Assembly: GCF_006265115.1 (NCBI RefSeq) | Contig: NZ_SMDR01000002.1 | Location: forward strand, 433,743 to 497,742 | Direction of reading: 5' to 3' | From: Arenimonas terrae | Lineage (GTDB): Bacteria; Pseudomonadota; Gammaproteobacteria; Xanthomonadales; Xanthomonadaceae | DNA length: 64,000 nucleotides | Part shown: piece after piece, positions 1-64,000 of the stretch | Numbering within the stretch: position 1 is the stretch's first letter | Layout: the number at the start of each line of letters is the position of its first letter | Program-made: the position numbers and the translations under genes | Notes under the pieces: generated by a model | Told to the model about the DNA's origin: nothing | The model's database searches: none | Seen by the model: the letters and a program-made list of their open reading frames with translations, nothing else

Positions 1-1
1 G

Positions 2-559
2 CTGGATTTCGGCGCGGTGGCCGAGGGCGTGGCGGGCGAGCTCATCCTCGACACATTGCGCCGGCACGGCATCGAACATGCCCTGGTCAGCCTCGGCGGC
101 GACGTGGTCGCGCTTGGCGACGGCGACGGCCGGCCCTGGACCGTCGCGATCCGCGATCCCTTCGGCGGCGTGCTGGGCGGCGTCGAGCTGGGCGACGGCG
201 AGGCCCTGTTCAGCACCGGAAACTACAACAAGTTCCGCGCGTCGCCGTCGGGCGCGCGCTGGGGCCACATCCTGGATCCGCGCACCGGCTATCCGGCGCG
301 CGGCGCCGCCGCCGTGGTGGTCCTGCATCCCGACCCGGTGGTCGCCGATGCCAGCGCCACCGCGCTCTTCGTCGCCGGCCCGGCCGGTTTCGAACGCATC
401 GCCCGGCGCATGGGCCTGGGCTGTGCGCTGATGGTCACCGAAGAGAACGAGATGCTGGTGACCGCCGCGATGAAGGCGCGGCTTCAGCTGCTGCGCGATC
501 CGGTGCCGCTGGGCGACGCACTGGACCTGGGCGCGGACTGTGGGGCAAGGAACCAGTGA
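2..559 (+). CDS. apbE: FAD:protein FMN transferase, C-terminal part (5' end outside window)
   Basis: ApbE attaches FMN covalently to Thr/Ser of target flavoproteins (Rnf/Nqr subunits and others) outside the cytoplasm. The frame is open to the window edge, so only about 185 C-terminal residues are visible. Family motifs can be read: the DFGAVAEG segment (usually DLGGIAKG), SLGGDVVALG, FSTGNYNKFR and the strongly conserved HILDPRTGYPA. Its last codons run into the hairpin repeat at 548-654, and it converges on the GGDEF/EAL gene. Upstream partners cannot be seen. Family assignment is secure; the protein modified is unknown. Confidence 0.9.
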   Translation: MDFGAVAEGVAGELILDTLRRHGIEHALVSLGGDVVALGDGDGRPWTVAIRDPFGGVLGGVELGDGEALFSTGNYNKFRASPSGARWGHILDPRTGYPARGAAAVVVLHPDPVVADASATALFVAGPAGFERIARRMGLGCALMVTEENEMLVTAAMKARLQLLRDPVPLGDALDLGADCGARNQ

Positions 560-654
560 ATAGGAACTTGAAACCAGTAAGACGCGGTGGGCTTTCGCTC
601 GCCTCACCCGGTCCCACTAGTTTCTAGTTCCTGTTTACTGTTTCCTGGTTCCGG
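548..654. repeat. Imperfect inverted repeat at convergent gene ends (copy A of a GGAA-N-TAG family)
   Basis: The outer arms GGAACCAG (549-556) and CTGGTTCC (645-652) match perfectly. Inside, the arms carry degenerate GGAAC/TAG/GAAAC units, with a loop around 585-612. The stop codons of both flanking genes (557-559 and 624-626) lie inside the arms. Related structures sit at 8123-8214, 18948-19046 and 19633-19658. A likely role is a bidirectional terminator; there is no clear T-tract. Confidence 0.6.
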
Positions 655-3317
655 AAGCACAACGCCGCCTCAGGCTTGTGGATCGCAAACCCCTGCGCAT
701 AGTCCACGCTCAGTCCGCGCAGCAGGTCGCGGGCGCGGTCGTCGGCCACCCATTCGGCCACGACCTGCAGTCCCAGCTGGTGGCCGATGTCGGTCACCGC
801 GCGCACGATCGAATAGCTCACCGGGTCGGTCTCGATGTTGCGGATGAAACTGCCGTCGATCTTGATGAAGTCCACCGGCAGGTTCTTCAGGTAGCCGAAC
901 GAGGCCATGCCCGAGCCGAAGTCGTCGAGCGAGAACTTGCAGCCGGCGCTGCGCAGCCGCTGCATGAACTCCACCGCGCGCGCCATGTTGCTCACCGCCG
1001 CGGTCTCGGTGATTTCGAAGCAGATGCGCTGCGGCGACACCCCGTAGTCCTCGAGCCGCTGCAGTACGAAGTCGGCGAAGCTGTCGTCCTCGAAGGTCGG
1101 GCCGGACAGGTTGATCGCGCAGAGCTTCACCGGCTTTCCGGAGGGGTGCAGCCGGCTGAAGTTGGCCAGGGCCGTGTCCACCACCCAGCGGTCGAGCTGC
1201 GGCATCAGGCCGAAGCGCTCCGCGGCCGGGATGAAGGCGCCCGGAGACACCATGCCGCCGTTTTCGTCGCGCAAACGGATCAGCAGCTCCATGTGCACGC
1301 CCTCGGCCTGCTCGCCGTGCCAGAGCGGCACCAGTTCCTGGTAGTGCAGCAGGAAGCGGCCCTCGTTGATCGCCTCGCGGATGCGCCCGGCCCACTCCAT
1401 TTCGGAGCGGCGCTGGGTGGTCTCCGAATCGTCTTCCGAGAACAGGTGCACGCGGTTGCGGCCGCGCTCCTTGGCCATGTAGCAGGCGGTGTCGGCGTGC
1501 GCCAGCAGCGCGCGCTGGCTCAGGCCGGGGCCGTCGAGCATCACCACGCCCATGCTGGCGCTGACGGTGTAGTTGCGCTGCTCCCAGCCGAACACGTAAC
1601 CGTCGATCTCCAGCCGCACGCGCTCGGCCAGCGCCATCGCCCGGGCTTCGTCGGTGTTCTCGACCAGGATCGCGAACTCGTCGCCGCCCAGCCGCGCCAC
1701 CACGGCATCGGCGGGCAGGATCCCGGCGAACAGCGCCGCCAGCTGCGCCAGCAGCTGGTCGCCGGCAAAGTGGCCCGAGGTGTCGTTGATCAGTTTGAAC
1801 TGGTCCAGGTCCATGTACAGCAGCGCGCCCCTCGGGCCGCCGGCGTCGAGCGCGGCGATGGCGGCGTTGAGCCGGCGCTCGAACTCGCGCCGGTTGTACA
1901 GGCCGGTCAGCGAATCGTGGGTCGCCTGGTAGCTCAGCTCCTCGCTGAGCACGCGCAGCTCGGTGATGTCGTTGGCGACGGCCAGCAGGTGCGGATGGCC
2001 GCCGAGCTCGATGCGCGACACCGACAGCGTGGCCCAGAACGCCGCCTGCCCCGGCGCCCGCAGGCGCACCGGCTCATTGAAGATCGCGCCCGGCTCGTCG
2101 GCCATCGCGACGATGCGCTCGCGCAGGGCCATGTCCTCGACCAGGTCGGCCAGGCGCACCAGGCGCGTGTCCTCGCCGATCGAGAAGCGATCGCGGCAGG
2201 CCTGGTTGGCGTAGGCGAGCTGGCCGTCCTCGGCACGCGCCAGCATCACCAGCGCGGGCAGCAGCTCGTTGAGCGCGCGGAAACGTTCTTCGCTCTCGCG
2301 ATACTGCGCCGACAGATCCTTGGCCAGGGCAAGGGCACGGGCGCGCGTGCCGGCGACGGACCAGGCCAGCGTCGCCATCAGCGCGCTGGCCAGCGCACCG
2401 ATGCCGAAAGTGAGCACCGGCAGCAGCCACGCCGCCGCGGAATCGTCCCGGTCCGCGCTGGCCTCCATGCGCCAGGTCCGGCCGCCGTAGGACAGTTCGC
2501 GCGCGAACAGCTGCCCGGTGGCGTCGGCGGGCACGGCGGTCGGCGTCGGGTTCTCGGAATACAGCTGCTTGTCGCCGCCATCCGTGACGTCGAGCACGCG
2601 CACGTCGAAACGGTCCAGGGCCTCCACCGGCAGCGCGTCCTCGATGAGCCGGCTGACCCGGAACGAGGCCGCCAGCGAACCGCGCTCGCGCGCACGGCGC
2701 TCGGCCAGGTCGCGCGGCTGCGGGCCGCCGCTGAACACCGGCAGCCGGATGGTGATGCCGTCGTTCGGGCCGGGCATTCCGGCGCGCTGCACCAGCTGGA
2801 AGGCGGCCGACATCACCGGCCGGTCGGCGTCGCGGGAGAACCTCGCCGCCGCCAAGTTCTCCGGCTGGGTGGCGATGTCGAGGCCGACCAGGCGCGAATT
2901 GCCCGAACGCGGCGCGACCAGCACGGTGAGGTAGTGCTCGCGGCCGTCGGGTTCGGCGCCGATCGCGGGCCGGTCGGTGCGTTCGGCGAAACCGATCGCC
3001 TGCAGGCTGGGGAACAGCTCGCCCGGGCGCAGGTTGGCGTACATGGCCTCGAATTCGACCGCCGTGACGACATCGGACGACAGGAACAAGGCCTGCACCG
3101 AACGCACCAGCAGGCCGCAGGTCTCGAGCTGGTTCTCGACCGCGTCGAAGCTGCGTTCGGCCAGACGTTCCAGGCGGGTGTGCTCGGCGCGCTGCAGCGA
3201 CTGGTGGTGCAGGAAGGCGGCCGCCGCGCTGAGCAGCAGGCCCAAGACCAGCGCCCCCAGGCTCCAGAGCCAGGTCGGCTGCCCCAGGAAACCGCCGTCC
3301 TTCCGCGCCGTGTCCAC
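624..3317 (-). CDS. Membrane-bound CHASE-PAS-GGDEF-EAL cyclic-di-GMP enzyme
   Basis: A composite c-di-GMP protein of 897 residues from the GTG at 3317, which has a GGGAG box just upstream; a TTG at 3353 would add 12 residues without a ribosome site. Order: TM helix (~15-37), periplasmic CHASE-like sensor (~55-285), second TM (~297-322), PAS (~345-455), GGDEF (~465-625), EAL (~640-880). GGDEF is intact at 544-548, but the I-site RxxD reads LPAD, so product inhibition is probably lost. The EAL signature reads ELL (677-679), keeping the catalytic Glu; NLS, ITETA, LDDFGSG, KID and VAEW are also present, so phosphodiesterase activity is likely. It may make, break or switch between both; the ligand of the sensor is unknown. 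Confidence 0.9.
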   Translation of the reverse strand: MDTARKDGGFLGQPTWLWSLGALVLGLLLSAAAAFLHHQSLQRAEHTRLERLAERSFDAVENQLETCGLLVRSVQALFLSSDVVTAVEFEAMYANLRPGELFPSLQAIGFAERTDRPAIGAEPDGREHYLTVLVAPRSGNSRLVGLDIATQPENLAAARFSRDADRPVMSAAFQLVQRAGMPGPNDGITIRLPVFSGGPQPRDLAERRARERGSLAASFRVSRLIEDALPVEALDRFDVRVLDVTDGGDKQLYSENPTPTAVPADATGQLFARELSYGGRTWRMEASADRDDSAAAWLLPVLTFGIGALASALMATLAWSVAGTRARALALAKDLSAQYRESEERFRALNELLPALVMLARAEDGQLAYANQACRDRFSIGEDTRLVRLADLVEDMALRERIVAMADEPGAIFNEPVRLRAPGQAAFWATLSVSRIELGGHPHLLAVANDITELRVLSEELSYQATHDSLTGLYNRREFERRLNAAIAALDAGGPRGALLYMDLDQFKLINDTSGHFAGDQLLAQLAALFAGILPADAVVARLGGDEFAILVENTDEARAMALAERVRLEIDGYVFGWEQRNYTVSASMGVVMLDGPGLSQRALLAHADTACYMAKERGRNRVHLFSEDDSETTQRRSEMEWAGRIREAINEGRFLLHYQELVPLWHGEQAEGVHMELLIRLRDENGGMVSPGAFIPAAERFGLMPQLDRWVVDTALANFSRLHPSGKPVKLCAINLSGPTFEDDSFADFVLQRLEDYGVSPQRICFEITETAAVSNMARAVEFMQRLRSAGCKFSLDDFGSGMASFGYLKNLPVDFIKIDGSFIRNIETDPVSYSIVRAVTDIGHQLGLQVVAEWVADDRARDLLRGLSVDYAQGFAIHKPEAALCFRNQETVNRN

Positions 3318-3383
3318 CTGCCGCTCCCTGCGTAATGGCCCCGATTGCGGCAAAATCCGGGTCTGCCCTCCGGAATGCCGCCA

Positions 3384-4703
3384 ATGACCGTTTCCGACCT
3401 CCCGACTCTATATCGCGCGCACCTGTCCACAATCAAGGCGCGCGTGGACCTGGCTCTCGAAAAGGGCGGTTTCGATCACCTTCTGGTCGCCTCCGGCGTC
3501 GAAAAATACGAGTTCCTCGACGATCGCCCGTACCCCTTCAAGCCCAACGCCCAGTTCAAGGCCTGGCTGCCCCTGACCCGCCACCCGCACTGCTGGATCG
3601 CCTACACGCCCGGCCGCCGGCCGGTGCTGGTGTACTTCCAGCCCGACGACTACTGGCACGTGCCGCCGAGCGCGCCGGAAGGCGTCTGGGTGGACGAGTT
3701 CGACATCCGCGTGATCAGCGACCCGGCCGAAGCGGTGAAGCACCTACCCGCCTCCGGCAAGGCGGCGATCCTCGGCGAAACCGACGCTGCGCTGCCCGGT
3801 TTCGAACCCAACAACCCGAAGGCGGTGATCGACTTCCTGCACTTCCACCGTGCCTTCAAGACCGGCTACGAGCTCGACCGCATGCGCGCCGCGCAGCGCC
3901 GCGCTGTCCCGGGCCATCTGGCTGCGCACGCCGCCTTCCAGGCCGGCGCCTCGGAGATGCAGGTGCACGCGGCCTATCTCGCCGCCACCGGCCATACCGA
4001 CCTGGACCTGCCCTACACCAACATCGTCTGCCTCAACGCGCACGCCGCCGTGCTGCACTACCAGTACAAGGACGCCGCCGCGCCGGACCGGCATCGCACC
4101 CTGCTGATCGACGCCGGCGCCGAAGTGGACGGCTACGCCTCGGACATCACGCGCACCTGGAGTAACGGCGACAGCGGCTTTGCCGAGCTGGTGGCCGCGG
4201 TGGACGACGAACAGCAGGCGCTGTGCGCCAGGGTCCGCGCCGGCACCGACTACCGCGACCTGCACCTGGAATGCCACCTGCGCCTGGGCGGCGTGCTGCG
4301 CAACCTGGGCATCGTCGACATGGATCCGGGCGACATGCTCGCGCAGGGCGTGACCTCGACCTTCTTCCCGCACGGCCTGGGCCACCCGATCGGCCTGCAG
4401 GTGCACGACGTCGCCGGCTTCAGCGACGAAAACGGCCAGCTGATCCCGCGCCCGGACGGCCACCCCTACCTGCGCATGACCCGCACGCTCGCCCCCGGCA
4501 TGGTGGTGACGATCGAACCCGGCCTCTACTTCATCCCGACCCTGCTCTCGAAACTCAAGGCCACGCCGCAGGCCAAGGCCGTGAACTGGGACAAGGTCGA
4601 CGCCCTGCTGCCCTACGGCGGCGTGCGCATCGAAGACGAAGTCCACTGCACCGACGCCGCCCCCGAAAACCTCACCCGCGACGCCTTCGCTTCCCTACCC
4701 TGA
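3384..4703 (+). CDS. pepQ: Xaa-Pro dipeptidase
   Basis: Cytoplasmic M24B metallopeptidase that splits X-Pro dipeptides. At 439 residues it is close to E. coli PepQ (443). The creatinase-like N-terminal domain covers ~1-160 and the pita-bread catalytic domain the rest. The five ligands of the dinuclear metal site can be read: D243, D254 (SDITRTW), H334 (HGLGHPIG), E378 (TIEPG) and E417 (RIEDE). The start was set at the ATG giving MTVSDLPTLY; an ATG at 3375 and a TTG at 3345 are alternatives, and no good ribosome site separates them. It is divergent from the GGDEF/EAL gene, about 65 bp away, and followed at once by a UUCG hairpin. Confidence 0.93.
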   Translation: MTVSDLPTLYRAHLSTIKARVDLALEKGGFDHLLVASGVEKYEFLDDRPYPFKPNAQFKAWLPLTRHPHCWIAYTPGRRPVLVYFQPDDYWHVPPSAPEGVWVDEFDIRVISDPAEAVKHLPASGKAAILGETDAALPGFEPNNPKAVIDFLHFHRAFKTGYELDRMRAAQRRAVPGHLAAHAAFQAGASEMQVHAAYLAATGHTDLDLPYTNIVCLNAHAAVLHYQYKDAAAPDRHRTLLIDAGAEVDGYASDITRTWSNGDSGFAELVAAVDDEQQALCARVRAGTDYRDLHLECHLRLGGVLRNLGIVDMDPGDMLAQGVTSTFFPHGLGHPIGLQVHDVAGFSDENGQLIPRPDGHPYLRMTRTLAPGMVVTIEPGLYFIPTLLSKLKATPQAKAVNWDKVDALLPYGGVRIEDEVHCTDAAPENLTRDAFASLP

Positions 4704-4712
4704 CCGAATGCG

Positions 4713-4732
4713 CTTGGCCCTTCGGGGCCAAG
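4713..4732 (+). terminator. UUCG-capped hairpin after pepQ
   Basis: CTTGGCCC-TTCG-GGGCCAAG: eight perfect base pairs closed by a C(UUCG)G tetraloop, the most stable RNA tetraloop class, starting 10 nt after the pepQ stop. There is no T-run after it, so it may protect the 3' end rather than terminate intrinsically. Confidence 0.55.
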
Positions 4733-4776
4733 TAGGTCCCTTGCTCGTGTTCGGGTGATCTGGCGTGCGCCGCCGC

Positions 4777-4883
4777 AGACAAGAGGGGGTGCCTGCCCGC
4801 TCGGGCGTAAGCGTCATCCTGACCAACTCACTCGCGGCCGTTGCGGGCATCCTGCCCTCCACTTCAGGCACCCCCTCTTGTCT
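4777..4883. repeat. Inverted repeat, 19-bp perfect arms
   Basis: AGACAAGAGGGGGTGCCTG (4777-4795) is exactly the reverse complement of 4865-4883, enclosing 69 bp. The flanks keep partial complementarity (GCCGCCGC against the GTCGTCGC-type sequence outside the right arm). Nothing inside is recognisable as a gene. It could be a palindromic interspersed element or a structured 3' UTR. Confidence 0.75.
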
Positions 4884-5080
4884 ACGTCGTCGCCACGAAT
4901 CGTCGAGGCAAGCCGATGGGATGAGCGCGTGCCCCCAGAAGGCACGGACGCTCGCTGCCTGGACGGATATGGCTTCAGGGGCAGACGCGGGCGAGCCGCA
5001 GGTCAAGGCAGAAATGCCGGATGGGTCGCCGAAGCGGCCTCTCAGATTCGATACCCCGGCCCGGGTGGTCCGCAGGCCGT

Positions 5081-5176
5081 CGTGCGTGAGGTCTCTCCGG
5101 GGCTTCGAAAACATGGACGTTTTCGAAGAGCCTCCATGGATGGATTCACGGCGTCCCCGGAGAGACCTCACGTACG
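5081..5176. repeat. Nested double hairpin, 22-bp outer arms
   Basis: The outer arms 5081-5102 and 5155-5176 pair with a single mismatch; their core is GTGAGGTCTCTCCGGGG. Inside sits a second perfect 10-bp inverted repeat, CTTCGAAAAC (5103-5112) with GTTTTCGAAG (5119-5128), abutting the left outer arm. The remaining inner segment carries the self-complementary CCATGG followed by ATGGATTCACGG. The hairpin-within-a-hairpin form recalls REP/REPIN-like interspersed elements; no REP-associated transposase is visible. Confidence 0.75.
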
Positions 5177-5305
5177 GCGGCCTATCGCCAAGGACGGGCC
5201 CGGCACCACACCGTAGCAGGCACGCAAAGCCCTGATTTGGTAGGATTTCGGCCTCCCGCGCCTCCGCCAGCCCGACCCGACGTCGGGCGCAACCCATTGA
5301 GCCCC

Positions 5306-8122
5306 ATGGAAAAGAGCTTCGAACCCCAGACCTTCGAAACCAAGTGGTATGCCCACTGGGAGAACAGCGGCTGCTTCAAGCCCAGCGGCAAGGGCCAGCC
5401 CTACACCATCATGCTGCCCCCGCCGAACGTCACCGGCACCCTGCACATGGGCCACGCGTTCCAGCACACCCTGATGGATGCGCTGGTGCGCTACCACCGC
5501 ATGAAGGGCTACGACACCCTCTGGCAGGTCGGCACCGACCACGCCGGCATCGCGACCGAAATGGTCGTCTCGCGCAACCTCGCCATCGCCGGCCAGGGCG
5601 AGACCCGAGATTCGCTGGGCCGCGACAAGTTCATCGAAAAGGTCTGGGCGTGGAAGCAGGAATCGGGCGACACCATCACCCGCCAGATGCGCCGCATGGG
5701 CGCATCGGGTGACTGGAGCCGCGAGCGCTTCACCATGGACGAGGGCCTGAGCCAGGCCGTGGTCGAAACCTTCGTGCGCCTGCACGAGGAAGGCCTGATC
5801 TACCGCGGCCAGCGCCTGGTCAACTGGGACCCGGTGCTCAAGACCGCGATTTCCGACCTGGAAGTGGTCAGCGAGGAAGAGGACGGCAAGCTGTGGTCGA
5901 TCCGCTACCCGCTGGCGGGCGGCGCGAGCTATGAACACGTCGAACACGACGCGGACGGCAACGAGACCCTGCGCGAGACCCGCGACTACCTCGTGGTCGC
6001 CACCACCCGCCCGGAAACCATGCTGGGCGACACCGCGGCGATGGTGCATCCGGAAGACGCCCGTTACGCCGCGCTGATCGGCAAGTCGGTGCGGCTGCCG
6101 CTGAGCGAGCGCGAGATCCCGATCATCGCCGACGACTACGTCGACCGCGCCTTCGGTACCGGCGTGGTGAAGGTCACGCCCGCGCACGACTTCAACGACT
6201 ACGCGGTCGGCCAGCGCCACGGCCTGCCGATGATCAACATCCTGACGCCCGAGGCGGCAATCAACGGCAACGCGCCGGAGAAGTACCGCGGCCTCGACCG
6301 TTACGCCGCCCGCAAGGTGGTGCTCGCCGACCTGGAGGCCGCCGGCCTGCTGGTCGAAGAGAAGAAGCACAAGCTGCAGGTGCCGCGCGGCGACCGCACC
6401 GGCCAGGTGATCGAGCCCTACCTCACCGACCAGTGGTTCGTGCGCATGGAAAAACTCGCGGCACGCGGTCTCGAACTGGTCGAGAACGGTTCCGTGCGCT
6501 TCGTGCCGGAGAACTGGATCAACACCTACCGGCACTGGATGGGCAACATCCAGGACTGGTGCATCAGCCGGCAGCTGTGGTGGGGGCATCGCATTCCGGC
6601 GTGGTACGACGCCGGTGGCAAGATCTATGTGGGGCGCAGCGAGGAAGAAGTTCGCAAGGCGAACAGCCTTGATGCCGGGACGTCCCTGACGCGCGACAGT
6701 GACGTCCTCGAAACCTGGTTCTCGTCGGCGCTTTGGTCCCACAGTACCCTCGGCTGGCCCGACGCCGGCGACATGGCGAAGTACGACTTCGCCAAGCGCC
6801 TGCCGACCTCGGTGCTGGTGACCGGCTTCGACATCATCTTCTTCTGGGTCGCCCGGATGATCATGATGACCGACCATTTCACGGGCGAGGTGCCGTTCAA
6901 GGACGTCTACATCACCGGCCTGGTGCGCGACAAGGACGGGCAGAAGATGTCCAAGTCCAAGGGCAACGTACTCGACCCCATCGATCTTATTGATGGCATC
7001 AGCGCCGACGCGCTGGTCGCCAAGCGCACCGCCGGCCTGATGAAGCCGACCGACGCGCCCAAGATCGAGAAGGCCACGCGCAAGGAGTTCCCCGACGGCA
7101 TCCCGGCCTTCGGCGCCGACGCGCTGCGTTTCACCTTCGCCTCGCTCGCCACCCACGGCCGCGACATCAAGTTCGACCTGCAGCGCTGCGAGGGCTACAA
7201 GAACTTCTGCAACAAGCTGTGGAACGCCGCGCGTTTCGCGCTGATGAACTGCGAGGGCTTCACCGCCTCCGGCAAGCCGCAGCCCAAGACGGACGCCGAG
7301 CGCTGGATCCTCGACCGCCTGCAGCACACGCTGCGCGAGGTCGAGGCCGGTTACGCCGACTACCGTTTCGACCTGGCCTCGCAGGCGCTGTATGAATTCG
7401 CCTGGAACGAGTTCTGCGACTGGTTCCTCGAACTCGCGAAGCCGGCCTTGACCGGCGACGACAAGGCCACCGCCGACAGCACCCGCCACACGCTGCTCTA
7501 CGTGCTGGAAAACCTGCTGCGCGCCCTGCATCCGCTGATCCCTTTCGTCACCGAAGAGATCTGGCATGCGGTGGCGCCGCAGCTCGGCATCGCCGGCGAC
7601 AGCATCAGCACCCAGCCCTGGCCGGAAGCAGACGCCTCGTTCGAATCGGCCCAGGCGGCCGACGACATCGAGTGGCTGAAGTCGGCCGTCACCGCCCTGC
7701 GCTCGATCCGCAGCCAGATGAGCATCTCGCCCGCCAAGGCCGTGCCGCTGCGCCTGCAGGACGGCGACGCCAGCGACCGGGAGCGCGCGCAGCGTTACGA
7801 CGCGGCGCTGAAGTTCCTGGCGCGCCTGGATTCGATCGAGTGGATCGCCGGCGACGCCCCGGCCTCCGCCGCCGCCGTGCTCGGCAGCCTGAAGCTGCTG
7901 ATCCCGCTCGAGGGCCTGATCGACCTCGCCGCCGAGAAGTCGCGCCTGGACAAGGAGCTCAAGCGCATCGCCGGCGAAATCGGCAAATGCCAGGGCAAGC
8001 TCTCCAGCGAAACCTTCGTGCAGAACGCGCCGGCCGCCGTGGTGGAGCAGGAGCGTGCGCGCCTGGCGGACTGGACCGCGCAGCAGGCGGCGCTGCAGGC
8101 GCAGCGCGGCAAGCTCGGCTAG
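5306..8122 (+). CDS. valS: Valyl-tRNA synthetase
   Basis: Class I aminoacyl-tRNA synthetase charging tRNA-Val, 938 residues, normal length. Signatures: [15 protein letters not shown] (HIGH motif), the CP1 editing domain (~190-400, with [12 protein letters not shown]), KMSKSKGN, the anticodon-binding domain, and the C-terminal coiled-coil arm beginning [19 protein letters not shown] that contacts the tRNA elbow. The start was chosen at ATG 5306 ([15 protein letters not shown]); an upstream in-frame GTG at 5237 would add proline-rich sequence absent from the family. It is separated from the convergent rimI by hairpin repeat copy B. Confidence 0.97.
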
Positions 8123-8214
8123 GAGTGGAGAAAGTAGTGAATAGGAAGTAGAGAGAGCGTGGAGCCACCGCGCCCTGCTTCCTCTACTTCCTACTTCCTC
8201 CTCTCTACTTCCTA
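8123..8214. repeat. GGAAGTAG inverted repeat between valS and rimI (copy B)
   Basis: The left arm after the valS stop carries GAAAGTAG, AATAGGAAGTAGAG; the right arm (about 8176-8214) is its complement with repeated CTACTTCCT units. The rimI stop codon (8212-8214) lies inside the right arm. The loop is GC-rich (8157-8175). Same architecture as copies A and C; probably a bidirectional terminator. Confidence 0.7.
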
Positions 8215-8688
8215 TCTTTCCGGCGGCAACAGCTCGATCGCCATCACGATCGCATCCTCCCGCCCCTTCTCGGCGGGATAGTAGTTCGGCCGGTGGCCGA
8301 TCTCGTTGAAACCTTCGTCGCGATAGAGCTGGATGGCCTTGGGGTTCGACGGCCGCACCTCCAGGAACACCTGCAGCGCCTGGTGCCAGCGCGCCAGGTC
8401 GAGCATGCGCCGCAGCAGCCGGCGGCCGTGCCCGCGGCCCTGGTATTCGGGCGCGATGCAGATGTTGAGGATGTGCGCTTCACCCGCGGCGGCGCTGAGT
8501 ACGCCGTAACCCAGCACTTTGCTGCCCGCCTCCAGCACCCAGCACTGATGCCCGGCGCGCAGGCAGTCGCGGAAGATGCCGGGTGTCCACGGGAAGGGAT
8601 AGGCGCGCTTTTCGATCTCCGACACGAGCTCGATGTCGGCCTGGCGCATCGGCCGCAGCTGCGTGGCGTCGGAAGGCCGGGCGTTCAT
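8212..8688 (-). CDS. rimI: Ribosomal-protein S18 alanine N-acetyltransferase
   Basis: GNAT acetyltransferase of 158 residues that modifies the N-terminal Ala of ribosomal protein S18. RimI features: YPFPWTPGIF near the N terminus, the AHILNICIAPEYQGRGHGR acetyl-CoA binding segment, EVRPSNPKAIQLYRDEGF and the RPNYYP element. It is the last gene of a pssA-holD-rimI minus-strand operon, 3 nt after the holD-like stop; holD-rimI adjacency is also found in E. coli. Confidence 0.93.
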   Translation of the reverse strand: MNARPSDATQLRPMRQADIELVSEIEKRAYPFPWTPGIFRDCLRAGHQCWVLEAGSKVLGYGVLSAAAGEAHILNICIAPEYQGRGHGRRLLRRMLDLARWHQALQVFLEVRPSNPKAIQLYRDEGFNEIGHRPNYYPAEKGREDAIVMAIELLPPER

Positions 8689-8691
8689 GCC

Positions 8692-8985
8692 TCAGCGGCG
8701 GCGCAGCGCCCGCAGCACCGGCCAGAGGCGGCGCTTGGCCGTGGCGTCCGAACGCAGGGTTTCCAGCGGCGGCAACGCCAGACCGGACAGGTCGCGGCCG
8801 CCGGCGGCGCGGCGCAATGCCTGCATCAGGCGCTCCCCCGCGCCGGCGTTGCCGGGCGCAGGAAGCGGCCCCTGGGGAACGTTCGCAGGCAGCGCGGCGG
8901 ACGCCACCGGCAGCGCGCCGGCTTCGCGATAGAGCGTATAGCCCATCGCCGACAGCATCGCCTGCTGCTGCGGACTCCAGCTCAT
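8692..8985 (-). CDS. Small protein, candidate DNA polymerase III psi subunit (HolD-like)
   Basis: 97 residues from the ATG at 8985, whose first four bases overlap the end of pssA; its stop lies 3 nt before rimI. Psi bridges chi and the clamp loader. The N-terminal AMGYTLYREAGAL lines up with E. coli HolD QLGITQWSLRRPGAL, and the C-terminal PPLETLRSDATAKRRLWPVL with PALTDLRANPTARAALWQQI. Gene order (holD before rimI) is the same as in E. coli. The middle is Pro/Ala-rich and unlike HolD. The alignment was done by eye from memory and needs a profile search, so the call is tentative; the tight coupling makes the gene itself convincing. Confidence 0.6.
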   Translation of the reverse strand: MSWSPQQQAMLSAMGYTLYREAGALPVASAALPANVPQGPLPAPGNAGAGERLMQALRRAAGGRDLSGLALPPLETLRSDATAKRRLWPVLRALRRR

Positions 8986-9743
8986 GCGGCCGGCTTGCGG
9001 TGCACCCGCGTCCATACCCAGTACACCGGCCCCGACAGCGCATAGAGCAGCGCGATCGCGAACAGCCCCTTGGCCTGTGCGATGAACAGCCCGGCGATGA
9101 CCAGCACGATCAGCGCCAGCACGAAGAACGGCACGCGCTCGCCCTTGGGGAAGCCCTTGAAGCTGTAGTACTTGATCCGGCTCACCATCAGCAGGCCGGC
9201 GGTGACGGTGACCACCAGGGCCAGCCAGCGCAGGCCCTGGCCGCTGTAACCGAAGGTGGTCATCGCCCAGACGAAGGACACCACCAGGGCAGCCGCCGCC
9301 GGGCTCGCCAGGCCGATGAACCAGCGTTTGTCCACCGAGCCCACCTGGGTGTTGAAGCGAGCCAGCCGCAGCGCCGCGCAGGCGGCGTACAGGAAGGCGG
9401 CGGCCCAACCGACCTTGGCCAGCACCGGGCCGTCGGCGCGGAAGCCGACCAGGGCCCAGTGGTACATCACCAGGGACGGCGCCATGCCGAAGCTGACCAG
9501 GTCGGCCAGCGAGTCGTATTGCACGCCGAAGTCGCTGGTGGTGCCGGTCATGCGCGCGACCCGGCCGTCGACGCCGTCGAACAGGCCGGCGACGAACACC
9601 GCGATGCAGGCGTTCTCGAAGTTGCCGCTCGCGGCGGCCAGGATCGCGTAGAAGCCCGCGAACAGGCCGCCCGTCGTCAGCAGGTTAGGCAGCAGGTAAA
9701 TGCCGCGGCTGCGGGCGGTGGGCGTGTCGTCGTGGGGTTCCAT
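8982..9743 (-). CDS. pssA: CDP-diacylglycerol--serine O-phosphatidyltransferase
   Basis: Integral membrane phospholipid enzyme making phosphatidylserine, the precursor of phosphatidylethanolamine; 253 residues. The CDP-alcohol phosphotransferase signature D-x2-DG-x2-AR-x8-G-x3-D-x3-D is complete: DGVDGRVAR ... GVQYDSLAD. IYLLPNLLTTGGLFAGF is typical of the type II (Bacillus-like) PssA. Several hydrophobic helices run to the C terminus. It overlaps the downstream holD-like gene by 4 nt (ATGA), giving an operon pssA-holD-rimI. Confidence 0.92.
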   Translation of the reverse strand: MEPHDDTPTARSRGIYLLPNLLTTGGLFAGFYAILAAASGNFENACIAVFVAGLFDGVDGRVARMTGTTSDFGVQYDSLADLVSFGMAPSLVMYHWALVGFRADGPVLAKVGWAAAFLYAACAALRLARFNTQVGSVDKRWFIGLASPAAAALVVSFVWAMTTFGYSGQGLRWLALVVTVTAGLLMVSRIKYYSFKGFPKGERVPFFVLALIVLVIAGLFIAQAKGLFAIALLYALSGPVYWVWTRVHRKPAA

Positions 9744-9843
9744 GGGCGCAGTGTAGCGGCTCGCCGTAGCTGCCCATAGCCTGCGCCTTGCGGGTCGGGG
9801 ACGGTGGTGGTATCACGGGCCCACCGCTTTCCCGGAGCCCGCC

Positions 9844-10239
9844 ATGAACCGCCCGACCCTGTTGATCGCCCTGGCTGCCGTCCTGCTGCCGGGCCTCGCG
9901 TCCGCCGACAAGACCACGGTCTACAAGACCACGGACGCCAACGGCAACACCGTCTATTCCCAGGTCGAAACCACCGGCTCCGAAACCCAGCAGGTGGACG
10001 GCCGGAGCCCCGATGCCCCGGTCGCCGCGACGGCCGAGGAAAAACCCAAATCCGACACCGAAACCGCCTGCGCGAACGCCACCGCCCACCTCGGCGTGCT
10101 CAACTCGGGCAAGCGCCTGCAGCGCGACAAGGACGGCGACGGCAAGCCCGAGGACCTCACCCCCGAGGAAATCGCCAGCGAGAAGGATCTGGCCCAGCGC
10201 CAGATGACCGCGTTCTGCGCCCCCGCCCCGGAGGGCTGA
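9844..10239 (+). CDS. Secreted DUF4124-type protein
   Basis: 131 residues with a clear signal peptide (MNRPTLLIALAAVLLPGLASA, cleavage after ASA). The mature start DKTTVYKTTDANGNTVYSQ is the short DUF4124 module (one W/Y-x-D-x-x-G-x-x-x-[FY]S strand unit). The rest is charged and low-complexity and contains DKDGDGKPEDLTPEE, which resembles an EF-hand-like calcium loop. The next gene, 7 nt downstream, carries a second DUF4124 module, so the two likely form an operon. Function unknown. Confidence 0.8.
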   Translation: MNRPTLLIALAAVLLPGLASADKTTVYKTTDANGNTVYSQVETTGSETQQVDGRSPDAPVAATAEEKPKSDTETACANATAHLGVLNSGKRLQRDKDGDGKPEDLTPEEIASEKDLAQRQMTAFCAPAPEG

Positions 10240-10246
10240 TCCCACG

Positions 10247-10558
10247 ATGCGCCTGGCCTGGGCCATCGTCGCCGGCCTGGCCGTCGGGGCCGCGATAGGC
10301 GGCTGGTCCATGTGGCGCGACCGGGCCGCCGGGCCGCCCGGCGCGACGGGCACCCGCACCCCGCCCGCCGCAGCCGACCCGGCAGCACCCGCGCCCACGC
10401 TGTACCGCTGGCGCGACGACGCCGGCACCCTGCACATCACCGACCGCCCGCCCGCGGGCCGGCCCTATGAGGTGGTCACGCTGCGCGACGACCAGAACGT
10501 GGTTTCGATGAGCGGCCCGGCCCCCGAGCCGGAGCCCGAGGCCGCGCCGGCCGACTGA
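10247..10558 (+). CDS. Membrane-anchored DUF4124-type protein
   Basis: 103 residues: an N-terminal TM/signal anchor (LAWAIVAGLAVGAAIGGW), a Pro/Ala linker, then a DUF4124 module TLYRWRDDAGTLHITDRPPAG, and an acidic Pro-rich tail. DUF4124 proteins are envelope proteins of unknown role, common in Xanthomonadaceae. It lies 7 nt after its paralogue-like neighbour and before the proS promoter. Confidence 0.78.
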   Translation: MRLAWAIVAGLAVGAAIGGWSMWRDRAAGPPGATGTRTPPAAADPAAPAPTLYRWRDDAGTLHITDRPPAGRPYEVVTLRDDQNVVSMSGPAPEPEPEAAPAD

Positions 10559-10582
10559 GCCGCCGCTCGGGAACGCAGCCGC

Positions 10583-10588
10583 TACAAT
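10583..10588 (+). promoter_or_regulatory. Candidate -10 element for proS
   Basis: TACAAT within GCTACAATGG, about 30 nt before the proS start, is one of the few AT-rich hexamers here and a close match to TATAAT. No convincing -35 can be read at 16-18 nt upstream. Confidence 0.4.
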
Positions 10589-10618
10589 GGCCGACCCTTT
10601 CCGCGGCCGGTCCCCTCG

Positions 10619-12319
10619 ATGCGCCTTTCCCAGTTCCACCTCAACACCAGCAAGGAAACCCCCGCCGACGCCGAGGTGGTCAGCCACCAGCTGATGCTGC
10701 GCGCCGGCATGATCCGCAAGCTGGCCGCCGGTCTCTACACCTGGAGCCCGCTGGGCCTGCGCGTGCTGCGCAAGGTCGAGGGCGTGGTGCGCGAGGAGAT
10801 GAACCGCGCCGGCGCCATCGAGATGCTGATGCCGTCGATCCAGCCGCGCGAGCTGTGGGAAGAGACCGGCCGCTGGCAGAAGTTCGGCGGCCAGCTGCTC
10901 AAGATCAAGGACCGCAAGGACGGCGAGTTCTGCTACGGCCCCACCCACGAGGAAGTGGTCACCGACTTCGCGCGCAACGAGCTGCGCAGCTACAAGCAGC
11001 TGCCGGTGAACTTCTACCAGATCCAGACCAAGTTCCGCGACGAGATCCGCCCGCGCTTCGGAGTGATGCGCGCGCGCGAATTCCTGATGAAGGACGCCTA
11101 CTCCTTCCACCTCGGCGCCGAGAGCCTGCGCCAGACCTACCAGGCGATGTACGACGCCTATGCGCGCATCTTCACCCGCCTGGGCCTGAAGTTCCGCGCG
11201 GTCAACGCCGACACCGGCGCCATCGGCGGCAGCGCCTCGCACGAATTCCACGTGCTGGCCGATTCGGGCGAGGACGCGATCGCGTTCTCCGACGGCAGCG
11301 ACTACGCCGCCAACGTCGAGATGGCCGAGGCCGTGTCGCCTGGCCCGCGCCTGGCCGGCAGCGAGGCCATGCGCGAAGTCGAGACGCCCTGGCAGCGCAC
11401 CTGCGAGGAGGTGGCCAAGCTGCTCGACATCCCGCTGCAGCGCACCGTGAAGTCGGTGGCGATCATGGCCGAGGCCGGCTTCGTGCTGGCCCTGGTGCGC
11501 GGCGACCACGTGGTCAACGAGATCAAGCTGGCCAAGCTCGCCGGCCTGGCCGACTACCGCCTGGCCACCGAGGCCGAGATCCAGGCCTACCTGGGCAGCG
11601 AGCCCGGTTTCCTGGGCCCGGTGCTGCCGGCCAGGCCCATCACCGTGATCGCCGACCGCAGCGTGGCCGCGATGGCCGACTTCGTGGTCGGCGCCAACCG
11701 CAAGGGTTACCACCTCACGGGCGTGAACTGGGGCCGCGACCTGCCCGAGCCGGCCGTGGTGGCCGACATCCGCAATGCGGTCGAGGGCGATCCGTCGCCC
11801 GACGGCCGCGGCACGCTGCGCATCGCCCGCGGCATCGAGGTGGGCCACGTGTTCCAGCTCGGCCAGAAGTACGCCGAGGCGCTCAAGGCCACCGTGCTCG
11901 ACGCCGAGGGCAAGGCCCAGGTGATGCACATGGGCTGCTACGGCATCGGCGTCTCGCGCATCGTCGCCGCCGCGATCGAGCAGAACTTCGACGCCAACGG
12001 CATCTGCTGGCCGGCGCCGATGGCGCCTTGGCAGGTCGCCGTCTGCATCATCAATCCCAAGAACGACCCGGCCGTGGTCGAAGCCGCCGACGCCCTCTAC
12101 GGCGAGCTGCAGCAGGCCGGCCTGGACGTGGTCATCGACGACCGCGGCCTGCGCCCGGGGGTGATGTTCGGCGACATCGAGCTGGTCGGCATCCCGCACC
12201 GCGTGGTGGTGTCGGGCCGCGGCCTGGAGTCGGGCACCTTCGAGTACCGCGCCCGCCGTGCCGCCGACAGCGAGAACCTGGACAAGGCCGCACTCTGGAA
12301 GCGCCTGGGCATCGGCTGA
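10619..12319 (+). CDS. proS: Prolyl-tRNA synthetase
   Basis: Class II synthetase, 566 residues, bacterial type with an editing insertion (INS) between motifs 2 and 3. Seen: [20 protein letters not shown] at the start, motif 1 around [14 protein letters not shown], motif 2 with [21 protein letters not shown], the INS domain ~225-405 ([14 protein letters not shown]-like segment), and motif 3 [13 protein letters not shown]. It begins at ATG 10619. A clean intrinsic terminator follows 27 nt after the stop. Confidence 0.97.
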
Positions 12320-12346
12320 CCCGCCATCCCGCCAGGTTCCGACCCC

Positions 12347-12376
12347 CGAAGCCCGGCCCCTGCCGGGCTTCGTTTT
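12347..12376 (+). terminator. Intrinsic terminator after proS
   Basis: CGAAGCCCGG (12347-12356) pairs perfectly with CCGGGCTTCG (12363-12372), 6-nt loop, followed directly by TTTT. This is the clearest rho-independent terminator in the window. Confidence 0.85.
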
Positions 12377-12452
12377 GTCGGCGCCCGCCGATGCGGCTAA
12401 CATCGGCCGCAACCGGCGCGCCGGCGCTGCCCACCGAACCGAGGTCCTTCCC

Positions 12453-12827
12453 ATGACGATCAATCTCGACGGCCTCTCGGCCAAGGAACTCCAGGCCCTG
12501 ATCGCCAAGGCCAGCCAGCGCAAGAAGACGCTCGCCAAGCGCAAGCCGGTGGCCGCCGTGCGGCAGAAGCTGGTGTCGATGGCGCGCGCCGAGGGTTACA
12601 CCGTGGACGAGCTGTTCGGCACCGCGCGTCTGGTGCGCGAGAAGGCCGGCGTCGCGGCGAAGAAGGCCCCGGCCAAGAAATCCACGCAGAAGGGCGTCAA
12701 GGTCGCGCCGAAATACCGCCATCCGGGCGACGCCTCCAAGACCTGGGCCGGCCGCGGCATGGCGCCCAAGTGGCTTTCGGCCGAACTGGCCAAGGGCAAG
12801 AAGCTCGAAGACTTCCTGATCAAGTAG
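12453..12827 (+). CDS. H-NS family nucleoid-associated protein
   Basis: 124 residues. The N-terminal helices form the coiled-coil oligomerisation part (LSAKELQALIAKASQRKKTL), followed by a Lys/Ala-rich linker and the H-NS C-terminal DNA-binding domain, here KYRHPGDASKTWAGRGMAPKWL (22 residues, ~87-108), with the core AGRGMAPKWL standing where the canonical (T/S)GRGRxPxWL AT-hook-like loop lies. Proteins of this type in Xanthomonadaceae (XrvA-like) silence AT-rich foreign DNA. The ATG at 12453 was chosen by family length. The AT-rich islet at 30.8 kb is the kind of target such proteins bind. Confidence 0.85.
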   Translation: MTINLDGLSAKELQALIAKASQRKKTLAKRKPVAAVRQKLVSMARAEGYTVDELFGTARLVREKAGVAAKKAPAKKSTQKGVKVAPKYRHPGDASKTWAGRGMAPKWLSAELAKGKKLEDFLIK

Positions 12828-12880
12828 TCCGCCCCGGCGGCGCCCCGCGCGCCGTTCCCCCCCGCCCGCAGGAGCCACGC

Positions 12881-13117
12881 ATGATCACGCTTCGACTCAA
12901 GGACAGCGGCGCCACCCTCGGCAGCATCAGCGAGGCCGACCTGCAGGTGCTGCTGGACCAGTTCGAGGAAGAGTCCTCGACCGACCGCGACTACTTCATC
13001 GACGAACAGACGGTGCAGATCATCGAGGAGGCCGGCGCCTCGCCCGACCTCTGCGCGCTGCTTCGCAAGGCCATCGCCGGCACCGACGGCATCGACATCG
13101 TCTGGTCCCGCCCCTGA
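12881..13117 (+). CDS. Small conserved acidic protein of unknown function
   Basis: 78 residues from ATG 12881 with an AGGAG site 7 nt upstream. Beta-strand start (ITLRLKDSGATLGSISEADLQVL), then LLDQFEEESSTDRDYFIDEQTVQIIEEAGAS and a C-terminal helix ALLRKAIAG. I recall similar 75-85 residue proteins in many gammaproteobacteria, some carrying an implausible 'galactosyldiacylglycerol synthase' label. No catalytic motif is visible; the function is unknown. It ends just before the 26-bp palindrome. Confidence 0.75.
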   Translation: MITLRLKDSGATLGSISEADLQVLLDQFEEESSTDRDYFIDEQTVQIIEEAGASPDLCALLRKAIAGTDGIDIVWSRP

Positions 13118-13119
13118 AA

Positions 13120-13173
13120 AAATCCGGGGTCAGAGTGCATTTATCTGGATAAATGCACTCTGACCCCGGATTT
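13120..13173. repeat. 26-bp perfect palindrome, GGGTCAGAGTGCATTT type
   Basis: Arm 13120-13145 (AAATCCGGGG, TCAGAGTGCA, TTTATC in succession) is exactly complementary to 13148-13173, leaving only a 2-nt centre. It sits between convergent genes: 3 nt after the 12881-13117 stop and overlapping the first base of the thrE-like stop. The core GGGGTCAGAGTGCATTT belongs to a family of dispersed palindromes I recall near REP-associated tyrosine transposases in gammaproteobacteria (recalled, not checked). Flanking A- and T-runs would let it end transcription both ways. Confidence 0.85.
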
Positions 13174-14432
13174 CAAAGGTTGCGGCGGGAGGGCACCAGC
13201 AGGTTGCCGAACAGCAGGCCCGCCACCAGGGCGATCAGGGCCGACAGCAGGGCGAAGGCCGTGTCCAGGCCCAGGAAGACGTCGCGCTCCATCACGAAGT
13301 TCAGGCTGCGGAAACCGACGCTGCCGGGCACCAGCAGGATGATGCCCGGCACCCGGATCAGCGCGCCGGGGCGGTTGGCCCAGCGGCCGTAGGCATTGCT
13401 GATCGCCGCCACGCCCACGCCGGCGAAGAAGGCGCCGCCGGCGAAATTGCCCGAGCCCAGCCCCAGCCATTCCCCGCCCAGGCGCGTGAGCGCGTAACCG
13501 AGCAGCACCGAAGCCATCACCAACGGGTAGTCGCGCCGCGCCGCCTGGAACAGCACCGCGAACGCGAACGCCGCCACCGCCAGCGCGGCCAGTTCGGCCA
13601 GCGGCGCCAGGGGCTGCGGCACCGCCTCCTGCGGCTGCCAGCCCAGGATGGTCACCAGCTGCATCGCCGCGACGGTGCCGAAGGTGAGCTTCATCAGGAT
13701 CATCAGCGCACCGGCGAAACGCGTGGTGCCCGACACCAGCTGCTGGCTCGACAGTTCGCTGACCGCATTGGTCAGCATCAGGCCCGGCATCAGCACGATC
13801 AGCGAGGCGACGATCACCGTCTTGAGCGACAGTGGCTCGATGAAGGTGGCGACCGCGGCGGCGAGCAGGGTCGCCACCAGGGCCGCGATCGCCTCCAGCG
13901 CCTCGGCGAGGCGCGGACGGCCCGCGGCCAGCACGTACAGCACGCCGGTGACCAGGCCGATCACCGCGGCGGTTGCGACATCGGCCCAGCCCGCGCCCAG
14001 CAGTGCCGCCACCGAACCGGCCGAGAGGCCAAAACTCAGCGCCGCCAGCGCCTGATTGCGGCGGCTGGCCGGACGGTCGAGCGCCTTGAGCGCGATCAGG
14101 CCGTCGGCCGGATCCAGCCTCCCCGCCAGCACGTCCTCGGCGATGGCGTCGGTGGCGGCGAGCCGGCCCAGGTTCTGCTCGCCGGGCTCGAGCCGCAGCA
14201 CGCGGGTGATGCCGTTGTGCGCGCCGCGCACAGGATCGGCAAAGCTCAGGATCAGGCCGGTCGGGTTGGACCAGACCTCGCAGTCCAGGCCCATGCGGTG
14301 CGCGACGCCCTTGATCGCGCCCTCCAGGCGCTGCGCCGTCGTGCCGTAGGCGTGCAGCCGGGTCGACAGCTCGACCACGAAGTTGGTGCGCGCTTCATAG
14401 GTGGACGGGGACGCAGGCGTGGGGGCGGTCAT
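13173..14432 (-). CDS. Threonine/serine exporter family protein (ThrE)
   Basis: Inner-membrane protein of 419 residues related to Corynebacterium ThrE. The N-terminal ThrE domain (~1-255) has the soluble part with YEARTNFVVELSTRLHAYGTTAQRLE and helices with the MPGLMLTNAVSEL motif; the C-terminal ThrE_2 domain (~270-410) has VPGSVGFRSL. About ten TM helices. The start is uncertain between ATG 14432 (MTAPTPASPS) and ATG 14450; neither has a good ribosome site. Substrate by analogy only (small hydroxy amino acids or peptides). Confidence 0.85.
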   Translation of the reverse strand: MTAPTPASPSTYEARTNFVVELSTRLHAYGTTAQRLEGAIKGVAHRMGLDCEVWSNPTGLILSFADPVRGAHNGITRVLRLEPGEQNLGRLAATDAIAEDVLAGRLDPADGLIALKALDRPASRRNQALAALSFGLSAGSVAALLGAGWADVATAAVIGLVTGVLYVLAAGRPRLAEALEAIAALVATLLAAAVATFIEPLSLKTVIVASLIVLMPGLMLTNAVSELSSQQLVSGTTRFAGALMILMKLTFGTVAAMQLVTILGWQPQEAVPQPLAPLAELAALAVAAFAFAVLFQAARRDYPLVMASVLLGYALTRLGGEWLGLGSGNFAGGAFFAGVGVAAISNAYGRWANRPGALIRVPGIILLVPGSVGFRSLNFVMERDVFLGLDTAFALLSALIALVAGLLFGNLLVPSRRNL

Positions 14433-14606
14433 GGGCGGGAAGGATGGCATACGCGGTAGGCAATCAAAAACGCGCCGCCGCGCCGATCTTGATCGCGCGC
14501 GCGATGACGGGCTTGCCCGCAGCCGGCGGCAAGGCCCGTGCCGCGAAGGCCGGGGGCTCGGTGCCGGTATCATGTCGGGCGATCCTGCCCCTCGGACCTC
14601 CTTCCC

Positions 14607-15491
14607 ATGCACCTGGGCCTCGGCGAACTGTGCTCCCTGCTGAGCGCCCTGGCCTGGGCGGTCGGTGTGATCCTCTACCGCCAGCTCGGCGCGCGGCTGC
14701 CGCCGCTGCAGCTCAACTTCCTGAAAAACGGCCTGGTGCTGCTGATGCTGCTGCCGGCCATCGTGCTGCTGCACGGCACCACCCTGCCCTCGTTCAGCGC
14801 GCTGCAGATCGGCCTGGCCCTGGCCAGCGGCGCGATCGGCATCGGCATCGCCGACACCCTGTATTTCCGCGCGCTCAACGAGCTCGGCGCGGGCCGCATG
14901 GGCGTGCTGGGAAACTTCTACAGCCCCTTCGTGATCGTGCTCGGTTACCTGGTCCTGGACGAGCGGCTGAGCGCGACCCAGCTGGGCGGCTTCGTGCTGG
15001 TCAGCATCGGTGTGCTGGTGGCGGCCTGGCCCAAGGCCGCACCCGGCGCGAAGCCCGCGCACCTGTTCCGTGGCCTGGCCCTGGGCCTGCTGTCGGTGGG
15101 CCTGATGGCCATCGCGATCGTGATGGTCAAGCGCGTGCTCGAAGCCCAGCCGCTGCTGTGGGTGACCGGCGTGCGCATGGTCGGCGCGCTGGCCGGCATG
15201 GTCCTGGTCGCAGCCCTGACCCGGCAGCTGGCCCTGCTGCACCCGCCCACCGAAGCCATGCCCTGGCGGCGGCTGGTCCTGGCGGCGTTCGTGGGCCAGT
15301 TCCTGGCGATGATCCTGTGGCTGGCCGGCTACAAGTACACCCAGGCCTCGGTCGCGGCTATCCTCAACGAAACCGCCTCGGTCTTCATCCTGGTCCTGGC
15401 CGCGTTCTGGCTGAAGGAACCGCTGACCCGGCGCGGCCTGGCCGGCGTGGCCCTGACCCTGACGGGCGTGGTGGTCATGCTGCTTCCCTAG
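14607..15491 (+). CDS. DMT-superfamily EamA transporter
   Basis: 294 residues and about ten TM helices in two EamA repeats (~5-135 and ~150-290), beginning MHLGLGELCSLLSALAWAVG. Typical end-of-repeat motifs: LGYLVLDERLSATQLGGFVL in the first half and FILVLAAFWLKEPLTRRGL in the second. The substrate is unknown (amino acids, nucleosides and sugars occur in the family). It ends 15 nt before the MlaE-like gene, so it may be co-transcribed with the lipid transport operon. Confidence 0.85.
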   Translation: MHLGLGELCSLLSALAWAVGVILYRQLGARLPPLQLNFLKNGLVLLMLLPAIVLLHGTTLPSFSALQIGLALASGAIGIGIADTLYFRALNELGAGRMGVLGNFYSPFVIVLGYLVLDERLSATQLGGFVLVSIGVLVAAWPKAAPGAKPAHLFRGLALGLLSVGLMAIAIVMVKRVLEAQPLLWVTGVRMVGALAGMVLVAALTRQLALLHPPTEAMPWRRLVLAAFVGQFLAMILWLAGYKYTQASVAAILNETASVFILVLAAFWLKEPLTRRGLAGVALTLTGVVVMLLP

Positions 15492-15506
15492 GACCTCACC
15501 TGCACG

Positions 15507-16616
15507 ATGAGCGAACGCCCCAGCATCGAAGACAGCCGCACCCACCCGGGCATCCTGGTCGCCAGCGGCGACTGGACCCTGGCGAACGCTGACGCGATGC
15601 TGGCCCTGCTCGAGCGCGCGCCGGACTCGGCGGTCGACATCGACGGCCGCGACATCACCCGGCTCGATTCGGCCGGCGCGATGATGCTGTCTCGCTATGC
15701 GGTGAAGGTCGGCCTGGGCCTGTCCACGGTCGAAGTGCAGCCGCAGTACGAACCGCTGACCCGGACCGTGCAGGCGATCTGCGAGAACCCCCGCCGCGTG
15801 CGCCGCAAGGGCTTCGGCTTCCGCGACATGCTGGCGCGCATGGGTTACGCCACCGAGGACGTGACCCGCGAGGTGCTGGCCCTGGTCGGCTTCCTGGGCC
15901 TGACCCTGACCACCGTGTTGAAGGCGATCGCCCAGCCCTCGCGCCTGCGCCTGACGCCCACCGTGCACCACATGGAGCAGGTCGGCCTGGACGCGGTGCC
16001 GCTGGTGATGCTGCTTAGCTTCATGGTCGGCGCGGTGATCGCCTTCCTTGGCGCGACCGTGCTGCGCGACTTCGGCGCCGAGATCTTCGTGGTCGAACTG
16101 GTCGGCATCGCCTTCCTGCGCGAGTTCGCCGTGCTGCTCACCGCCATCCTGCTGGCCGGCCGCACCGCCAGCGCCTTCACCGCCCAGATCGGCGCGATGC
16201 AGAGCGGCGAGGAAATCGACGCCATCCGCACCCTGGGCCTGGACCCGATCGAGCTGCTGGTGCTGCCGCGGCTGTTCGCCCTGCTGGTGATGCTGCCGCT
16301 GCTGACCTTCCTGGCCATGGTCTCGGGCATCGTCGGCGGCATGGCGGTGAGCATCGGCAGCCTGGACATGACGCCGGAGATGTTCATCACCCGCCTGCAC
16401 GACACCCTGTCGGTGCGGCACTTCTGGGTCGGCATCTCGAAGGCGCCGATCTTCGCGGCGGTGATCGCCCTCATCGGCTGCCTGGAAGGTTTCCAGACCC
16501 AGGGCACGGCGCAGTCGGTCGGCGAACGCACGACCTCGGCGGTGGTGCAGACGATCTCGCTGGTGATCCTGATCGACGCCTTCGCGGCGCTGTTCTTCCT
16601 GGAGATGGACTGGTGA
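15507..16616 (+). CDS. mlaE: STAS-MlaE fusion, lipid ABC transporter permease
   Basis: Permease of an Mla-type phospholipid transporter, 369 residues. Residues ~15-95 form a STAS domain (GDWTLANADAMLALL, DITRLDSAGAMML), the role played by separate MlaB in E. coli. From ~110 the MlaE permease follows, with GAEIFVVELVGIAFLREFAVLLTAILLAGRTASAF in segments and the coupling motif MQSGEEIDAIRTLGLDP. It heads the operon permease/ATPase/MCE/lipoprotein, joined to the next gene by a GTGA overlap. Confidence 0.9.
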   Translation: MSERPSIEDSRTHPGILVASGDWTLANADAMLALLERAPDSAVDIDGRDITRLDSAGAMMLSRYAVKVGLGLSTVEVQPQYEPLTRTVQAICENPRRVRRKGFGFRDMLARMGYATEDVTREVLALVGFLGLTLTTVLKAIAQPSRLRLTPTVHHMEQVGLDAVPLVMLLSFMVGAVIAFLGATVLRDFGAEIFVVELVGIAFLREFAVLLTAILLAGRTASAFTAQIGAMQSGEEIDAIRTLGLDPIELLVLPRLFALLVMLPLLTFLAMVSGIVGGMAVSIGSLDMTPEMFITRLHDTLSVRHFWVGISKAPIFAAVIALIGCLEGFQTQGTAQSVGERTTSAVVQTISLVILIDAFAALFFLEMDW

Positions 16617-17410
16617 GCGCCGCCATCGACGAGCAGGCGCCGGCGATCCGCGTCCGCAGCCTGGTCAACGCCTTCGGCGACCAGGTCGTGCACCAGGACC
16701 TGGACCTGGAGGTGCGCCGCGGCGAGATCATCGGCGTGGTCGGCGGTTCGGGCACCGGCAAGTCGGTGCTGATGCGGGCGATCCTGGGCCTGCGCACGCC
16801 GCAGGGCGGCGAGATCGAGGTGCTGGGCGTGGACGCGCTGTCGGACGCCGCGCGCGACACCGGCCTGATCCAGCGCAACACCGGCGTGCTGTTCCAGGGC
16901 GGCGCGCTGTTTTCTTCACTCACCGTCGCGGAAAACGTCTCGGTGCCGCTGAAGGAACACTACCCCGGGCTGCCGCCGGACATGGTGCACGACCTGGCCA
17001 TGCTCAAGATCCGCATGTCCGGCCTGGGCGAGGACGCCGGCGGCAAACTGCCCTCGCAGCTCTCGGGCGGCATGCGCAAGCGCGCCGGCATCGCCCGCGC
17101 GCTGGCGCTCGACCCGGCCCTGCTGTTCCTGGACGAACCCACGGCCGGCCTCGACCCGATCGGCGCCGCCGCCTTCGACGAGCTGATCCGCACGCTGCAG
17201 CGGGCGCTCGGCCTGACCGTCTTCCTGATCACCCACGACCTCGACACCCTGTACAGCATCTGCGACCGCGTCGCCGTGCTCGCCGACCGCCGCGTGCTGG
17301 TCGCGGCGCCGCTGCCGGAGGTCGAGCGTTTCGACCATCCCTGGGTGCAGGAGTATTTCCACGGCCCGCGCGGACGCGCCGCGCAGGCCGCAAAACCAAA
17401 GGAGGCTTGA
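16613..17410 (+). CDS. mlaF: Mla-type ABC transporter ATPase
   Basis: 265-residue ATPase. Walker A GGSGTGKS (44-51), Q-loop in GVLFQGGALFSSLTV, signature LSGGMRKRAGIARAL, Walker B LLFLDEPTAGLDP, H-loop THDL. The GALFSSLTV segment after the Q-loop is typical of MlaF/Ttg2A. The start is GTG 16613, overlapping the MlaE stop by 4 nt. Confidence 0.93.
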   Translation: MSAAIDEQAPAIRVRSLVNAFGDQVVHQDLDLEVRRGEIIGVVGGSGTGKSVLMRAILGLRTPQGGEIEVLGVDALSDAARDTGLIQRNTGVLFQGGALFSSLTVAENVSVPLKEHYPGLPPDMVHDLAMLKIRMSGLGEDAGGKLPSQLSGGMRKRAGIARALALDPALLFLDEPTAGLDPIGAAAFDELIRTLQRALGLTVFLITHDLDTLYSICDRVAVLADRRVLVAAPLPEVERFDHPWVQEYFHGPRGRAAQAAKPKEA

Positions 17411-17412
17411 GC

Positions 17413-18336
17413 ATGGAAACCCGTGCCAACCATGTGCTGATCGGCGCCTTCACCCTGGCCATCTTCGTCTGCGCCGTGCTGTTCGCCCTGTGGGCGGCCA
17501 AGTACACGACCGAAAAGAGCTTTCAGGAATACGACGTGGTCTTCCAGGAGGCGGTGACCGGCCTGAGCGTCGGCAGCCAGGTGCTGTATTCGGGCATCAG
17601 CGTCGGCGCCGTGCGCAAGCTGTCGCTGATGAAGGATGACCCGCGCAAGGTCGTCGCGCGCATCCGCCTGTCGGCCGACACGCCGGTGAAGACCGACACC
17701 CGCGCCAAGCTCGCGCTCACCGGCCTGACCGGCGTGGCGATCATCCAGCTCACCGGCGGCAGCCCCGGCAGCCCGGCGCTGGAGCCGCGCGAGGGCCAAC
17801 GCGTGGCCCTGATCCCGAGCGAGCCCTCGGCGCTGCAGAACATCGCCGCCACCGCCAGCGAGATCGTCGACCGTGTCAACCAGCTGCTCAGCGACGACAA
17901 CGTGGCGCGCGTCACCCGCACGCTCGACCAGCTCGACCAGATCACCGGCTCGATCTCGGGCGAGCGCGAGGAGATCGCCGCGCTGATCCGCAACGCCCGC
18001 GCCGCCAGCGAAAAACTCGACCAGACCCTGGCCAGCGCCGACCGCACCATCAACAACCTCGACCAGGGCCTGGTGCAGGAGCTGCCCGAGCTGGTCGCCA
18101 AGCTCGACCGCACCCTGTCCAAGCTCGAGACCGCCAGCAGCTCCGCGGACGCGATCCTGACCGACAACCGCGAGGCCTTCGCCGACTTCAGCCAGGATGG
18201 CCTGGCCCAGGTAGGCCCGACCCTGCGCCAGCTGCGCTCGCTGATCCGCGACCTCAACGGCCTGGTCGAACGCGTGGAAGGCAACCCCGCCGGCGTGCTG
18301 CTGGGCCGCGAACAACCCGAGGAGTTCGAACCATGA
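17413..18336 (+). CDS. mlaD: MCE-domain lipid-binding protein (MlaD-like)
   Basis: 307 residues: N-terminal TM anchor (HVLIGAFTLAIFVCAVLFALW), one MCE domain (~40-120, YDVVFQEAVTGLSVGSQVLYSGISVG), then a long helical tail with heptad-like LDQLDQITGS and LDRTLSKLETAS segments, as in PqiB/LetB-type needles. In E. coli MlaD the tail is short; here it is about 180 residues. ATG 17413 was chosen because AAAGGAGG lies 7 nt upstream; the overlapping TTG at 17407 is less likely. Confidence 0.9.
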   Translation: METRANHVLIGAFTLAIFVCAVLFALWAAKYTTEKSFQEYDVVFQEAVTGLSVGSQVLYSGISVGAVRKLSLMKDDPRKVVARIRLSADTPVKTDTRAKLALTGLTGVAIIQLTGGSPGSPALEPREGQRVALIPSEPSALQNIAATASEIVDRVNQLLSDDNVARVTRTLDQLDQITGSISGEREEIAALIRNARAASEKLDQTLASADRTINNLDQGLVQELPELVAKLDRTLSKLETASSSADAILTDNREAFADFSQDGLAQVGPTLRQLRSLIRDLNGLVERVEGNPAGVLLGREQPEEFEP

Positions 18337-18971
18337 GCCGAGTGTCCCTGCTGGTGGCCGGCGCGATGCTGCTGATCGGCGGCTGCGCCGCGATCGGCGG
18401 CCCCAAGACCGAAGTGAAAGTGTATGCGCCGGCGACGGCGATCACCGCCGATCCGGCCTGGCCCGCGGTGGACTGGTCGCTGGCCGTCGGTGTGCAGGCC
18501 GCCAACCAGATGCTCGACTCGCCGCGCATCGCCGTGCGCCCCACGCCCGACCGCTTCCAGGCCTACAAGGGCGCGATGTGGGCCGACAACGCGCCCGACA
18601 TGCTGCAGACCGCGCTGATCGAGGGCTTCGAGGACTCCGGCAAGATTCCTGCGGTCGGCCGCTTCGGCGGCGGCAACCGCGGCGACTTCGGCCTGCTGCT
18701 GGAAGTGCGCGCCTTCGAGACGGTCTACACCGGCGACAAACCCGCAGCGGTGATCGAAGCCCAGGCCAGCCTATACCGCCTGCGCGGCGGCCGCGGCGTG
18801 GTGGCGACCAAACGTTTCCGCCAGGCCGTGCCTGGCGCCGCCACCGACCTCGACAGCATGGTCTCGGCCTTCGGCCAGGCAATGTCGGGCTTGGGCACCG
18901 AGGTGGTGGGTTGGACCTTGGTCGAAGGCGAGCGCGCAGCGAAGAGCGAGGAAGTAGAGGGGAGGAAGTAG
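18333..18971 (+). CDS. ABC transport auxiliary lipoprotein (PqiC-like)
   Basis: 212 residues. Lipobox LLIGGC gives a lipoprotein with acylated Cys18. The rest fits the ABC_trans_aux (DUF330) family: VKVYAPATA near the N terminus, RIAVRPTPDRFQAYKGAMWADNAPDML, and an alpha/beta fold. Such outer-membrane lipoproteins accompany MCE transporters and may dock them. ATGA overlap with mlaD. The last residues (KSEEVEGRK) are encoded by the GGAAGTAG repeat, so the tail has been set by the repeat. Confidence 0.88.
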   Translation: MSRVSLLVAGAMLLIGGCAAIGGPKTEVKVYAPATAITADPAWPAVDWSLAVGVQAANQMLDSPRIAVRPTPDRFQAYKGAMWADNAPDMLQTALIEGFEDSGKIPAVGRFGGGNRGDFGLLLEVRAFETVYTGDKPAAVIEAQASLYRLRGGRGVVATKRFRQAVPGAATDLDSMVSAFGQAMSGLGTEVVGWTLVEGERAAKSEEVEGRK

Positions 18972-19046
18972 GAAGTAGAGGAAAGCAAGGGCGGGTGCGC
19001 GCACTGCTTTCTCTACTTCCTATTCACTACTTCCTATTTCCTGCTC
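18948..19046. repeat. GGAAGTAG inverted repeat between the lipoprotein and alkB genes (copy C)
   Basis: The left arm has GAGGAAGTAGAG, GGAGGAAGTAG, GAAGTAGAGGAAAGCA in tandem; the right arm (19004-19046) has TGCTTTCTCTACTTCCT and ACTACTTCCTATTTCC. The inner arms pair almost perfectly around a GC-rich loop near 18989-19003. The lipoprotein stop lies in the left arm and the alkB stop directly abuts the right arm. Confidence 0.75.
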
Positions 19047-19625
19047 TCAGACGATTCGCCGGAAGGTGAGATTCAGCCGCGGCGCCACCGCCCGCGCCGT
19101 GCGCGGCAAGGCGTGCCGCCAGTTCGCCTGGGTGTCGCCGGCCATCACCAGCAGGCTGCCGTGCGGCAGGTCGAGCGCGAACTTCCGGGTCGCGTCGTGC
19201 CGGTGCTTGAAGGCGAAGCGCCGCGTGCCGCCGAGGCTCAGCGACGCGATCACCGGCCGCGGCCCGAGCTCGGGCTCGTCGTCGCTGTGCCAGCCCATCG
19301 CGTCCCGGCCATCGCGGTAGAGGTTGGCGAGCACGCTGTTCATCGCCACGCCGGCGGCTTCATCGATGCGCGCGCGGATCGCCGCCAGACCCGGCGGCCA
19401 CGGCCGCGGCTCGAAACGCGTGCGCGAATACACGTAGCTCGCGCCCGGATCGCCGATCCAGCAGCTGCGCCGCGGCGAATCCACCTCGCGCCCGAACATG
19501 CGGATGCGGTGCGTCTCCCAGCGGATCTCGTCCATCAGCCGATCGAGCAGCGCATCGGCTTCCGCGCGCGGCAGCCACTGCGGGTCGAAGCGCAGGTCGG
19601 CGTCGGGGATGGTGTAGGGGTGCAT
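19047..19625 (-). CDS. AlkB-like 2-oxoglutarate/Fe(II) dioxygenase
   Basis: 192 residues, of the ALKBH2/3-like branch that repairs alkylated bases. Fe(II) ligands H113 and D115 (MGWHSDDEPELG) and H171 (NWRHALPRT); 2-oxoglutarate-binding arginines in RLNLTFRR (183, 189). SPRRSCWIGDPGASYVYS matches the substrate lid region of the family. It begins at ATG 19625; gene order alkB-amidase-like on the minus strand with repeat copy D between them. Substrate (DNA or RNA adduct) not deducible. Confidence 0.88.
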   Translation of the reverse strand: MHPYTIPDADLRFDPQWLPRAEADALLDRLMDEIRWETHRIRMFGREVDSPRRSCWIGDPGASYVYSRTRFEPRPWPPGLAAIRARIDEAAGVAMNSVLANLYRDGRDAMGWHSDDEPELGPRPVIASLSLGGTRRFAFKHRHDATRKFALDLPHGSLLVMAGDTQANWRHALPRTARAVAPRLNLTFRRIV

Positions 19626-19632
19626 TCGGTGG

Positions 19633-19658
19633 GGAACTAGTGAAAAGGAACTAGTTCC
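19633..19658. repeat. Short GGAACTAG palindromic repeat (copy D)
   Basis: GGAACTAG at 19633-19640 is followed by the perfect 12-bp palindrome GGAACTAGTTCC at 19647-19658. It lies between the amidase-like stop and the alkB start, and looks like a reduced form of copies A-C. Here it is between co-directional genes. Confidence 0.6.
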
Positions 19659-19673
19659 TCGTTCGACCGCGCC

Positions 19674-21020
19674 TCATTCGCCGGTATCGGCGACCGACGC
19701 GAGGATCTGCCCCAGCTCCAGCAGGCGCAGGTCGCTGCCCGGCGCACCGACCAGCTGCAGGCCCAGGCCGCCCGGCAGCGGCAGGCTCAGCGCGGGGCAG
19801 CCGGCCAGCGAGGCCAGCGCGGTGAGGTCGGCCAGGTTCGCCGGTTCGTCGGCGCCGAAGGCCGGCGGCGGCGCGGCGACGGTCGGCAGCAGCAGCACGT
19901 CGTACTGCTCGAACAGGCGCCGCACCATGATCACGTGGTCGTCCAGGCGCTGGGCCGCACGCGCGTAGTCGGTGGCGGTCTTGCGCTGGGCGAAGTCGAG
20001 CAGCCAGCGCAGGCGGGTCGAGGCGCCGTCGAGGCGGTGTTCGTGCGCGGCCAGGATTTCCGCTTCCATCAGCAGCAGCGCGGCGCGGCGGGTCGCGGCC
20101 ACTTCCAGCGGCGCCACTTCCAGGGCCACCGGCAGGGCGCTGCCGAACACCGGCGCCACCCGCGCCATCACGGCGCTGAAGTTCTCGACCACGGTCGCGT
20201 CCACGCCCAGCGCGGACAGGTCGGCGACGACGCCGGCCTTGAGTTCGCCCGGCACCCAGTCCGGCGGCGACAGCGGCACGCGGCGTTTGCGCGAGCGCGG
20301 GTCGCCGGCGTCGTAGCCGGCCAGCACCGGCAGCAGCAGCCCGGCGTCCTGCACGGTGCGGGTGATCAGGCCGGCGCAGTCGAGCCGGCGCAGGCCGATC
20401 GCCATGCCGCGGCAGCTGATCTCGCCAAAGGTCGGCTTGTGCGCGACCAGCCCGCAGAAGGCGGCGGGAATGCGCGCGGCCCCCAGCGTGTCGGAGCCGA
20501 GCGCGGCGATCGCATGGCCCGCGGCCACCGCGGCGGCGGCGCCGGCCGAAGCGCCGCCGGCGGCGCGGTCGGGCAGCACCGGGTTGCGCACGTCGCCGTG
20601 GTGCGGGTTGCGGCCGACGGTGCCGAACGCGGCCTCGTCGATCGCGGTCTTGCCCAGGAACACCGCGCCGGCGCCGCGCAGGCGCCGCACCGCGTGCGCG
20701 TCCTGTTCGGCCAGGCCGGGATGGCCGGGCAGGCCCAGGCCGGTCGGCATGCCGGCGATGTCGAAGTTGTCGTTGACCGCCAGCGGCACGCCGTCCAGCC
20801 GGCCCAGGGGCTTGCCCTCGGCGCGACGCTCGTCGCTGGCGCGGGCGGCGGCCAGGGCGCCGGCGGCGTCCACCCAGGTCCAGGCGTTCAGGCCACCGTC
20901 GCGGGCGATCGCGGCCAGGCAGGCGCCGGTCAACGCCTCGCTGCTGGTCTCGCCCTTGGCCAGGGCGTGCAGCACGCGATAGAGCGGGGCCTGGCGCAGG
21001 GCGTCGGGGCTGGCGGTCAT
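19674..21020 (-). CDS. Amidase-signature protein lacking the whole catalytic triad (pseudoenzyme)
   Basis: 448 residues with the full amidase-signature (AS) fold, closest in look to AtzF/GatA-type amidases. The AS family acts through Lys, cis-Ser and a nucleophilic Ser. All three are replaced here: the Lys of (V)K(D)N is N83 (VPLAVNDNFD), the cis-Ser of GGSSGGS is A157 (GGASAGAAAA), and the nucleophile of DTGGSxR is A181 (SDTLGAARIPAAFCG). The rest of the signature and the C-terminal domain are intact, with no stop or frameshift, so the gene appears kept for a non-hydrolytic role. It overlaps nothing and lies 102 bp from the divergent ETF-QO gene. Confidence 0.82.
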   Translation of the reverse strand: MTASPDALRQAPLYRVLHALAKGETSSEALTGACLAAIARDGGLNAWTWVDAAGALAAARASDERRAEGKPLGRLDGVPLAVNDNFDIAGMPTGLGLPGHPGLAEQDAHAVRRLRGAGAVFLGKTAIDEAAFGTVGRNPHHGDVRNPVLPDRAAGGASAGAAAAVAAGHAIAALGSDTLGAARIPAAFCGLVAHKPTFGEISCRGMAIGLRRLDCAGLITRTVQDAGLLLPVLAGYDAGDPRSRKRRVPLSPPDWVPGELKAGVVADLSALGVDATVVENFSAVMARVAPVFGSALPVALEVAPLEVAATRRAALLLMEAEILAAHEHRLDGASTRLRWLLDFAQRKTATDYARAAQRLDDHVIMVRRLFEQYDVLLLPTVAAPPPAFGADEPANLADLTALASLAGCPALSLPLPGGLGLQLVGAPGSDLRLLELGQILASVADTGE

Positions 21021-21122
21021 GCGCGGCTCGGTCCGTGACGGGGGCGTTCAGCCGAGTTTCCTTGATTGCCCGCCTGCGGGCAAACCGGGACAATCCGGAC
21101 ATCAGCGTATGGAGCCAGCCCG

Positions 21123-22742
21123 ATGAGCGAACGTGACGTGATGGAATACGACGTGGTGGCCGTGGGCGCAGGCCCGGCCGGCCTGTCCTTCGCCATCCGG
21201 CTCAAACAGCTCAAGCCCGAGCTGAGCGTCTGCGTGATCGAAAAATCCTCGACCATCGGCGCCCACATCCTGTCGGGCGCGGTGATCGAACCGGGCCCGC
21301 TGGATTCGCTGCTGCCGGGCTGGCGCGACAATCCGCCGCCGGTCTGCGTGCCGGCGACCGAGGACGAGTTCTGGTTCCTCACGAAAACCGGCGGCACCAA
21401 GTTCCCGATCGTGCCGCCGCAGATGAACAACCACGGCAACTTCATCGTCAGCCTGGGCGCGATGTGCGCCTGGCTGGCGCCGCAGGCCGAGGCCCTGGGC
21501 GTGGAGATCTACCCGGGTTTCGCCGCAGCCGAGCTGCTGTACGACGAGGCCGGCGCCGTCGCCGGCGTGCGCATCGGCGACATGGGCGTGGCCAAGGACG
21601 GTTCGCACAAGTCCGGCTACACCCAGGGCATCGACATCAAGGCCAAGGTCACCGTGCTGGCCGAAGGCGCGCGCGGGCACCTGACCAAGCAGCTGGTGCG
21701 CAGGTTCGGCCTCGACGCCGAGTCCGACCCGCAGAACTACTCGATCGGCATCAAGGAACTCTGGCAGGTGCCCGAGGGCCGCGTGAAGCCCGGCAAGATC
21801 GTGCACTCGCTGGGCTGGCCGGCCGACAGCCACACCTACGGCGGCAGCTTCCTGTACCACCTCAACAACAACCAGATCGCGCTGGGCTATGTGTCGGGCC
21901 TCGACTACCGCGACCCGAACTACCAGCCCTACGAAGCCTTCCAGCAGTGGAAGAACCATCCGTCGGTGAAGGCCCTGCTCGAGGGCGGCACCATCCTGAG
22001 CGCCGGCGCGCGCGCCATCGTCACCGGCGGCTGGCAGTCCCTGCCCAAGGTCGAGATGCCGGGCGCGCTGCTGATCGGCGACACCGCCGGCCTGCTCAAC
22101 GTGCCCAAGATCAAGGGCACGCACCAGGCGATCCGCAGCGGCATGCTGGCGGCCGAGCACCTGGGCGCGCAGGGCCAGGGCCTGAGCAGCGCCGGTTTCG
22201 ACGCCAAGCTGCGCGCCTCGCCGGCGATGGCCGAACTCAGGAAGGTCCGCAACATCAAGCCCGGCTTCAAGAAGGGCCTGTGGTTCGGCCTGGTCAACTC
22301 GGGCTGGGAAACGGTGACGATGGGGCTTTCGCCCTGGACCTGGCGCTGCAAGCCGGACTGGAACTCGCTGCAGAAGCTCGATGTCGCCGAACGCCCGAAG
22401 CGCGACTATGTCGAACGCAGCCTGGCTCCGCGCGACCGCCTGGCCGGCGTGTATTTCGCCGCAACCGAACACGACGAAGACCAGCCGGTGCACCTGAAGG
22501 TCTCCAACACCGACATCTGCGTGACGAAGTGCGCCGAGGAATACGGCAACCCCTGCCAGCGCTTCTGCCCGGCCGGCGTCTACGAGATCGTCGCCGAGGC
22601 CTCCGCGCCCAGCGGCCGGCGCCTGCAGATCAACGCCGCCAACTGCGTGCACTGCAAGACCTGCGACATCAAGGACCCGTACCAGATCATCACCTGGGTG
22701 ACGCCGGAAGGCGGCGCCGGCCCGAACTACCAGAACCTCTGA
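21123..22742 (+). CDS. Electron transfer flavoprotein-ubiquinone oxidoreductase
   Basis: 539 residues. Passes electrons from ETF (etfBA at 36.8-38.5 kb) to ubiquinone at the inner membrane. FAD site VVAVGAGPAGLSFAIRL at the N terminus; GALLIGDTAGLLNVPKIKGTH near the middle; C-terminal ferredoxin-like domain with the four Cys of one [4Fe-4S] cluster, in part NCVHCKTCDIKDP, ending with ITWVTPEGGAGPNY. The ATG at 21123 (MSERDVMEYD) was chosen over an in-frame upstream start at 21066. It is followed after 5 nt by the ATP-grasp gene. Confidence 0.95.
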   Translation: MSERDVMEYDVVAVGAGPAGLSFAIRLKQLKPELSVCVIEKSSTIGAHILSGAVIEPGPLDSLLPGWRDNPPPVCVPATEDEFWFLTKTGGTKFPIVPPQMNNHGNFIVSLGAMCAWLAPQAEALGVEIYPGFAAAELLYDEAGAVAGVRIGDMGVAKDGSHKSGYTQGIDIKAKVTVLAEGARGHLTKQLVRRFGLDAESDPQNYSIGIKELWQVPEGRVKPGKIVHSLGWPADSHTYGGSFLYHLNNNQIALGYVSGLDYRDPNYQPYEAFQQWKNHPSVKALLEGGTILSAGARAIVTGGWQSLPKVEMPGALLIGDTAGLLNVPKIKGTHQAIRSGMLAAEHLGAQGQGLSSAGFDAKLRASPAMAELRKVRNIKPGFKKGLWFGLVNSGWETVTMGLSPWTWRCKPDWNSLQKLDVAERPKRDYVERSLAPRDRLAGVYFAATEHDEDQPVHLKVSNTDICVTKCAEEYGNPCQRFCPAGVYEIVAEASAPSGRRLQINAANCVHCKTCDIKDPYQIITWVTPEGGAGPNYQNL

Positions 22743-22747
22743 CCCGC

Positions 22748-23605
22748 ATGCGGATCGCGCTCGCCACCGCCATCGCCGCGCACGCGCTGGACGAGGACAT
22801 GGCGCCGCTGCGCGAAGCCTGCGCCGAGGCCGGCATCGCGGCGCAGGTGCTGGCCTGGGACGATCCGACGGTGGGCTGGTCGCGCTTCGACGCGGTGCTG
22901 CTGCGCTCGACCTGGGACTACATCGATCGGCTGCCGGAATTCCTGGCCTGGTGCGACCGCGTCGCCGCGCAGACGCAGCTGTGGAATCCGGCCGAGGTCG
23001 TACGCTGGAACACCGACAAACGCTACCTGGGCGAACTGGCGGCGCGCGGCGTGCCGGTGATTCAAAGCCACTTCCTGGCGCCCGGCGACGACCCGGGGTC
23101 CCTGCCCGACCTGGAAGAATTCGTGGTCAAGCCCACGGTCGGCGCCGGCTCGCGCGACGCCCAGCGCTACCTGCGCAGCGACCGCAGCGCCGCCATCGCG
23201 CATGCGCGGCGCCTGCTCGACCAGGACCGCCACGTGCTGGTGCAGCCCTACCTGCGCGCGGTGGACGAGCAGGGCGAAACCGCCCTGCTGTTCTTCGACG
23301 GGCAGTTCAGCCACGCCATCCGCAAGGCGCCGCTGCTCAAGCGCGGGCAGGCGCCGACCGCAGCGCTGTTCCAGAGCGAGAAGATCCAATCGCGCACGCC
23401 CTCGGCCGCCGAACATGAGGTGGCCGCGAAGGTGCTGGCCGCGCTGCCGTTCGGCATGCCGGTGTACGCGCGCGTCGACCTGCTGCCTTCGGCCGAGGGC
23501 CCGCAGCTGCTGGAGCTGGAGCTGACCGAACCTTCGGTCTTCCTGCCCTACGGGCCCGGCGCCGCCGACCGTTTCGTGGCGGCGCTCACGCGCCGCCTCG
23601 GCTGA
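22748..23605 (+). CDS. ATP-grasp family protein
   Basis: 285 residues. N-terminal pre-ATP-grasp part (MRIALATAIAAHALDEDM, DAVLLRSTWDYIDRLPEFL), then the ATP-grasp core with the Lys-bearing strand EEFVVKPTVGAGSRDAQRY, LVQPYLRAV, and the Mg-binding end YARVDLLPSAEGPQLLELEL (about 243-262), followed by TEPSVFLPYG. It resembles the DcsG/RimK-like carboxylate-amine ligases, which join a carboxylate to an amine using ATP. Substrates are unknown. It is probably co-transcribed with the ETF-QO gene and converges on cysNC with a 6-bp gap. Confidence 0.85.
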   Translation: MRIALATAIAAHALDEDMAPLREACAEAGIAAQVLAWDDPTVGWSRFDAVLLRSTWDYIDRLPEFLAWCDRVAAQTQLWNPAEVVRWNTDKRYLGELAARGVPVIQSHFLAPGDDPGSLPDLEEFVVKPTVGAGSRDAQRYLRSDRSAAIAHARRLLDQDRHVLVQPYLRAVDEQGETALLFFDGQFSHAIRKAPLLKRGQAPTAALFQSEKIQSRTPSAAEHEVAAKVLAALPFGMPVYARVDLLPSAEGPQLLELELTEPSVFLPYGPGAADRFVAALTRRLG

Positions 23606-23611
23606 TTCCGC

Positions 23612-25486
23612 TCAGTCGCCCAGCACCCGGTCGACGACCTGCGCCGCCAGCGCCTCGGGCGTCTGCGCCGTGGTGTCGAGCACGATCTCGGCGTTCTCCG
23701 GCACCTCGTAGGGCGAGTCGATGCCGGTGAAGTTCTTGATCTGGCCGGCGCGGGCCTTGGCGTAGAGGCCCTTCACGTCGCGGCGTTCGGCTTCGGCCAG
23801 CGGCGTGTCCACGTGCACTTCCAGGAACTCGCCCGGCGCGAACAGCTCGCGCGCCATGCGCCGCTCGGCGCGGAAGGGCGAAATGAAGCTCACCAGCACG
23901 ATCAGGCCGGCGTCGGCCATCAGGCGCGCGACTTCGGCGACACGGCGGATGTTCTCGACGCGGTCCTCGTCGGTGAAGCCCAGGTCCTTGTTCAGGCCGT
24001 GGCGCACGTTGTCGCCGTCCAGGATGAAGGTGTGCAGGCCCTGGGCGTGCAGGCGCTTGTCCACCAGGTTGGCGATGGTGGACTTGCCCGAACCCGACAG
24101 GCCGGTGAACCACAGCACGCGCGGCTGCTGGCCCTTGATGCGGGCGCGTGCGGCCTTGTCCACGTCCAGGTGCTGCCAGTGGATGTTGGCGGCGCGGCGC
24201 AGCGCGAAGTCGAGCGTGCCGGCGGCGACGGTGGCGTTGTCGTAGCGGTCGATCAGGATGAAGCCGCCCAGCGTGCGGTTGCGCGCGTAGGGTTCGAAGG
24301 CGATCGACTGGTCGAGGCTGAGGTTGACGTGGGCGACCTCGTTCAGCGCCAGGTGCTTGGCGGCCAGGCGCGCCTGGCTGTTCACGTCGACCTTGTGCTT
24401 GATCTCGGTGACGGTGGCGGTGACGGTGCGCGCGCCGATCTTGAGCCAGTAGGGCCGGCCCGGCAGCAGCGGCTGTTCGCCCATCCACAGCAGGTGCGCG
24501 GCGAACTGGTCGGCGGCCTGCGGCGGGTCCTCGGCAGCGGCGAGCACGTCGCCGCGGCTGACGTCCACTTCGTCGGCGAGCGTCAGCGTGACCGCCTGGC
24601 CGGCGACCGCGCGCGCCAGGTCGCCGTCGGCGGTGACGATGCGCTGCACGCGCGAGCGCCGGCCCGAGGGCACCACGACCACCTCGTCGCCCGGCGCCAC
24701 GCTGCCGGCCACGAGCGTGCCGGCGAAGCCGCGGAAATCCTGGTTCGGCCGGTTCACCCACTGCACCGGCAGGCGGAATCCGCCGGCGGACGAGAGCGCC
24801 GAAGGCTGGCTGGTTTCCAGCACCTCCAGCAGCGGCGCGCCGGCATACCAGGGCATCGCCGCGGAGCGTTCCAGGAGGTTGTCGCCCTTGAGCGCAGACA
24901 GCGGGATCGCCGTCACCTGGGCGATGCCCAGCTCGGCGGCCAGCGTGCGGTAGCCCTGGGCGATGATCTCGAAGGTGGCCTGGTCGTAACCCACCGCGTC
25001 CATCTTGTTCACCGCCAGCACCACCTGGCGGATACCCAGCAGGGCGCAGATGTAGCTGTGCCGGCGCGTCTGGGTCAGGAGGCCCTTGCGCGCGTCCACC
25101 AGCACCACGGCCAGGTCGGCGGTGGAGGCGCCCGTGGCCATGTTGCGGGTGTACTGCTCGTGGCCCGGGCAGTCAGCGACGATGAACTTGCGCTTGTCGG
25201 TGCTGAAGTAGCGGTAGGCGACGTCGATGGTGATGCCCTGCTCGCGCTCGGCGGCCAGGCCGTCCACCAACAGGGCGAAGTCGATGTCCTCGCCCTGGGT
25301 GCCGTGGCGCCGGCTGTCCTTTTCCAGCGCGGCCAGCTGATCGTCGAACAGCAGCTTGGTGTCGTGCAGCAGCCGGCCGATCAGGGTGGACTTGCCGTCG
25401 TCGACGCTGCCGCAGGTGATGAAGCGCAGCAGCGGCTTGTCCTCGTGCTGGCGCAGGTAGGCGCGGATGTCGGAAGCGGCGGTCAT
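23612..25486 (-). CDS. cysN/cysC: Bifunctional sulfate adenylyltransferase GTPase / APS kinase
   Basis: 624-residue fusion doing two steps of sulfate activation: the GTPase subunit of ATP sulfurylase (residues ~1-430) and APS kinase (~435-624). GTPase motifs: [20 protein letters not shown] (switch), [15 protein letters not shown] kinase: [45 protein letters not shown], and the [10 protein letters not shown] segment. It starts at ATG 25486, overlapping the cysD stop by one base. CysN-C fusions are typical of Xanthomonadaceae and Pseudomonas. Confidence 0.96.
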
Positions 25487-26394
25487 CAGAAATACCCCTC
25501 CTGCTTCTTCTTCTCCATGGACGCCGTCGGGTCGTGGTCGATCACCCGGCCCTGGCGCTCGCTGCTGCGCGCGACCAGCATCTCGGCGATCACCTTCTCC
25601 AGCGTGTCGGCCTCGGATTCGATGGCGCCGGTGAGCGGGTAGCAACCCAGCGTGCGGAAACGCACCTTCTTGAGCGCGGGCTTCTCGCCGGGCTTGAGCG
25701 GCAGACGTTCGTCGTCGACCATGATCAGCGCGCCGTCGCGTTCGACCACCGGCCGCTCCTGCGCGAGGTAGAGCGAAGGCACCGGGATGTTCTCGCGGTA
25801 GATGTACAGCCAGACGTCGAGCTCGGTCCAGTTCGAGATCGGGAACACGCGCACGCTCTCGCCGGTGCGGATGCGGGTGTTGTACAGGTCCCACAGCTCG
25901 GGGCGCTGGTTCTTCGGGTCCCAGCGGTGCTGGTCGCTGCGGAAGGAGAAGATGCGCTCCTTGGCGCGCGACTTCTCCTCGTCGCGGCGGGCGCCGCCGA
26001 TGGCGGCGTCGAAGCGGTGCAGGTCCAGGGCCTGTTTCAGCGCCTGGGTCTTCATTACGTCGGTGTGCACGGTGGCGCCGTGGCTGATCGGGCCGATGCC
26101 CTGGGCCCGGCCCTCGGGATTGGTGTGCGTGCGCAGCTCGATGCCGGTCTCGGCGGCGCGGCGGTCGCGGAAAGCGATCATCTCGCGGAATTTCCAGCCG
26201 GTGTCCACGTGCAGCAGCGGGATCGGCGGCCTCGCGGGGTAAAAGGCCTTCACCAGCAGGTGCAGCAGCACCGAGCTGTCCTTGCCGACGGAATACAGCA
26301 TCACCGGGTTGCGGAACTCGGCGGCGACCTCGCGCAGGATGTGCAGGCTCTCGGCCTCGAGACGGTCGAGGTGGGACAGGGTGGCGGGACTCAT
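25486..26394 (-). CDS. cysD: Sulfate adenylyltransferase small subunit
   Basis: 302 residues, identical in length to E. coli CysD. Makes APS from ATP and sulfate together with CysN. PP-loop fold with [16 protein letters not shown] (SxGKDS), [38 protein letters not shown] and the C-terminal [10 protein letters not shown]. The start was set at ATG 26394 ([13 protein letters not shown]); an upstream in-frame start at 26421 is less like the family. Operon cysD-cysNC, divergent from cysJIH across a 134-bp control region. Confidence 0.96.
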
Positions 26395-26528
26395 GGCGGC
26401 AAGGATAAGCGCTCCCGCCACCCGCGCGGGTAATGAGCGGCGGGCATATGGCCATGCCGCTTGTTCCTTTCCGGGCCGCGAAACCCGCGCGTAGGGTGGA
26501 TTCCACGCTCCCCGACCGACCGCCGCCG
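26395..26528. promoter_or_regulatory. Divergent control region cysD / cysJ
   Basis: 134 bp between divergent cys operons, so likely the CysB-controlled promoter pair. It contains GGCATATGG (26443-26451), a 9-mer also found in the cysB-cysG intergenic region (32961-32969). No consensus -35/-10 pair could be assigned with confidence. Confidence 0.45.
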
Positions 26529-28310
26529 ATGCCCTCCGCCCCTGCCGTCCTGCCCGTGCCGCCCCTGCCCGAGGACCGGATCGACCTGCTGGCGCGCCTG
26601 ACCGAAGGGCTGGACGCCCCCGGCCTGTGGTGGCTGTCCGGGTATGCCGCCGGCCTCGCCGCCCGGCCGGGCCAGCGGCCTGCCGCGGCGGCCGAGGTCT
26701 CGGCCTCGGCCCGGCTGAGCATCGTCTACGGCAGCCAGACCGGGAACGCCAAGCGCCTGGCCGAAACCCTGGCCCGCCAGGCCGAGGCCCAGGGCCTGGC
26801 CGTGCGCCTGGTCCGCGCCGACAGCTATCCGCTGCGTGAGCTCAAGGACGAACGCCTGCTCTATGTCGTCATCAGCACCCAGGGCGACGGCGATCCGCCG
26901 GACGACGCCCGCGGCTTCGTCGAACACCTGCTCGGCAAGCGCGCGCCGCAGCTCAAGTCGCTGAAGTTCGCCGTGCTGGGCCTGGGCGATTCGAGCTACC
27001 CGCAGTTCAACGCCACCGGCCGCCAGCTCGACGAGCGCCTGGCCGAACTCGGCGCCCAGCGCCTGTTCGCCCGCGGCGAAGCCGACCTGGATGTCGAGAC
27101 CGTCGCCACGCCCTGGCTGGCCAAGGCGCTCGACGGCGCCCGCGACGAGCTGAAGTCGAACGCGCCGCTGGCCACCGTCACCCCGCTGCGCCCCGCCGCG
27201 GCGGTGTCGCCGTGGAGCCGCGAAAAGCCTTACGCCGCCGAGCTGCTGGCCAACCAGCGCCTCACCGGCCGCGGCAACCGCAAGGACGTGCGCCACCTCG
27301 AGATCTCGCTGGAAGGCTCGGGCCTGAGCTACCAGCCCGGCGACGCGCTGGGCCTGTGGCCGAAAAATCCGCCGGCCCTGGTCGACGCCGTGCTCGCCGA
27401 ACTTTCGCTCGACGCCGACGCGGCGGTCGACGGCGCGCCGCTGCGCCACTGGCTGGACGAGAAGCGCGAGCTGACCAAGCTTGCGCGACCGTTCCTGCAG
27501 AAGCACGCCGAACGCGCCGGCCGCGACGAGCTTTCGCGCCTGCTGCAGCCGGAGCACGCCGACGGCCTGGCCAAACTGCTGGCCACGCATCAGCTGATCG
27601 ACCTGCTGCAGGCCTTCCCCGCCGCCTGGTCGGCCGAAGACCTGGTGGCCGCGCTGCGTCCGCTGGCGCCGCGCCTGTATTCGATCGCCTCCAGCCAGGC
27701 CGTGGTCGGCCCCGAGGCGCACCTCACCGTCGACCACGTGGCCTGGGATGCGCCGGGCGGCCGCCGCTGGGGCGCCGCCTCGCACCTGCTCGCGTCGTCG
27801 GAAGAAGGCGCGCGCCTGCCGGTCTACATCGAAGCCAACGAACGTTTCCGCCTGCCGCGCGACGGCAGCCGCGACGTGATCATGATCGGCCCCGGCACCG
27901 GCGTCGCGCCCTTCCGCGGCTTCGTACAGGAGCGTGCAGCGGTTGGCGCGTCCGGCCGCAACTGGCTGCTGTTCGGCAACCCGCATGCCCGCCACGACTT
28001 CCTGTACCAGCTGGAGTGGCAGCAGGCGCTCAAGGCCGGCCAGCTGTCGAAGCTGGACCTGGCGTTCTCGCGCGACCAGCAGAACAAGGTCTACGTGCAG
28101 GACAAGCTGCGCGAACAAGGCGCCGAGCTGTTCGCCTGGATCGAGTCCGGCGCATATATATATGTATGCGGGGCCACCACGATGGGCCGCGACGTGGAAC
28201 AGGCCCTGCTCGCCACCGCCGTGGAACACGGCGGCCGCGACGCCGACGGCGCCCGCGAGTGGCTGGCCCAACTGCAGCAGCAGGGCCGCTACGCCCGGGA
28301 CGTGTACTGA
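26529..28310 (+). CDS. cysJ: Assimilatory sulfite reductase flavoprotein subunit
   Basis: 593 residues (E. coli CysJ is 599). Delivers NADPH electrons through FAD and FMN to the sulfite reductase hemoprotein. Flavodoxin domain ~58-200 ([39 protein letters not shown]), FAD domain (LYSIASS), NADPH domain ([34 protein letters not shown]) and the C-terminal YARDVY. The ATG at 26529 fits family length. Odd feature: the YIYVCGA codons near 28151-28168 use AT-rich, otherwise rare codons. TGATG overlap with cysI. Confidence 0.95.
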
Positions 28311-29998
28311 TGAGCGCGCACTCGGTCGAAGACATCAAGCAGCAGAGCGGCCGCCTGCGCGGCACGTTGCTGCAGAGCCTGGCCAATCCGGTCACCGGCG
28401 CCCTGGCCGAAGACGACCAGGTGCTGATCAAGTACCACGGCAGTTACCAGCAGGACGACCGCGACATCCGCGAAGAGCGCCGGCTGGCGAAACTCGAGCC
28501 CGACTACAGCTTCATGATCCGCACCCGCACGCCCGGCGGCGTGGTGACGCCGGAGCAGTGGCTCAAGCTCGACACCATCGCCACCACCTACGCCGAACGC
28601 GGCCTGCGCATCACCACGCGCCAGGCCTTCCAGTTCCATGGCGTGATCAAGGGCAAGCTCAAGCCGACCATGCAGGCGATCAATGCCGCGCTGATCGACA
28701 CCCTGGCCGCCTGCGGCGACGTCAACCGCAACGTCGCCGTGGCGGCGAACCCGCTGCAGTCGGACCTGCACGCCACCGTCTACGCGCAGGCCGCCGCGCT
28801 GAGCGAGCACCTGCTGCCCAATACCCGCGCTTACTACGAGATCTGGCTGGACGAAGAGCGCGTGGCCGGCGCCGGCGAGGAAGAGGAACCGATCTACGGC
28901 CAGGCCTACCTGCCGCGCAAGTTCAAGATCGGTTTCGCCATTCCGCCGGTGAACGACGTGGATGTGTTCGCGCAGGATCTTGGCTTCATCGCGATAACCG
29001 ATCCGCAAGGCAACCTTGCTGGCTACAACGTCACGGTCGGCGGCGGCATGGGCGCCACCCACGGCGATCCGGAAACCTATCCGCGCCTCGCCTACGTGAT
29101 CGGCTTCGTGACGCCGGACCAGGTGACCGCTGTCGCCACCGCGGTGGTGACCGCGCAGCGCGACTACGGCAACCGCGCGGTGCGCAAACGCGCGCGCCTG
29201 AAGTACACGATCGACGACCGCGGCATTGCCTGGTTCACGTCGGAGGTGGAGGCCCGCGCGGGAGTCGCTCTCTCGCCGTCGCGGGCCTTCACCTTCGATC
29301 ACAGCGGCGACCGGTTCGGCTGGGTCGCGGGCGAGGACGGCCGCTGGCACCTGACGTTGCGCCTGCTGGCGGGCCGCATCCAGGACGGCGGACACGGCAC
29401 GCACCTCACCGGCCTGCGTGAAATCGCCAAGGTGCACGAAGGCGACTTCCGCATGACGCCGAACCAGAACCTCGTCATCGCGGGGGTGCCGGAGGCGAAG
29501 CGCGCGCAGATCGACGTACTGGTCGCCACGCATGGCCTGGACGGTTTCCGCAGCGCCAGCCCGCTGCGCCTGAAGTCCCTGGCCTGCGTCGCATTGCCGA
29601 CCTGCGGCCTGGCGATGGCGGAAGCCGAACGATACCTGCCGGCCCTGCTCGACAAGCTCGAAGCACAGCTGGCCACGCACGGCCTGGCCGACGCCGACAT
29701 CGGCCTGCGCATCAGCGGCTGCCCCAACGGCTGCTCGCGTCCCTACCTGGGCGAGATCGCGCTCGTGGGCAAGGCACCCGGCCGCTACAACCTGATGCTC
29801 GGCGCCGACCACCGCGGCCAGCGCCTGAACACGCTTTACCGCGAAAACATCGCGGAACCGGAGATCCTCGCCGCGCTCGAGCCCCTGCTCGCGGATTACG
29901 CCGCCGACCGCGGCGTGGGCGAAGGCTTCGGCGATTTTCTTGTCCGCGCCGGCGTGGTGACGCCGCGCATCGGCATTCCCGTGGAGCTGCAAGCATGA
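28310..29998 (+). CDS. cysI: Assimilatory sulfite reductase hemoprotein subunit
   Basis: 562 residues. Reduces sulfite to sulfide using siroheme and a [4Fe-4S] cluster. Ligand cysteines: CVALPTC (C-x5-C) and SGCPNGC (C-x3-C) near the C terminus. Substrate-binding and sirohaem motifs include [15 protein letters not shown] and GDVNRNV. It starts one base into the cysJ stop and overlaps cysH by 4 nt. Siroheme is supplied by cysG at 33.0 kb. Confidence 0.96.
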
Positions 29999-30738
29999 GC
30001 GTCGTCCCCGATCCCACCGCCGCCGCCGAATCCCGGCAGGGCCTGGCGGAACTCAACGCCTGGCTCGCCCGGCGCACGGCGCAGCAGCGCATCGAATGGG
30101 CGCTGGAAGCGCTGTCGGGTGAGCACGCGCTGTCCTCGAGCTTCGGCGCGCAATCGGCGGTGGCCCTGCACCTGGCCACGCGCGTTCGCCCCGACCTGCC
30201 CGTGATCCTGGTGGACACCGGCTACCTGTTTCCGGAGACCTACGGCTTCGTCGACGAACTGACGCACCGACTGCAGCTGAACCTGCACATCGTGCGCCCC
30301 GACCCGGCCCAGGCCTGGTCGCCGGCCAGCATCGCCTCGCTGGAAACCCTCGGCGCCGAGGGCATCGACCGCTACAACCGCGTGCACAAGGTCGAACCAA
30401 TGCAGCGCGCGCTCAAGCAGCTCGGCGTGCGCACCTGGATCGCCGGCCTGCGCCGCGGCCAAACGAGCACGCGGGCGAACATCGACTTCCTCGAACTCAA
30501 GGACGGCCGCTGGAAACTGCACCCGCTGGCCGACTGGACCGACCGCGACATCGGCCGCTACCTCACCCAGCACGCCCTGCCCTACCACCCGCTGTGGGAC
30601 CAGGGCTACGTCTCGATCGGCGACGTGCACACCACCCGTGCCTGGCAACCCGGCATGCGCGAGGAAGACACCCGCTTCTTCGGCCTCAAGCGCGAATGCG
30701 GCCTGCACTACGACGAGCCGGTGGCGCGCAGCGCATAG
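29995..30738 (+). CDS. cysH: Phosphoadenylyl-sulfate (PAPS) reductase
   Basis: 247 residues. PP-loop enzyme that reduces PAPS to sulfite with thioredoxin. Motifs: [31 protein letters not shown], and the C-terminal catalytic ECGLH. The iron-sulfur Cys pairs of APS-reducing homologues are absent, so it uses PAPS, in line with a CysC kinase domain in the neighbouring operon. ATGA overlap with cysI. An AT-rich islet follows its stop. Confidence 0.95.
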
Positions 30739-30821
30739 CAACTCACTGTCAACAGAAACACGCAGCAGAAATGCAGGTGACGATAGCGATGACCAACACG
30801 CCATTCTTTTGTAAGAAACGG

Positions 30822-31775
30822 CTAGTAATGAACAAGCCTATTCGCTCTTAACCATTCTTCAAATTCAACCGAAACCTTTGGCGTCGGAAGACCTAGGTTC
30901 TTCGACAAAACCCGAATCCTGTGTGCACGTCTATTAGCGTCGACGGTCGCCACTTCCCGCGGGCCATCGCCGTGAACCCGGCTCCAGCATTCTTTGAACT
31001 CGATTTCTGATAGCGCCGTCTTAGACAGCTCAATATCCAAAGTTGAAACAAGCATCAAGACGATCTCACCAAATCCAACAACGCCCCGAAGCGAAATATC
31101 AGGATCCCCACTTCCCGAGTAAGGGATAAACGCCGGAACCTCAGCAGCTCGAAGGTCAGCCGCACTTAGCTTCCTGTAGTTTGTCTCGGATGACTTCAGC
31201 TTCTCTACCGCGTCACCCGACCCATGAATAAGAGAATTCCTAAGCTCCTTAAAGTATCGATAGCAAGTGAGAAGACTTTCGATCTGGATCGGGGCGTACT
31301 TCTTGTTCGTCTTTAGCGAAGGAAAAAATGCTGCACCTACCACGGAACTCCCACTTGCCGTAGCTGCGTCAATAACCGATCCAACCCCTCTTTTAACATT
31401 GCCTTTTGTGCTCGTCGGAAACTGCAGTGCCTTTGACGAGCCATCAGGCAACGAAAGCCGCCCATGCATCGACTCGCACCACCATTCGTACAGAGCACAG
31501 AATTCAAACAGCAGGAACTTCGCGAACTGGCGCTGCTGCCCTGACCAAGAAGTTGTTATGCAAGCTTTTTTTAGGTTTGCGCCACGAATCTCGCTTCCAG
31601 CAACAAATCTTCCCAGAAGTTCGGCTTCAGAGATGTCGGGGCAAACCTGAACTATCCCAACAACTTGCCACCGTAAGTTCCATATTGCCGCGGCAGTTGG
31701 CCAGACAAAGTCGAAGGTCTCAGTCAGCCTCTTAGCTACTGACTTTGATGGCTGGAAGAAAAACTTCTGCTGCAT
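30822..31775 (-). CDS. Unrecognised protein with HEPN-like RN-x3-H motif, in an AT-rich islet
   Basis: 317 residues, largely alpha-helical by composition, no signal peptide. Codon use and base composition are strikingly different from all neighbours: many A/T-ending codons, near 50% GC by eye. YFKELRNSLIHG (R179, H184) matches the R-x4-6-H signature of HEPN domains with the usual polar residue after Arg, the catalytic motif of many RNase toxins and defence proteins; the helices on both sides (SLLTCYRYF before) suit the fold. The rest matches nothing I recognise. It sits alone between cysH and cysB, pointing against cysH. A standalone abortive-infection-type RNase or a HEPN scaffold are possible readings; the motif alone does not prove either. 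Confidence 0.65.
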   Translation of the reverse strand: MQQKFFFQPSKSVAKRLTETFDFVWPTAAAIWNLRWQVVGIVQVCPDISEAELLGRFVAGSEIRGANLKKACITTSWSGQQRQFAKFLLFEFCALYEWWCESMHGRLSLPDGSSKALQFPTSTKGNVKRGVGSVIDAATASGSSVVGAAFFPSLKTNKKYAPIQIESLLTCYRYFKELRNSLIHGSGDAVEKLKSSETNYRKLSAADLRAAEVPAFIPYSGSGDPDISLRGVVGFGEIVLMLVSTLDIELSKTALSEIEFKECWSRVHGDGPREVATVDANRRAHRIRVLSKNLGLPTPKVSVEFEEWLRANRLVHY

Positions 31776-31800
31776 CTATTTCCCCCTGGATTGGCAAGAG

Positions 31801-32787
31801 CTAGGTCGTTATTTGTTGGCTCAGTTCCACCCAAGACGGTGCATTTGGCCACACCGGCGTGTCATGCCCCGCCACCGCGCGCTTGAGGTCCGCGCGATCG
31901 AGCTGCGGGGCCAGGGCCAGCAGCAGTTCGAGCGCGTAATCACGCAGCACGCGTTCGCGCGGCAGCACCGCCCAGCTCGTGCATTCCGGAACGGCCGCAG
32001 GCGCCGGCAATGCGCGCAGGTCGCCGTCGTCGCGCGTGCTCACCGCCATCTCGGCCAACAGGCCCACACCCAGTCCGGCGCGCACGTAGGTCTTGATCAG
32101 GTCGGCATCGCGTGCAGTCATCGCGATCTGCGGTTCCAGACCGGCTTGGGCGAAGGCGCGGCGCAGGCTGGATTCGGGCTTGTTGGTGGACTCGTAGCTG
32201 ATCAGCGGCTGCTCGGCGAGTTCGGCGAGCGTGGGCGCGCGCTGCAGCGACGCCAGCGGATGCGCGACCGGCACCAGCACCTGCCGGCGCCAGCGGTACA
32301 GCGGCACGGCGAGTCCACCCTGCGGGATCTCGCCCGCGGTGCTGACCACCGCAAAATCCGCCTGCCCCTGCGCCAGTGCGTTCAGCACCTCGCCTTCCGA
32401 GGCCGGCTGCAGGTGGATGCTGACGTCGGGAAACTTGCGCGCCAGGTGCGCGATCGCCGGCGGCAGCACGAAGCGAGCCTGCGTATGCGTGGTCACCAGC
32501 GTCAGGCGGCCGTGTTTTTCGCCGCGCTCGTTGGCGGCGTAGGCGCGGATGTTGCCGGCCTCGGCCAGCACGCGGCGGGCGTGGGCCAGCACGTCCTGGC
32601 CGGCGGGCGTGATCGCCTCCAGGCTGCGGCCCTTGCGCTGGAACAGCAGGAAGCCCAGTTCGTCCTCCAGCTGCTTGAGCTGCTTGGACAGGCCGGGCTG
32701 GGTGGCGTGCACCTTCTCGGCGGCGAGGGTGATGTTGAGGCCGGAATCGGCGATGGCGACGAGGTAGCGGAGCTGGGTCAGGGTCAT
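31801..32787 (-). CDS. cysB: LysR-type cysteine regulon activator
   Basis: 328 residues (E. coli CysB 324). N-terminal winged helix (MTLTQLRYLVAIADSGLNIT, ATQPGLSKQLKQLEDELGF), then the effector domain with TTHTQARFVLP, the CysB/Cbl hallmark in the acetylserine-binding pocket, and LIKTYVRAGLGVGLLAEMA. CysB activates cys operons with O-/N-acetylserine. Its location among the cys genes supports this. It is divergent from cysG; its 3' end abuts the AT-rich islet by 25 bp. Confidence 0.92.
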   Translation of the reverse strand: MTLTQLRYLVAIADSGLNITLAAEKVHATQPGLSKQLKQLEDELGFLLFQRKGRSLEAITPAGQDVLAHARRVLAEAGNIRAYAANERGEKHGRLTLVTTHTQARFVLPPAIAHLARKFPDVSIHLQPASEGEVLNALAQGQADFAVVSTAGEIPQGGLAVPLYRWRRQVLVPVAHPLASLQRAPTLAELAEQPLISYESTNKPESSLRRAFAQAGLEPQIAMTARDADLIKTYVRAGLGVGLLAEMAVSTRDDGDLRALPAPAAVPECTSWAVLPRERVLRDYALELLLALAPQLDRADLKRAVAGHDTPVWPNAPSWVELSQQITT

Positions 32788-33021
32788 GGTCGGTCCGTGG
32801 ATGTGCGGGCGCGCGGGCGGTCAGGGCTCGGGCGGGCGACAACACATCGGCGGATGGCGGGTGACCATGGGGTTTCCCGGGGGCGGCGCGCGGCGCCGTG
32901 GACGTAACCGCAAACTAACCCGGGGCCCCGGCGACGTCCATACGGTCCAAATAACCGGATGGCATATGGAAGGGGCGGCGGGTCATTTCCCCCGGGGACG
33001 GGGCCGGCCTAGCGTCGCCCC
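32788..33021. promoter_or_regulatory. Divergent control region cysB / cysG
   Basis: 234 bp without coding potential. The cysG-proximal half holds a less GC-rich patch, CCAAATAACCGGATGGCATA (32947-32966), including GGCATATGG at 32961-32969, the same 9-mer as in the cysD/cysJ control region. A CysB-binding site is expected here; CysB sites are poorly conserved and cannot be named by eye. Confidence 0.45.
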
Positions 33022-34500
33022 ATGGATTCTTCCCCCGCAACCGCTAGGCTGGACCCGCACCCGCCGGTCGCGCCGCCCGCGCTGTACCCCCTGTTCGCGG
33101 ATCTGCGCGGCCGGCGGGTGCTCGTCGTCGGCGGCGGGGCGGTGGCCCGGCGCAAGATCGCGCCGCTGCTGGCGGCGGGTGCCAATGTGGTGGTCGGTGC
33201 ACCGCAGCTGGAGCCGGCGCTGGACGATCTGGCCCGTGTCGGAAAGATCGAGTTCCTCGATGGCCGGTTCGCCCCGAACTGGCTGGACGGCGCCTGGCTG
33301 GTGGTCGCCGCCACCGACGATGGCGCCGTGAACCGCGCGGTCGCGGCCGAAGCGCAGGCGCGGCGGATCTGGGCCAACGTCGTCGACGACCTCGAACTGT
33401 CGTCGTATCAATCTCCCGCCCGCGTCGAACGCGGCCCGCTTCAGATCGCCATTTCCAGCGGCGGCGGCGCGCCGATGCTGGCGCGGCACCTGCGCGAAAA
33501 ACTCGAAACCGAACTCGACGAATCGCTGGCCGGGCTCGCCGCATTGCTGCTGCGCGAACGCCGGCGCATCCGCGCGCGGCACCCGCGCCTGGCCGAACGC
33601 CGCCGTTTCTTCGATGCCCTGCTCACCGGCCCGGTCACCGAACGTTTCCGCGCCGGCGACGAAGGCGGCGCGCTGCGCGCCTTCGAGGCCGCGCTCGGCG
33701 AAGCGCCGCCTTCGCGCGACATCGGCTCGGTCGCGCTGGTCGGCGCCGGCCCCGGCGACCCCGGCCTGCTGACGCTGCGCGCGCTGCGCCTGCTCAACCA
33801 GGCCGACGTGATCCTGCACGACCGCCTGGTCAGCGACGGCGTGCTGGCGCTGGCGCGGCGCGACGCCGAGTTCATCGAAGTCGGCAAACAGGCGTCGAAC
33901 CATCACGTCACCCAGGACGGCATCCACGCCCTGATGCTCGAACACGCGCGCGCCGGCCGCCGCGTGGTGCGGCTCAAGGGTGGTGACCCCTTCGTGTTCG
34001 GCCGCGGCGGTGAAGAGCTCGAATTCCTGCACGCGCACGGCATCGCCTTCGAAGTGGTGCCGGGCGTGACCGCCGCGCTGGCCTGCGCCGCCTATGCCGG
34101 TGTGCCGCTGACCCATCGCGAGCACGCGCAGTCGGTGCGCTTCGTCACCGCGCACACCAAGGATTCCGTGGACACGCTCGACTGGCGCGCGCTGGCGCAG
34201 GAGAAGCAGACCCTCGCCGTCTACATGGGCGTCGCCGGGCTCGACCGGCTGCAGCAGAAGCTGCTGGAACACGGCCGCCAGGCCGGCACGCCCTTCGCCC
34301 TGGTGGAAAACGGCTCGCGGCCCGGACAGCGCGTACTCACCGGTACGCTGGCCGATCTTCCCCAGCTTGCGCGTTTACATGACCTGCAGTCGCCCGCCCT
34401 GCTGATCCTGGGCGAAGTCGCCGCCCTGGCGCATACACTGCATTGGTTCGGCGACAAGCCACTGGGCGCTCCCGCCCCGCAGGTCGCCCACGCCGCCTGA
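33022..34500 (+). CDS. cysG: Siroheme synthase (trifunctional)
   Basis: 492 residues. The N-terminal half (~25-215) is the precorrin-2 dehydrogenase/ferrochelatase ([49 protein letters not shown]); the C-terminal half (~240-480) is the uroporphyrinogen III methyltransferase ([58 protein letters not shown] in segments). Makes siroheme for CysI. It leads into cysK after 40 bp. Confidence 0.95.
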
Positions 34501-34540
34501 CCCCATCCCCCCACGCGCACGGCGCGAACCGGAGACCCGC

Positions 34541-35518
34541 ATGACCCTTTACAACAGCATCCTCGACACCATCGGCGGCACGCCCGTCGTCAAACTGCAC
34601 CGCATCGCGCCCAGGCACGTGACGCTGTACGCCAAGGTCGAGGCCTTCAATCCCGGCGGTTCGGTGAAGGACCGCCTGGCCCTGGCCATCGTGCTCGACG
34701 CCGAGCGCAAGGGCCTGCTCAAGCCCGGCGACACCATCATCGAAGCGACCTCCGGCAACACCGGCGTGGCGCTGGCGATGGTGGCCGCGGCGCGCGGCTA
34801 CAAGTTCGTCGCGGTGATGACCGAAACCTTCTCGATCGAACGCCGCAAGCTCATGCGCGCCTACGGCGCCAAGGTGATCCTGACCCCGGCCGCCGAACGC
34901 GGCAGCGGCATGGTGCGGCGCGCGGCGGAGCTGGCGGCCAAACACGGCTGGTTCCTGGCGCGGCAGTTCGAGAACGAGGCCAACCCGGCCTACCACCGCA
35001 GCACCACCGGCCCGGAAATCCTGCGCGATTTCGCCGGCCAGCGGCTCGACTTCTTCGTCACCGGCTGGGGCACGGGCGGCACGCTGACCGGCGCCGGCCA
35101 GGTGCTCAAGCTCGCACGCCCGGACCTGAAGATCGTCACCAGCGAACCCGCCGGCGCCTCGCTGCTGGGCGGCAAGGACTGGGCGCCGCACAAGATCCAG
35201 GGCTGGACGCCGGATTTCGTGCCCGCCGTGCTCGACCGCGGCGTCGCCGATGAGATCCGCCCGGTGGACGACGTCACCGCGCGCGACACGGCGCGCCGGC
35301 TCGCGTCCGAGGAAGGCATTTTCGTCGGCATCAGCGCTGGCGCCACGGTGGCGGCGGCGCTGCAGGTCGCGGAATCGGCGCCCGAAGGCTCGGTGCTGCT
35401 GGCGATGCTGCCCGACACCGGCGAACGCTATCTCAGCACCTTCCTGTTCGAAGGCGTGAACGAAGGCAGCGACGACGAATGGCTGGCCGCGCTGGCCAGC
35501 CGTTCCGACGCGGCCTGA
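34541..35518 (+). CDS. cysK: Cysteine synthase A
   Basis: 325 residues. PLP enzyme converting O-acetylserine and sulfide to cysteine. PLP lysine in NPGGSVKDR, TSGNTGVALAM substrate loop, GTGGTLTGAGQVL phosphate cup, and PDTGERYLST near the C terminus. GGAGA ribosome site 8 nt upstream of ATG. It completes the sulfate-to-cysteine pathway encoded here from cysD onward. Confidence 0.94.
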   Translation: MTLYNSILDTIGGTPVVKLHRIAPRHVTLYAKVEAFNPGGSVKDRLALAIVLDAERKGLLKPGDTIIEATSGNTGVALAMVAAARGYKFVAVMTETFSIERRKLMRAYGAKVILTPAAERGSGMVRRAAELAAKHGWFLARQFENEANPAYHRSTTGPEILRDFAGQRLDFFVTGWGTGGTLTGAGQVLKLARPDLKIVTSEPAGASLLGGKDWAPHKIQGWTPDFVPAVLDRGVADEIRPVDDVTARDTARRLASEEGIFVGISAGATVAAALQVAESAPEGSVLLAMLPDTGERYLSTFLFEGVNEGSDDEWLAALASRSDAA

Positions 35519-35524
35519 CCGGCC

Positions 35525-35986
35525 TCAGTCGCCCTTCGGGGCGGCCTGGCCCTGGCTCAGCTGCTCGATCACTTTGGGGTCGATATGGGCGTCGATGCCG
35601 CCCATGAAGGCGCTGACCTTGCCGTCGGCCATCAGCTCCTGCATGGCCACGCGGCCCAGCACTTCGAAGCTGGTGCCGATCGCGCCCTGGCCTTCGTACT
35701 TGATCGCTTCCTGGGTCTCGGTGCCGCAGCGGTCGGTGAGCAGGCTCACGAACAGGTCGGCGACCTGCTCGTTGAGCTTGTCGCCGGCGCCGGCCGAGAC
35801 TTCGCTCAGGTCTTTCACGCCCGGGTGGCTGGCCATCGCGGCGAAGATCCAGCGGATCAGCGTGAGCTTGTCGTCCTGCGTGGTGGATTTCACCAGGCAG
35901 ATGGCCAGCTTGTCGTTGAAGGGGCCGGCCGAGGCCGACGAGGACAGGGCGAACAGCACCAGGGCAAGCAGGACGCGCAGTTTCAT
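35525..35986 (-). CDS. Exported protein of unknown function
   Basis: 153 residues with a signal peptide (MKLRVLLALVLFALSSSASA). The mature part is mainly helical with two cysteines (C30 and C87) that could form a disulfide, and the segment KLAICLVKSTTQDDKLTLIRW. I recall similar periplasmic proteins in Xanthomonadaceae without assigned function. Converges on cysK with 6 bp between the stops. Confidence 0.75.
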   Translation of the reverse strand: MKLRVLLALVLFALSSSASAGPFNDKLAICLVKSTTQDDKLTLIRWIFAAMASHPGVKDLSEVSAGAGDKLNEQVADLFVSLLTDRCGTETQEAIKYEGQGAIGTSFEVLGRVAMQELMADGKVSAFMGGIDAHIDPKVIEQLSQGQAAPKGD

Positions 35987-36105
35987 CAGAGTCTCCGGCA
36001 GTAGGCCCGCAGCCTAGCAGAGAGGCTCCGGGCTCGGCAGCGGGACACAGCCACGCCGCTACCGGGCCCGCCCGCGCCAGTGGCCGCGGACGGGCTGGAC
36101 CGGCG

Positions 36106-36624
36106 TCAGGCCGACGGCGCGTCCGCAGGCAGGACCAGCAGCAGCTTGCCGCGGGCGGCGGCATTGACCGGCTTGGCCGGCAGCTGGTTGCTGACCACCG
36201 CAACCACGCGGCCGGTCTGCTTGTGGCTGAAGGCGACCCGGATGCTGCCATCGGCGCGGGTGGTCGGCTTGCCCGGGCGGTAGCCGCCCTTGCGCATGGC
36301 CGCGATCAGCGCGTCCGTGGTGCTCGCCGCGTCACCCTCGAGAAGCTCGACGTTCACGCGGCGCTGGTAGTCGCCCCGCGGGGTCTGCACGACCCGGTCG
36401 GTGCGCGCGTGGTAGGCGAAGGGCAGGACCACGTCGTTGGGCAGGGCCTGGCGCAGCTTTCGGCCCTTGGGCGCCGGCTGGGCGGCCGGGGTTTCGGAGA
36501 CCGCCGGAGCGGCCGTGTCGGTCGAAGCGGCGGGGGACGCCGGCGCGGCCGCGCCCGGGTCGGAGGACGGGCCACAGGCGGCCAGGCCCAGGGAAAGCAG
36601 AGAGACGGCGATCAGACGATTCAT
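36106..36624 (-). CDS. Lipoprotein of unknown function
   Basis: 172 residues; lipobox LGLAAC gives an acylated Cys17. A Pro/Ala/Thr-rich linker (~20-60) leads to a compact domain (~62-168) with LPNDVVLPFAYHARTDRVVQ and GSIRVAFSHKQTGRVVAVV. The start was set at ATG 36624; an upstream in-frame GTG/ATG would spoil the signal peptide. Function unknown. Confidence 0.75.
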   Translation of the reverse strand: MNRLIAVSLLSLGLAACGPSSDPGAAAPASPAASTDTAAPAVSETPAAQPAPKGRKLRQALPNDVVLPFAYHARTDRVVQTPRGDYQRRVNVELLEGDAASTTDALIAAMRKGGYRPGKPTTRADGSIRVAFSHKQTGRVVAVVSNQLPAKPVNAAARGKLLLVLPADAPSA

Positions 36625-36737
36625 GGGATGCACTCGGGTGAGGAAGGGATCGGGCAGGTGTGCCGGCCGCGGGATTATGGACAGGCCTGCTTGAACGCGC
36701 ACTAATCCGCCGGCAGAAGGCCCTCCCAGGCCTGAAA

Positions 36738-36767
36738 TTGGGCCACGAAGGCCCGAGCAGGTAGAAT
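36738..36767 (+). promoter_or_regulatory. Predicted sigma-70 promoter for etfBA-wecB
   Basis: TTGGGC (36738-36743), an 18-bp spacer and TAGAAT (36762-36767), 70 bp before the etfB ATG. A good match for a GC-rich genome. Confidence 0.6.
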
Positions 36768-36837
36768 CCGCCCCTCTTCTCCCCCCTGCCAGCCGGCCCC
36801 GCCGGCGGCAGCCCCCTCAGCACGGAATGCGCTACCC

Positions 36838-37584
36838 ATGAAGATCCTCGTCGGTTACAAGCGGGTCGTGGACTACAACGTCCGCATCCAGGTCAAGCCC
36901 GATGGTTCGGGCGTGGTCACCGAGGGCGTGAAGCTCTCGCCCAATCCCTTCGACGACATCGCCCTGGAAGAAGCCCTGCGCCTGCGCGACAAGGGCATCG
37001 CCACCGAAGTGATCGTCGCCACCATCGGCCCGGCCGACTGCCAGCCGCACCTGCGCAACGGCCTGGCCATGGGCGCCAACCGCGCCATCCACGTGGTCAC
37101 CGACCAGGCCATCCAGCCGCTCACCGCCGCGCGCGCGATGCTCAAGCTGGTGGAGAAGGAGCAGCCGCAGATCGTGCTGCTGGGCAAGCAGGCCATCGAC
37201 GACGACGCCAACCAGACCGGCCAGATGCTGGCGACGCTCTGGGGCCGCCCGCAGGCCACGTTCGCGAGCAAGCTCGAGGTCGCCGGCGACAAGGCCACCG
37301 TCACGCGCGAAGTCGACGCCGGCCTGGAGACGCTCGAAGTCGACCTGCCCGCCGTGGTCACCACCGACCTGCGCCTGAACGAGCCGCGCTTCATCAAGCT
37401 GCCCGACATCATGAAGGCCAAGTCCAAGCCGCTGGAAACCCTGCAGCTGGCCGACCTGGGCGTCGAGTCCGGCGACCATCTCAAGACCAGCACGTACGCC
37501 CCGCCCGCCAAGCGCAGCAAGGGCGTGATGGTGAAGGACGTCGCCGAGCTGGTCTCGGCGCTCAAGGCCAAGGGCCTGGTGTAA
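36838..37584 (+). CDS. etfB: Electron transfer flavoprotein beta subunit
   Basis: 248 residues, AMP-binding subunit of ETF, the electron acceptor of acyl-CoA and other dehydrogenases. Starts MKILVGYKRVVDYNVRIQVK; LSPNPFDDIALEEALRLRDKG and the ETF-beta recognition-loop region with AMGANRAIHV and LLGKQAIDDDANQTGQ are clear. First gene of etfB-etfA-wecB. Electrons pass to the ETF-QO encoded at 21.1 kb. Confidence 0.95.
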   Translation: MKILVGYKRVVDYNVRIQVKPDGSGVVTEGVKLSPNPFDDIALEEALRLRDKGIATEVIVATIGPADCQPHLRNGLAMGANRAIHVVTDQAIQPLTAARAMLKLVEKEQPQIVLLGKQAIDDDANQTGQMLATLWGRPQATFASKLEVAGDKATVTREVDAGLETLEVDLPAVVTTDLRLNEPRFIKLPDIMKAKSKPLETLQLADLGVESGDHLKTSTYAPPAKRSKGVMVKDVAELVSALKAKGLV

Positions 37585-37597
37585 GGAGACGATGACC

Positions 37598-38533
37598 ATG
37601 AGCAAGATCCTGATCGTCGCCGAACACCTCGGCGGCAAGCTGAACTCCTCCACCGCGCGCTGCGTCGCCTGCGCCGCGAAGATCGGCGGCGAGATCCACG
37701 TCGCCGTACTGTCCGACGCGCCGGACGCGGTCGCCGCCGAAGCCGCGCAGATCGCCGGCGTCGCCAAGGTGATCACGGTGGCCAACGCCGCCAACGCCAA
37801 CCCGATCGCACAGGTGCTGGCGCCGCAGGTGGCCAAGCTGGCCGCGGGTTATTCGCACGTGCTCGGCCCGTCCACCACGTTCGGCAAGGACCTGATGCCC
37901 TGCGTCGCGGCCCTGCTGGGCGTGGCCCAGGTCAGCGACATCATGTCGGTGGAATCGAGCCACGTGTTCAAGCGGCCGATCTATGCCGGCAACGCCATCA
38001 TCACGGTCGAGGCGCCGTCGGCGATGGCCGTGGTCGGCACCGTGCGCACGGCCTCGTGGCCGGCGGCGGGCAACGGCGGCAGCGCGGCGGTGGAAGCCGC
38101 GTCGGTGGACGCCGCCCTGCCCTCGCACACCCGCTTCGTGTCGCTGCAGCAGGGCAAGTCCGACCGCCCCGACCTGCAGAGCGCGTCGAAGGTGGTCAGC
38201 GGCGGCCGCGCGCTCGGTTCCGCCGATGCGTTCTCGATCATCTATTCGCTGGCCGACAAGATGGGCGCGGCCGTGGGCGCCTCGCGCGCCGCGGTGGACG
38301 CCGGCTACGTGCCGAACGAACTGCAGGTCGGCCAGACCGGCAAGATCATCGCGCCGGAGCTGTACGTGGCCATCGGCATCTCGGGCGCGATCCAGCACCT
38401 GACCGGCATCAAGGACGCGGGCACCATCGTCGCCATCAACAAGGACGCGGAAGCGCCGATCTTCGAGATCGCCGACTTCGGCCTGGTCGGCGACCTGTTC
38501 GCGCTCGTGCCCGAACTGGAGAAGTCGCTTTGA
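37598..38533 (+). CDS. etfA: Electron transfer flavoprotein alpha subunit
   Basis: 311 residues. N-terminal domain [20 protein letters not shown]-terminal FAD-binding domain with [50 protein letters not shown] and [20 protein letters not shown]. Two ATGs are possible (37592 and 37598); AAGGAG at 37583-37588 is better spaced for 37598, which also fits family starts. wecB overlaps its stop region. Confidence 0.95.
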
Positions 38534-38538
38534 GTTCT

Positions 38539-39678
38539 GTGACCGGCGGCGGCGCCGTCAGCAAGCGGGTGATGGTGGTGTTCGGAACGCGTCCGGAAGC
38601 CATCAAGATGGCACCGGTCGTGGAGGCACTGAAGGCGACCCCGGGCATCGAAACCCTGGTCGCCGTGACGGCGCAGCACCGGCAGATGCTCGACCAGGTC
38701 CTGGACCTGTTCGGCATCGTGCCCGACGACGATCTCGACGTGATGGCCCCGGGCCAGGCGCTGCCGGACCTGTTCGGCCGCATCCTCTCGGGCATGACCG
38801 AGGTGTTGGCACGGCGCAAGCCCGACCTGGTGCTGGTGCATGGCGACACCAGCACGACCTTCGCCACGGCCCTGGCCGCCTTCTACGCCAAGGTCGCGAT
38901 CGGCCACGTCGAAGCCGGCCTGCGCACCGGCGACCTGCAGGCGCCCTGGCCCGAAGAGGCCAATCGGCGCCTGACCGCGCCGCTGACCGCACTGCACTTC
39001 GCGCCGACCGAGCAGTCGCGCAGCAACCTGCTGGCCGAGAACCTGCCCGCCGGCAGCGTGCACGTCACCGGCAACACGGTGATCGACGCGCTGCTCGCCG
39101 TCGTCGACCGCTTCAAGAAGGATCCGGCCCTGGCCGCCGGCCTGGCCGAACGTTTCCCCTTCCTCGACGACGGCAAGCGCCTGGTGCTGATCACCGGCCA
39201 CCGCCGCGAGAACTTCGGCGACGGCTTCGAGCAGATCTGCCTGGCGCTGCGCGAACTCGCCCAGCGCGGTGACGTGCAGCTGGTCTATCCCGTGCACCTC
39301 AACCCGCAGGTGCAGGAGCCGGTGAACCGGATCCTGTCGGGCATTCACAACGTCACCCTGATCCCGCCGCAGGATTACCTGCCCTTCGTCTACCTGATGT
39401 CGCGGGCGCACGTGATCCTGACCGACTCCGGCGGCATCCAGGAAGAAGCGCCGTCGCTGGGCAAGCCCGTGCTGGTGATGCGCGACACCACCGAGCGGCC
39501 CGAGGCGGTGGACGCCGGCACGGTGCGCCTGGTCGGCACCGACCGCGCCCGCATCGTGGCCGAAGTCACCCGCCTGCTCGACGACGAGGACGCGCACCGG
39601 TCCATGGCCCGCGCGCACAATCCCTACGGCGACGGCCAGGCCGCCCGCCGCATCGCCGACATCATCGCGGCCTGCTGA
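38539..39678 (+). CDS. wecB: UDP-N-acetylglucosamine 2-epimerase (non-hydrolysing)
   Basis: 379 residues. Converts UDP-GlcNAc to UDP-ManNAc for surface polysaccharides. Motifs: [69 protein letters not shown]-type [11 protein letters not shown], and [10 protein letters not shown]. The start codon is unclear: TTG 38530 overlaps the etfA stop, GTG 38539 was chosen. No wecC is in the window. It is the first sugar gene beside etfA. Confidence 0.92.
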
Positions 39679-39682
39679 AACA

Positions 39683-39708
39683 CCGGCCCGGCGTCACGGC
39701 CGGGCCGG
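39683..39708. terminator. GC hairpin between convergent wecB and SRPBCC gene
   Basis: CCGGCCCGG (39683-39691) and CCGGGCCGG (39700-39708) pair perfectly over 9 bp with an 8-nt loop. It contains the stop of the minus-strand gene. No T-run. Confidence 0.5.
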
Positions 39709-40161
39709 CGCCGGCTCGAGCTCACGGGCCAGCCGGTCGAAGCCCTCGCGCGTGCCCTCGATGCGCTCGGCCAGGTCCTGGCCCTCTTCCAGCAGGGCCG
39801 CCTGCTCGGTGAACACCATGCGGGTGCCGGCCGGCGTCGGCGCGAACTCCACCGTGACCAGCGACACCGACCCCGCGCGGCCGTCCAGCTCCATCGCGTA
39901 ACCGTAGACGATGCGCCGGTCCGGCACGATGTCGAAGTAGTGGAAACGCACGACGCAGGTACCGCCCTGCGGGAAACGCATCGTCACCGTCTCGCTGCCG
40001 CCGGGCCGGAAGTCCAGGGTGTGCGTGCGTCCGGCCAGATCGGAATGGCAGTCGGTCCAGCGCTGCTTGAGCGCCAGTTCGGACCAGCCGCGGAACACCC
40101 TTGCGGGCGACGCGAGGAAATCGCGCTCGATGACGAAGCTGGTGTGGGCGACGGCGGTCAT
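39694..40161 (-). CDS. SRPBCC (AHSA1-like) domain protein
   Basis: 155 residues. START/Bet v1-like fold: FVIERDFLASPARVFRGWSE, the GGTCVVRFHYFDIVPDRRIVY strand pair (21 residues, ~85-105) and a C-terminal helix (GTREGFDRLARELE). These small proteins typically bind a hydrophobic ligand and are paired with an ArsR repressor, as here (ATGA overlap with the upstream ArsR gene). Ligand unknown. Confidence 0.85.
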   Translation of the reverse strand: MTAVAHTSFVIERDFLASPARVFRGWSELALKQRWTDCHSDLAGRTHTLDFRPGGSETVTMRFPQGGTCVVRFHYFDIVPDRRIVYGYAMELDGRAGSVSLVTVEFAPTPAGTRMVFTEQAALLEEGQDLAERIEGTREGFDRLARELEPAPARP

Positions 40162-40499
40162 GCGGTCTCTCCGTCTTCGGCCAGCAGCTGGTCCAGCCGG
40201 TCGAACTGCGCATGCAGGTGGCGCTTGCGCGCCTGCAGCCAGGCCTCCACGCCGCGCAAGGCGCCCGCACGCATCCGGAAGGTATGCACGCGGCCGGATT
40301 TTTCCGACTCCACCAGGCCGGCGGCTTTCAATACCTGCAGGTGCTTGACCACGGAGGGCAGGCCCAGGGCGAGCGGCTTGGCCAGTTCGCTGACCGAGGC
40401 GGGCTTCAAGGCCAGCTGGTCGATCATCGCGCGACGGCTGGCATCGGCGAGGGCCTGGAAGGTCCGGTCGAGCGCTGCGGCGGTGGCGGCGCCGGACAT
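40158..40499 (-). CDS. ArsR-family transcriptional repressor
   Basis: 113 residues. Winged helix with TFQALADASRRAMIDQLALK, SVSELAKPLALGLPSVVKHLQVLKAAGLVES in segments and RVHTFRMR. No metal-binding Cys motif, so it belongs to the metal-independent ArsR group coupled to SRPBCC proteins. It lies between a GST gene (1 bp from its stop) and the SRPBCC gene (overlap). The palindrome at 41205-41228 over the operon's -10 is its probable operator. Confidence 0.88.
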   Translation of the reverse strand: MSGAATAAALDRTFQALADASRRAMIDQLALKPASVSELAKPLALGLPSVVKHLQVLKAAGLVESEKSGRVHTFRMRAGALRGVEAWLQARKRHLHAQFDRLDQLLAEDGETA

Positions 40500-40500
40500 G

Positions 40501-41190
40501 TCAGCGCTCCACCGCGGCGCGGTGCGCCGCAGGCAGGCGATCGAGCAGCGGGAAGTACCTGATCCAGGGCTGCGCCTCGCGCAACACCCGCTGCACCGAC
40601 GGGCGCTCGAGCAGACGCGCGAAATAGGCGCCCAGCGCCGGGAAATCCTGTGCAAACGGCCGCACCGCGCCGGCGTAGAACAGCGCCGGCGCGGCCGCGC
40701 AGTCGGCCAGGCTGAAGTCTTCGCCGGCCAGCCAGGTCCGATCCCGCAGGCGCTGCTCCAGCACGCCATAGGCCAGCTCGAGCTGCGCCACCGAAACGGC
40801 CTCCGCCTTCGCAGCCTGAGCCGCATCGCCGGCGATGACCGCGGCCACCGCAGCCTGCAGCGGGAACATCACGTAGTGGTCGCTGAGCCGGTCCCACAGC
40901 CGCACATCGAGCTGCGCCTCGGGATCGGCCGGCAGCAGCGGCCGGGGTCCCGGATGCCGCTGTTGCAGGTGTTCGATGATGATCGAGGTCTCGGGCAGCA
41001 CCCGGCCGCTCGCCTCGTCCTCCAGCACGGGCATCTTGCCCAGCGGCCAGCGCGCCCGGTGCGCGTCGCGTTCGCCGGCGTCCTGCAGGTCCAGGTGGCG
41101 CAGCCGTACCGGCGCGCCGGTTTCGTAGATCGCGATCAGTACCTTGTGGCAGAACGAGGACAGCGGGTGGTAGTGCAGGACCAGGGACAC
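40501..41190 (-). CDS. Glutathione S-transferase family protein
   Basis: 229 residues from GTG 41190, which has AGGAG 5 nt upstream; longer readings run through the promoter. Thioredoxin-fold N-terminal domain (LVLHYHPLSSFCHKVLIAIYE with candidate catalytic Ser/Cys at SSFC; GKMPVLEDEASGRVLPETSIIIEHL), helical C-terminal domain (WLAGEDFSLADCAAAPALFY). First gene of the GST-arsR-SRPBCC operon; probably detoxifies or responds to the ligand sensed by that operon. Confidence 0.88.
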   Translation of the reverse strand: MSLVLHYHPLSSFCHKVLIAIYETGAPVRLRHLDLQDAGERDAHRARWPLGKMPVLEDEASGRVLPETSIIIEHLQQRHPGPRPLLPADPEAQLDVRLWDRLSDHYVMFPLQAAVAAVIAGDAAQAAKAEAVSVAQLELAYGVLEQRLRDRTWLAGEDFSLADCAAAPALFYAGAVRPFAQDFPALGAYFARLLERPSVQRVLREAQPWIRYFPLLDRLPAAHRAAVER

Positions 41191-41204
41191 GGCGGCTCCT
41201 TTCA

Positions 41205-41253
41205 ATAGTTTCCTTTCAAGGAAACTATAGGCCCGGACCCTGGCGCCAGACAA
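41205..41253 (-). promoter_or_regulatory. Promoter plus palindromic operator of the GST-arsR-SRPBCC operon
   Basis: On the minus strand: -35 TTGTCT (41253-41248), 18-bp spacer, -10 TATAGT (41229-41224). A perfect 9-6-9 palindrome, ATAGTTTCC-TTTCAA-GGAAACTAT (41205-41228, plus-strand reading), covers the -10 and the start region, 15 bp before the GTG. This is where a repressor would block RNA polymerase; the operon's own ArsR is the natural candidate. Confidence 0.75.
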
Positions 41254-41264
41254 GCCCCTGGCGC

Positions 41265-42359
41265 TCACCCCCCGGAGGAACTCTTTTTGCCCTTGCGCTC
41301 GACCGGCGCCGGCATCGCCGCCGGATCACCGGGCGCCAGGCCGGCCGCGCGCTCCGCCGCTTCCACGCGCTCGGCGCTGGGCGGGTGCGTCGACAGGTAG
41401 CTGATCGCGCCGAAGTCACGTTCGCCGTAATGCGCCGACAGCCGGCGCATCGCCCGGGCGAAATCGGCGGGCGAGCGCCGGTGCTTATCCAGCAGCCCGA
41501 ACGCAAACCGGTCGGCCTCGCGCTCGTGGTCGCGGGAGAAGCCGCTTTCCAGCAGCAGCACCGGGATCGACACCGACAGCGAACCGGTGCCCGAAAGGTC
41601 GCCGAACAGGAACCCGGCGACCACCACGACCGCCGAACTCTGCAGCGCCTGGCGCATGCCGTGGCGGTGCTCGTGGTGGCCGGCCTCGTGGGCGAGCACG
41701 GCGACCAGCTCGTCCTCGTGTTCGCCCACCAGCTGCACCAGCTGGTCGGTCACGACCACATGGCCGTCCGGCAGGGCGAAGGCGTTGGGCCCCAGCTCCG
41801 GGGCGTCGCGGAAGCTCAGGCGGTAATCGAGTTCGCGCGGCAGGCCGCGGGTCAGGTCCTTGAACACCAGCTGCAGGGCCAGCCGGCGTTCGGCCGGAAG
41901 TTTGCTCGGCTGCAGCTGCGTGTGGTCGAGCAGGGCCATGGCCTGGTCGCTGATCGTGCGCTCCATCGCGCGCGGCATCACCGGCGCCAGGCGGTTCGCC
42001 ATCCACGGCAACGCGAACTCGAAGAACAGCACCACGCCCAGCACGGTGGCGATGCCGGCGCCGATCGCGGCGCTGCGTCGGCGCTCGAGCCAGTCGGCCC
42101 AGCCCTCGATCCGGCTCGGCGTGGGCAGCCACTGGTCGAGCAGGGGCGAATCCGCCAGCTGCAGCTGGCCCTCGCCCGGCAGCCGGAGCACGCGCACCGT
42201 GCGGCCCAGGCGCGGGCTGAGCGTGAGCTCGGCGGCGGCGAACTCCATCGATTCGCCCTCACTGTCCACGCGCAGCGTCTGCGGGGCGGGCTGGCTGAGC
42301 GTGGCGGGACGGCCGCGGCTGCTGCGGCCGTCGTACCAGATGGCGTCGAGCGCGTTCAG
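41265..42359 (-). CDS. M48-family membrane metalloprotease
   Basis: 364 residues. The N-terminal ~75 residues have the AIWYDGRSS start common to proteins of this group (DUF7092-like); then one TM (~108-130), and an M48 peptidase with HExxH in LAHEAGHHEHRHG and the third ligand in SRDHEREADRFAF. The C terminus has STHPPSAERVEA. No ATG/GTG/TTG precedes the conserved AIWYDG segment in frame for some distance; a CTG at 42359 overlaps the upstream stop as CTGA and is the best start. Paired with the DUF898 protein, so both likely act in the inner membrane together. Confidence 0.85.
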   Translation of the reverse strand: MNALDAIWYDGRSSRGRPATLSQPAPQTLRVDSEGESMEFAAAELTLSPRLGRTVRVLRLPGEGQLQLADSPLLDQWLPTPSRIEGWADWLERRRSAAIGAGIATVLGVVLFFEFALPWMANRLAPVMPRAMERTISDQAMALLDHTQLQPSKLPAERRLALQLVFKDLTRGLPRELDYRLSFRDAPELGPNAFALPDGHVVVTDQLVQLVGEHEDELVAVLAHEAGHHEHRHGMRQALQSSAVVVVAGFLFGDLSGTGSLSVSIPVLLLESGFSRDHEREADRFAFGLLDKHRRSPADFARAMRRLSAHYGERDFGAISYLSTHPPSAERVEAAERAAGLAPGDPAAMPAPVERKGKKSSSGG

Positions 42360-43498
42360 ATGCTGATGTCCACGTCCAGGTCGAGCGCGTCCACCAGCTC
42401 GGCGCTGGTCGCGCTCTCGTCGCGTTCGGTCTCGGCGATGAAGCTGTCCAGGTCGCCCTGCACCAGCACCGCGAAATGCTGCGCGCGGTAGCGTGCCAGC
42501 CGCACCATCGCCCAGGGCACCATCAGGCCCAGGCTCAGCACGATCAGCAGGCCGTTGCTGAAGTAGATCCAGATCACGTCGCGCGCACGCAGCGTCGACT
42601 CGAACCGGTGCGGGCCGAACTGCGTGAACCGCCACATCAGGTTGGTGTAGCGCGTGCGCAGGAACACCGGCAGCGCCAGGAAGCCCAGGTAGACCACCAT
42701 GATCGGGATCATGACCGCCATCATGAAGCTGTCCGAGGGTTCGCCGTCGGGGCCCTTGCCTTCCAGACCCATCGCGCCGCCGATCAGCGCGCCGCCGAAC
42801 GCCGCGGCGATCATCAGGATGTAGGCGCCGAAGCCCAGGCCCAGGCAGATCGCGAACGGGATGAAGTAGCTGCCGACGTCGCCCTTGTACGAGAAGCGCT
42901 TGCCGCCGAAACGGTGGCCGGCGACCACGTACTCGTGCTGGCACATGCGCACCCAGGGAAGGGTCATGTACAGCGTGATCGGCTGCAGCATCGGACGGAA
43001 GAAGAAGTTCACGTAGGCCTCGTAAACGCCGTCCACGAAGCGGAAACGCAGGCCGCGCCAGGCCGAGTAGCGCGCGCGGAAGCGCAGCGTGCGCTGGATC
43101 AGCCAGGGCAGCAGCACCAGCACGCCCAGGATCAGCGGGATGTACACCGCCCACAGCTGGAAGTGCGCGCACAGGCCCAGCCCGATCGCGACCGCGTAGG
43201 CGATCAGCCGGCCCTTGAGGATCGAGATCGGGTCGGCCAGGTATTCGAAGCTGGCGCCGGCGAAATGGGTATTGCCGTAGAAATACCGCTCGGTGCGCAC
43301 TTTCGCCCAGGCCGAATAGATGCCCAGGGTCAGCACCGACAGCAGCAGGTTCACGAACCAGATGCCGAAGAACTCGCGGGCGGTGCCGGTGAACTCGACG
43401 CCGTGCCGCTGCAGCGGCGGCGGCTGGAAGGAGGGAAGCGCCGGCGGCAACGGCGGCGGCTGGGCGCCGGCGTCGGCGTCCACGGTGTCGTACTGCAT
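42356..43498 (-). CDS. DUF898 (YjgN-like) membrane protein
   Basis: 380 residues. Pro-rich cytoplasmic N terminus (~1-35), then the YjgN-type membrane domain: FTGTAREFFGIWFVNLLLSV, LTLGIYSAWAKVRTERYFYGNT, FRARYSAWRGLRFRF, and repeated helices, about eight TM. FRARYSAWRG and AWAKVR are the hallmark motifs. Function unknown in the family. Coupled by a CTGA overlap to the M48 protease gene. Confidence 0.88.
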   Translation of the reverse strand: MQYDTVDADAGAQPPPLPPALPSFQPPPLQRHGVEFTGTAREFFGIWFVNLLLSVLTLGIYSAWAKVRTERYFYGNTHFAGASFEYLADPISILKGRLIAYAVAIGLGLCAHFQLWAVYIPLILGVLVLLPWLIQRTLRFRARYSAWRGLRFRFVDGVYEAYVNFFFRPMLQPITLYMTLPWVRMCQHEYVVAGHRFGGKRFSYKGDVGSYFIPFAICLGLGFGAYILMIAAAFGGALIGGAMGLEGKGPDGEPSDSFMMAVMIPIMVVYLGFLALPVFLRTRYTNLMWRFTQFGPHRFESTLRARDVIWIYFSNGLLIVLSLGLMVPWAMVRLARYRAQHFAVLVQGDLDSFIAETERDESATSAELVDALDLDVDISI

Positions 43499-43578
43499 GC
43501 GGGCCCCTGGCGGTTCTCCGGCTCCCCGCCGGCCCGCCAATCTAACCGCAGGCCGGGCCGAAGTGAAGCCGGCCGGGC

Positions 43579-44478
43579 TCAGTGATCGACCACGCCAAGT
43601 TCGTCCAGCGCGGCGCGCATCGCGGCGCGGGCGCCTTCGCTCAGGGCCTCGTGGTCGAGCGCGAAGCGGATGATCGCCTCGATCAGCCCGAGGTGGCTGC
43701 CGCAGTCGAAGCGGGTGCCCTCGAAGTGGTAGGCGTCCACCGTCCGTTCGGCGGCCAGCTGGGCGATGGCGTCGGTGAGCTGGATCTCGCCACCCTTGCC
43801 CGGCGCCGTGTGCTCGAGCAGCTCGAAGATGCGGCTGTCCAACACGTAGCGTCCGACCACCGCCAGGGTGCTGGGAGCCTCCGCGGGCGACGGTTTTTCC
43901 ACCAGCGCACGGATGCGGCCGTGGCGGCCCGAAAACTCCGGGGCGTCGACGATGCCGTAGTTGCGCGTCTGCTCGCGCTCGACCTCCTCCACCGCCACCA
44001 CGCTGCCGCCGGTGCGCTGCGCCAGGTCGGCCATCTGCTTGAGCGCGCCGTCGCCATTGCGGTTCCAGATCAGGTCGTCGGGCAGCATCACCGCGAAGGG
44101 CTCGTCGCCGATCACCGCCTTGGCGCACAGCACCGCGTGGCCCAGGCCCAGGGCTTCGGCCTGGGTCACGAACACGGCGCGGACATGCGGCGGCAGCACA
44201 TTGCGCACCAGGGCCAGCTGCTCGTGCTTGCCGGCCTTCTCGAGCTTCTGTTCCAGCTCGTAGGCCTTGTCGAAATAGTCGGCGACCGCGTGCTTGTAGC
44301 GGTTGGTCACGAACACCAGGGTGTCGCAGCCGGCCTCGATCGCCTCGTCCACCGCGTACTGGATAAGCGGCTTGTCGACGATCGGCATCATCTCCTTCGG
44401 CACCGTCTTGGTGGCCGGCAGGAAACGGGTGCCAAGCCCGGCGACGGGGAACACGGCCTTGCGGATGCGGCGGTTCAT
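43579..44478 (-). CDS. galU: UTP--glucose-1-phosphate uridylyltransferase
   Basis: 299 residues. Makes UDP-glucose for LPS, exopolysaccharide and other glycans. Nucleotidyltransferase signature AVFPVAGLGTRFLPATKT, KEMMPIVDKPLIQYAVDEA, FAVMLPDDLIW, YGIVDAPE, VEKPSPAEAPS, KGGEIQLTDAI and FDCGSHLGLIEA. The start was set at ATG 44478. Its position at the edge of the polysaccharide locus fits. Confidence 0.96.
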   Translation of the reverse strand: MNRRIRKAVFPVAGLGTRFLPATKTVPKEMMPIVDKPLIQYAVDEAIEAGCDTLVFVTNRYKHAVADYFDKAYELEQKLEKAGKHEQLALVRNVLPPHVRAVFVTQAEALGLGHAVLCAKAVIGDEPFAVMLPDDLIWNRNGDGALKQMADLAQRTGGSVVAVEEVEREQTRNYGIVDAPEFSGRHGRIRALVEKPSPAEAPSTLAVVGRYVLDSRIFELLEHTAPGKGGEIQLTDAIAQLAAERTVDAYHFEGTRFDCGSHLGLIEAIIRFALDHEALSEGARAAMRAALDELGVVDH

Positions 44479-44564
44479 GGGCGAGATTCTGCTGGAGACC
44501 GCAGCGATTCTAGCCGCTCCGCCGGCAGGCGTCTGCGCCGGGTGCGGACGCTCCCGCCGTATCA

Positions 44565-44598
44565 GGCAGGCCGCCATCGGCGACGACGGCGGCCTGCC
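44565..44598 (-). terminator. Hairpin after the beta-helix gene
   Basis: GGCAGGCCGCC (44565-44575) and GGCGGCCTGCC (44588-44598) are perfect 11-bp complements, 15 bp beyond the beta-helix gene's stop. No T-run is visible. Confidence 0.55.
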
Positions 44599-44613
44599 CG
44601 GAACCGCGTGGCC

Positions 44614-45489
44614 TCAGAAGTTGCCCAGCGATGCGTCGCAGCCGAGCGTGGCCGTCGGGTAGGTGCGGATCTGGTTGTCGTAGCACCAGCCGCCATTGCT
44701 CGGGGTCTGGATACCCACCTCATTGTCACGACCACCACCACCGACGATGTTTCCGCGGATGGTCACGCCCGAACCGTTGGCCACCCGGATGCCGTACCCC
44801 TTGTAGTTGGGCGCCAGGCCGTAGGTGCCGGAGATCGTGTTGTTCAGGAACATGGCGCCGATCGAATTGTCGCTGTAGATGCCGTAGGCGTGGTTGAACG
44901 GCGAATTGGTGCCGGCCACCAGGTTGCGCTCGACCACCTGGAACTTGAACGAGCTCACGCTGGAACCGCCGACCCGGATGCCCATGGCCGGACTGGCCGC
45001 CTGGCCGCCGACGTCGTAGATGGTGTTGCCCCGGACTTCGATCGCGCTGCCGTAAGCCAGGATGCCGTATCGGAAGGGACCCGCGATGTAGTTGTCCTCC
45101 ACCCGGTTGTAGAAGCTGGTGGTGGACCCGCCGAGCAGCATGTGCATGTAGATGCCATCGGTGAAACCGCCCATCAGCCGGCAATTGCGGATCTGCACGT
45201 TGTTGCGGTTGACGGCGCGGATCGCCGAGGACGTACCCGCGTTGGAGGTGGCCAGATTGGTGATGGTGAAGTCGCGGCAGTCCAGCGTCACGTCGTTCGA
45301 ATTGATCGTCACCGCGGCGCCAGTGGTGATGTTCACCTCGGCGTTCGCGGCCAGGCAATAATTGCCTCCGGTCGAGATGGTCGCAGGCAGCGATTCGATC
45401 ACGCTGCATGATGGCGTCGACTGCGCCTGCGCGGCGGAGGGCAGTGTCGGCACGAACAGCACCAGGGTCATCAGAAGCTGGTTTCTCAT
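44614..45489 (-). CDS. Secreted right-handed beta-helix protein
   Basis: 291 residues from ATG 45489 with a GAGGAA ribosome site. Signal peptide MRNQLLMTLVLFVPTLPSAAQA. The mature part has successive parallel beta-helix rungs: VTINSNDVTLDCRDFTI, NNVQIRNCRLMGGFTDGIYM, YNRVEDNYIAGPFRYGILA, AIEVRGNTIYDVGG, VTIRGNIVGGGG. Cys pairs near both ends (SCSVIES..., WCYDNQ...GCD) probably cap the helix. Such folds bind or cut polysaccharides (pectate-lyase-like), but no catalytic set is recognisable. It lies alone in the carbohydrate locus. Confidence 0.8.
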   Translation of the reverse strand: MRNQLLMTLVLFVPTLPSAAQAQSTPSCSVIESLPATISTGGNYCLAANAEVNITTGAAVTINSNDVTLDCRDFTITNLATSNAGTSSAIRAVNRNNVQIRNCRLMGGFTDGIYMHMLLGGSTTSFYNRVEDNYIAGPFRYGILAYGSAIEVRGNTIYDVGGQAASPAMGIRVGGSSVSSFKFQVVERNLVAGTNSPFNHAYGIYSDNSIGAMFLNNTISGTYGLAPNYKGYGIRVANGSGVTIRGNIVGGGGRDNEVGIQTPSNGGWCYDNQIRTYPTATLGCDASLGNF

Positions 45490-45580
45490 GAAAGTTCCTC
45501 TCTGTGCCTTTCGGCGGAAGGATGCGGAGGCGGCCGCGGCGCCGTTCGGGCGGAACGCGACAGGAGGAATACGGCGGGAA

Positions 45581-45602
45581 CGGCGCGCGTAGCCGCGCGC
45601 CG
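45581..45602. other. 9-bp perfect GC hairpin in the scoB / beta-helix gap
   Basis: CGGCGCGCG-TAGC-CGCGCGCCG. It lies about 130 nt after the scoB stop and 90 nt before the beta-helix ATG; could end the scoAB transcript or structure the downstream leader. The rest of the 240-bp gap shows nothing else. Confidence 0.35.
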
Positions 45603-45729
45603 CATCGTGGCGTGGTGATCGGTCATGAGTGCCAGCCCCCTGGTTCCCCGCTGCGAGGATGCCCAAGCAGCCGGGCAGGTTCAAGCGGCGCGAACCCCGC
45701 GCGCCCATGGCAAGGCGTCGGTGGTTGCC

Positions 45730-46365
45730 TCAGCCGCGCGCCAGGACCGGGCAGCCGGTCTTGGCCCGCACCTCGCCTTCGTCGACGCCGGGCGCGGTCT
45801 CGACCAGAAGCAGGCCGTTTGCCGTCACGTCGAACACGGCCAGCTCGGTGATGATGCGGTTGACCACGCCCACGCCGGTCAGCGGCAGCGTGCACTTGGG
45901 CAGGATCTTGGGTTCGCCGGTCTTGGTGGTGTGCTCCATCAGCACGACCACGCGGCGCACGCCGGCCACCAGGTCCATCGCGCCGCCCATGCCCTTGACC
46001 ATCTTGCCGGGCACCATCCAGTTGGCGAGGTCGCCGCGGTCGGTCACTTCCATCGCGCCCAGGATCGCCAGGTCGATGTGGCCGCCGCGGATCATCGCGA
46101 ACGAATCGTGGCTGCCGAAATAGCTGGCGCCGGCGCGCGCGGTGACGGTCTGCTTGCCGGCATTGATCAGGTCGGCGTCCACTTCCTGTTCGGTCGGGAA
46201 CGGGCCGATGCCGAGCAGGCCGTTTTCGGACTGCAGCCACACGTCCATGCCGTCGGGGATGTGGTTGGCCACCAGGGTCGGCAGGCCGATGCCCAGGTTC
46301 ACGTAGGCGCCGTCGGTGAGTTCCAACGCGGCGCGCTGCGCCATTTCATCGCGGGACCAGGACAT
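45730..46365 (-). CDS. scoB: 3-oxoacid CoA-transferase subunit B
   Basis: 211 residues. Catalytic Glu in [64 protein letters not shown] (in part) and [21 protein letters not shown] are typical of ScoB. Works with ScoA to swap CoA between succinate and acetoacetate. In Xanthomonas the equivalent pair (lpsI/lpsJ) lies in the LPS locus. It starts one base into the scoA stop. Confidence 0.93.
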
Positions 46366-47102
46366 TATTTGACTCCTCGCACGATGCGCTGCTCGATGCG
46401 TTTTTCGGGGGTCGCATTCAGCACGATGCGGTCGACGTAGATGCCCGGCAGGTGCACGTGGTCGGGATCGATGCTGCCGACCTCGACGATCTGCTCGACT
46501 TCCGCCACGCAGACCTTGCCGGCCATGGCGCAGGCCGGGTTGAAGTTGCGCGCGGTCTTGCGGAACACCAGGTTGCCGGCGGTGTCGGCCTTCCACGCTT
46601 TCACCAGCGAGACATCGGCCTTGAGCGCGGTCTCGAGCACGTACCAGTGGCCGTCGAACTGCCGCGTCTCCTTGCCCTCGGCGACGATGGTGCCGTAGCC
46701 GGTGCGGGTGAAGAAGGCCGGGATTCCGGCGCCGCCGGCACGCAGCCGCTCGGCCAGCGTGCCCTGCGGGTTGAACTCGAGCTGCAGTTCGCCGGCCAGG
46801 TACTGGCGTTCGAACTCCTTGTTCTCGCCGACGTAGGAGGAAATCATCTTGGCGATCTGGCGCGTGCTCAGCAGCTGGCCGAGGCCGAAGCCGTCGACGC
46901 CGGCGTTGTTCGAGATCACCGTCAGGCCCTTGACGCCGGAATCGCGCAGCGCGGCGATCAGCGCCTCGGGGATGCCGCAGAGGCCGAAGCCGCCGACGGC
47001 GAGGGTCTGCCCATCGGCGACGAGGCCGCGAAGGGCCTCGGCGGCGCCCTCGTACACTTTGCCGCGGGCGCGGGACGCCGGGATCTTGTCGGGCACGGAC
47101 AT
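46365..47102 (-). CDS. scoA: 3-oxoacid CoA-transferase subunit A
   Basis: 245 residues. [20 protein letters not shown] (glycine-rich N-terminal motif), [35 protein letters not shown] (21 residues, ~90-110), [10 protein letters not shown] and [19 protein letters not shown]. First gene of the scoAB operon, divergent from the GT2 gene across a 224-bp gap in which I see no repeat or clear promoter. Confidence 0.93.
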
Positions 47103-47326
47103 GGCCGGAACTCCTGGATCGGTACGGAAACCGGGAGTTTATCGCAGCCTCCGCGACCGCCGACACGTACCTTCGTCCATTGCCGGCTGCGGGCGTGGGC
47201 CCGACGGCGCGGGCTATCGCCGGGGCGGCAGCGGCTGGCACAATCGGGCCTGGTCCCCGCGCCCGGCCCCGCGCGCCCGCTCCGGGGCGCGAATCTCGCC
47301 AAGCGGCGCCCCCAGCAGACCCGCCC

Positions 47327-48286
47327 ATGCCCCCATCCGGTTCCCCCACACTGTCGATTGTCGTCCCGGTCTACGGCTGCGCCGGCTGCCTGGAGACACT
47401 GGCCGAGCGGGTTCATGCCGCGGTGGCCGGCAGCTTCCCGGACTACGAACTGATCCTGGTGGACGACGCCAGCCCCGACCAGGCCTGGCCGCGCATCGTC
47501 GAGCTGTCGGCGCGGAACCCGCATGTGCGCGGCCTGCGCCTGACGCGCAATTTTGGCCAGCACCCGGCGATCACCGCGGGCCTGGCCGAGGCGCAGGGTG
47601 CGGTGGTGGTGGTGATGGACTGCGACCTGCAGGACCGCCCGGAGGAAATCCCGGCCCTGGTCGCCGCGCTGGACGACGGGCATGCGGTGGCGCTGGCGCG
47701 GCGCGAGCAGCGGCAGGATTCGGCGGGCAAGCGTTTCGGCTCCTGGGCCTTCTACCGCACGCTGCAATGGCTGACCGGAGTGGCGCAGGACCACGGCACC
47801 GCGAACTTCGGCGCCTATTCGCGGCCGGTGGTCGACGCGGTGCTGGGCATGCCGGAGTCGAACCGGTTCTTCCCGCTGCTGGTGAAGTGGAGCGGCTTCG
47901 CGCCGCGTGTGGTCGCGGTGCAGCACGAGGCGCGCAGCGAAGGCCGCAGCAGTTATTCGCTGCGCCGCCTGCTGCGCCTGGCGCTGGACATCGCGCTGTC
48001 GTATTCGGACAAGCCGCTGCGGCTGATGACCCTGCTGGGGTTGGCCTTCGCGGCGGCATCCGTCGGCTTCGCCGGCTACAGCGTCCTGCAGTACCTGCGC
48101 GGCGACATCCAGGTCGCGGGCTTCACCAGCATCATCGCCTCGATCTGGCTGACCGGTGGCGTCGTCGTTTCCAGCCTGGGCGTGGTCGGACTCTACGTCG
48201 GCCGCATCTTCCTCGAATCCAAGCGCCGCCCCTGGTACCTGGTGCAGGCGCGGACCGGCCCCGGGCCGCGGCATGGCGATGGCTGA
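47327..48286 (+). CDS. GT2 glycosyltransferase, ArnC/GtrB-like (polyprenyl-phosphate sugar synthase)
   Basis: 319 residues. GT-A domain with [41 protein letters not shown] and the metal-binding D98/D100 in [11 protein letters not shown]. Two C-terminal TM helices (about 228-252 and 262-290) as in ArnC, GtrB and DPM1-type enzymes that put a sugar on undecaprenyl phosphate at the cytosolic face. The next genes encode a GNAT, a small flippase-like protein, a sugar aminotransferase and a GT-C-like protein, each matching a step of such a pathway. The start at ATG 47327 is by family fit. Overlaps the GNAT gene by 14 nt. Confidence 0.87.
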
Positions 48287-49028
48287 CTGGCTGTCACTGT
48301 CCGAGAGCGAAAGCCGGCGGTTCGGCCTTCGCGTGGCGCGCCATCCGATCGACGCGCCGCCGCCGGCGCCGGAGGCCATCCTTGCGGCGATGCGAACGCT
48401 GGCGGCCGACATCGCCGTGCTGCGCTTCGATGCCGCCGATCGCGCGACGCCTGCGGCGCTGGCCAGCCTCGGCGCAATGCCGGTCTACGCCGACACGCTG
48501 GTCTATTACGCGCGCGCCCTCGATGCCTCGCTGCCGGCGCCAACCGCGGCGGCGGCGACGGTGCGCCGCGCGCTGCCCTCGGACCGGCAGGCGCTGGAGC
48601 GCATCGCCGTCCGCGGTTTCCAGGACTACCGGAGCCATTACGGCGCCAGCGCGTGCTTTCCCGCGGCGCAGGTCGAAGCCGGCTATGTCGAATGGGCGCT
48701 GACGCACCTGCAGTCGACCGACCCGCGCGACCAGACCTGGCTGGTGGAAGCCGCCGACGGCCCCGCCGGTTTCGCCACCCTGCGCACCAGCGCCGATGGC
48801 CGCAGCGTCGAGATCCTGCTCAACGCCGTGCTGCCCGAACACCAGGGCCGCGGCCTGTACCGCACGCTGGTCGCGCAGGCGCTGCTGGCCTGCGGCGCCG
48901 CCGGCGTCGAGCGGGCCAGCGTGTCCACCCAGGTCTGGAACACGCGCGTGCAGCAGGCCTGGACAGCGCTGGGCTTCCGGCTCGAGCGCGCCTACAGCAC
49001 GTACCACCTGCGGGGACCGCAAGCATGA
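48273..49028 (+). CDS. GNAT N-acetyltransferase, possible amino-sugar acetyltransferase
   Basis: 251 residues. A divergent N-terminal half (~1-95) precedes a GNAT domain (~100-248) with ATVRRALPSDRQALERIAV, YVEWAL, ILLNAVLPEHQGRGLYRTL (acetyl-CoA loop HQGRGLY) and WNTRVQQAWTALGFRLERAYSTYHLR (in part; WNxxVQxxWxxxGF is also seen in WecD-like proteins). With a WecE-like aminotransferase two genes on, N-acetylation of a dTDP-4-amino-4,6-dideoxyhexose is a reasonable reading. Starts ATG 48273 or 48279. ATGA overlap with the next gene. Confidence 0.75.
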   Translation: MAMADWLSLSESESRRFGLRVARHPIDAPPPAPEAILAAMRTLAADIAVLRFDAADRATPAALASLGAMPVYADTLVYYARALDASLPAPTAAAATVRRALPSDRQALERIAVRGFQDYRSHYGASACFPAAQVEAGYVEWALTHLQSTDPRDQTWLVEAADGPAGFATLRTSADGRSVEILLNAVLPEHQGRGLYRTLVAQALLACGAAGVERASVSTQVWNTRVQQAWTALGFRLERAYSTYHLRGPQA

Positions 49029-49390
49029 GCTACGTCTTCATCGCCCTCACGATCGTGCTGACCGTCTACGGCCAGCTGGTGCTCAAATGGCAGGCCTCCA
49101 AGCGCCCGGACGCCACCCTGGCGGGCATGAACCCGGAGGCCATGCTGTCGCTGCTGCTCAACCCCTGGGTCATCAGCGGTTTCGCGGCGGCGTTCGCGGC
49201 GTCGCTGTGCTGGATGGCGGCGATCGGCAAGATGCCGCTGAGCAAGGCCTATCCGTTCATGGCGCTCAGTTTCCCCACGGTCGGCGTGCTGGCGGTCTGG
49301 CTGTTCAACGAACAGTTCAACACGCCGAAGATCATCGGCACCGCTTTGATCCTGGCCGGCGTGGTCGTACTTTCGCGGGCACCGGCATGA
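49025..49390 (+). CDS. Small 4-TM EamA/SMR-like protein, candidate lipid-linked sugar flippase subunit (ArnE-like)
   Basis: 121 residues and four predicted TM helices: YVFIALTIVLTVYGQLVLKW, a second near NPWVISGFAAAFAASLCW, MPLSKAYPFMALSFPTVGVL and IIGTALILAGVVVLS. The YGQLVLKWQ and PLSKAYPFMAL elements resemble ArnE/ArnF, which flip undecaprenyl-phosphate aminoarabinose. Gene context (ArnC-like GT2 before, GT-C after) supports this. Overlaps both neighbours by 4 nt, so production is translationally coupled. Confidence 0.78.
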   Translation: MSYVFIALTIVLTVYGQLVLKWQASKRPDATLAGMNPEAMLSLLLNPWVISGFAAAFAASLCWMAAIGKMPLSKAYPFMALSFPTVGVLAVWLFNEQFNTPKIIGTALILAGVVVLSRAPA

Positions 49391-50532
49391 CCTCCCCCAA
49401 GGCTCCCATGATCCCCTTCAACAAGCCGCACATGACCGGGCGCGAGCTCTGGTACATCGCCCAGGCGCATGCCAACGGCCATCTCTCCGGCGACGGCGCC
49501 TTCACGAAACGCTGCAGCACCTGGCTCGAGCAGCGCACCGGCGCCGCGCGCGCGCTGCTGACCCACTCCTGCACCGCGGCGCTCGAGATGGCGGCGCTGC
49601 TGCTGGACCTGCAGCCGGGCGACGAGGTGATCATGCCCTCGTTCACCTTCGTCTCCACCGCCAACGCCTTCGTGCTGCGCGGCGCGGTGCCGGTGTTCGT
49701 GGACATCCGCGCCGACACCCTGAACCTGGACGAGAACCTGGTCGAGGCGGCGATCACGCCCCGCACCCGAGCCATTTGCGTGGTCCACTACGCCGGCGTC
49801 GCCTGCGAGATGGATGCGATCATGGCGATCGCCGGCAGGCACGGCCTGCAGGTGGTCGAGGATGCCGCCCAGGCGATCATGTCGAGCTACCGCGGACGAC
49901 CACTGGGCACCATCGGCCAATACGGCGCGCTGAGTTTCCACGAGACCAAGAACATCGTCTGCGGCGAGGGTGGCGCCCTGCTTTGCCGCGACGCCGAATC
50001 GGCCGACCGCGCCGAGATCATCCGCGAGAAGGGCACCAACCGCAGCCGCTTCTTTCGCGGCCAGGTCGACAAGTACACCTGGGTGGATGTCGGCTCATCG
50101 TTCCTTCCCGGCGAAATCTCGGCCGCCTTCCTCTGCGCGCAGATGGAGGCCGCCGAAGAAATCACGGCCGGGCGACTCGCGCTGTGGGACCGCTACCACG
50201 CCTGGGCCGCGCCGCACGAAGCCGCGGGCCGGGTCCGGCGTCCCATCGTGCCGGCGCACTGCGTCCACAACGCGCACATGTACTACCTGCTGATGCCCGA
50301 CCTGGCGGCACGACAGCGCTTCATCGCGACCCTGCGCGAACACGGCGTCGGTGCCGTCTTCCACTACGTGCCGCTGCATTCCTCGCCGGCGGGGCAGCGC
50401 TTCGGCCGCAGCCACGGTGCGCTGGACGTCACCGATGCCACCGGCGATCGGCTGGTGCGCCTGCCGCTCTGGCTGGGCCTGGAGCCGCAGCTGGACGCGG
50501 TGCTGGCCGCCTGCGACGCCGCGCTGGCCTGA
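49387..50532 (+). CDS. Nucleotide-sugar aminotransferase, WecE/RffA-like
   Basis: 381 residues (E. coli WecE 376). DegT/DnrJ/EryC1 PLP enzyme converting dTDP-4-keto-6-deoxyglucose to the 4-amino sugar. MIPFNKPHMTGRELWYIAQA, LLTHSCTAALEMAALLL, GDEVIMPSFTFVSTANAFVLRGA (in part), VEDAAQAI, and the PLP lysine K188 in SFHETKNI followed by CGEGGAL; PLHSSPAGQRF near the C terminus is typical of WecE. The dTDP-glucose genes rmlAB are not in the window. Confidence 0.9.
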   Translation: MTSPKAPMIPFNKPHMTGRELWYIAQAHANGHLSGDGAFTKRCSTWLEQRTGAARALLTHSCTAALEMAALLLDLQPGDEVIMPSFTFVSTANAFVLRGAVPVFVDIRADTLNLDENLVEAAITPRTRAICVVHYAGVACEMDAIMAIAGRHGLQVVEDAAQAIMSSYRGRPLGTIGQYGALSFHETKNIVCGEGGALLCRDAESADRAEIIREKGTNRSRFFRGQVDKYTWVDVGSSFLPGEISAAFLCAQMEAAEEITAGRLALWDRYHAWAAPHEAAGRVRRPIVPAHCVHNAHMYYLLMPDLAARQRFIATLREHGVGAVFHYVPLHSSPAGQRFGRSHGALDVTDATGDRLVRLPLWLGLEPQLDAVLAACDAALA

Positions 50533-50544
50533 GCGGAGCACGCC

Positions 50545-52596
50545 TTGGCCCTCCCGCCGCTTCGTACCCGCCTTGCCGATGCACTGCCGCTGTCGCGCAG
50601 CGGCCCGTGGCTGGCGCTGTGGCTCGCCGCCTGCATCCTCGTGCCGGTGCTGGCCCTGGGCCTGCTCGGCAGCCTGCCGGCGCAGTGGGGCAACCTGCGC
50701 TACTTCCCGCTGTCCGACGCGCGACTGACAACCGCGCTGGCGGCCATCGCCGTGCTGGCGCTCAGTGTCTGGCTGGCACGTCGGCGCGAACCGCTGCCAC
50801 CCTGGCCCTTCGTGCTCGCCACCACGGCCATCGCGCTGGGCCTGCGCCTGGCCTACACCGGCGCCGTCGAGACCGTCTGGACCAACGACTTCCTGCTGTA
50901 CTGGGACACCGCCAGGCAGCAGGTGGCCTCGGGCAACTACGCCGTCACCAGCCTCTACAACGAACGCACGCTGCCGATCCTGGTCCCCCTGATCCTGCTG
51001 TTCGGGCCCGACCAGGGTTACGTGGTCCTGGCCAACATCGCCATGCTGACGATGATGCAGCTCGCCGGTTACGACCTGCTGCGGCGGATGCATTCGCACC
51101 AGGCCGCGCAGGCATTCAGCGTCGCCTTCATCGCGGCGCCGATTCCGCTGTTCGCCCTCACCATCCCCAGCCATGACCTGTGGGCGATGGGTTACTGCGC
51201 CGCGGCCCTCTGGCTGTGCGCGGTGGTGCTGGGCCATCGCGGGCGCCGCGGAACGCTGGTGGCGGTGGGCGTGGCCGGCGCCCTGGCCCTGGTCTGCCTG
51301 ATGATGGAAATCCAGCGCGGCATCGGCCTGCTGCTGGCGGCGGCGATGCTGCTGGCCGCACTGATGGGCTGGCTGGCCAGACGTGGCGACACGCCGGCCG
51401 ACAACCGCCCGCTGCCCACCCTGCTGCTGGTCTGCGCCGCCGTGCTGGCGGCCCAGTGGCCCCTGGGCACGCTGCTCGGAAAAATGGACCTGCGTGCGGC
51501 GGACGAACCCGGGCATCGCGTCCACATGGCGGCGTACTACGCCTCCAACGGCACCTCACTGGGCAACGGCACCTGGGGCTGGATGGACGGCTTCCGACAG
51601 CAGTTCACCGAGCCGCTGCGTACCGACGACCCGAAGCGGCTGGAGCAGCTGTCGCAGTCTCTGGTGCTCTCGGACTGGGCCGAACAGCCCCTCAAGCGCC
51701 TGGACAACGTCGCCGACCGGCTGGCCGGGCTGTTCGTGCTGGACAACTCCAACTTCTGGTATTTCACCGAGGTGGATCCGGCACTGGAGAAGCCGCTGGG
51801 CTGGCTGCGGCTGTATTCGCTGTTCGTGTCGCTGGGCTTCACGCTGGCGCTGGGCCTGGGGCTGGTCCGGCTGCTGCTGGGCGCCCTGCCCTCGGTGCCG
51901 ACGCTGGCGGGGCTGGTGCTGACCTCGGTGGTCGCGCTGGCACTGTGTTCGTTCTCGGAGAACCAGCCGCGCTACCTGATGCTGCTGTGGTTCACCGGCC
52001 TGCTGTTCCTGGCCGAAACGTTCGGCCGCCGGCCGCAGCCGCAGCCGGCCTCGCTGCGCACCGGCGCGCTGGTGTCCGTGGCCGCGGGGCTGGGCTGGAT
52101 CGGACTGCTGGGCTTGCTACTGGTACCTGTGCGCGCCCTGTACGGACCCGAGGACGGCCGCATCCTGGGGCAATGGACGCGCGTGTCGACCGGCGCGCCC
52201 GCAGGGGCCCTGCTCGTCGCGGCCGACCCCGACCCGTATGTGCATGTGACCGAACCCGGCGAACTGGCGGTCGCCCTGCTGCCGCGCGATCCGGGCGTAC
52301 GCCAGGCGCTGTGCCTGCCCGCCGGGGGGCCGGACGATCTGGCGCTTTTCGTGCGCGCCGAAGCCCTGCATCCGGGCGATGCCCTGCTGGTGCGCTTCGG
52401 CGACACCAATGCACGACGCTTCGAGCTCGCCGACGCGCAGGGCAAGGCGCTGGACCTGCGCGTCCCGGACCTGGGGCAACAGGGAAGCTGCGGCGTACTG
52501 GAGCTGAGGCTGGAGTCGCGCAGCCGCGAGCCGGCGGCGCGGGCCGTGGTGTTCTTCCCCCGGCTTGAAGTGACGATGGACGACCGCCGGCGCTGA
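50545..52596 (+). CDS. Large polytopic membrane protein, GT-C-like glycosyltransferase
   Basis: 683 residues, starting TTG 50545 (no ATG nearby). About 11-12 hydrophobic helices in the first 530 residues and a periplasmic C-terminal domain (~545-683). TM-loop-TM layout with an acidic early loop (TNDFLLYWDTARQQVASGNY: an aspartate pair after TM3) and NSNFWYFTEV recalls GT-C enzymes that take sugar from a polyprenyl phosphate in the periplasm (ArnT, GtrC, PMT). No close family recognised. Last gene of the five-gene plus-strand block. Confidence 0.7.
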   Translation: MALPPLRTRLADALPLSRSGPWLALWLAACILVPVLALGLLGSLPAQWGNLRYFPLSDARLTTALAAIAVLALSVWLARRREPLPPWPFVLATTAIALGLRLAYTGAVETVWTNDFLLYWDTARQQVASGNYAVTSLYNERTLPILVPLILLFGPDQGYVVLANIAMLTMMQLAGYDLLRRMHSHQAAQAFSVAFIAAPIPLFALTIPSHDLWAMGYCAAALWLCAVVLGHRGRRGTLVAVGVAGALALVCLMMEIQRGIGLLLAAAMLLAALMGWLARRGDTPADNRPLPTLLLVCAAVLAAQWPLGTLLGKMDLRAADEPGHRVHMAAYYASNGTSLGNGTWGWMDGFRQQFTEPLRTDDPKRLEQLSQSLVLSDWAEQPLKRLDNVADRLAGLFVLDNSNFWYFTEVDPALEKPLGWLRLYSLFVSLGFTLALGLGLVRLLLGALPSVPTLAGLVLTSVVALALCSFSENQPRYLMLLWFTGLLFLAETFGRRPQPQPASLRTGALVSVAAGLGWIGLLGLLLVPVRALYGPEDGRILGQWTRVSTGAPAGALLVAADPDPYVHVTEPGELAVALLPRDPGVRQALCLPAGGPDDLALFVRAEALHPGDALLVRFGDTNARRFELADAQGKALDLRVPDLGQQGSCGVLELRLESRSREPAARAVVFFPRLEVTMDDRRR

Positions 52597-52639
52597 GGCT
52601 GGTCGCGCTATCCGAGCCAGGCGGCCGGCGCGTCGGCAC

Positions 52640-52661
52640 CGGCCGCCCCGCGGGGCGGCCG
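52640..52661. terminator. Bidirectional GC hairpin between convergent genes
   Basis: CGGCCGCCCC (52640-52649) and GGGGCGGCCG (52652-52661), perfect 10-bp stem with a 2-nt centre, in the 73-bp gap between the GT-C-like gene and the AT3-SGNH gene. Followed by TGTTG only; weak T-run. Confidence 0.6.
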
Positions 52662-52669
52662 TGTTGCCG

Positions 52670-54745
52670 CTACTGCGCGGCGGCCGGCTCCAGCCCCAGG
52701 CGCTGGGCCAGCACCGGCGCCAGGGTGCGCGAGTACACCGCGGTCAGGTGGTGCGGGTCGCGCCAGACCAGCACATTGCCCACCACCGAATCGCAACGTT
52801 CGGGCGAACAGATCGCGTCGGTCATGTCGATCAACTCGGCCTTCGGATTGGCGGCCGCCGCGGCCACCAGCGGATCGAATCCGGCCACGGCCTCGGCGCG
52901 GGGCACGCTGCAGGGCTGGTCCCCGGCCAGGCACTGCGGCGGGTCGAACGGCATGCGCGGCGTGTCCTGGAGCAGCACGACGCGCGGGCTGATGCCGCGC
53001 AGCTCCGTAACCAGCTCCTCGAGCATCCGGGTGCTGCGCTGGTCGCTGTCCGCCTTGCCCTTGCTGCCGAAGATGCGCGAGTTGCGCGAGCGTCCCAGCA
53101 CGATCATGTCCGGCGGCGACTTGCGGAGCTGCTCGATCACGTCGCGCGACCAGGTCGTGCACTCCGTATAGGGCTTGCCGCGGATCGAATGGTCGAGCAG
53201 GGTCAGCGGGCAGGCCGACTTGGTGTAGCTGATGACGCGCCAGCCGGTGGCCTTGCCCAACTCCTCGAACGCGGGGATCCAGTTGGCGGCGTGCGAGTCG
53301 CCGATCAGGACCGCCGTCCGCTCGCCGGTCTCGGCGCCTATCGAACAGCCCTTGGCCACATCGTCCTGCGGCCGCGCATGGCAGCCGTTGCCATAGGCGT
53401 CGGCCAGGTCCGAGCGCGCCGATTCCAGCGACGGGATGAAGTCCTTGCCGGCCGGCGCGGTGGCGCCCGCCGTCAGCACCAGCGCCCCCGGGTAGTCGGC
53501 GTTGGCGGCGTAGTTCTCCCACGATTCGCTGCGGCTCTTCACCAGCAGGCCGATCGCCAGGGCCGACACCAGGGCCACGGCGGTGCAGCCCACGCCCAGG
53601 GCAAGGGCGCCGTCTCGCAGGCGCGGCGCGGGAGCCGAAGCCGGCTCGCCGCCGGTCGGACCGGAGGGCAGCGGCACCGGAGAATGGGTGGTGCGGAACG
53701 CGTCTTCGACATAACGCTTGGACAGCCAGGCGAACAACAGCGAGGCGGCCAGCAGCGCCAGGCCCAGGCCGATGCCCGGCGCACCGCCGAAGGCGTAGCC
53801 GGCAAACACGATCAGCGGCCAATGCCAGAGATAGAGGGAATAGGAGATGTCACCCAGGAACTGCATCGGCGGCACCGCGAGCAGGCGTTGCGGCGCGGCG
53901 ACGTGGCCGCCGCTGCCGGACCAGATCGCGAGCGCCGTACCCAGGGTCGGCAGCAGCGCGGCGTAGCCGGGGAAAGGCGTCTGCTTGGTGAAGAAGACCG
54001 CGCTGGCCAGGACCATGGCCAGGCCGAGCCAGCCGGCCAGGGCGCGCAGCGCGGGCGCGCCGCCGCGCCAGGGCATCAGGGCGAGCACGCAGCCTACGCC
54101 CAGCTCCCAGACGCGCGTGTGGCTGGCGAAATAGGCGATCGCCGGATCGGCCGACGTCAAGTACACCGACGCCGCCAGCGACGCCAGGCTCACCAGCGCC
54201 ACCGTCGCGGTCAGCAGCATCCGGCGCAGCTGGGGATTGCGGGACGCCGAGCGGGCGACCAGCAGGATCAAGGCCGGCCAGACGATGTAGAACTGCTCCT
54301 CGATCGCCAGCGACCAGAAGTGCTGGAGCGGACCGACCGCTTCTTCCGCCGCCAGGTAGTCGACCGAGTTGGCCATCAGCCGCCAGTTCTGCGCATACAG
54401 CGCACTGGCGACGATGTCCTGCGCCACTTCCATCCACTTGAAGCGGGGCGCGACCAGCAGCGTGGCCACCGCCGTGAACACCAGCACCAGGGACGCAGCC
54501 GGCAGCAGGCGGCGCACGCGCCGGCCGTAGAAGCCGCGCATCGAAATGTCGTTGCGCGCCTCGAGCTCGCGGGCCAGCAGACTGGTGATGAGGTAGCCGG
54601 AGATGACGAAGAAGGCGTCGACGCCGACGTAACCGCCGGGCAGCCACTGCGGCCAGATGTGGAACACCAGCACGACGCCCACCGCAATGGCGCGAAGTCC
54701 CTGGATATCCGGCCGGAAGCCGGAAACATGCGTACCAGCAGTCAT
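52670..54745 (-). CDS. AT3-SGNH O-acyltransferase (OafA-like)
   Basis: 691 residues. N-terminal acyltransferase-3 membrane domain (~1-380): FRPDIQGLRAIAVGVVLVFH, GGYVGVDAFFVISGYLIT, FYGRRVRRLLPA, FWSLAIEEQFYIVWP, SYSLYLWHWPL. An extra TM leads to a periplasmic SGNH domain (~430-685): nucleophile block TAVLIGDSHAANW and the C-terminal WRDPHHLT (DxxH). Such enzymes O-acetylate O-antigen or capsule sugars. ATG 54745 has a GGAG site 8 nt upstream. It is transcribed against the five-gene block. Confidence 0.92.
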   Translation of the reverse strand: MTAGTHVSGFRPDIQGLRAIAVGVVLVFHIWPQWLPGGYVGVDAFFVISGYLITSLLARELEARNDISMRGFYGRRVRRLLPAASLVLVFTAVATLLVAPRFKWMEVAQDIVASALYAQNWRLMANSVDYLAAEEAVGPLQHFWSLAIEEQFYIVWPALILLVARSASRNPQLRRMLLTATVALVSLASLAASVYLTSADPAIAYFASHTRVWELGVGCVLALMPWRGGAPALRALAGWLGLAMVLASAVFFTKQTPFPGYAALLPTLGTALAIWSGSGGHVAAPQRLLAVPPMQFLGDISYSLYLWHWPLIVFAGYAFGGAPGIGLGLALLAASLLFAWLSKRYVEDAFRTTHSPVPLPSGPTGGEPASAPAPRLRDGALALGVGCTAVALVSALAIGLLVKSRSESWENYAANADYPGALVLTAGATAPAGKDFIPSLESARSDLADAYGNGCHARPQDDVAKGCSIGAETGERTAVLIGDSHAANWIPAFEELGKATGWRVISYTKSACPLTLLDHSIRGKPYTECTTWSRDVIEQLRKSPPDMIVLGRSRNSRIFGSKGKADSDQRSTRMLEELVTELRGISPRVVLLQDTPRMPFDPPQCLAGDQPCSVPRAEAVAGFDPLVAAAAANPKAELIDMTDAICSPERCDSVVGNVLVWRDPHHLTAVYSRTLAPVLAQRLGLEPAAAQ

Positions 54746-54959
54746 CAACACACTCCATAGGTCGGGTCGGCGGTGCCCACTGGCGCGATCCAGCCAGCCC
54801 GGCGGCGGCATCCGGGGCAACCGCCCGGACACCGGGCCGGCAATTGTACCCAGCCCTCCGGGGGCCTGCGCGGCCGGGGCGGCGGGAGGCTGTGCGACAC
54901 TCCTCGGCAAGAAGCCCTGCGCCCCTCCCGCAGCGGCGCCGCCCGGCCCGAACCTACCG

Positions 54960-56102
54960 ATGCTGCTCGAAACCAGCCTGATCCTCACCGCCCTGGCCAC
55001 CGCCCTGGCCGTGCACCGGCGCGCCCGCCGCCGCGGCGGCCGCGCCCTGCCCGCCGTGGTCGCGATCGCGCTGTTGTGCGCCGTACTGGTGGCGTTGGCC
55101 GCGGACCAGCGCCGCCGGGTGGCGGACACGCCGACCAGCCGCCTGATCAAACACAACCTCGCCGTGCTCCGCGCGCATCTGGCCGATCCGTCGCTGCGCA
55201 CCCTGCTGATCGTCGACGGCGGCAGCTATCCGACCCGGGGACTGAACGGCGAGCGCTTCGGCGCCGTGCTCTCGCAACGGCTGGGGCGGCGGGTGGGCAT
55301 CGTGCAGATGAGCCAGGGCAGCGCCAACCACTTCGAGCGCTACGACGCATTCCGGCGCCTGCTGGCCGAACTCGACGCAGGGGAGCGACAGCAGCTGCGC
55401 CAGAAAGACCTGCACCTGCTGCTGGAGGTCCAGCGCGGTTACGACGCCAGCCCGATGGCGCAGTTCCAGAAGATGGCGTATTCGGACCGCGCCTACGCCT
55501 ACCTGGGGCCGGGCAACGCCTGGGCGGCGATGCGCAGCCTCTCGCAGGTCGGCGCCGCGCGCGCGCGCGCCAACGCGGGACCGCGAACGCGCGACCTGAT
55601 CGCGCATGCGCTGGTCAACGGCTTCCTGCTCGATGCGGTCGGCCGCCGGCAGCGCGTCGAGGACCTGCCGCGCGACATGCCGGGCTACCTGCCCCTCCGC
55701 GCGGGGCGGCAAGACTTCGCCTTTCCCGGGCTCCAGGACGTGCGCGACCGGCTGGAGCAGGATCGCGAGCCCGGCATGATGGCCTGGGTCGATTCGATCC
55801 GGGTGCCGCGGCTGCAGGCGCTGTTCGGCGACCTGATCGACCAGACGTCCTTCTACGCCGTGCCGACCACCTACCCCGACTACGCGACCTACGCCCGCGC
55901 CTTCTGCCGCAAGCATGCCGGCAGCGTCTGCGTGCACTACGCCGACCCACGCCTCCTGCAGCGGCTGGACGCGGCCGCGATGTGGGCCGACAAGGGCCAC
56001 CTCAGCCAGCGTGGCGCCTTTGTCTATTCGACCTGGCTGGCCGGCCGCCTCGCCGCGACGCTGTCGGTCACGGCATCGGAGCCGGCTCGCCGCCCAGAGT
56101 GA
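54960..56102 (+). CDS. Membrane-anchored SGNH-like protein of unknown function
   Basis: 380 residues from ATG 54960; longer readings cross a Pro/Ala-rich leader that does not look coded. One TM near the N terminus (~5-60, with LPAVVAIALLCAVLVALAA). The soluble part starts LLIVDGGSYPTRGLNGERFGAVLSQRLG and ends WADKGHLSQRGAFVYSTWLAG; a Ser in the first block (GGSYPTRG) and DxxH (DKGH) at the C terminus recall the SGNH/DltD-like layout of O-acetylation helpers. Middle part unrecognised. Its 3' end overlaps the convergent heparinase-like gene by 35 bp. Confidence 0.68.
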   Translation: MLLETSLILTALATALAVHRRARRRGGRALPAVVAIALLCAVLVALAADQRRRVADTPTSRLIKHNLAVLRAHLADPSLRTLLIVDGGSYPTRGLNGERFGAVLSQRLGRRVGIVQMSQGSANHFERYDAFRRLLAELDAGERQQLRQKDLHLLLEVQRGYDASPMAQFQKMAYSDRAYAYLGPGNAWAAMRSLSQVGAARARANAGPRTRDLIAHALVNGFLLDAVGRRQRVEDLPRDMPGYLPLRAGRQDFAFPGLQDVRDRLEQDREPGMMAWVDSIRVPRLQALFGDLIDQTSFYAVPTTYPDYATYARAFCRKHAGSVCVHYADPRLLQRLDAAAMWADKGHLSQRGAFVYSTWLAGRLAATLSVTASEPARRPE

Positions 56103-57717
56103 TCCGGGTGGCGACCCGCACCGGCGCGGCCGGCAGCCGGACCCGCAGGCAGGTGCAGGGCACGCGTTCGCGATAGGACGGGCTGCGCCAGCCAAGCACC
56201 ACCGGCTCGCTTTCGCCGCGGTGCAGGCTCAGCGCCGCATCGGCGTGATCCACCGCCAGGGTCGCGACCACCGCACCCTCGCGGCGGGCGATCGCGCGGT
56301 TCCCGTCCAGCTCGACGGCGACGTCCTCATGGAAATGGAAGCGGAGCTCCACTGCCTCGCCGGAGCCACTTTCCACCTGGTCGAGCAGCAACAGCTGCTC
56401 GCCCGGCGCATACATGAAATGACGGCTGTGCCGGAACACGCCGCCACGCTCGACCGCACCCGACACCACCCAGGCTCCGCCGACCTGCGACATGCCGGTC
56501 AGCGCCGAGCCGCGTGGCGAAGTGTCCGCGGGCCGGAAGACCGTCTCGGCAAGGCCGGCAACGTTGTGGCTGCGATCGCCGACGAAATAGGTCCGCCACT
56601 CGTCGGCTTCGTAGGCATATTTCCCCGAATCCACCAGCAGCGGCCGGCCGCGGTCGAACAGCTCGAAGCCCAGCTCGTCCACGTGGTCATGGCCGATGCC
56701 GCGCCAGCTGCTGCCGCTGACGATCAGCATGAAGGCGCGTTCCGGCGGCGTCTCCGGATGGCTGCGTACGATCGCGTAACCCCCGGCGCACAGGTCGCGC
56801 GCGATCACGGGGACCCCGTCCGGCGTGTGCCCCCGCACCGGCGGCGCGGCGCCTTCGGGAAAGGCCAGGCCCTCGCCTTCGCTGTCGCCGATCGCGGCGA
56901 AACGGCCGTCGGGCAGCGTCAGCCAGGGCGTCACCGCGGCGGCCTCGGCCAACAGCGCCGTGATGTCGTCGGCGACCAAGGGGTAGAGCCCCGGACGGAT
57001 CTTGCGGAAGCGCAGCACGGCGAAATGGTGGTAGAACGGCGAATCCTCGGTATGCACCGCGTCGGCGCCGAACTGCGAATGCACCAGGTCGCGCATGCGC
57101 AGGGAGGTCTCGGTCTCTTCGCCCGGGTCGTCGGCGGCGCCCGGATGCGCCGCGCACAGCAGCCGCAGGCCATGCAGCTGGAAGATCGCGTGGTTCATCT
57201 TCGACAGGAACTCGGGGTCGCGCAGCCGGCGCACGTGTTCGCGCGCGAGCGCGTCGAACATGGCCTGGTCCGCATCGGGGATCCGCGCCAGGCCTTCGTC
57301 CACGACCGTCTTCACCAGGGCCAGGTGCTGGGCGCGCAGTCCGGTCGCCATGTCGTTCCAGGCGTATTCGGAACCGATCCCTTCCACCATGTGCGCCCGG
57401 TGCCAGTCGCGGAGCACCTCGAGCACGTTGTCGAACAGCGCCGGGTCGGGAGCGACGTCCAGGAAGCGCCGCCACACCGGGTTGAGCATGCGCCAGGCAT
57501 GCAGCTGGAAGCGCCAGTTGCGGTCGCCGTGCGGGTCGATGGTCCAGTCCAGCGGATAGGCCAGGGGATAGGGCGGCAGATCGGCACGGGGCTGGAATCC
57601 GGCCTCCAGCGGTTGGCCACGCTCGGCGCTGACGACCTGGAAGTCGTTGCGCTGGAGCACCGTGTGCTGGAAACGGTAGCGCCCCGGGCGCTTGGTCTTG
57701 GGCTTCGATGCGCTCAC
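56068..57717 (-). CDS. Heparinase II/III-like polysaccharide lyase family protein
   Basis: 549 residues. An alpha-helical toroid domain (~40-320; NWRFQLHAWRMLNPVWRRFLD, EYAWNDMATGLRA, HTEDSPFYHHFAVLRF with candidate catalytic Tyr/His) precedes a beta-sandwich heparinase II/III domain (~335-545; GGYAIVR, GHDHVDELGFELFDRGRPLLVDSGKYAYE in segments, SHNVAG). No signal peptide is visible, as in many heparinase-like proteins encoded beside polysaccharide glycosyltransferases, where they may trim or release uronic-acid polymers. Starts GTG 57717, overlapping the stop of the 1997-residue protein gene (GTGA). Confidence 0.88.
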   Translation of the reverse strand: MSASKPKTKRPGRYRFQHTVLQRNDFQVVSAERGQPLEAGFQPRADLPPYPLAYPLDWTIDPHGDRNWRFQLHAWRMLNPVWRRFLDVAPDPALFDNVLEVLRDWHRAHMVEGIGSEYAWNDMATGLRAQHLALVKTVVDEGLARIPDADQAMFDALAREHVRRLRDPEFLSKMNHAIFQLHGLRLLCAAHPGAADDPGEETETSLRMRDLVHSQFGADAVHTEDSPFYHHFAVLRFRKIRPGLYPLVADDITALLAEAAAVTPWLTLPDGRFAAIGDSEGEGLAFPEGAAPPVRGHTPDGVPVIARDLCAGGYAIVRSHPETPPERAFMLIVSGSSWRGIGHDHVDELGFELFDRGRPLLVDSGKYAYEADEWRTYFVGDRSHNVAGLAETVFRPADTSPRGSALTGMSQVGGAWVVSGAVERGGVFRHSRHFMYAPGEQLLLLDQVESGSGEAVELRFHFHEDVAVELDGNRAIARREGAVVATLAVDHADAALSLHRGESEPVVLGWRSPSYRERVPCTCLRVRLPAAPVRVATRITLGGEPAPMP

Positions 57718-60700
57718 GCGGCAACTCCGGCGGCGGCCTGGTACTGGGCGACCATCAGCTCGCCGGCGCGACGCCAGCTGCGGTGTTCGTGCACCCAGGC
57801 CTTGCCCCGGGCCCCGAGCGCCGCGCCGGCCGACGGGTCGTCGATCAGCTCGCCGAGCACGCGCGCCAGGTCGGCGGTGTCGCCCTTGCGGAAGACGCGC
57901 CCGTTGAAGCCGTCCTCGATGATGTCGCACAGCGCGCGCACACTGGAAACGACGACGGTCTTGCCCATCGCCAGCGGCTCGAACGGCTTCATGGGTGACA
58001 CCATTTCACAGACCTCCCAGGGCTTGCGCGGGAAAGGACACACGTCCAGCAGCGAATAGAGCGCGCCGACCTCGTCGTGCGGTACCCGGCCGGTGAGGAT
58101 GATGCGCTCGGGCACCGTGCTGGCCTGCACCGCGGCCTGCACCAGCGGCATGGCCGCGCCGTCGCCGACCAGGAGCAGGCGGAAATCCCGGCCCTCGGCG
58201 GCGAGCAGGTCGCAGGCCTGGACCAGGTCGTCCAGACCCTCGTAGTCCATGAACGAGCCCACGTAGCCGATCACCGGCACCCCATCGGGAATGCCCAGGC
58301 GCCGTGCGGCGGCGGCATCGCGAGGAAGTGGCACGAAACGATCCGGATCCACGCAGTTCGGCACCAGGCTCAGCACCTCGGGCGCGACGCCGCGCTCCAG
58401 CAGCTCCTCGCGCATCGCCTCGGTGAGGGTGACCACGCGGTCGGCCGCCCGCACCGTCACGCCCTCGAGCAGGCGCATGCGTTCGGTGCGCGCCTTCTGG
58501 GCGACGGCGTTCTCGCGCGATTCGTGCACGACCTCCCACAGGCCCGACACTTCGTAGACGAAGGGGATGCCGACCCGCCGCGCCGCGATCAGGGCGGGCA
58601 GCGCGATCAGGTAGGTCGAGCGCCCGTGCACGATCGCCGGCCGCTCGCGCCTCAGCACGTCCTCGAAGGCATCCACGCAGCCCGCCATGTAGGCGTATTC
58701 ACCCTCGCGGCGCGCTGCGCCATCGAGGATGCGGCGGTATTCCACGCCGTCGATGGTCTCGCGGTCCGGAACCTCGGTGCCGGCCAGCTCGGGCCGTGAG
58801 TCGAGCGGGAAGCCCGGACGCGTGTACGGCCGGATGTCGAAGCCGGCCCGGCGCACGCCCGAGATCAGGCCGTGCGCGCGCGTGGCGTAACCGCCGGACA
58901 GGTGCGGCAGGCTGCTGTGCAGGAAGTAGACGCTCTTGCCGGGCACCGGGTCGAACGCGGGTTCGCGCTCGTCGACGCCGGCCTGCAATCGCTCGAGTTC
59001 GGAAAGCAGGCCGTGGAAAGTCGCCGCCTCGCGCCGGATCTGCTCCTCGCCGTCGGTCAGCGGCGGCTCGATCTTCTGGATCCGCTCGAGCACCTCGAGC
59101 GCGCGGCCGAAGCGGCAATGGTTCAGCGATTCGCGCGCCAGCGCCCGCAGCGATGCGCGCGACTCCTGGACGCGCACCGCCTCTTCGGCCAGCTCGCAGG
59201 CGGCGTCGAGCTCGCCGTGGCCGCGGCACAGGGTCGCGGCGCGGGCGAGGCAGAACGAGACCAGGCCGGCCTGCCGCGGGCTCGTGCCCTGGGCCAGGGC
59301 CAGCTCGCGCACGCCGGCCGTCCCGCGCTCGGCATATGCCTGTTCGAGCAGGGACTGGAAACGGGTCTTCTGTTCGGCGGTGAAGGAGCCGCGCCCCGGT
59401 GCGACGACCTCGGGTTCGCGCAGCGCCGGCGGCGCCGCCGGCGGCAGCGACGCATCGGCCACGCTCGGCCCGAGCTGACGGTACGTCTGCGCCACCGTGC
59501 CGGCCACGTGGGTCCAGGTGCGTTCGGCGAGCACCCATTCGCGGGCCTGCAGGCCCATCGTCGCGGCCAGCGGACGATCGCGGCAAAAGCGCTGGATCGC
59601 GGCGGCCAGCGCCGCGGGATCTCCGGCGGGGAACAGCAGCCCGGTATGGCCGTCGCGGATCATTTCGGCCAACGGCGGCAGGTCCGACGCCAGCACCGGG
59701 CGCGCCATCGCCATCGCCTCCAGCGGCTTGATCGGCGGCACCAGGCGGCACACGTCGAGCGGTTTGCGCGGAAGCACGACCGCGTCCGCCAGCGCCAGCA
59801 GTTCCGGCACGCGGTCGGGGCGGACGCGGCCGACGAAGCGGACGCGCGGCCCCAGCCCCAGCCGTTCGGCCTGGGCTTGCAGCGGCTCCAGTTCCGGCCC
59901 GATGCCGACCACCATCAGCTGCACGCCGAGTGCGGCGAGGCCCGGGTCGGCAAGGGCCGACAGCAGGTCGTCCAATCCTTCGTAGGACACCAGCGAGCCG
60001 ATGTAGGCCAGGGTCGGCGCATCGACCGCCAGCCCGAGCTCGCTCCGTCGCGCCGCCTCCAGGGCGATCGGGGCGAACCGCGCGGGATCGACGGCATTGG
60101 GGGCGACCGCGATGCGGGCCGCCGCGACGCCCTGGGCCCGCAGCCGTTCGGCCACGGTGCGGTTGATCGCCAGGACGCGATCGGCCGACGCGGCCACCAG
60201 GCGCTCGAGGCGCGCGTGCAGATGGAACCGCTCGCTTTCGTTCCAGCCGGTCATGGCCGACGCGGCGGTGTATTCCCAGAATCCGCGCACCTCGTAGACG
60301 AAGGGAATTCCGAGGCGGCGGGCGGCGATCAGCGCGGGCAGCGCGTTCTCGTGGTTGGAGGCGGCGTGGATGATGGCGGCGCTGATCCGGCGGGCCACGG
60401 CCTCGATGGCCCGGGCCGCCTGTTCGGTCCAGACCTGCGGCGACAGGCCGCTGCGGCCCGGCCCGCCGGCGTGCAGGTAGCGCACGCCCTCGAGCTCGAT
60501 GTCACCGATCGGTGCGCTGGCGGGTTCGCCCCGGTCTTCGGGGAAACCCGGCCTCATCAGGCAGTGCACGTCGACGCCCACAGCCGCTAGCGAACGCAGC
60601 ATCGCATGGGTGCGCACCGTATAGCCGCTGACAACGTGCGGAAGCGTGCTCGCCGCGACGTAGAGCACGCGGCCGGGCACCGCCGCGGCATGGCGGGCCG

Positions 60701-63700
60701 CCAGGGCCGGGACCTCCGGCAGTTCCGTCAGCAGCGCGGCCGCGCCGCGGATCTGTCGCACGCGCGCCTGCTCCGACGCGGTGAATTCAGCCGTCGCCCC
60801 GATCCGGTCGAGCAGCGCGGCGCTGCCCGTCACGTCGCCAGCGTCGAAGCGGCGGAACGCCAGCCACTTGGCGCGGAACGGCTCGGGCTCGAGTTCGTGC
60901 GCCCGTGCCGCCAACGCGAGTGCGCGGCCCGGGTCGGACGCGATCAACGCCTTGGACAGATTCGACATCAGGTGCGCGGCCATCCAGCCCGGCAGGGCCA
61001 GCGCTTCAATCCGGGCCGCCGCCGCGTCAGCTCCGGCCTCGGCGAGCAGTCCGGCGATCTGGGCCTCGAGCGCTTCGCGGTCGATCGGCGCGCCGGTCTC
61101 AACGACCGGCGCCGGCTCGGCGGCGATTCGGGGGCGCCGCCACAGGGTGCGCACGATGCCGGCGAGGCGACGTGGCAAAGCAAGGGCACCGCGCCCGCTG
61201 CTGCCCGCGGCGACCAGGGCGCTGCCGAGCCGGAAACTAATGCTCTGTTCGAAGCTGGCGAGCCGATCTTCGCGCTCCAGCAACTGCTGCCGCCAGTCCT
61301 CGGCCTCGGCGAGATGGCTGGCCGATGCGGCCTCGGCGGCGGCCTGCGCACTCTGCAGCGCCCGCGCGGCATCGTCGCGCGCCTGCTCGAGCTGCCGACG
61401 CGAGGACGCCTCGAGTTCGGCGCGCAGCTCGCCCAGCCGGCGTTCGCTGGCCTCGTGCTGCTGCTGCAGTGCCGCGGTGCCCTGCGCCAGACCGTCCTGC
61501 AGCCTGGCGATCTCGCGTCGTGCATGGGTTTCGATTTCGGCGCTGCGGGAATGCAAGGCCTGCAGCTCGCTTTCCAGCTTCAGCCGCGCTGCTTCGATGG
61601 CATCGCGTTCGACGCGCAGGCGTTCGCCTTGCAGCCGTTCGGAACCCAGAGCCTGCGCCGCCGCGTCCAGCCTGGCCCGCAAGGCAGCGAGTTCGGCTTC
61701 GAGGCCTTGGACATGCTCGCGTGCGGCCACCGATTGCGCCGCGGCTTGGTCGAGCTGGCCCTGCAGACGGCCGACTTCCGCCTGGCGCCGCTCCGCCAGC
61801 TCACGCGTGGCGGCCAGCGCCGCCTGCTCCTGCCCCAGCTGGCCCAGCAGGCGATCGACTTCCGCCTGGCGCCGCTCCGCCAGCTCACGTGCGGCGGTCA
61901 CCGCCGCACGTTCACCGGCCAACTGCTCGCGCAGGTCCGCGCCGGCGGCCTGTTGCTCATCCAGCTGCCTGCGCAGATCGGCGCCCGCGGCCTGTTCGCC
62001 GCCCAGATGGTCGCGCAACAGGTCCAGGGCGGCCTGCGCGCGCGCCGACTGGTCCCGCAGCGCATCGTGGTTCGCGCGCAGCTGCTCCGCGCGTTCGCGC
62101 TCGGCGGCCAGCGCAGAAAGTTCCCTCTCGACCTGCTCGCGCAGGGACTGGACCAGGGCCGACGACGCCGCGAGCGCGACCGCCGCGTCCTGGCGCTGCT
62201 GCAGCACGCCGGCCATCTCGCCGCGCAGCTTGGCCGCATCTTCGACCAGCGCCGTCAGCTCGCGCGCGCGTTCGCCGTCCTTGGTCTGCATGCCGGCGGC
62301 GAGCGACTTGACTGCGGCGCGAAGCTCTCCTGCCTCGTTCTCCAGGCGATCGTGGATCTTGGCCTGCTGCGCCTGACTTTCGCCCAACGCCGCGCGCAGC
62401 GCCTCCAGGCGCAGCGGCTCGGCTGCGGCGACGAACGCACGCAGCACGGCCGGTCCGTCGGTGCGCGCGCGGCGCCCCGCCAGCGCCGCGGTGAGCCACG
62501 CAACCGTGCGCGTGCGCTCTTTTTCCAGCCGTGCCGGCACCTTCTCGTAGGCGTGATCGCGCTTGGCGTGCCAGGCCATCGCCTCGCGAGCACCCTCTTC
62601 CACCGAAAGCCGCGAAAGCGAGACGCAGGCGCCGGGAACGCCCAGCAGCTCGAACAGGCCGAGCAGCTTGTGGCCGTGCTTCTCGAAGTGCACGCCGAAC
62701 ACCGGCCGGCCCAGGGAAGCGGCCAGGATGCAGGCGTGGAAGCGGGAACTGACCAGGAAACCTGTCCGCGCAAGGGCCCTCTGGTATTCGGCGATCGAAG
62801 CCGGTTGCAGAACCCTCACCCGCGCCTCGCCGAATTCCGCCTGCAGCGCCTCCGCCAGCGCCAGCGCCATGTCGCGGTCGGCCAGCGTCTGCACAAAAAG
62901 GTCGACGCGGCCCGAACCCTGGGCAAGGTAGGCGCGCGCGGTCGCGGCGCTGAACTGGTAGGCGCGGCTGGAACGGAAGCCGTCCTTGCGCAGGCTGGCG
63001 CTGACGTGCGCGCTGCGCCGCTTTCCGACCCGCAGTCCGAATTCTTCCAGCCGCATGACGATGCCCAGGCTGTCCTCGACCGCATCGGCCTCGGGCAGCG
63101 GCAGGAAGAAGGCCGGGTCGAGCAGCACCGGCGCTTCCAGCCCCAGCGCGGCGGCGACCGCCGCCGAGCGCGGCTCGCGCGCGGCGAGCGCGTGGTTCGC
63201 GCCCAGCGCCTCACGCAGCAAGGGCAGGCTTTCGGCGTCGTCGAAGGGGCCGAAGGTGGACGGCAGCGTGATGAACCTCGGGCCCTGCTGCGCGGCCGCC
63301 ACCATCGGCAGCAGCCGCCAGAGCAGGTCCACGCCGTTCTCGCGCGAGGGATGGGTGAAAAGGTGCTCGCCGGAGTTGTAGAGGATCGCCGAACAGTCCT
63401 CGAGCCCGGCCTCGGCGAGGAACGCCGCCGGCGCCAGCGCGTGCGAGACCGCGCGGCTGATCTGTTCCGCCTGGCGTTCGCCCTCTCCCGCCGCCCCGCC
63501 ATGGCTGTTGAGCGTGGTGATCGCCACGTGTTCCAGGCCGTCGAAACTGGCCCTGGCCGCGTCCAGGTAGGTGTCGTTCGGATCCAGCAGCACGACCTGG
63601 AGCCGGACATCCGGAACGACCCGCGCCAACAGGCCGCAGATGCCGGCGTTGATCGCCAGGTCGCCGAGATTGCTGGCCACGTGGCCGTAGACGATGCCGA

Positions 63701-63707
63701 TCTTCAT
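57714..63707 (-). CDS. 1997-residue fusion: pyruvyl transferase + coiled coil + two GT4 glycosyltransferases
   Basis: A single uninterrupted frame. 1-400: polysaccharide pyruvyl transferase (YGHVASNLGDLAINAG, ITLPSTFGPFDD, SSRFHACILAASLGRPVFGVH). ~430-830: coiled coil with 7/14-residue periodicity and internal repeats (ELAERRQAEV twice), ended by SISFRLG. ~860-1000: helical, TPR-like. ~1012-1415: first GT4 (HVVSGYTVRTHAMLRSL, IPFVYEVRGFWEY, PNAVDPARF, IGSLVSYEGLDDLL, PPIKPLEAMAMARPVLAS). ~1445-1580: helical linker. ~1592-1990: second GT4 (HLSGGYATRAHGLI, IPFVYEVSGLWEV, PNCVDPDRF, VGSFMDYEGLDDLV, SPMKPFEPLAMGKTVVVSS). In both GT4s the usual first Glu of EX7E is missing or displaced (L1322; E1901 is one place early). 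Translationally coupled to the heparinase-like gene. Predicted role: cytoplasmic assembly, capping and length control of a surface glycan. Confidence 0.88.
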   Translation of the reverse strand: MKIGIVYGHVASNLGDLAINAGICGLLARVVPDVRLQVVLLDPNDTYLDAARASFDGLEHVAITTLNSHGGAAGEGERQAEQISRAVSHALAPAAFLAEAGLEDCSAILYNSGEHLFTHPSRENGVDLLWRLLPMVAAAQQGPRFITLPSTFGPFDDAESLPLLREALGANHALAAREPRSAAVAAALGLEAPVLLDPAFFLPLPEADAVEDSLGIVMRLEEFGLRVGKRRSAHVSASLRKDGFRSSRAYQFSAATARAYLAQGSGRVDLFVQTLADRDMALALAEALQAEFGEARVRVLQPASIAEYQRALARTGFLVSSRFHACILAASLGRPVFGVHFEKHGHKLLGLFELLGVPGACVSLSRLSVEEGAREAMAWHAKRDHAYEKVPARLEKERTRTVAWLTAALAGRRARTDGPAVLRAFVAAAEPLRLEALRAALGESQAQQAKIHDRLENEAGELRAAVKSLAAGMQTKDGERARELTALVEDAAKLRGEMAGVLQQRQDAAVALAASSALVQSLREQVERELSALAAERERAEQLRANHDALRDQSARAQAALDLLRDHLGGEQAAGADLRRQLDEQQAAGADLREQLAGERAAVTAARELAERRQAEVDRLLGQLGQEQAALAATRELAERRQAEVGRLQGQLDQAAAQSVAAREHVQGLEAELAALRARLDAAAQALGSERLQGERLRVERDAIEAARLKLESELQALHSRSAEIETHARREIARLQDGLAQGTAALQQQHEASERRLGELRAELEASSRRQLEQARDDAARALQSAQAAAEAASASHLAEAEDWRQQLLEREDRLASFEQSISFRLGSALVAAGSSGRGALALPRRLAGIVRTLWRRPRIAAEPAPVVETGAPIDREALEAQIAGLLAEAGADAAAARIEALALPGWMAAHLMSNLSKALIASDPGRALALAARAHELEPEPFRAKWLAFRRFDAGDVTGSAALLDRIGATAEFTASEQARVRQIRGAAALLTELPEVPALAARHAAAVPGRVLYVAASTLPHVVSGYTVRTHAMLRSLAAVGVDVHCLMRPGFPEDRGEPASAPIGDIELEGVRYLHAGGPGRSGLSPQVWTEQAARAIEAVARRISAAIIHAASNHENALPALIAARRLGIPFVYEVRGFWEYTAASAMTGWNESERFHLHARLERLVAASADRVLAINRTVAERLRAQGVAAARIAVAPNAVDPARFAPIALEAARRSELGLAVDAPTLAYIGSLVSYEGLDDLLSALADPGLAALGVQLMVVGIGPELEPLQAQAERLGLGPRVRFVGRVRPDRVPELLALADAVVLPRKPLDVCRLVPPIKPLEAMAMARPVLASDLPPLAEMIRDGHTGLLFPAGDPAALAAAIQRFCRDRPLAATMGLQAREWVLAERTWTHVAGTVAQTYRQLGPSVADASLPPAAPPALREPEVVAPGRGSFTAEQKTRFQSLLEQAYAERGTAGVRELALAQGTSPRQAGLVSFCLARAATLCRGHGELDAACELAEEAVRVQESRASLRALARESLNHCRFGRALEVLERIQKIEPPLTDGEEQIRREAATFHGLLSELERLQAGVDEREPAFDPVPGKSVYFLHSSLPHLSGGYATRAHGLISGVRRAGFDIRPYTRPGFPLDSRPELAGTEVPDRETIDGVEYRRILDGAARREGEYAYMAGCVDAFEDVLRRERPAIVHGRSTYLIALPALIAARRVGIPFVYEVSGLWEVVHESRENAVAQKARTERMRLLEGVTVRAADRVVTLTEAMREELLERGVAPEVLSLVPNCVDPDRFVPLPRDAAAARRLGIPDGVPVIGYVGSFMDYEGLDDLVQACDLLAAEGRDFRLLLVGDGAAMPLVQAAVQASTVPERIILTGRVPHDEVGALYSLLDVCPFPRKPWEVCEMVSPMKPFEPLAMGKTVVVSSVRALCDIIEDGFNGRVFRKGDTADLARVLGELIDDPSAGAALGARGKAWVHEHRSWRRAGELMVAQYQAAAGVAA
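61772..61889. repeat. 84-bp-period direct repeat in the coiled coil
   Basis: A 34-nt sequence starting CGACTTCCGCCTGGCGCCGC recurs exactly at 61772-61805 and 61856-61889. The 84-bp period encodes 28 residues, four heptads (ELAERRQAEV...). Shorter 42-bp/14-residue repetition (EQ-AAGADLR-QL) lies next to it, at about 61919-61990. Confidence 0.8.
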
Positions 63708-63746
63708 TGCGTGTCCTTGATGGGGGGCTTGGGCACGACCCGCGGG

Positions 63747-64000
63747 TCAGGCGTCGACCTGGGATGCACAGGCTGCGGAATTGTAGCCGCCGTCCTCGCA
63801 GTATCCGAATTCGTCTGCGGCGATCACCTCGAAGCGCGCCACGCCGGCCAGCTGCATGGCGTCCAGGCCCAGCAGCTGGCTGCTCGGCAGCAGGCTGCAC
63901 CAGGCCGGCGCCTGGCCGCGGCTGCGGAACGGAACTTGCGCATGACCCTCGAGCACCGGCGCGCCGCGCCACGCCCAGCGCCTGAGCTTGCCGACGCCGC
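63747..64000 (-). CDS. C-terminal part of an unrecognised protein (runs off the window)
   Basis: The minus-strand frame ending at 63747 is open to the window edge (about 84 codons), so the start is outside. The readable C terminus includes APVLEGHAQVPFRSRGQA, SSQLLGLDAMQLAGVARFEV and ends GYCEDGGYNSAACASQVDA, with three cysteines in the last third. It lies 39 bp upstream of the giant fusion gene in the same direction, so it may begin or belong to the same operon. Family not recognised. Confidence 0.55.
   Translation of the reverse strand, partial: GVGKLRRWAWRGAPVLEGHAQVPFRSRGQAPAWCSLLPSSQLLGLDAMQLAGVARFEVIAADEFGYCEDGGYNSAACASQVDA

Follow-up and report, generated by a model that had tools for sequence, protein, structure and literature searches.

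The wzm/wzt ABC-export cluster that lies between metB and etfBA in Arenimonas terrae holds an open reading frame whose product joins a pyruvyl transferase, a coiled coil and two glycosyltransferases in a single chain (Table 1), raising the question of whether one protein could polymerise a polysaccharide and cap it at a set distance. The extent and length of this frame given in the initial annotation of the window (the whole 64,000-nucleotide stretch of DNA analysed) were confirmed, although the annotation did not state that it lies on the minus strand, and the frame is intact. The three blocks named there (residues 1–400, 1012–1415 and 1592–1990) are correct, and the domain order, the rod and the pyruvyl transferase identity were upheld by Pfam, conserved motifs and periodicity. 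The annotation also knew of no characterised protein with its modules in this sequence. That statement has to be withdrawn, as WbbB of Klebsiella pneumoniae O12 and ORF6 of K. pneumoniae O7 share it with other cap chemistries; the module order is thus already known, with cap types other than pyruvate. Since it matches that of characterised single-chain proteins, capping at a distance is preferred to the other available models, and the product is best read as a putative polymerase-ruler-terminator that would work like WbbB with a pyruvate cap. This pyruvate version may have been described in the literature before, and we claim no priority for it.

Table 1. Features of the open reading frame and its surroundings, with positions in the window.
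Feature	Residues	Position	Strand	Basis or remark
etfB and etfA, on the opposite side of the polysaccharide locus		36838..38533	plus	gene calling
UDP-GlcNAc 2-epimerase gene, step before UDP-ManNAc dehydrogenase		38539..39678	plus	gene calling
Heparinase II/III-like gene		56068..57717	minus	called GTG start; overlaps the end of the frame by 4 bases
Open reading frame P0001, ATG start	1997 residues	57714..63707	minus	order: pyruvyl transferase, coiled-coil rod, helical region and GT4a, helical region and GT4b
GT4b	1595–1990	57738..58925	minus	Pfam and NCBIfam; 45% identical to the G178 GT4
Helical region before GT4b	1444–1577	58977..59378	minus	AlphaFold2
GT4a	1013–1412	59472..60671	minus	Pfam and TIGR04063 scoring; 52% identical to the G076 GT4
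Helical region before GT4a	877–1009	60681..61079	minus	AlphaFold2, pLDDT mostly about 50–70
Post-rod segment (SISFRLG...LPRRLAGIVRTLWRR)	822–862	61122..61244	minus	candidate membrane-associated amphipathic segment
Proline-free heptad rod, 413 residues	432–844	61176..62414	minus	proline count, periodicity, AlphaFold2
84-bp tandem repeat in the rod		61753..61907	minus	1.8 copies, 88% match, unit of 4 heptads
42-bp tandem repeat in the rod		61924..62017	minus	2.2 copies, 75% match, unit of 2 heptads
PS_pyruv_trans (PF04230) domain	13–339	62691..63671	minus	Pfam and alignment
3' end of a 635-residue glycosyltransferase gene		63747..64000	minus	precedes the frame, same direction

The N-terminal domain, at the distal end of the chain, matched PF04230 at 82.7 bits (cut-off 25.3). 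The NxGD, RxxxS and His motifs published for WbbZ and its relatives (PMC10629545) are kept as N13-x-G15-D16, R177xxxS181 (family form Rxxx(S/T)) and H324, together with a second arginine, R322. In an alignment of 18 hand-picked rows, comprising the domain itself, L006, L008 and 15 PF04230 loci from genomes of the class, R177, R322 and H324 are invariant and N13, G15 and P335 nearly so. The best PDB matches of a profile built from this alignment were fission-yeast Pvg1 (E = 5.5e-21) and WbbZ of K. pneumoniae O1 (E = 3.3e-05), while a profile from three N-terminal domains matched zero PDB chains. Using Foldseek, Pvg1 was found at rank 35 (E = 2.8e-06) below epimerases and GT-B enzymes, and WbbZ was absent from the best 50 rows. 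Membership in CsaB (TIGR03609) was rejected at 46.6 bits against an NCBIfam cut-off of 213.1. Judged by its motifs, this is a pyruvyl transferase domain with a putative chain-ending role.

Between this domain and the polymerase modules lies an extended coiled coil with register breaks. The chance of a given 413-residue stretch lacking proline is about 1.5e-12 at the 6.4% proline of the rest of the protein, a figure to be read with the post hoc choice of the stretch in mind. A hydrophobic periodicity of 3.5 residues runs through residues 437–830 and was equalled by 0 of 500 shuffles; the best heptad register is identical in 8 of 14 rod windows and different in the other 6, which argues against one unbroken coil. 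AlphaFold2 modelled the rod at low confidence (pLDDT about 35–73 as 10-residue means) as helices at residues 418–473, 480–564, 577–687 and 694–836, with a weak point around 563–592. The globular bundle that had been proposed as the alternative to a rod was not seen in this model, in which the last two helices are single and span 111 and 143 residues. Coiled-coil helices rise 0.15 nm per residue, so that the rod, if fully extended, would be about 60 nm long. Possible hinges in the AlphaFold2 model would also suit a flexible reaching arm that lets the enzyme pyruvylate repeat units along the chain, and 25 of 49 candidate pyruvyl transferases are implicated in Klebsiella capsule modification (PMC10629545). 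We nevertheless consider such repeat-unit decoration distinctly unlikely, as the module order copies that of terminator proteins and a position at the far end would be unsuited to a modifier of every repeat.

The segment at the end of the rod has a best 18-residue hydrophobic moment of 0.66, which to two decimals is exceeded nowhere else in the protein, in a region of low pLDDT. A similar motif occurs in L008, and its LPRRL part also in L017; we infer a membrane role for it. Beyond the segment, four GT4-type Pfam models each matched two stretches, all above cut-off (the best at residues 1027–1210, 1221–1391 and 1605–1784), so that the chain carries two GT4 domains with predicted polymerase activity. 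The whole protein scored 554.1 bits with TIGR04063 (PEP-CTERM/XrtA glycosyltransferase), but this is a two-domain sum and membership was rejected: neither GT4a (278.6 bits) nor GT4b (284.8 bits) alone reaches the cut-off of 442.05. A second AlphaFold model, of residues 845–1997, was good for GT4b and poor for GT4a; as its input alignment covers mainly GT4b, the mutual position of the two domains is not interpreted. GT4a carries an arginine where seven of eight compared GT4 domains, its G076 match among them, have Glu or Asp. This residue, the two further glycosyltransferase genes that adjoin the frame and the single GT4 of L008 would fit a recently fused protein in which GT4a has partly degenerated, that is, mainly a one-glycosyltransferase enzyme with a tethered pyruvyl transferase, while separate glycosyltransferases make other linkages. 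That explanation appears very improbable to us, given that GT4a otherwise scores like GT4b in an intact frame and that the acid in question is missing from some active GT4 enzymes.

Beyond the window (L004), the 635-residue glycosyltransferase gene is followed by genes for a UDP-ManNAc dehydrogenase and a glycosyltransferase and by wzt, wzm and metB. On the other side of the frame, the heparinase II/III-like gene also has longer possible starts than the GTG called. The metB-etfA interval is the LPS locus position in xanthomonads (PMC2238763); the exported product is probably an LPS O antigen. Wzt has 266 residues, and Wzt_C is absent from its Pfam hits; Wzt_C (PF14524) had zero matches in the own genome and in each of five relatives. 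Without a carbohydrate-binding module (CBM) in Wzt, the cap cannot gate export as in O9a and O12, and its proposed effect on length is most likely confined to synthesis, with no role as an export ticket. Neither this type of Wzt nor the odd GT4a motif was foreseen in the initial annotation.

We compared the protein with known systems as described in published accounts. WbbB of O12 is likewise one chain, with an N-terminal terminator, a coiled coil and two C-terminal glycosyltransferases that make a disaccharide repeat, and is encoded in an ABC-export locus; it differs in using a β-Kdo transferase (GT99) with GT102 and GT103, where the present protein has a pyruvyl transferase with two GT4 domains, and O12 export needs a CBM for the cap, which Wzt here lacks (PMC11231755). 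O7 ORF6 joins a methyltransferase-kinase, a coiled coil and two glycosyltransferase modules in one chain, whereas its cap is methylphosphate, its modules are GT2 and its terminator part has an extra CBM domain (PMC11231755). In WbdD/WbdA of Escherichia coli O9a a coiled coil, together with a membrane-associated segment, separates terminator from polymerase (PMC11231755, PMC3482155), a layout that the rod and the candidate amphipathic segment would match here, but the polymerase is a separate protein, the cap is methylphosphate and Wzt bears a CBM (PMC11231755); the C-terminal domain of the 708-residue WbdD, residues 460–708, is shorter than the present rod (PMC3482155). WbbZ of O1 and Pvg1 share enzyme family and motifs with the N-terminal domain, along with the terminal pyruvate that is predicted for it (PMC11231755, PMC10629545), and the O1 exporter is CBM-less, as is Wzt here (PMC11231755), whereas WbbZ stands alone as an enzyme (PDB 6x1l has a chain of 272 residues). 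Pyruvate-based termination with length control has been proposed, in one sentence, for Burkholderia vietnamiensis and Pseudomonas protegens (PMC10629545), a likeness that we draw by description only.

The pyruvyl domain was found in the own genome only among 198 genomes of the family (E ≤ 1e-10), which rules out an architecture typical of the family, and likewise among 250 of the order (E ≤ 1e-20) and 27 of the genus (E ≤ 1e-15). It occurred in 2 of 369 genomes in the class sample, our own and G216 (E ≤ 1e-8), and in our own alone among 398 of the phylum; these samples overlap, and scored candidates were picked by a loose first look that distant copies may escape. GT4b had matches in 6 of 198 family genomes (E ≤ 1e-40; L021 in G129 among them) and GT4a in 5 of 188. 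A pattern scan of genome contigs with a single-sequence query, which recovers close relatives only, matched 274 stretches, two of which encode a relative; one of these, L009, is a weak 29% match viewed as a gene list only. None of 31 viral stretches encodes a relative, and plasmids gave zero matches. PF04230 itself is present in 42 of 274 class genomes. Eight of the 51 matches listed, own gene included, lie in open frames of more than 700 residues, and none of the other seven, read by eye, has a long rod with the GT4 order (longest proline-free run, 122 residues); the remaining 43 fell outside this whole-protein reading, 15 of them supplying domain stretches to the 18-row alignment. One of the seven, L054, has a start that is probably spuriously long.

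Homologues with separate, unlinked modules and no conserved rod had been named as evidence against a ruler, and they were found in part. The pyruvyl homologue of G216 lacks a rod and its modules are separate genes, but these lie in one cluster (the G216 family search covered that one genome); at the same locus, the family members G076 and G178 lack both rod and cap. Among such relatives, a congener has a co-linear protein starting near the position where the rod ends, and another genus has a single GT4 protein of its own. Of the two distant cap-domain relatives, L008 has a short rod and a single GT4, and that of G216 is rodless. From gene content, rod and cap look optional at this locus. The short or missing rods, the loci without rod and cap and a CBM-less Wzt like that of O1/O2a (PMC11231755) would agree with terminal decoration without length control, in which some chains are capped as by WbbZ in O1, the balance of synthesis and export sets length and the rod merely tethers. 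We regard this as somewhat unlikely: a 413-residue rod would far exceed what tethering needs, and PMC11231755 credits its coiled-coil terminator proteins with length control.

We therefore return to the polymerase-ruler-terminator, which we favour with roughly even confidence: the protein would serve an ABC-exported surface polysaccharide, pyruvate ending extension and length being set on the synthesis side. The post-rod segment would keep both GT4 units close to the membrane for their part in extending the lipid-linked chain, and the rod, evident from sequence and presumably extended, would hold the pyruvyl transferase away from them. Once the growing non-reducing end reached the far end, a pyruvate ketal from PEP would be added and extension would stop. 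Speaking for this reading are the module order, equal to that of WbbB and O7 ORF6; the kept pyruvyl motifs, with Pvg1 and WbbZ as best PDB profile matches; the heptad rod and two GT4 domains; the adjoining wzm/wzt and sugar-nucleotide genes at the LPS position; and the action of WbbZ in vitro, which shortens the polymer PEP-dependently by ending polymerisation early (PMC10629545), along with the length control proposed for the two bacteria above. Speaking against it are the lack in Wzt of the module that in O9a and O12 accompanies the ruler, the terminal pyruvate of Klebsiella O1, a WbbZ cap described as not setting chain length (PMC11231755, PMC10629545), the absence of rod and cap in G076 and G178, the rodless G216 homologue, the GT4a arginine, the register breaks and the low-confidence rod model with its weak point.

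In the ruler systems described in the papers cited here, capping and cap-dependent export occur together, so the length-fixing step is hard to name. The present locus appears to hold ruler and cap but no exporter able to read the cap; at sister loci the exporter appears to be of the same type, with neither ruler nor cap. The two steps are thereby set apart, and what the ruler contributes can be tested. The protein would further supply an example, sequenced and in one chain, of the proposed pyruvate terminators, for which validating biochemistry is not yet available according to PMC10629545. With its putative pyruvate cap, the protein is an unusual variant of a known machine type and does not make a new one.

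A narrower version, possible though doubtful, is that the rod alone sets length by ending synthesis, with an exporter blind to the cap and a cap-and-rod that is optional at a variable LPS locus; the in-frame DNA repeats, whose units span two and four heptads, would then allow length to change in heptad steps. The six strongest identity lags in the rod (28, 56, 70, 84, 42 and 14) are all multiples of 7, partly because of tandem repeats. Of the five tandem-repeat rows in the rod, three repeat every 84 or 42 bases; the other two repeat every 15 and 27 bases, which do not make whole heptads.

A single open frame encodes a polysaccharide pyruvyl transferase, a long rod and two GT4 domains (GT4a and GT4b), in that order (table below), the second GT extending to residue 1990 by the TIGR04063 model. 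The rod has a hydrophobic period of 3.5 residues, a periodicity equalled in none of 500 shuffles, and the six strongest lags of its self-similarity are all multiples of seven. Since the best heptad register was identical in only 8 of 14 windows along the rod, the register is broken within it. The underlying DNA carries tandem repeats with units of 84 and 42 bases, equivalent to four and two heptads, and two shorter repeats (units of 15 and 27 bases) that do not match heptads. AlphaFold2 predicted the rod as four long helices, the longest of 143 residues, with low confidence, and a second model placed a helical region of ~130 residues ahead of each GT4. If extended, the rod could span up to about 60 nm.

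Features of the ORF, its gene cluster and the loci of relatives
Feature	Location	Strand	Remark
ORF	57714-63707	-	1997 residues
Polysaccharide pyruvyl transferase	ORF residues 13-339	-	Pfam
Rod	ORF residues 432-844	-	between pyruvyl transferase and GT4s; 413 residues without proline
GT4-type domains, best stretches	ORF residues 1027-1210, 1221-1391, 1605-1784	-	Pfam
GT4a Arg site region	59463-60680; ORF residues 1311-1339	-	
metB, wzm, wzt, GT, UDP-ManNAc dehydrogenase, second GT	ahead of ORF	same as ORF	
Heparinase II/III-like gene	56068-57717	-	after ORF; called start overlaps ORF end by four bases
AT3-SGNH acyltransferase	52670-54682	-	in cluster
GT2, GNAT acetyltransferase, EamA/SMR-like, WecE-type transaminase, 683-residue protein	47423-52596	+	in a row
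WecE-, GNAT- and GT2-type genes, CoA transferases, UDP-GlcNAc 2-epimerase, etfBA	opposite side of cluster		
Heparinase II/III-like genes of relatives	L018:12684-14693; L007:1636-3282; L017:526-3102		
GT-UDP-ManNAc dehydrogenase fusion	L017:9466-12150		895 residues

When the first domain was aligned with 17 relatives, R177, R322 and H324 were the only fully invariant residues, and N13, G15 and P335 were nearly so. These residues agree with the NxGD, Rxxx(S/T) and H motifs published for the Klebsiella O1 pyruvyl transferase WbbZ and related enzymes, and with the PEP-binding arginines of the fission yeast enzyme Pvg1 (PMC10629545); judging from their place in the motifs, R177 and R322 probably pair with Pvg1 R217 and R337. 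A profile of the 18-sequence alignment found Pvg1 and WbbZ as its best solved structures. Foldseek with the predicted model ranked Pvg1 only 35th, the higher places going to epimerases and other GT-B-like folds; among the 50 matches listed there was no WbbZ; the structural matches described for WbbZ likewise included epimerases, but Pvg1 came first (PMC10629545). Membership of the pyruvyl transferase family is supported.

The domain order is that of the coiled-coil terminator proteins WbbB (Klebsiella O12) and ORF6 (Klebsiella O7), as described in PMC11231755. In the O9a and O12 systems only capped chains are exported, since a carbohydrate-binding module (CBM) on Wzt reads the cap; the O1/O2a exporter lacks a CBM, and O1 chain length is not set by the terminal pyruvate (PMC11231755, PMC10629545). 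The 266-residue Wzt beside the ORF has no Wzt_C match in Pfam, and the cap-reading domain PF14524 was found neither in the window's own genome nor in any of five relatives, with a control search positive in 2 of 14 genomes. At the same locus, the Wzt proteins published for two strains of Xanthomonas are 410 and 452 residues long (PMC2238763). The locus is therefore a mixture of both types, and the absence of the CBM keeps the ORF out of the WbdD/WbbB class; its protein may nevertheless work like that class on the synthesis side. Pyruvate terminators with length control were proposed earlier for two other bacteria in one sentence of PMC10629545, and a single chain that unites a pyruvyl transferase with a long rod and two GT4 domains, beside a CBM-less exporter, was not found in the literature examined.

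Most likely, the GT4 units would lengthen the chain, presumably at the membrane, until it reached the far end of the rod, where the pyruvyl transferase would terminate it, so that the ORF protein would control length. Since WbbZ in vitro causes premature, PEP-dependent termination of polymerisation (PMC10629545), ending by pyruvate is chemically reasonable. Seven of the eight GT4 domains compared have Glu or Asp nine residues ahead of the conserved Glu, and GT4a alone has Arg; its relative in the congener G076, 52% identical, has Glu there. GT4a may be altered or inactive; if so, a disaccharide would not be polymerised by this chain alone.

Strains of Xanthomonas and Stenotrophomonas are described as carrying their LPS locus between metB and etfA, with wzm and wzt first on the metB side (PMC2238763); the matching layout makes that bacterial family the most likely source of the window. 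The product here is most likely an LPS O antigen, containing ManNAcA because the cluster has two UDP-ManNAcA genes. The plus-strand gene row, whose WecE-type transaminase scores 601.8 bits (cut-off 375) and whose 683-residue protein has no Pfam match, looks like a Fuc4NAc side-branch module acting after export. The AT3-SGNH acyltransferase (353.5 bits to the SucT model, under its cut-off of 1275) suggests that the glycan is O-acylated. A heparinase II/III-like gene lies beside such loci in four genomes including this one, at 31-39% identity to the window's copy, and is present also at those loci that lack the pyruvyl transferase or the rod.

Two genomes of the window's own bacterial family, G076 and G178, have a similar cluster at metB and gave no match to the pyruvyl transferase; their Wzt proteins are 54% and 57% identical to ours, respectively. 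G076 encodes a 2114-residue protein without the cap or the greater part of the rod: it starts with a short stub and an LPRRL segment, is co-linear with the ORF from residue 793 on (44% identity) and runs on into other GT modules. In G178 a separate 879-residue one-GT4 protein, closest to GT4b, takes the ORF's place. Such sister loci without cap and rod were likewise not found in the literature examined. The G076 locus (L017) also fuses the GT and UDP-ManNAc dehydrogenase, which the window's genome encodes separately.

The pyruvyl domain was rare in the genome samples searched, with homologues outside its own genome in G216 (34%), the sediment MAG locus L008 (44%) and L009 (29%, weak). The L008 protein (999 residues) has a pyruvyl transferase, one GT4 and a rod of some 65-110 residues between them; the end of this rod, SVSFKLG, resembles the ORF's SISFRLG. 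G216 encodes its pyruvyl transferase in a gene of its own (437 residues, no rod), neighboured by a heparinase-like gene, wzm/wzt and a GT4 gene that is likewise separate (883 residues). Taken with G076 and G178, these comparisons suggest that the cap-rod part behaves as an optional module. The L008 contig, which bears the closest cap-domain relative found, is labelled Clostridia, possibly through a binning error. Four further genomes of the class (L056, L057, L058 and L060) encode long proteins with a pyruvyl transferase domain behind a long N-terminal part that is repeat-rich by eye, and these look like another recurring type of pyruvyl transferase fusion.
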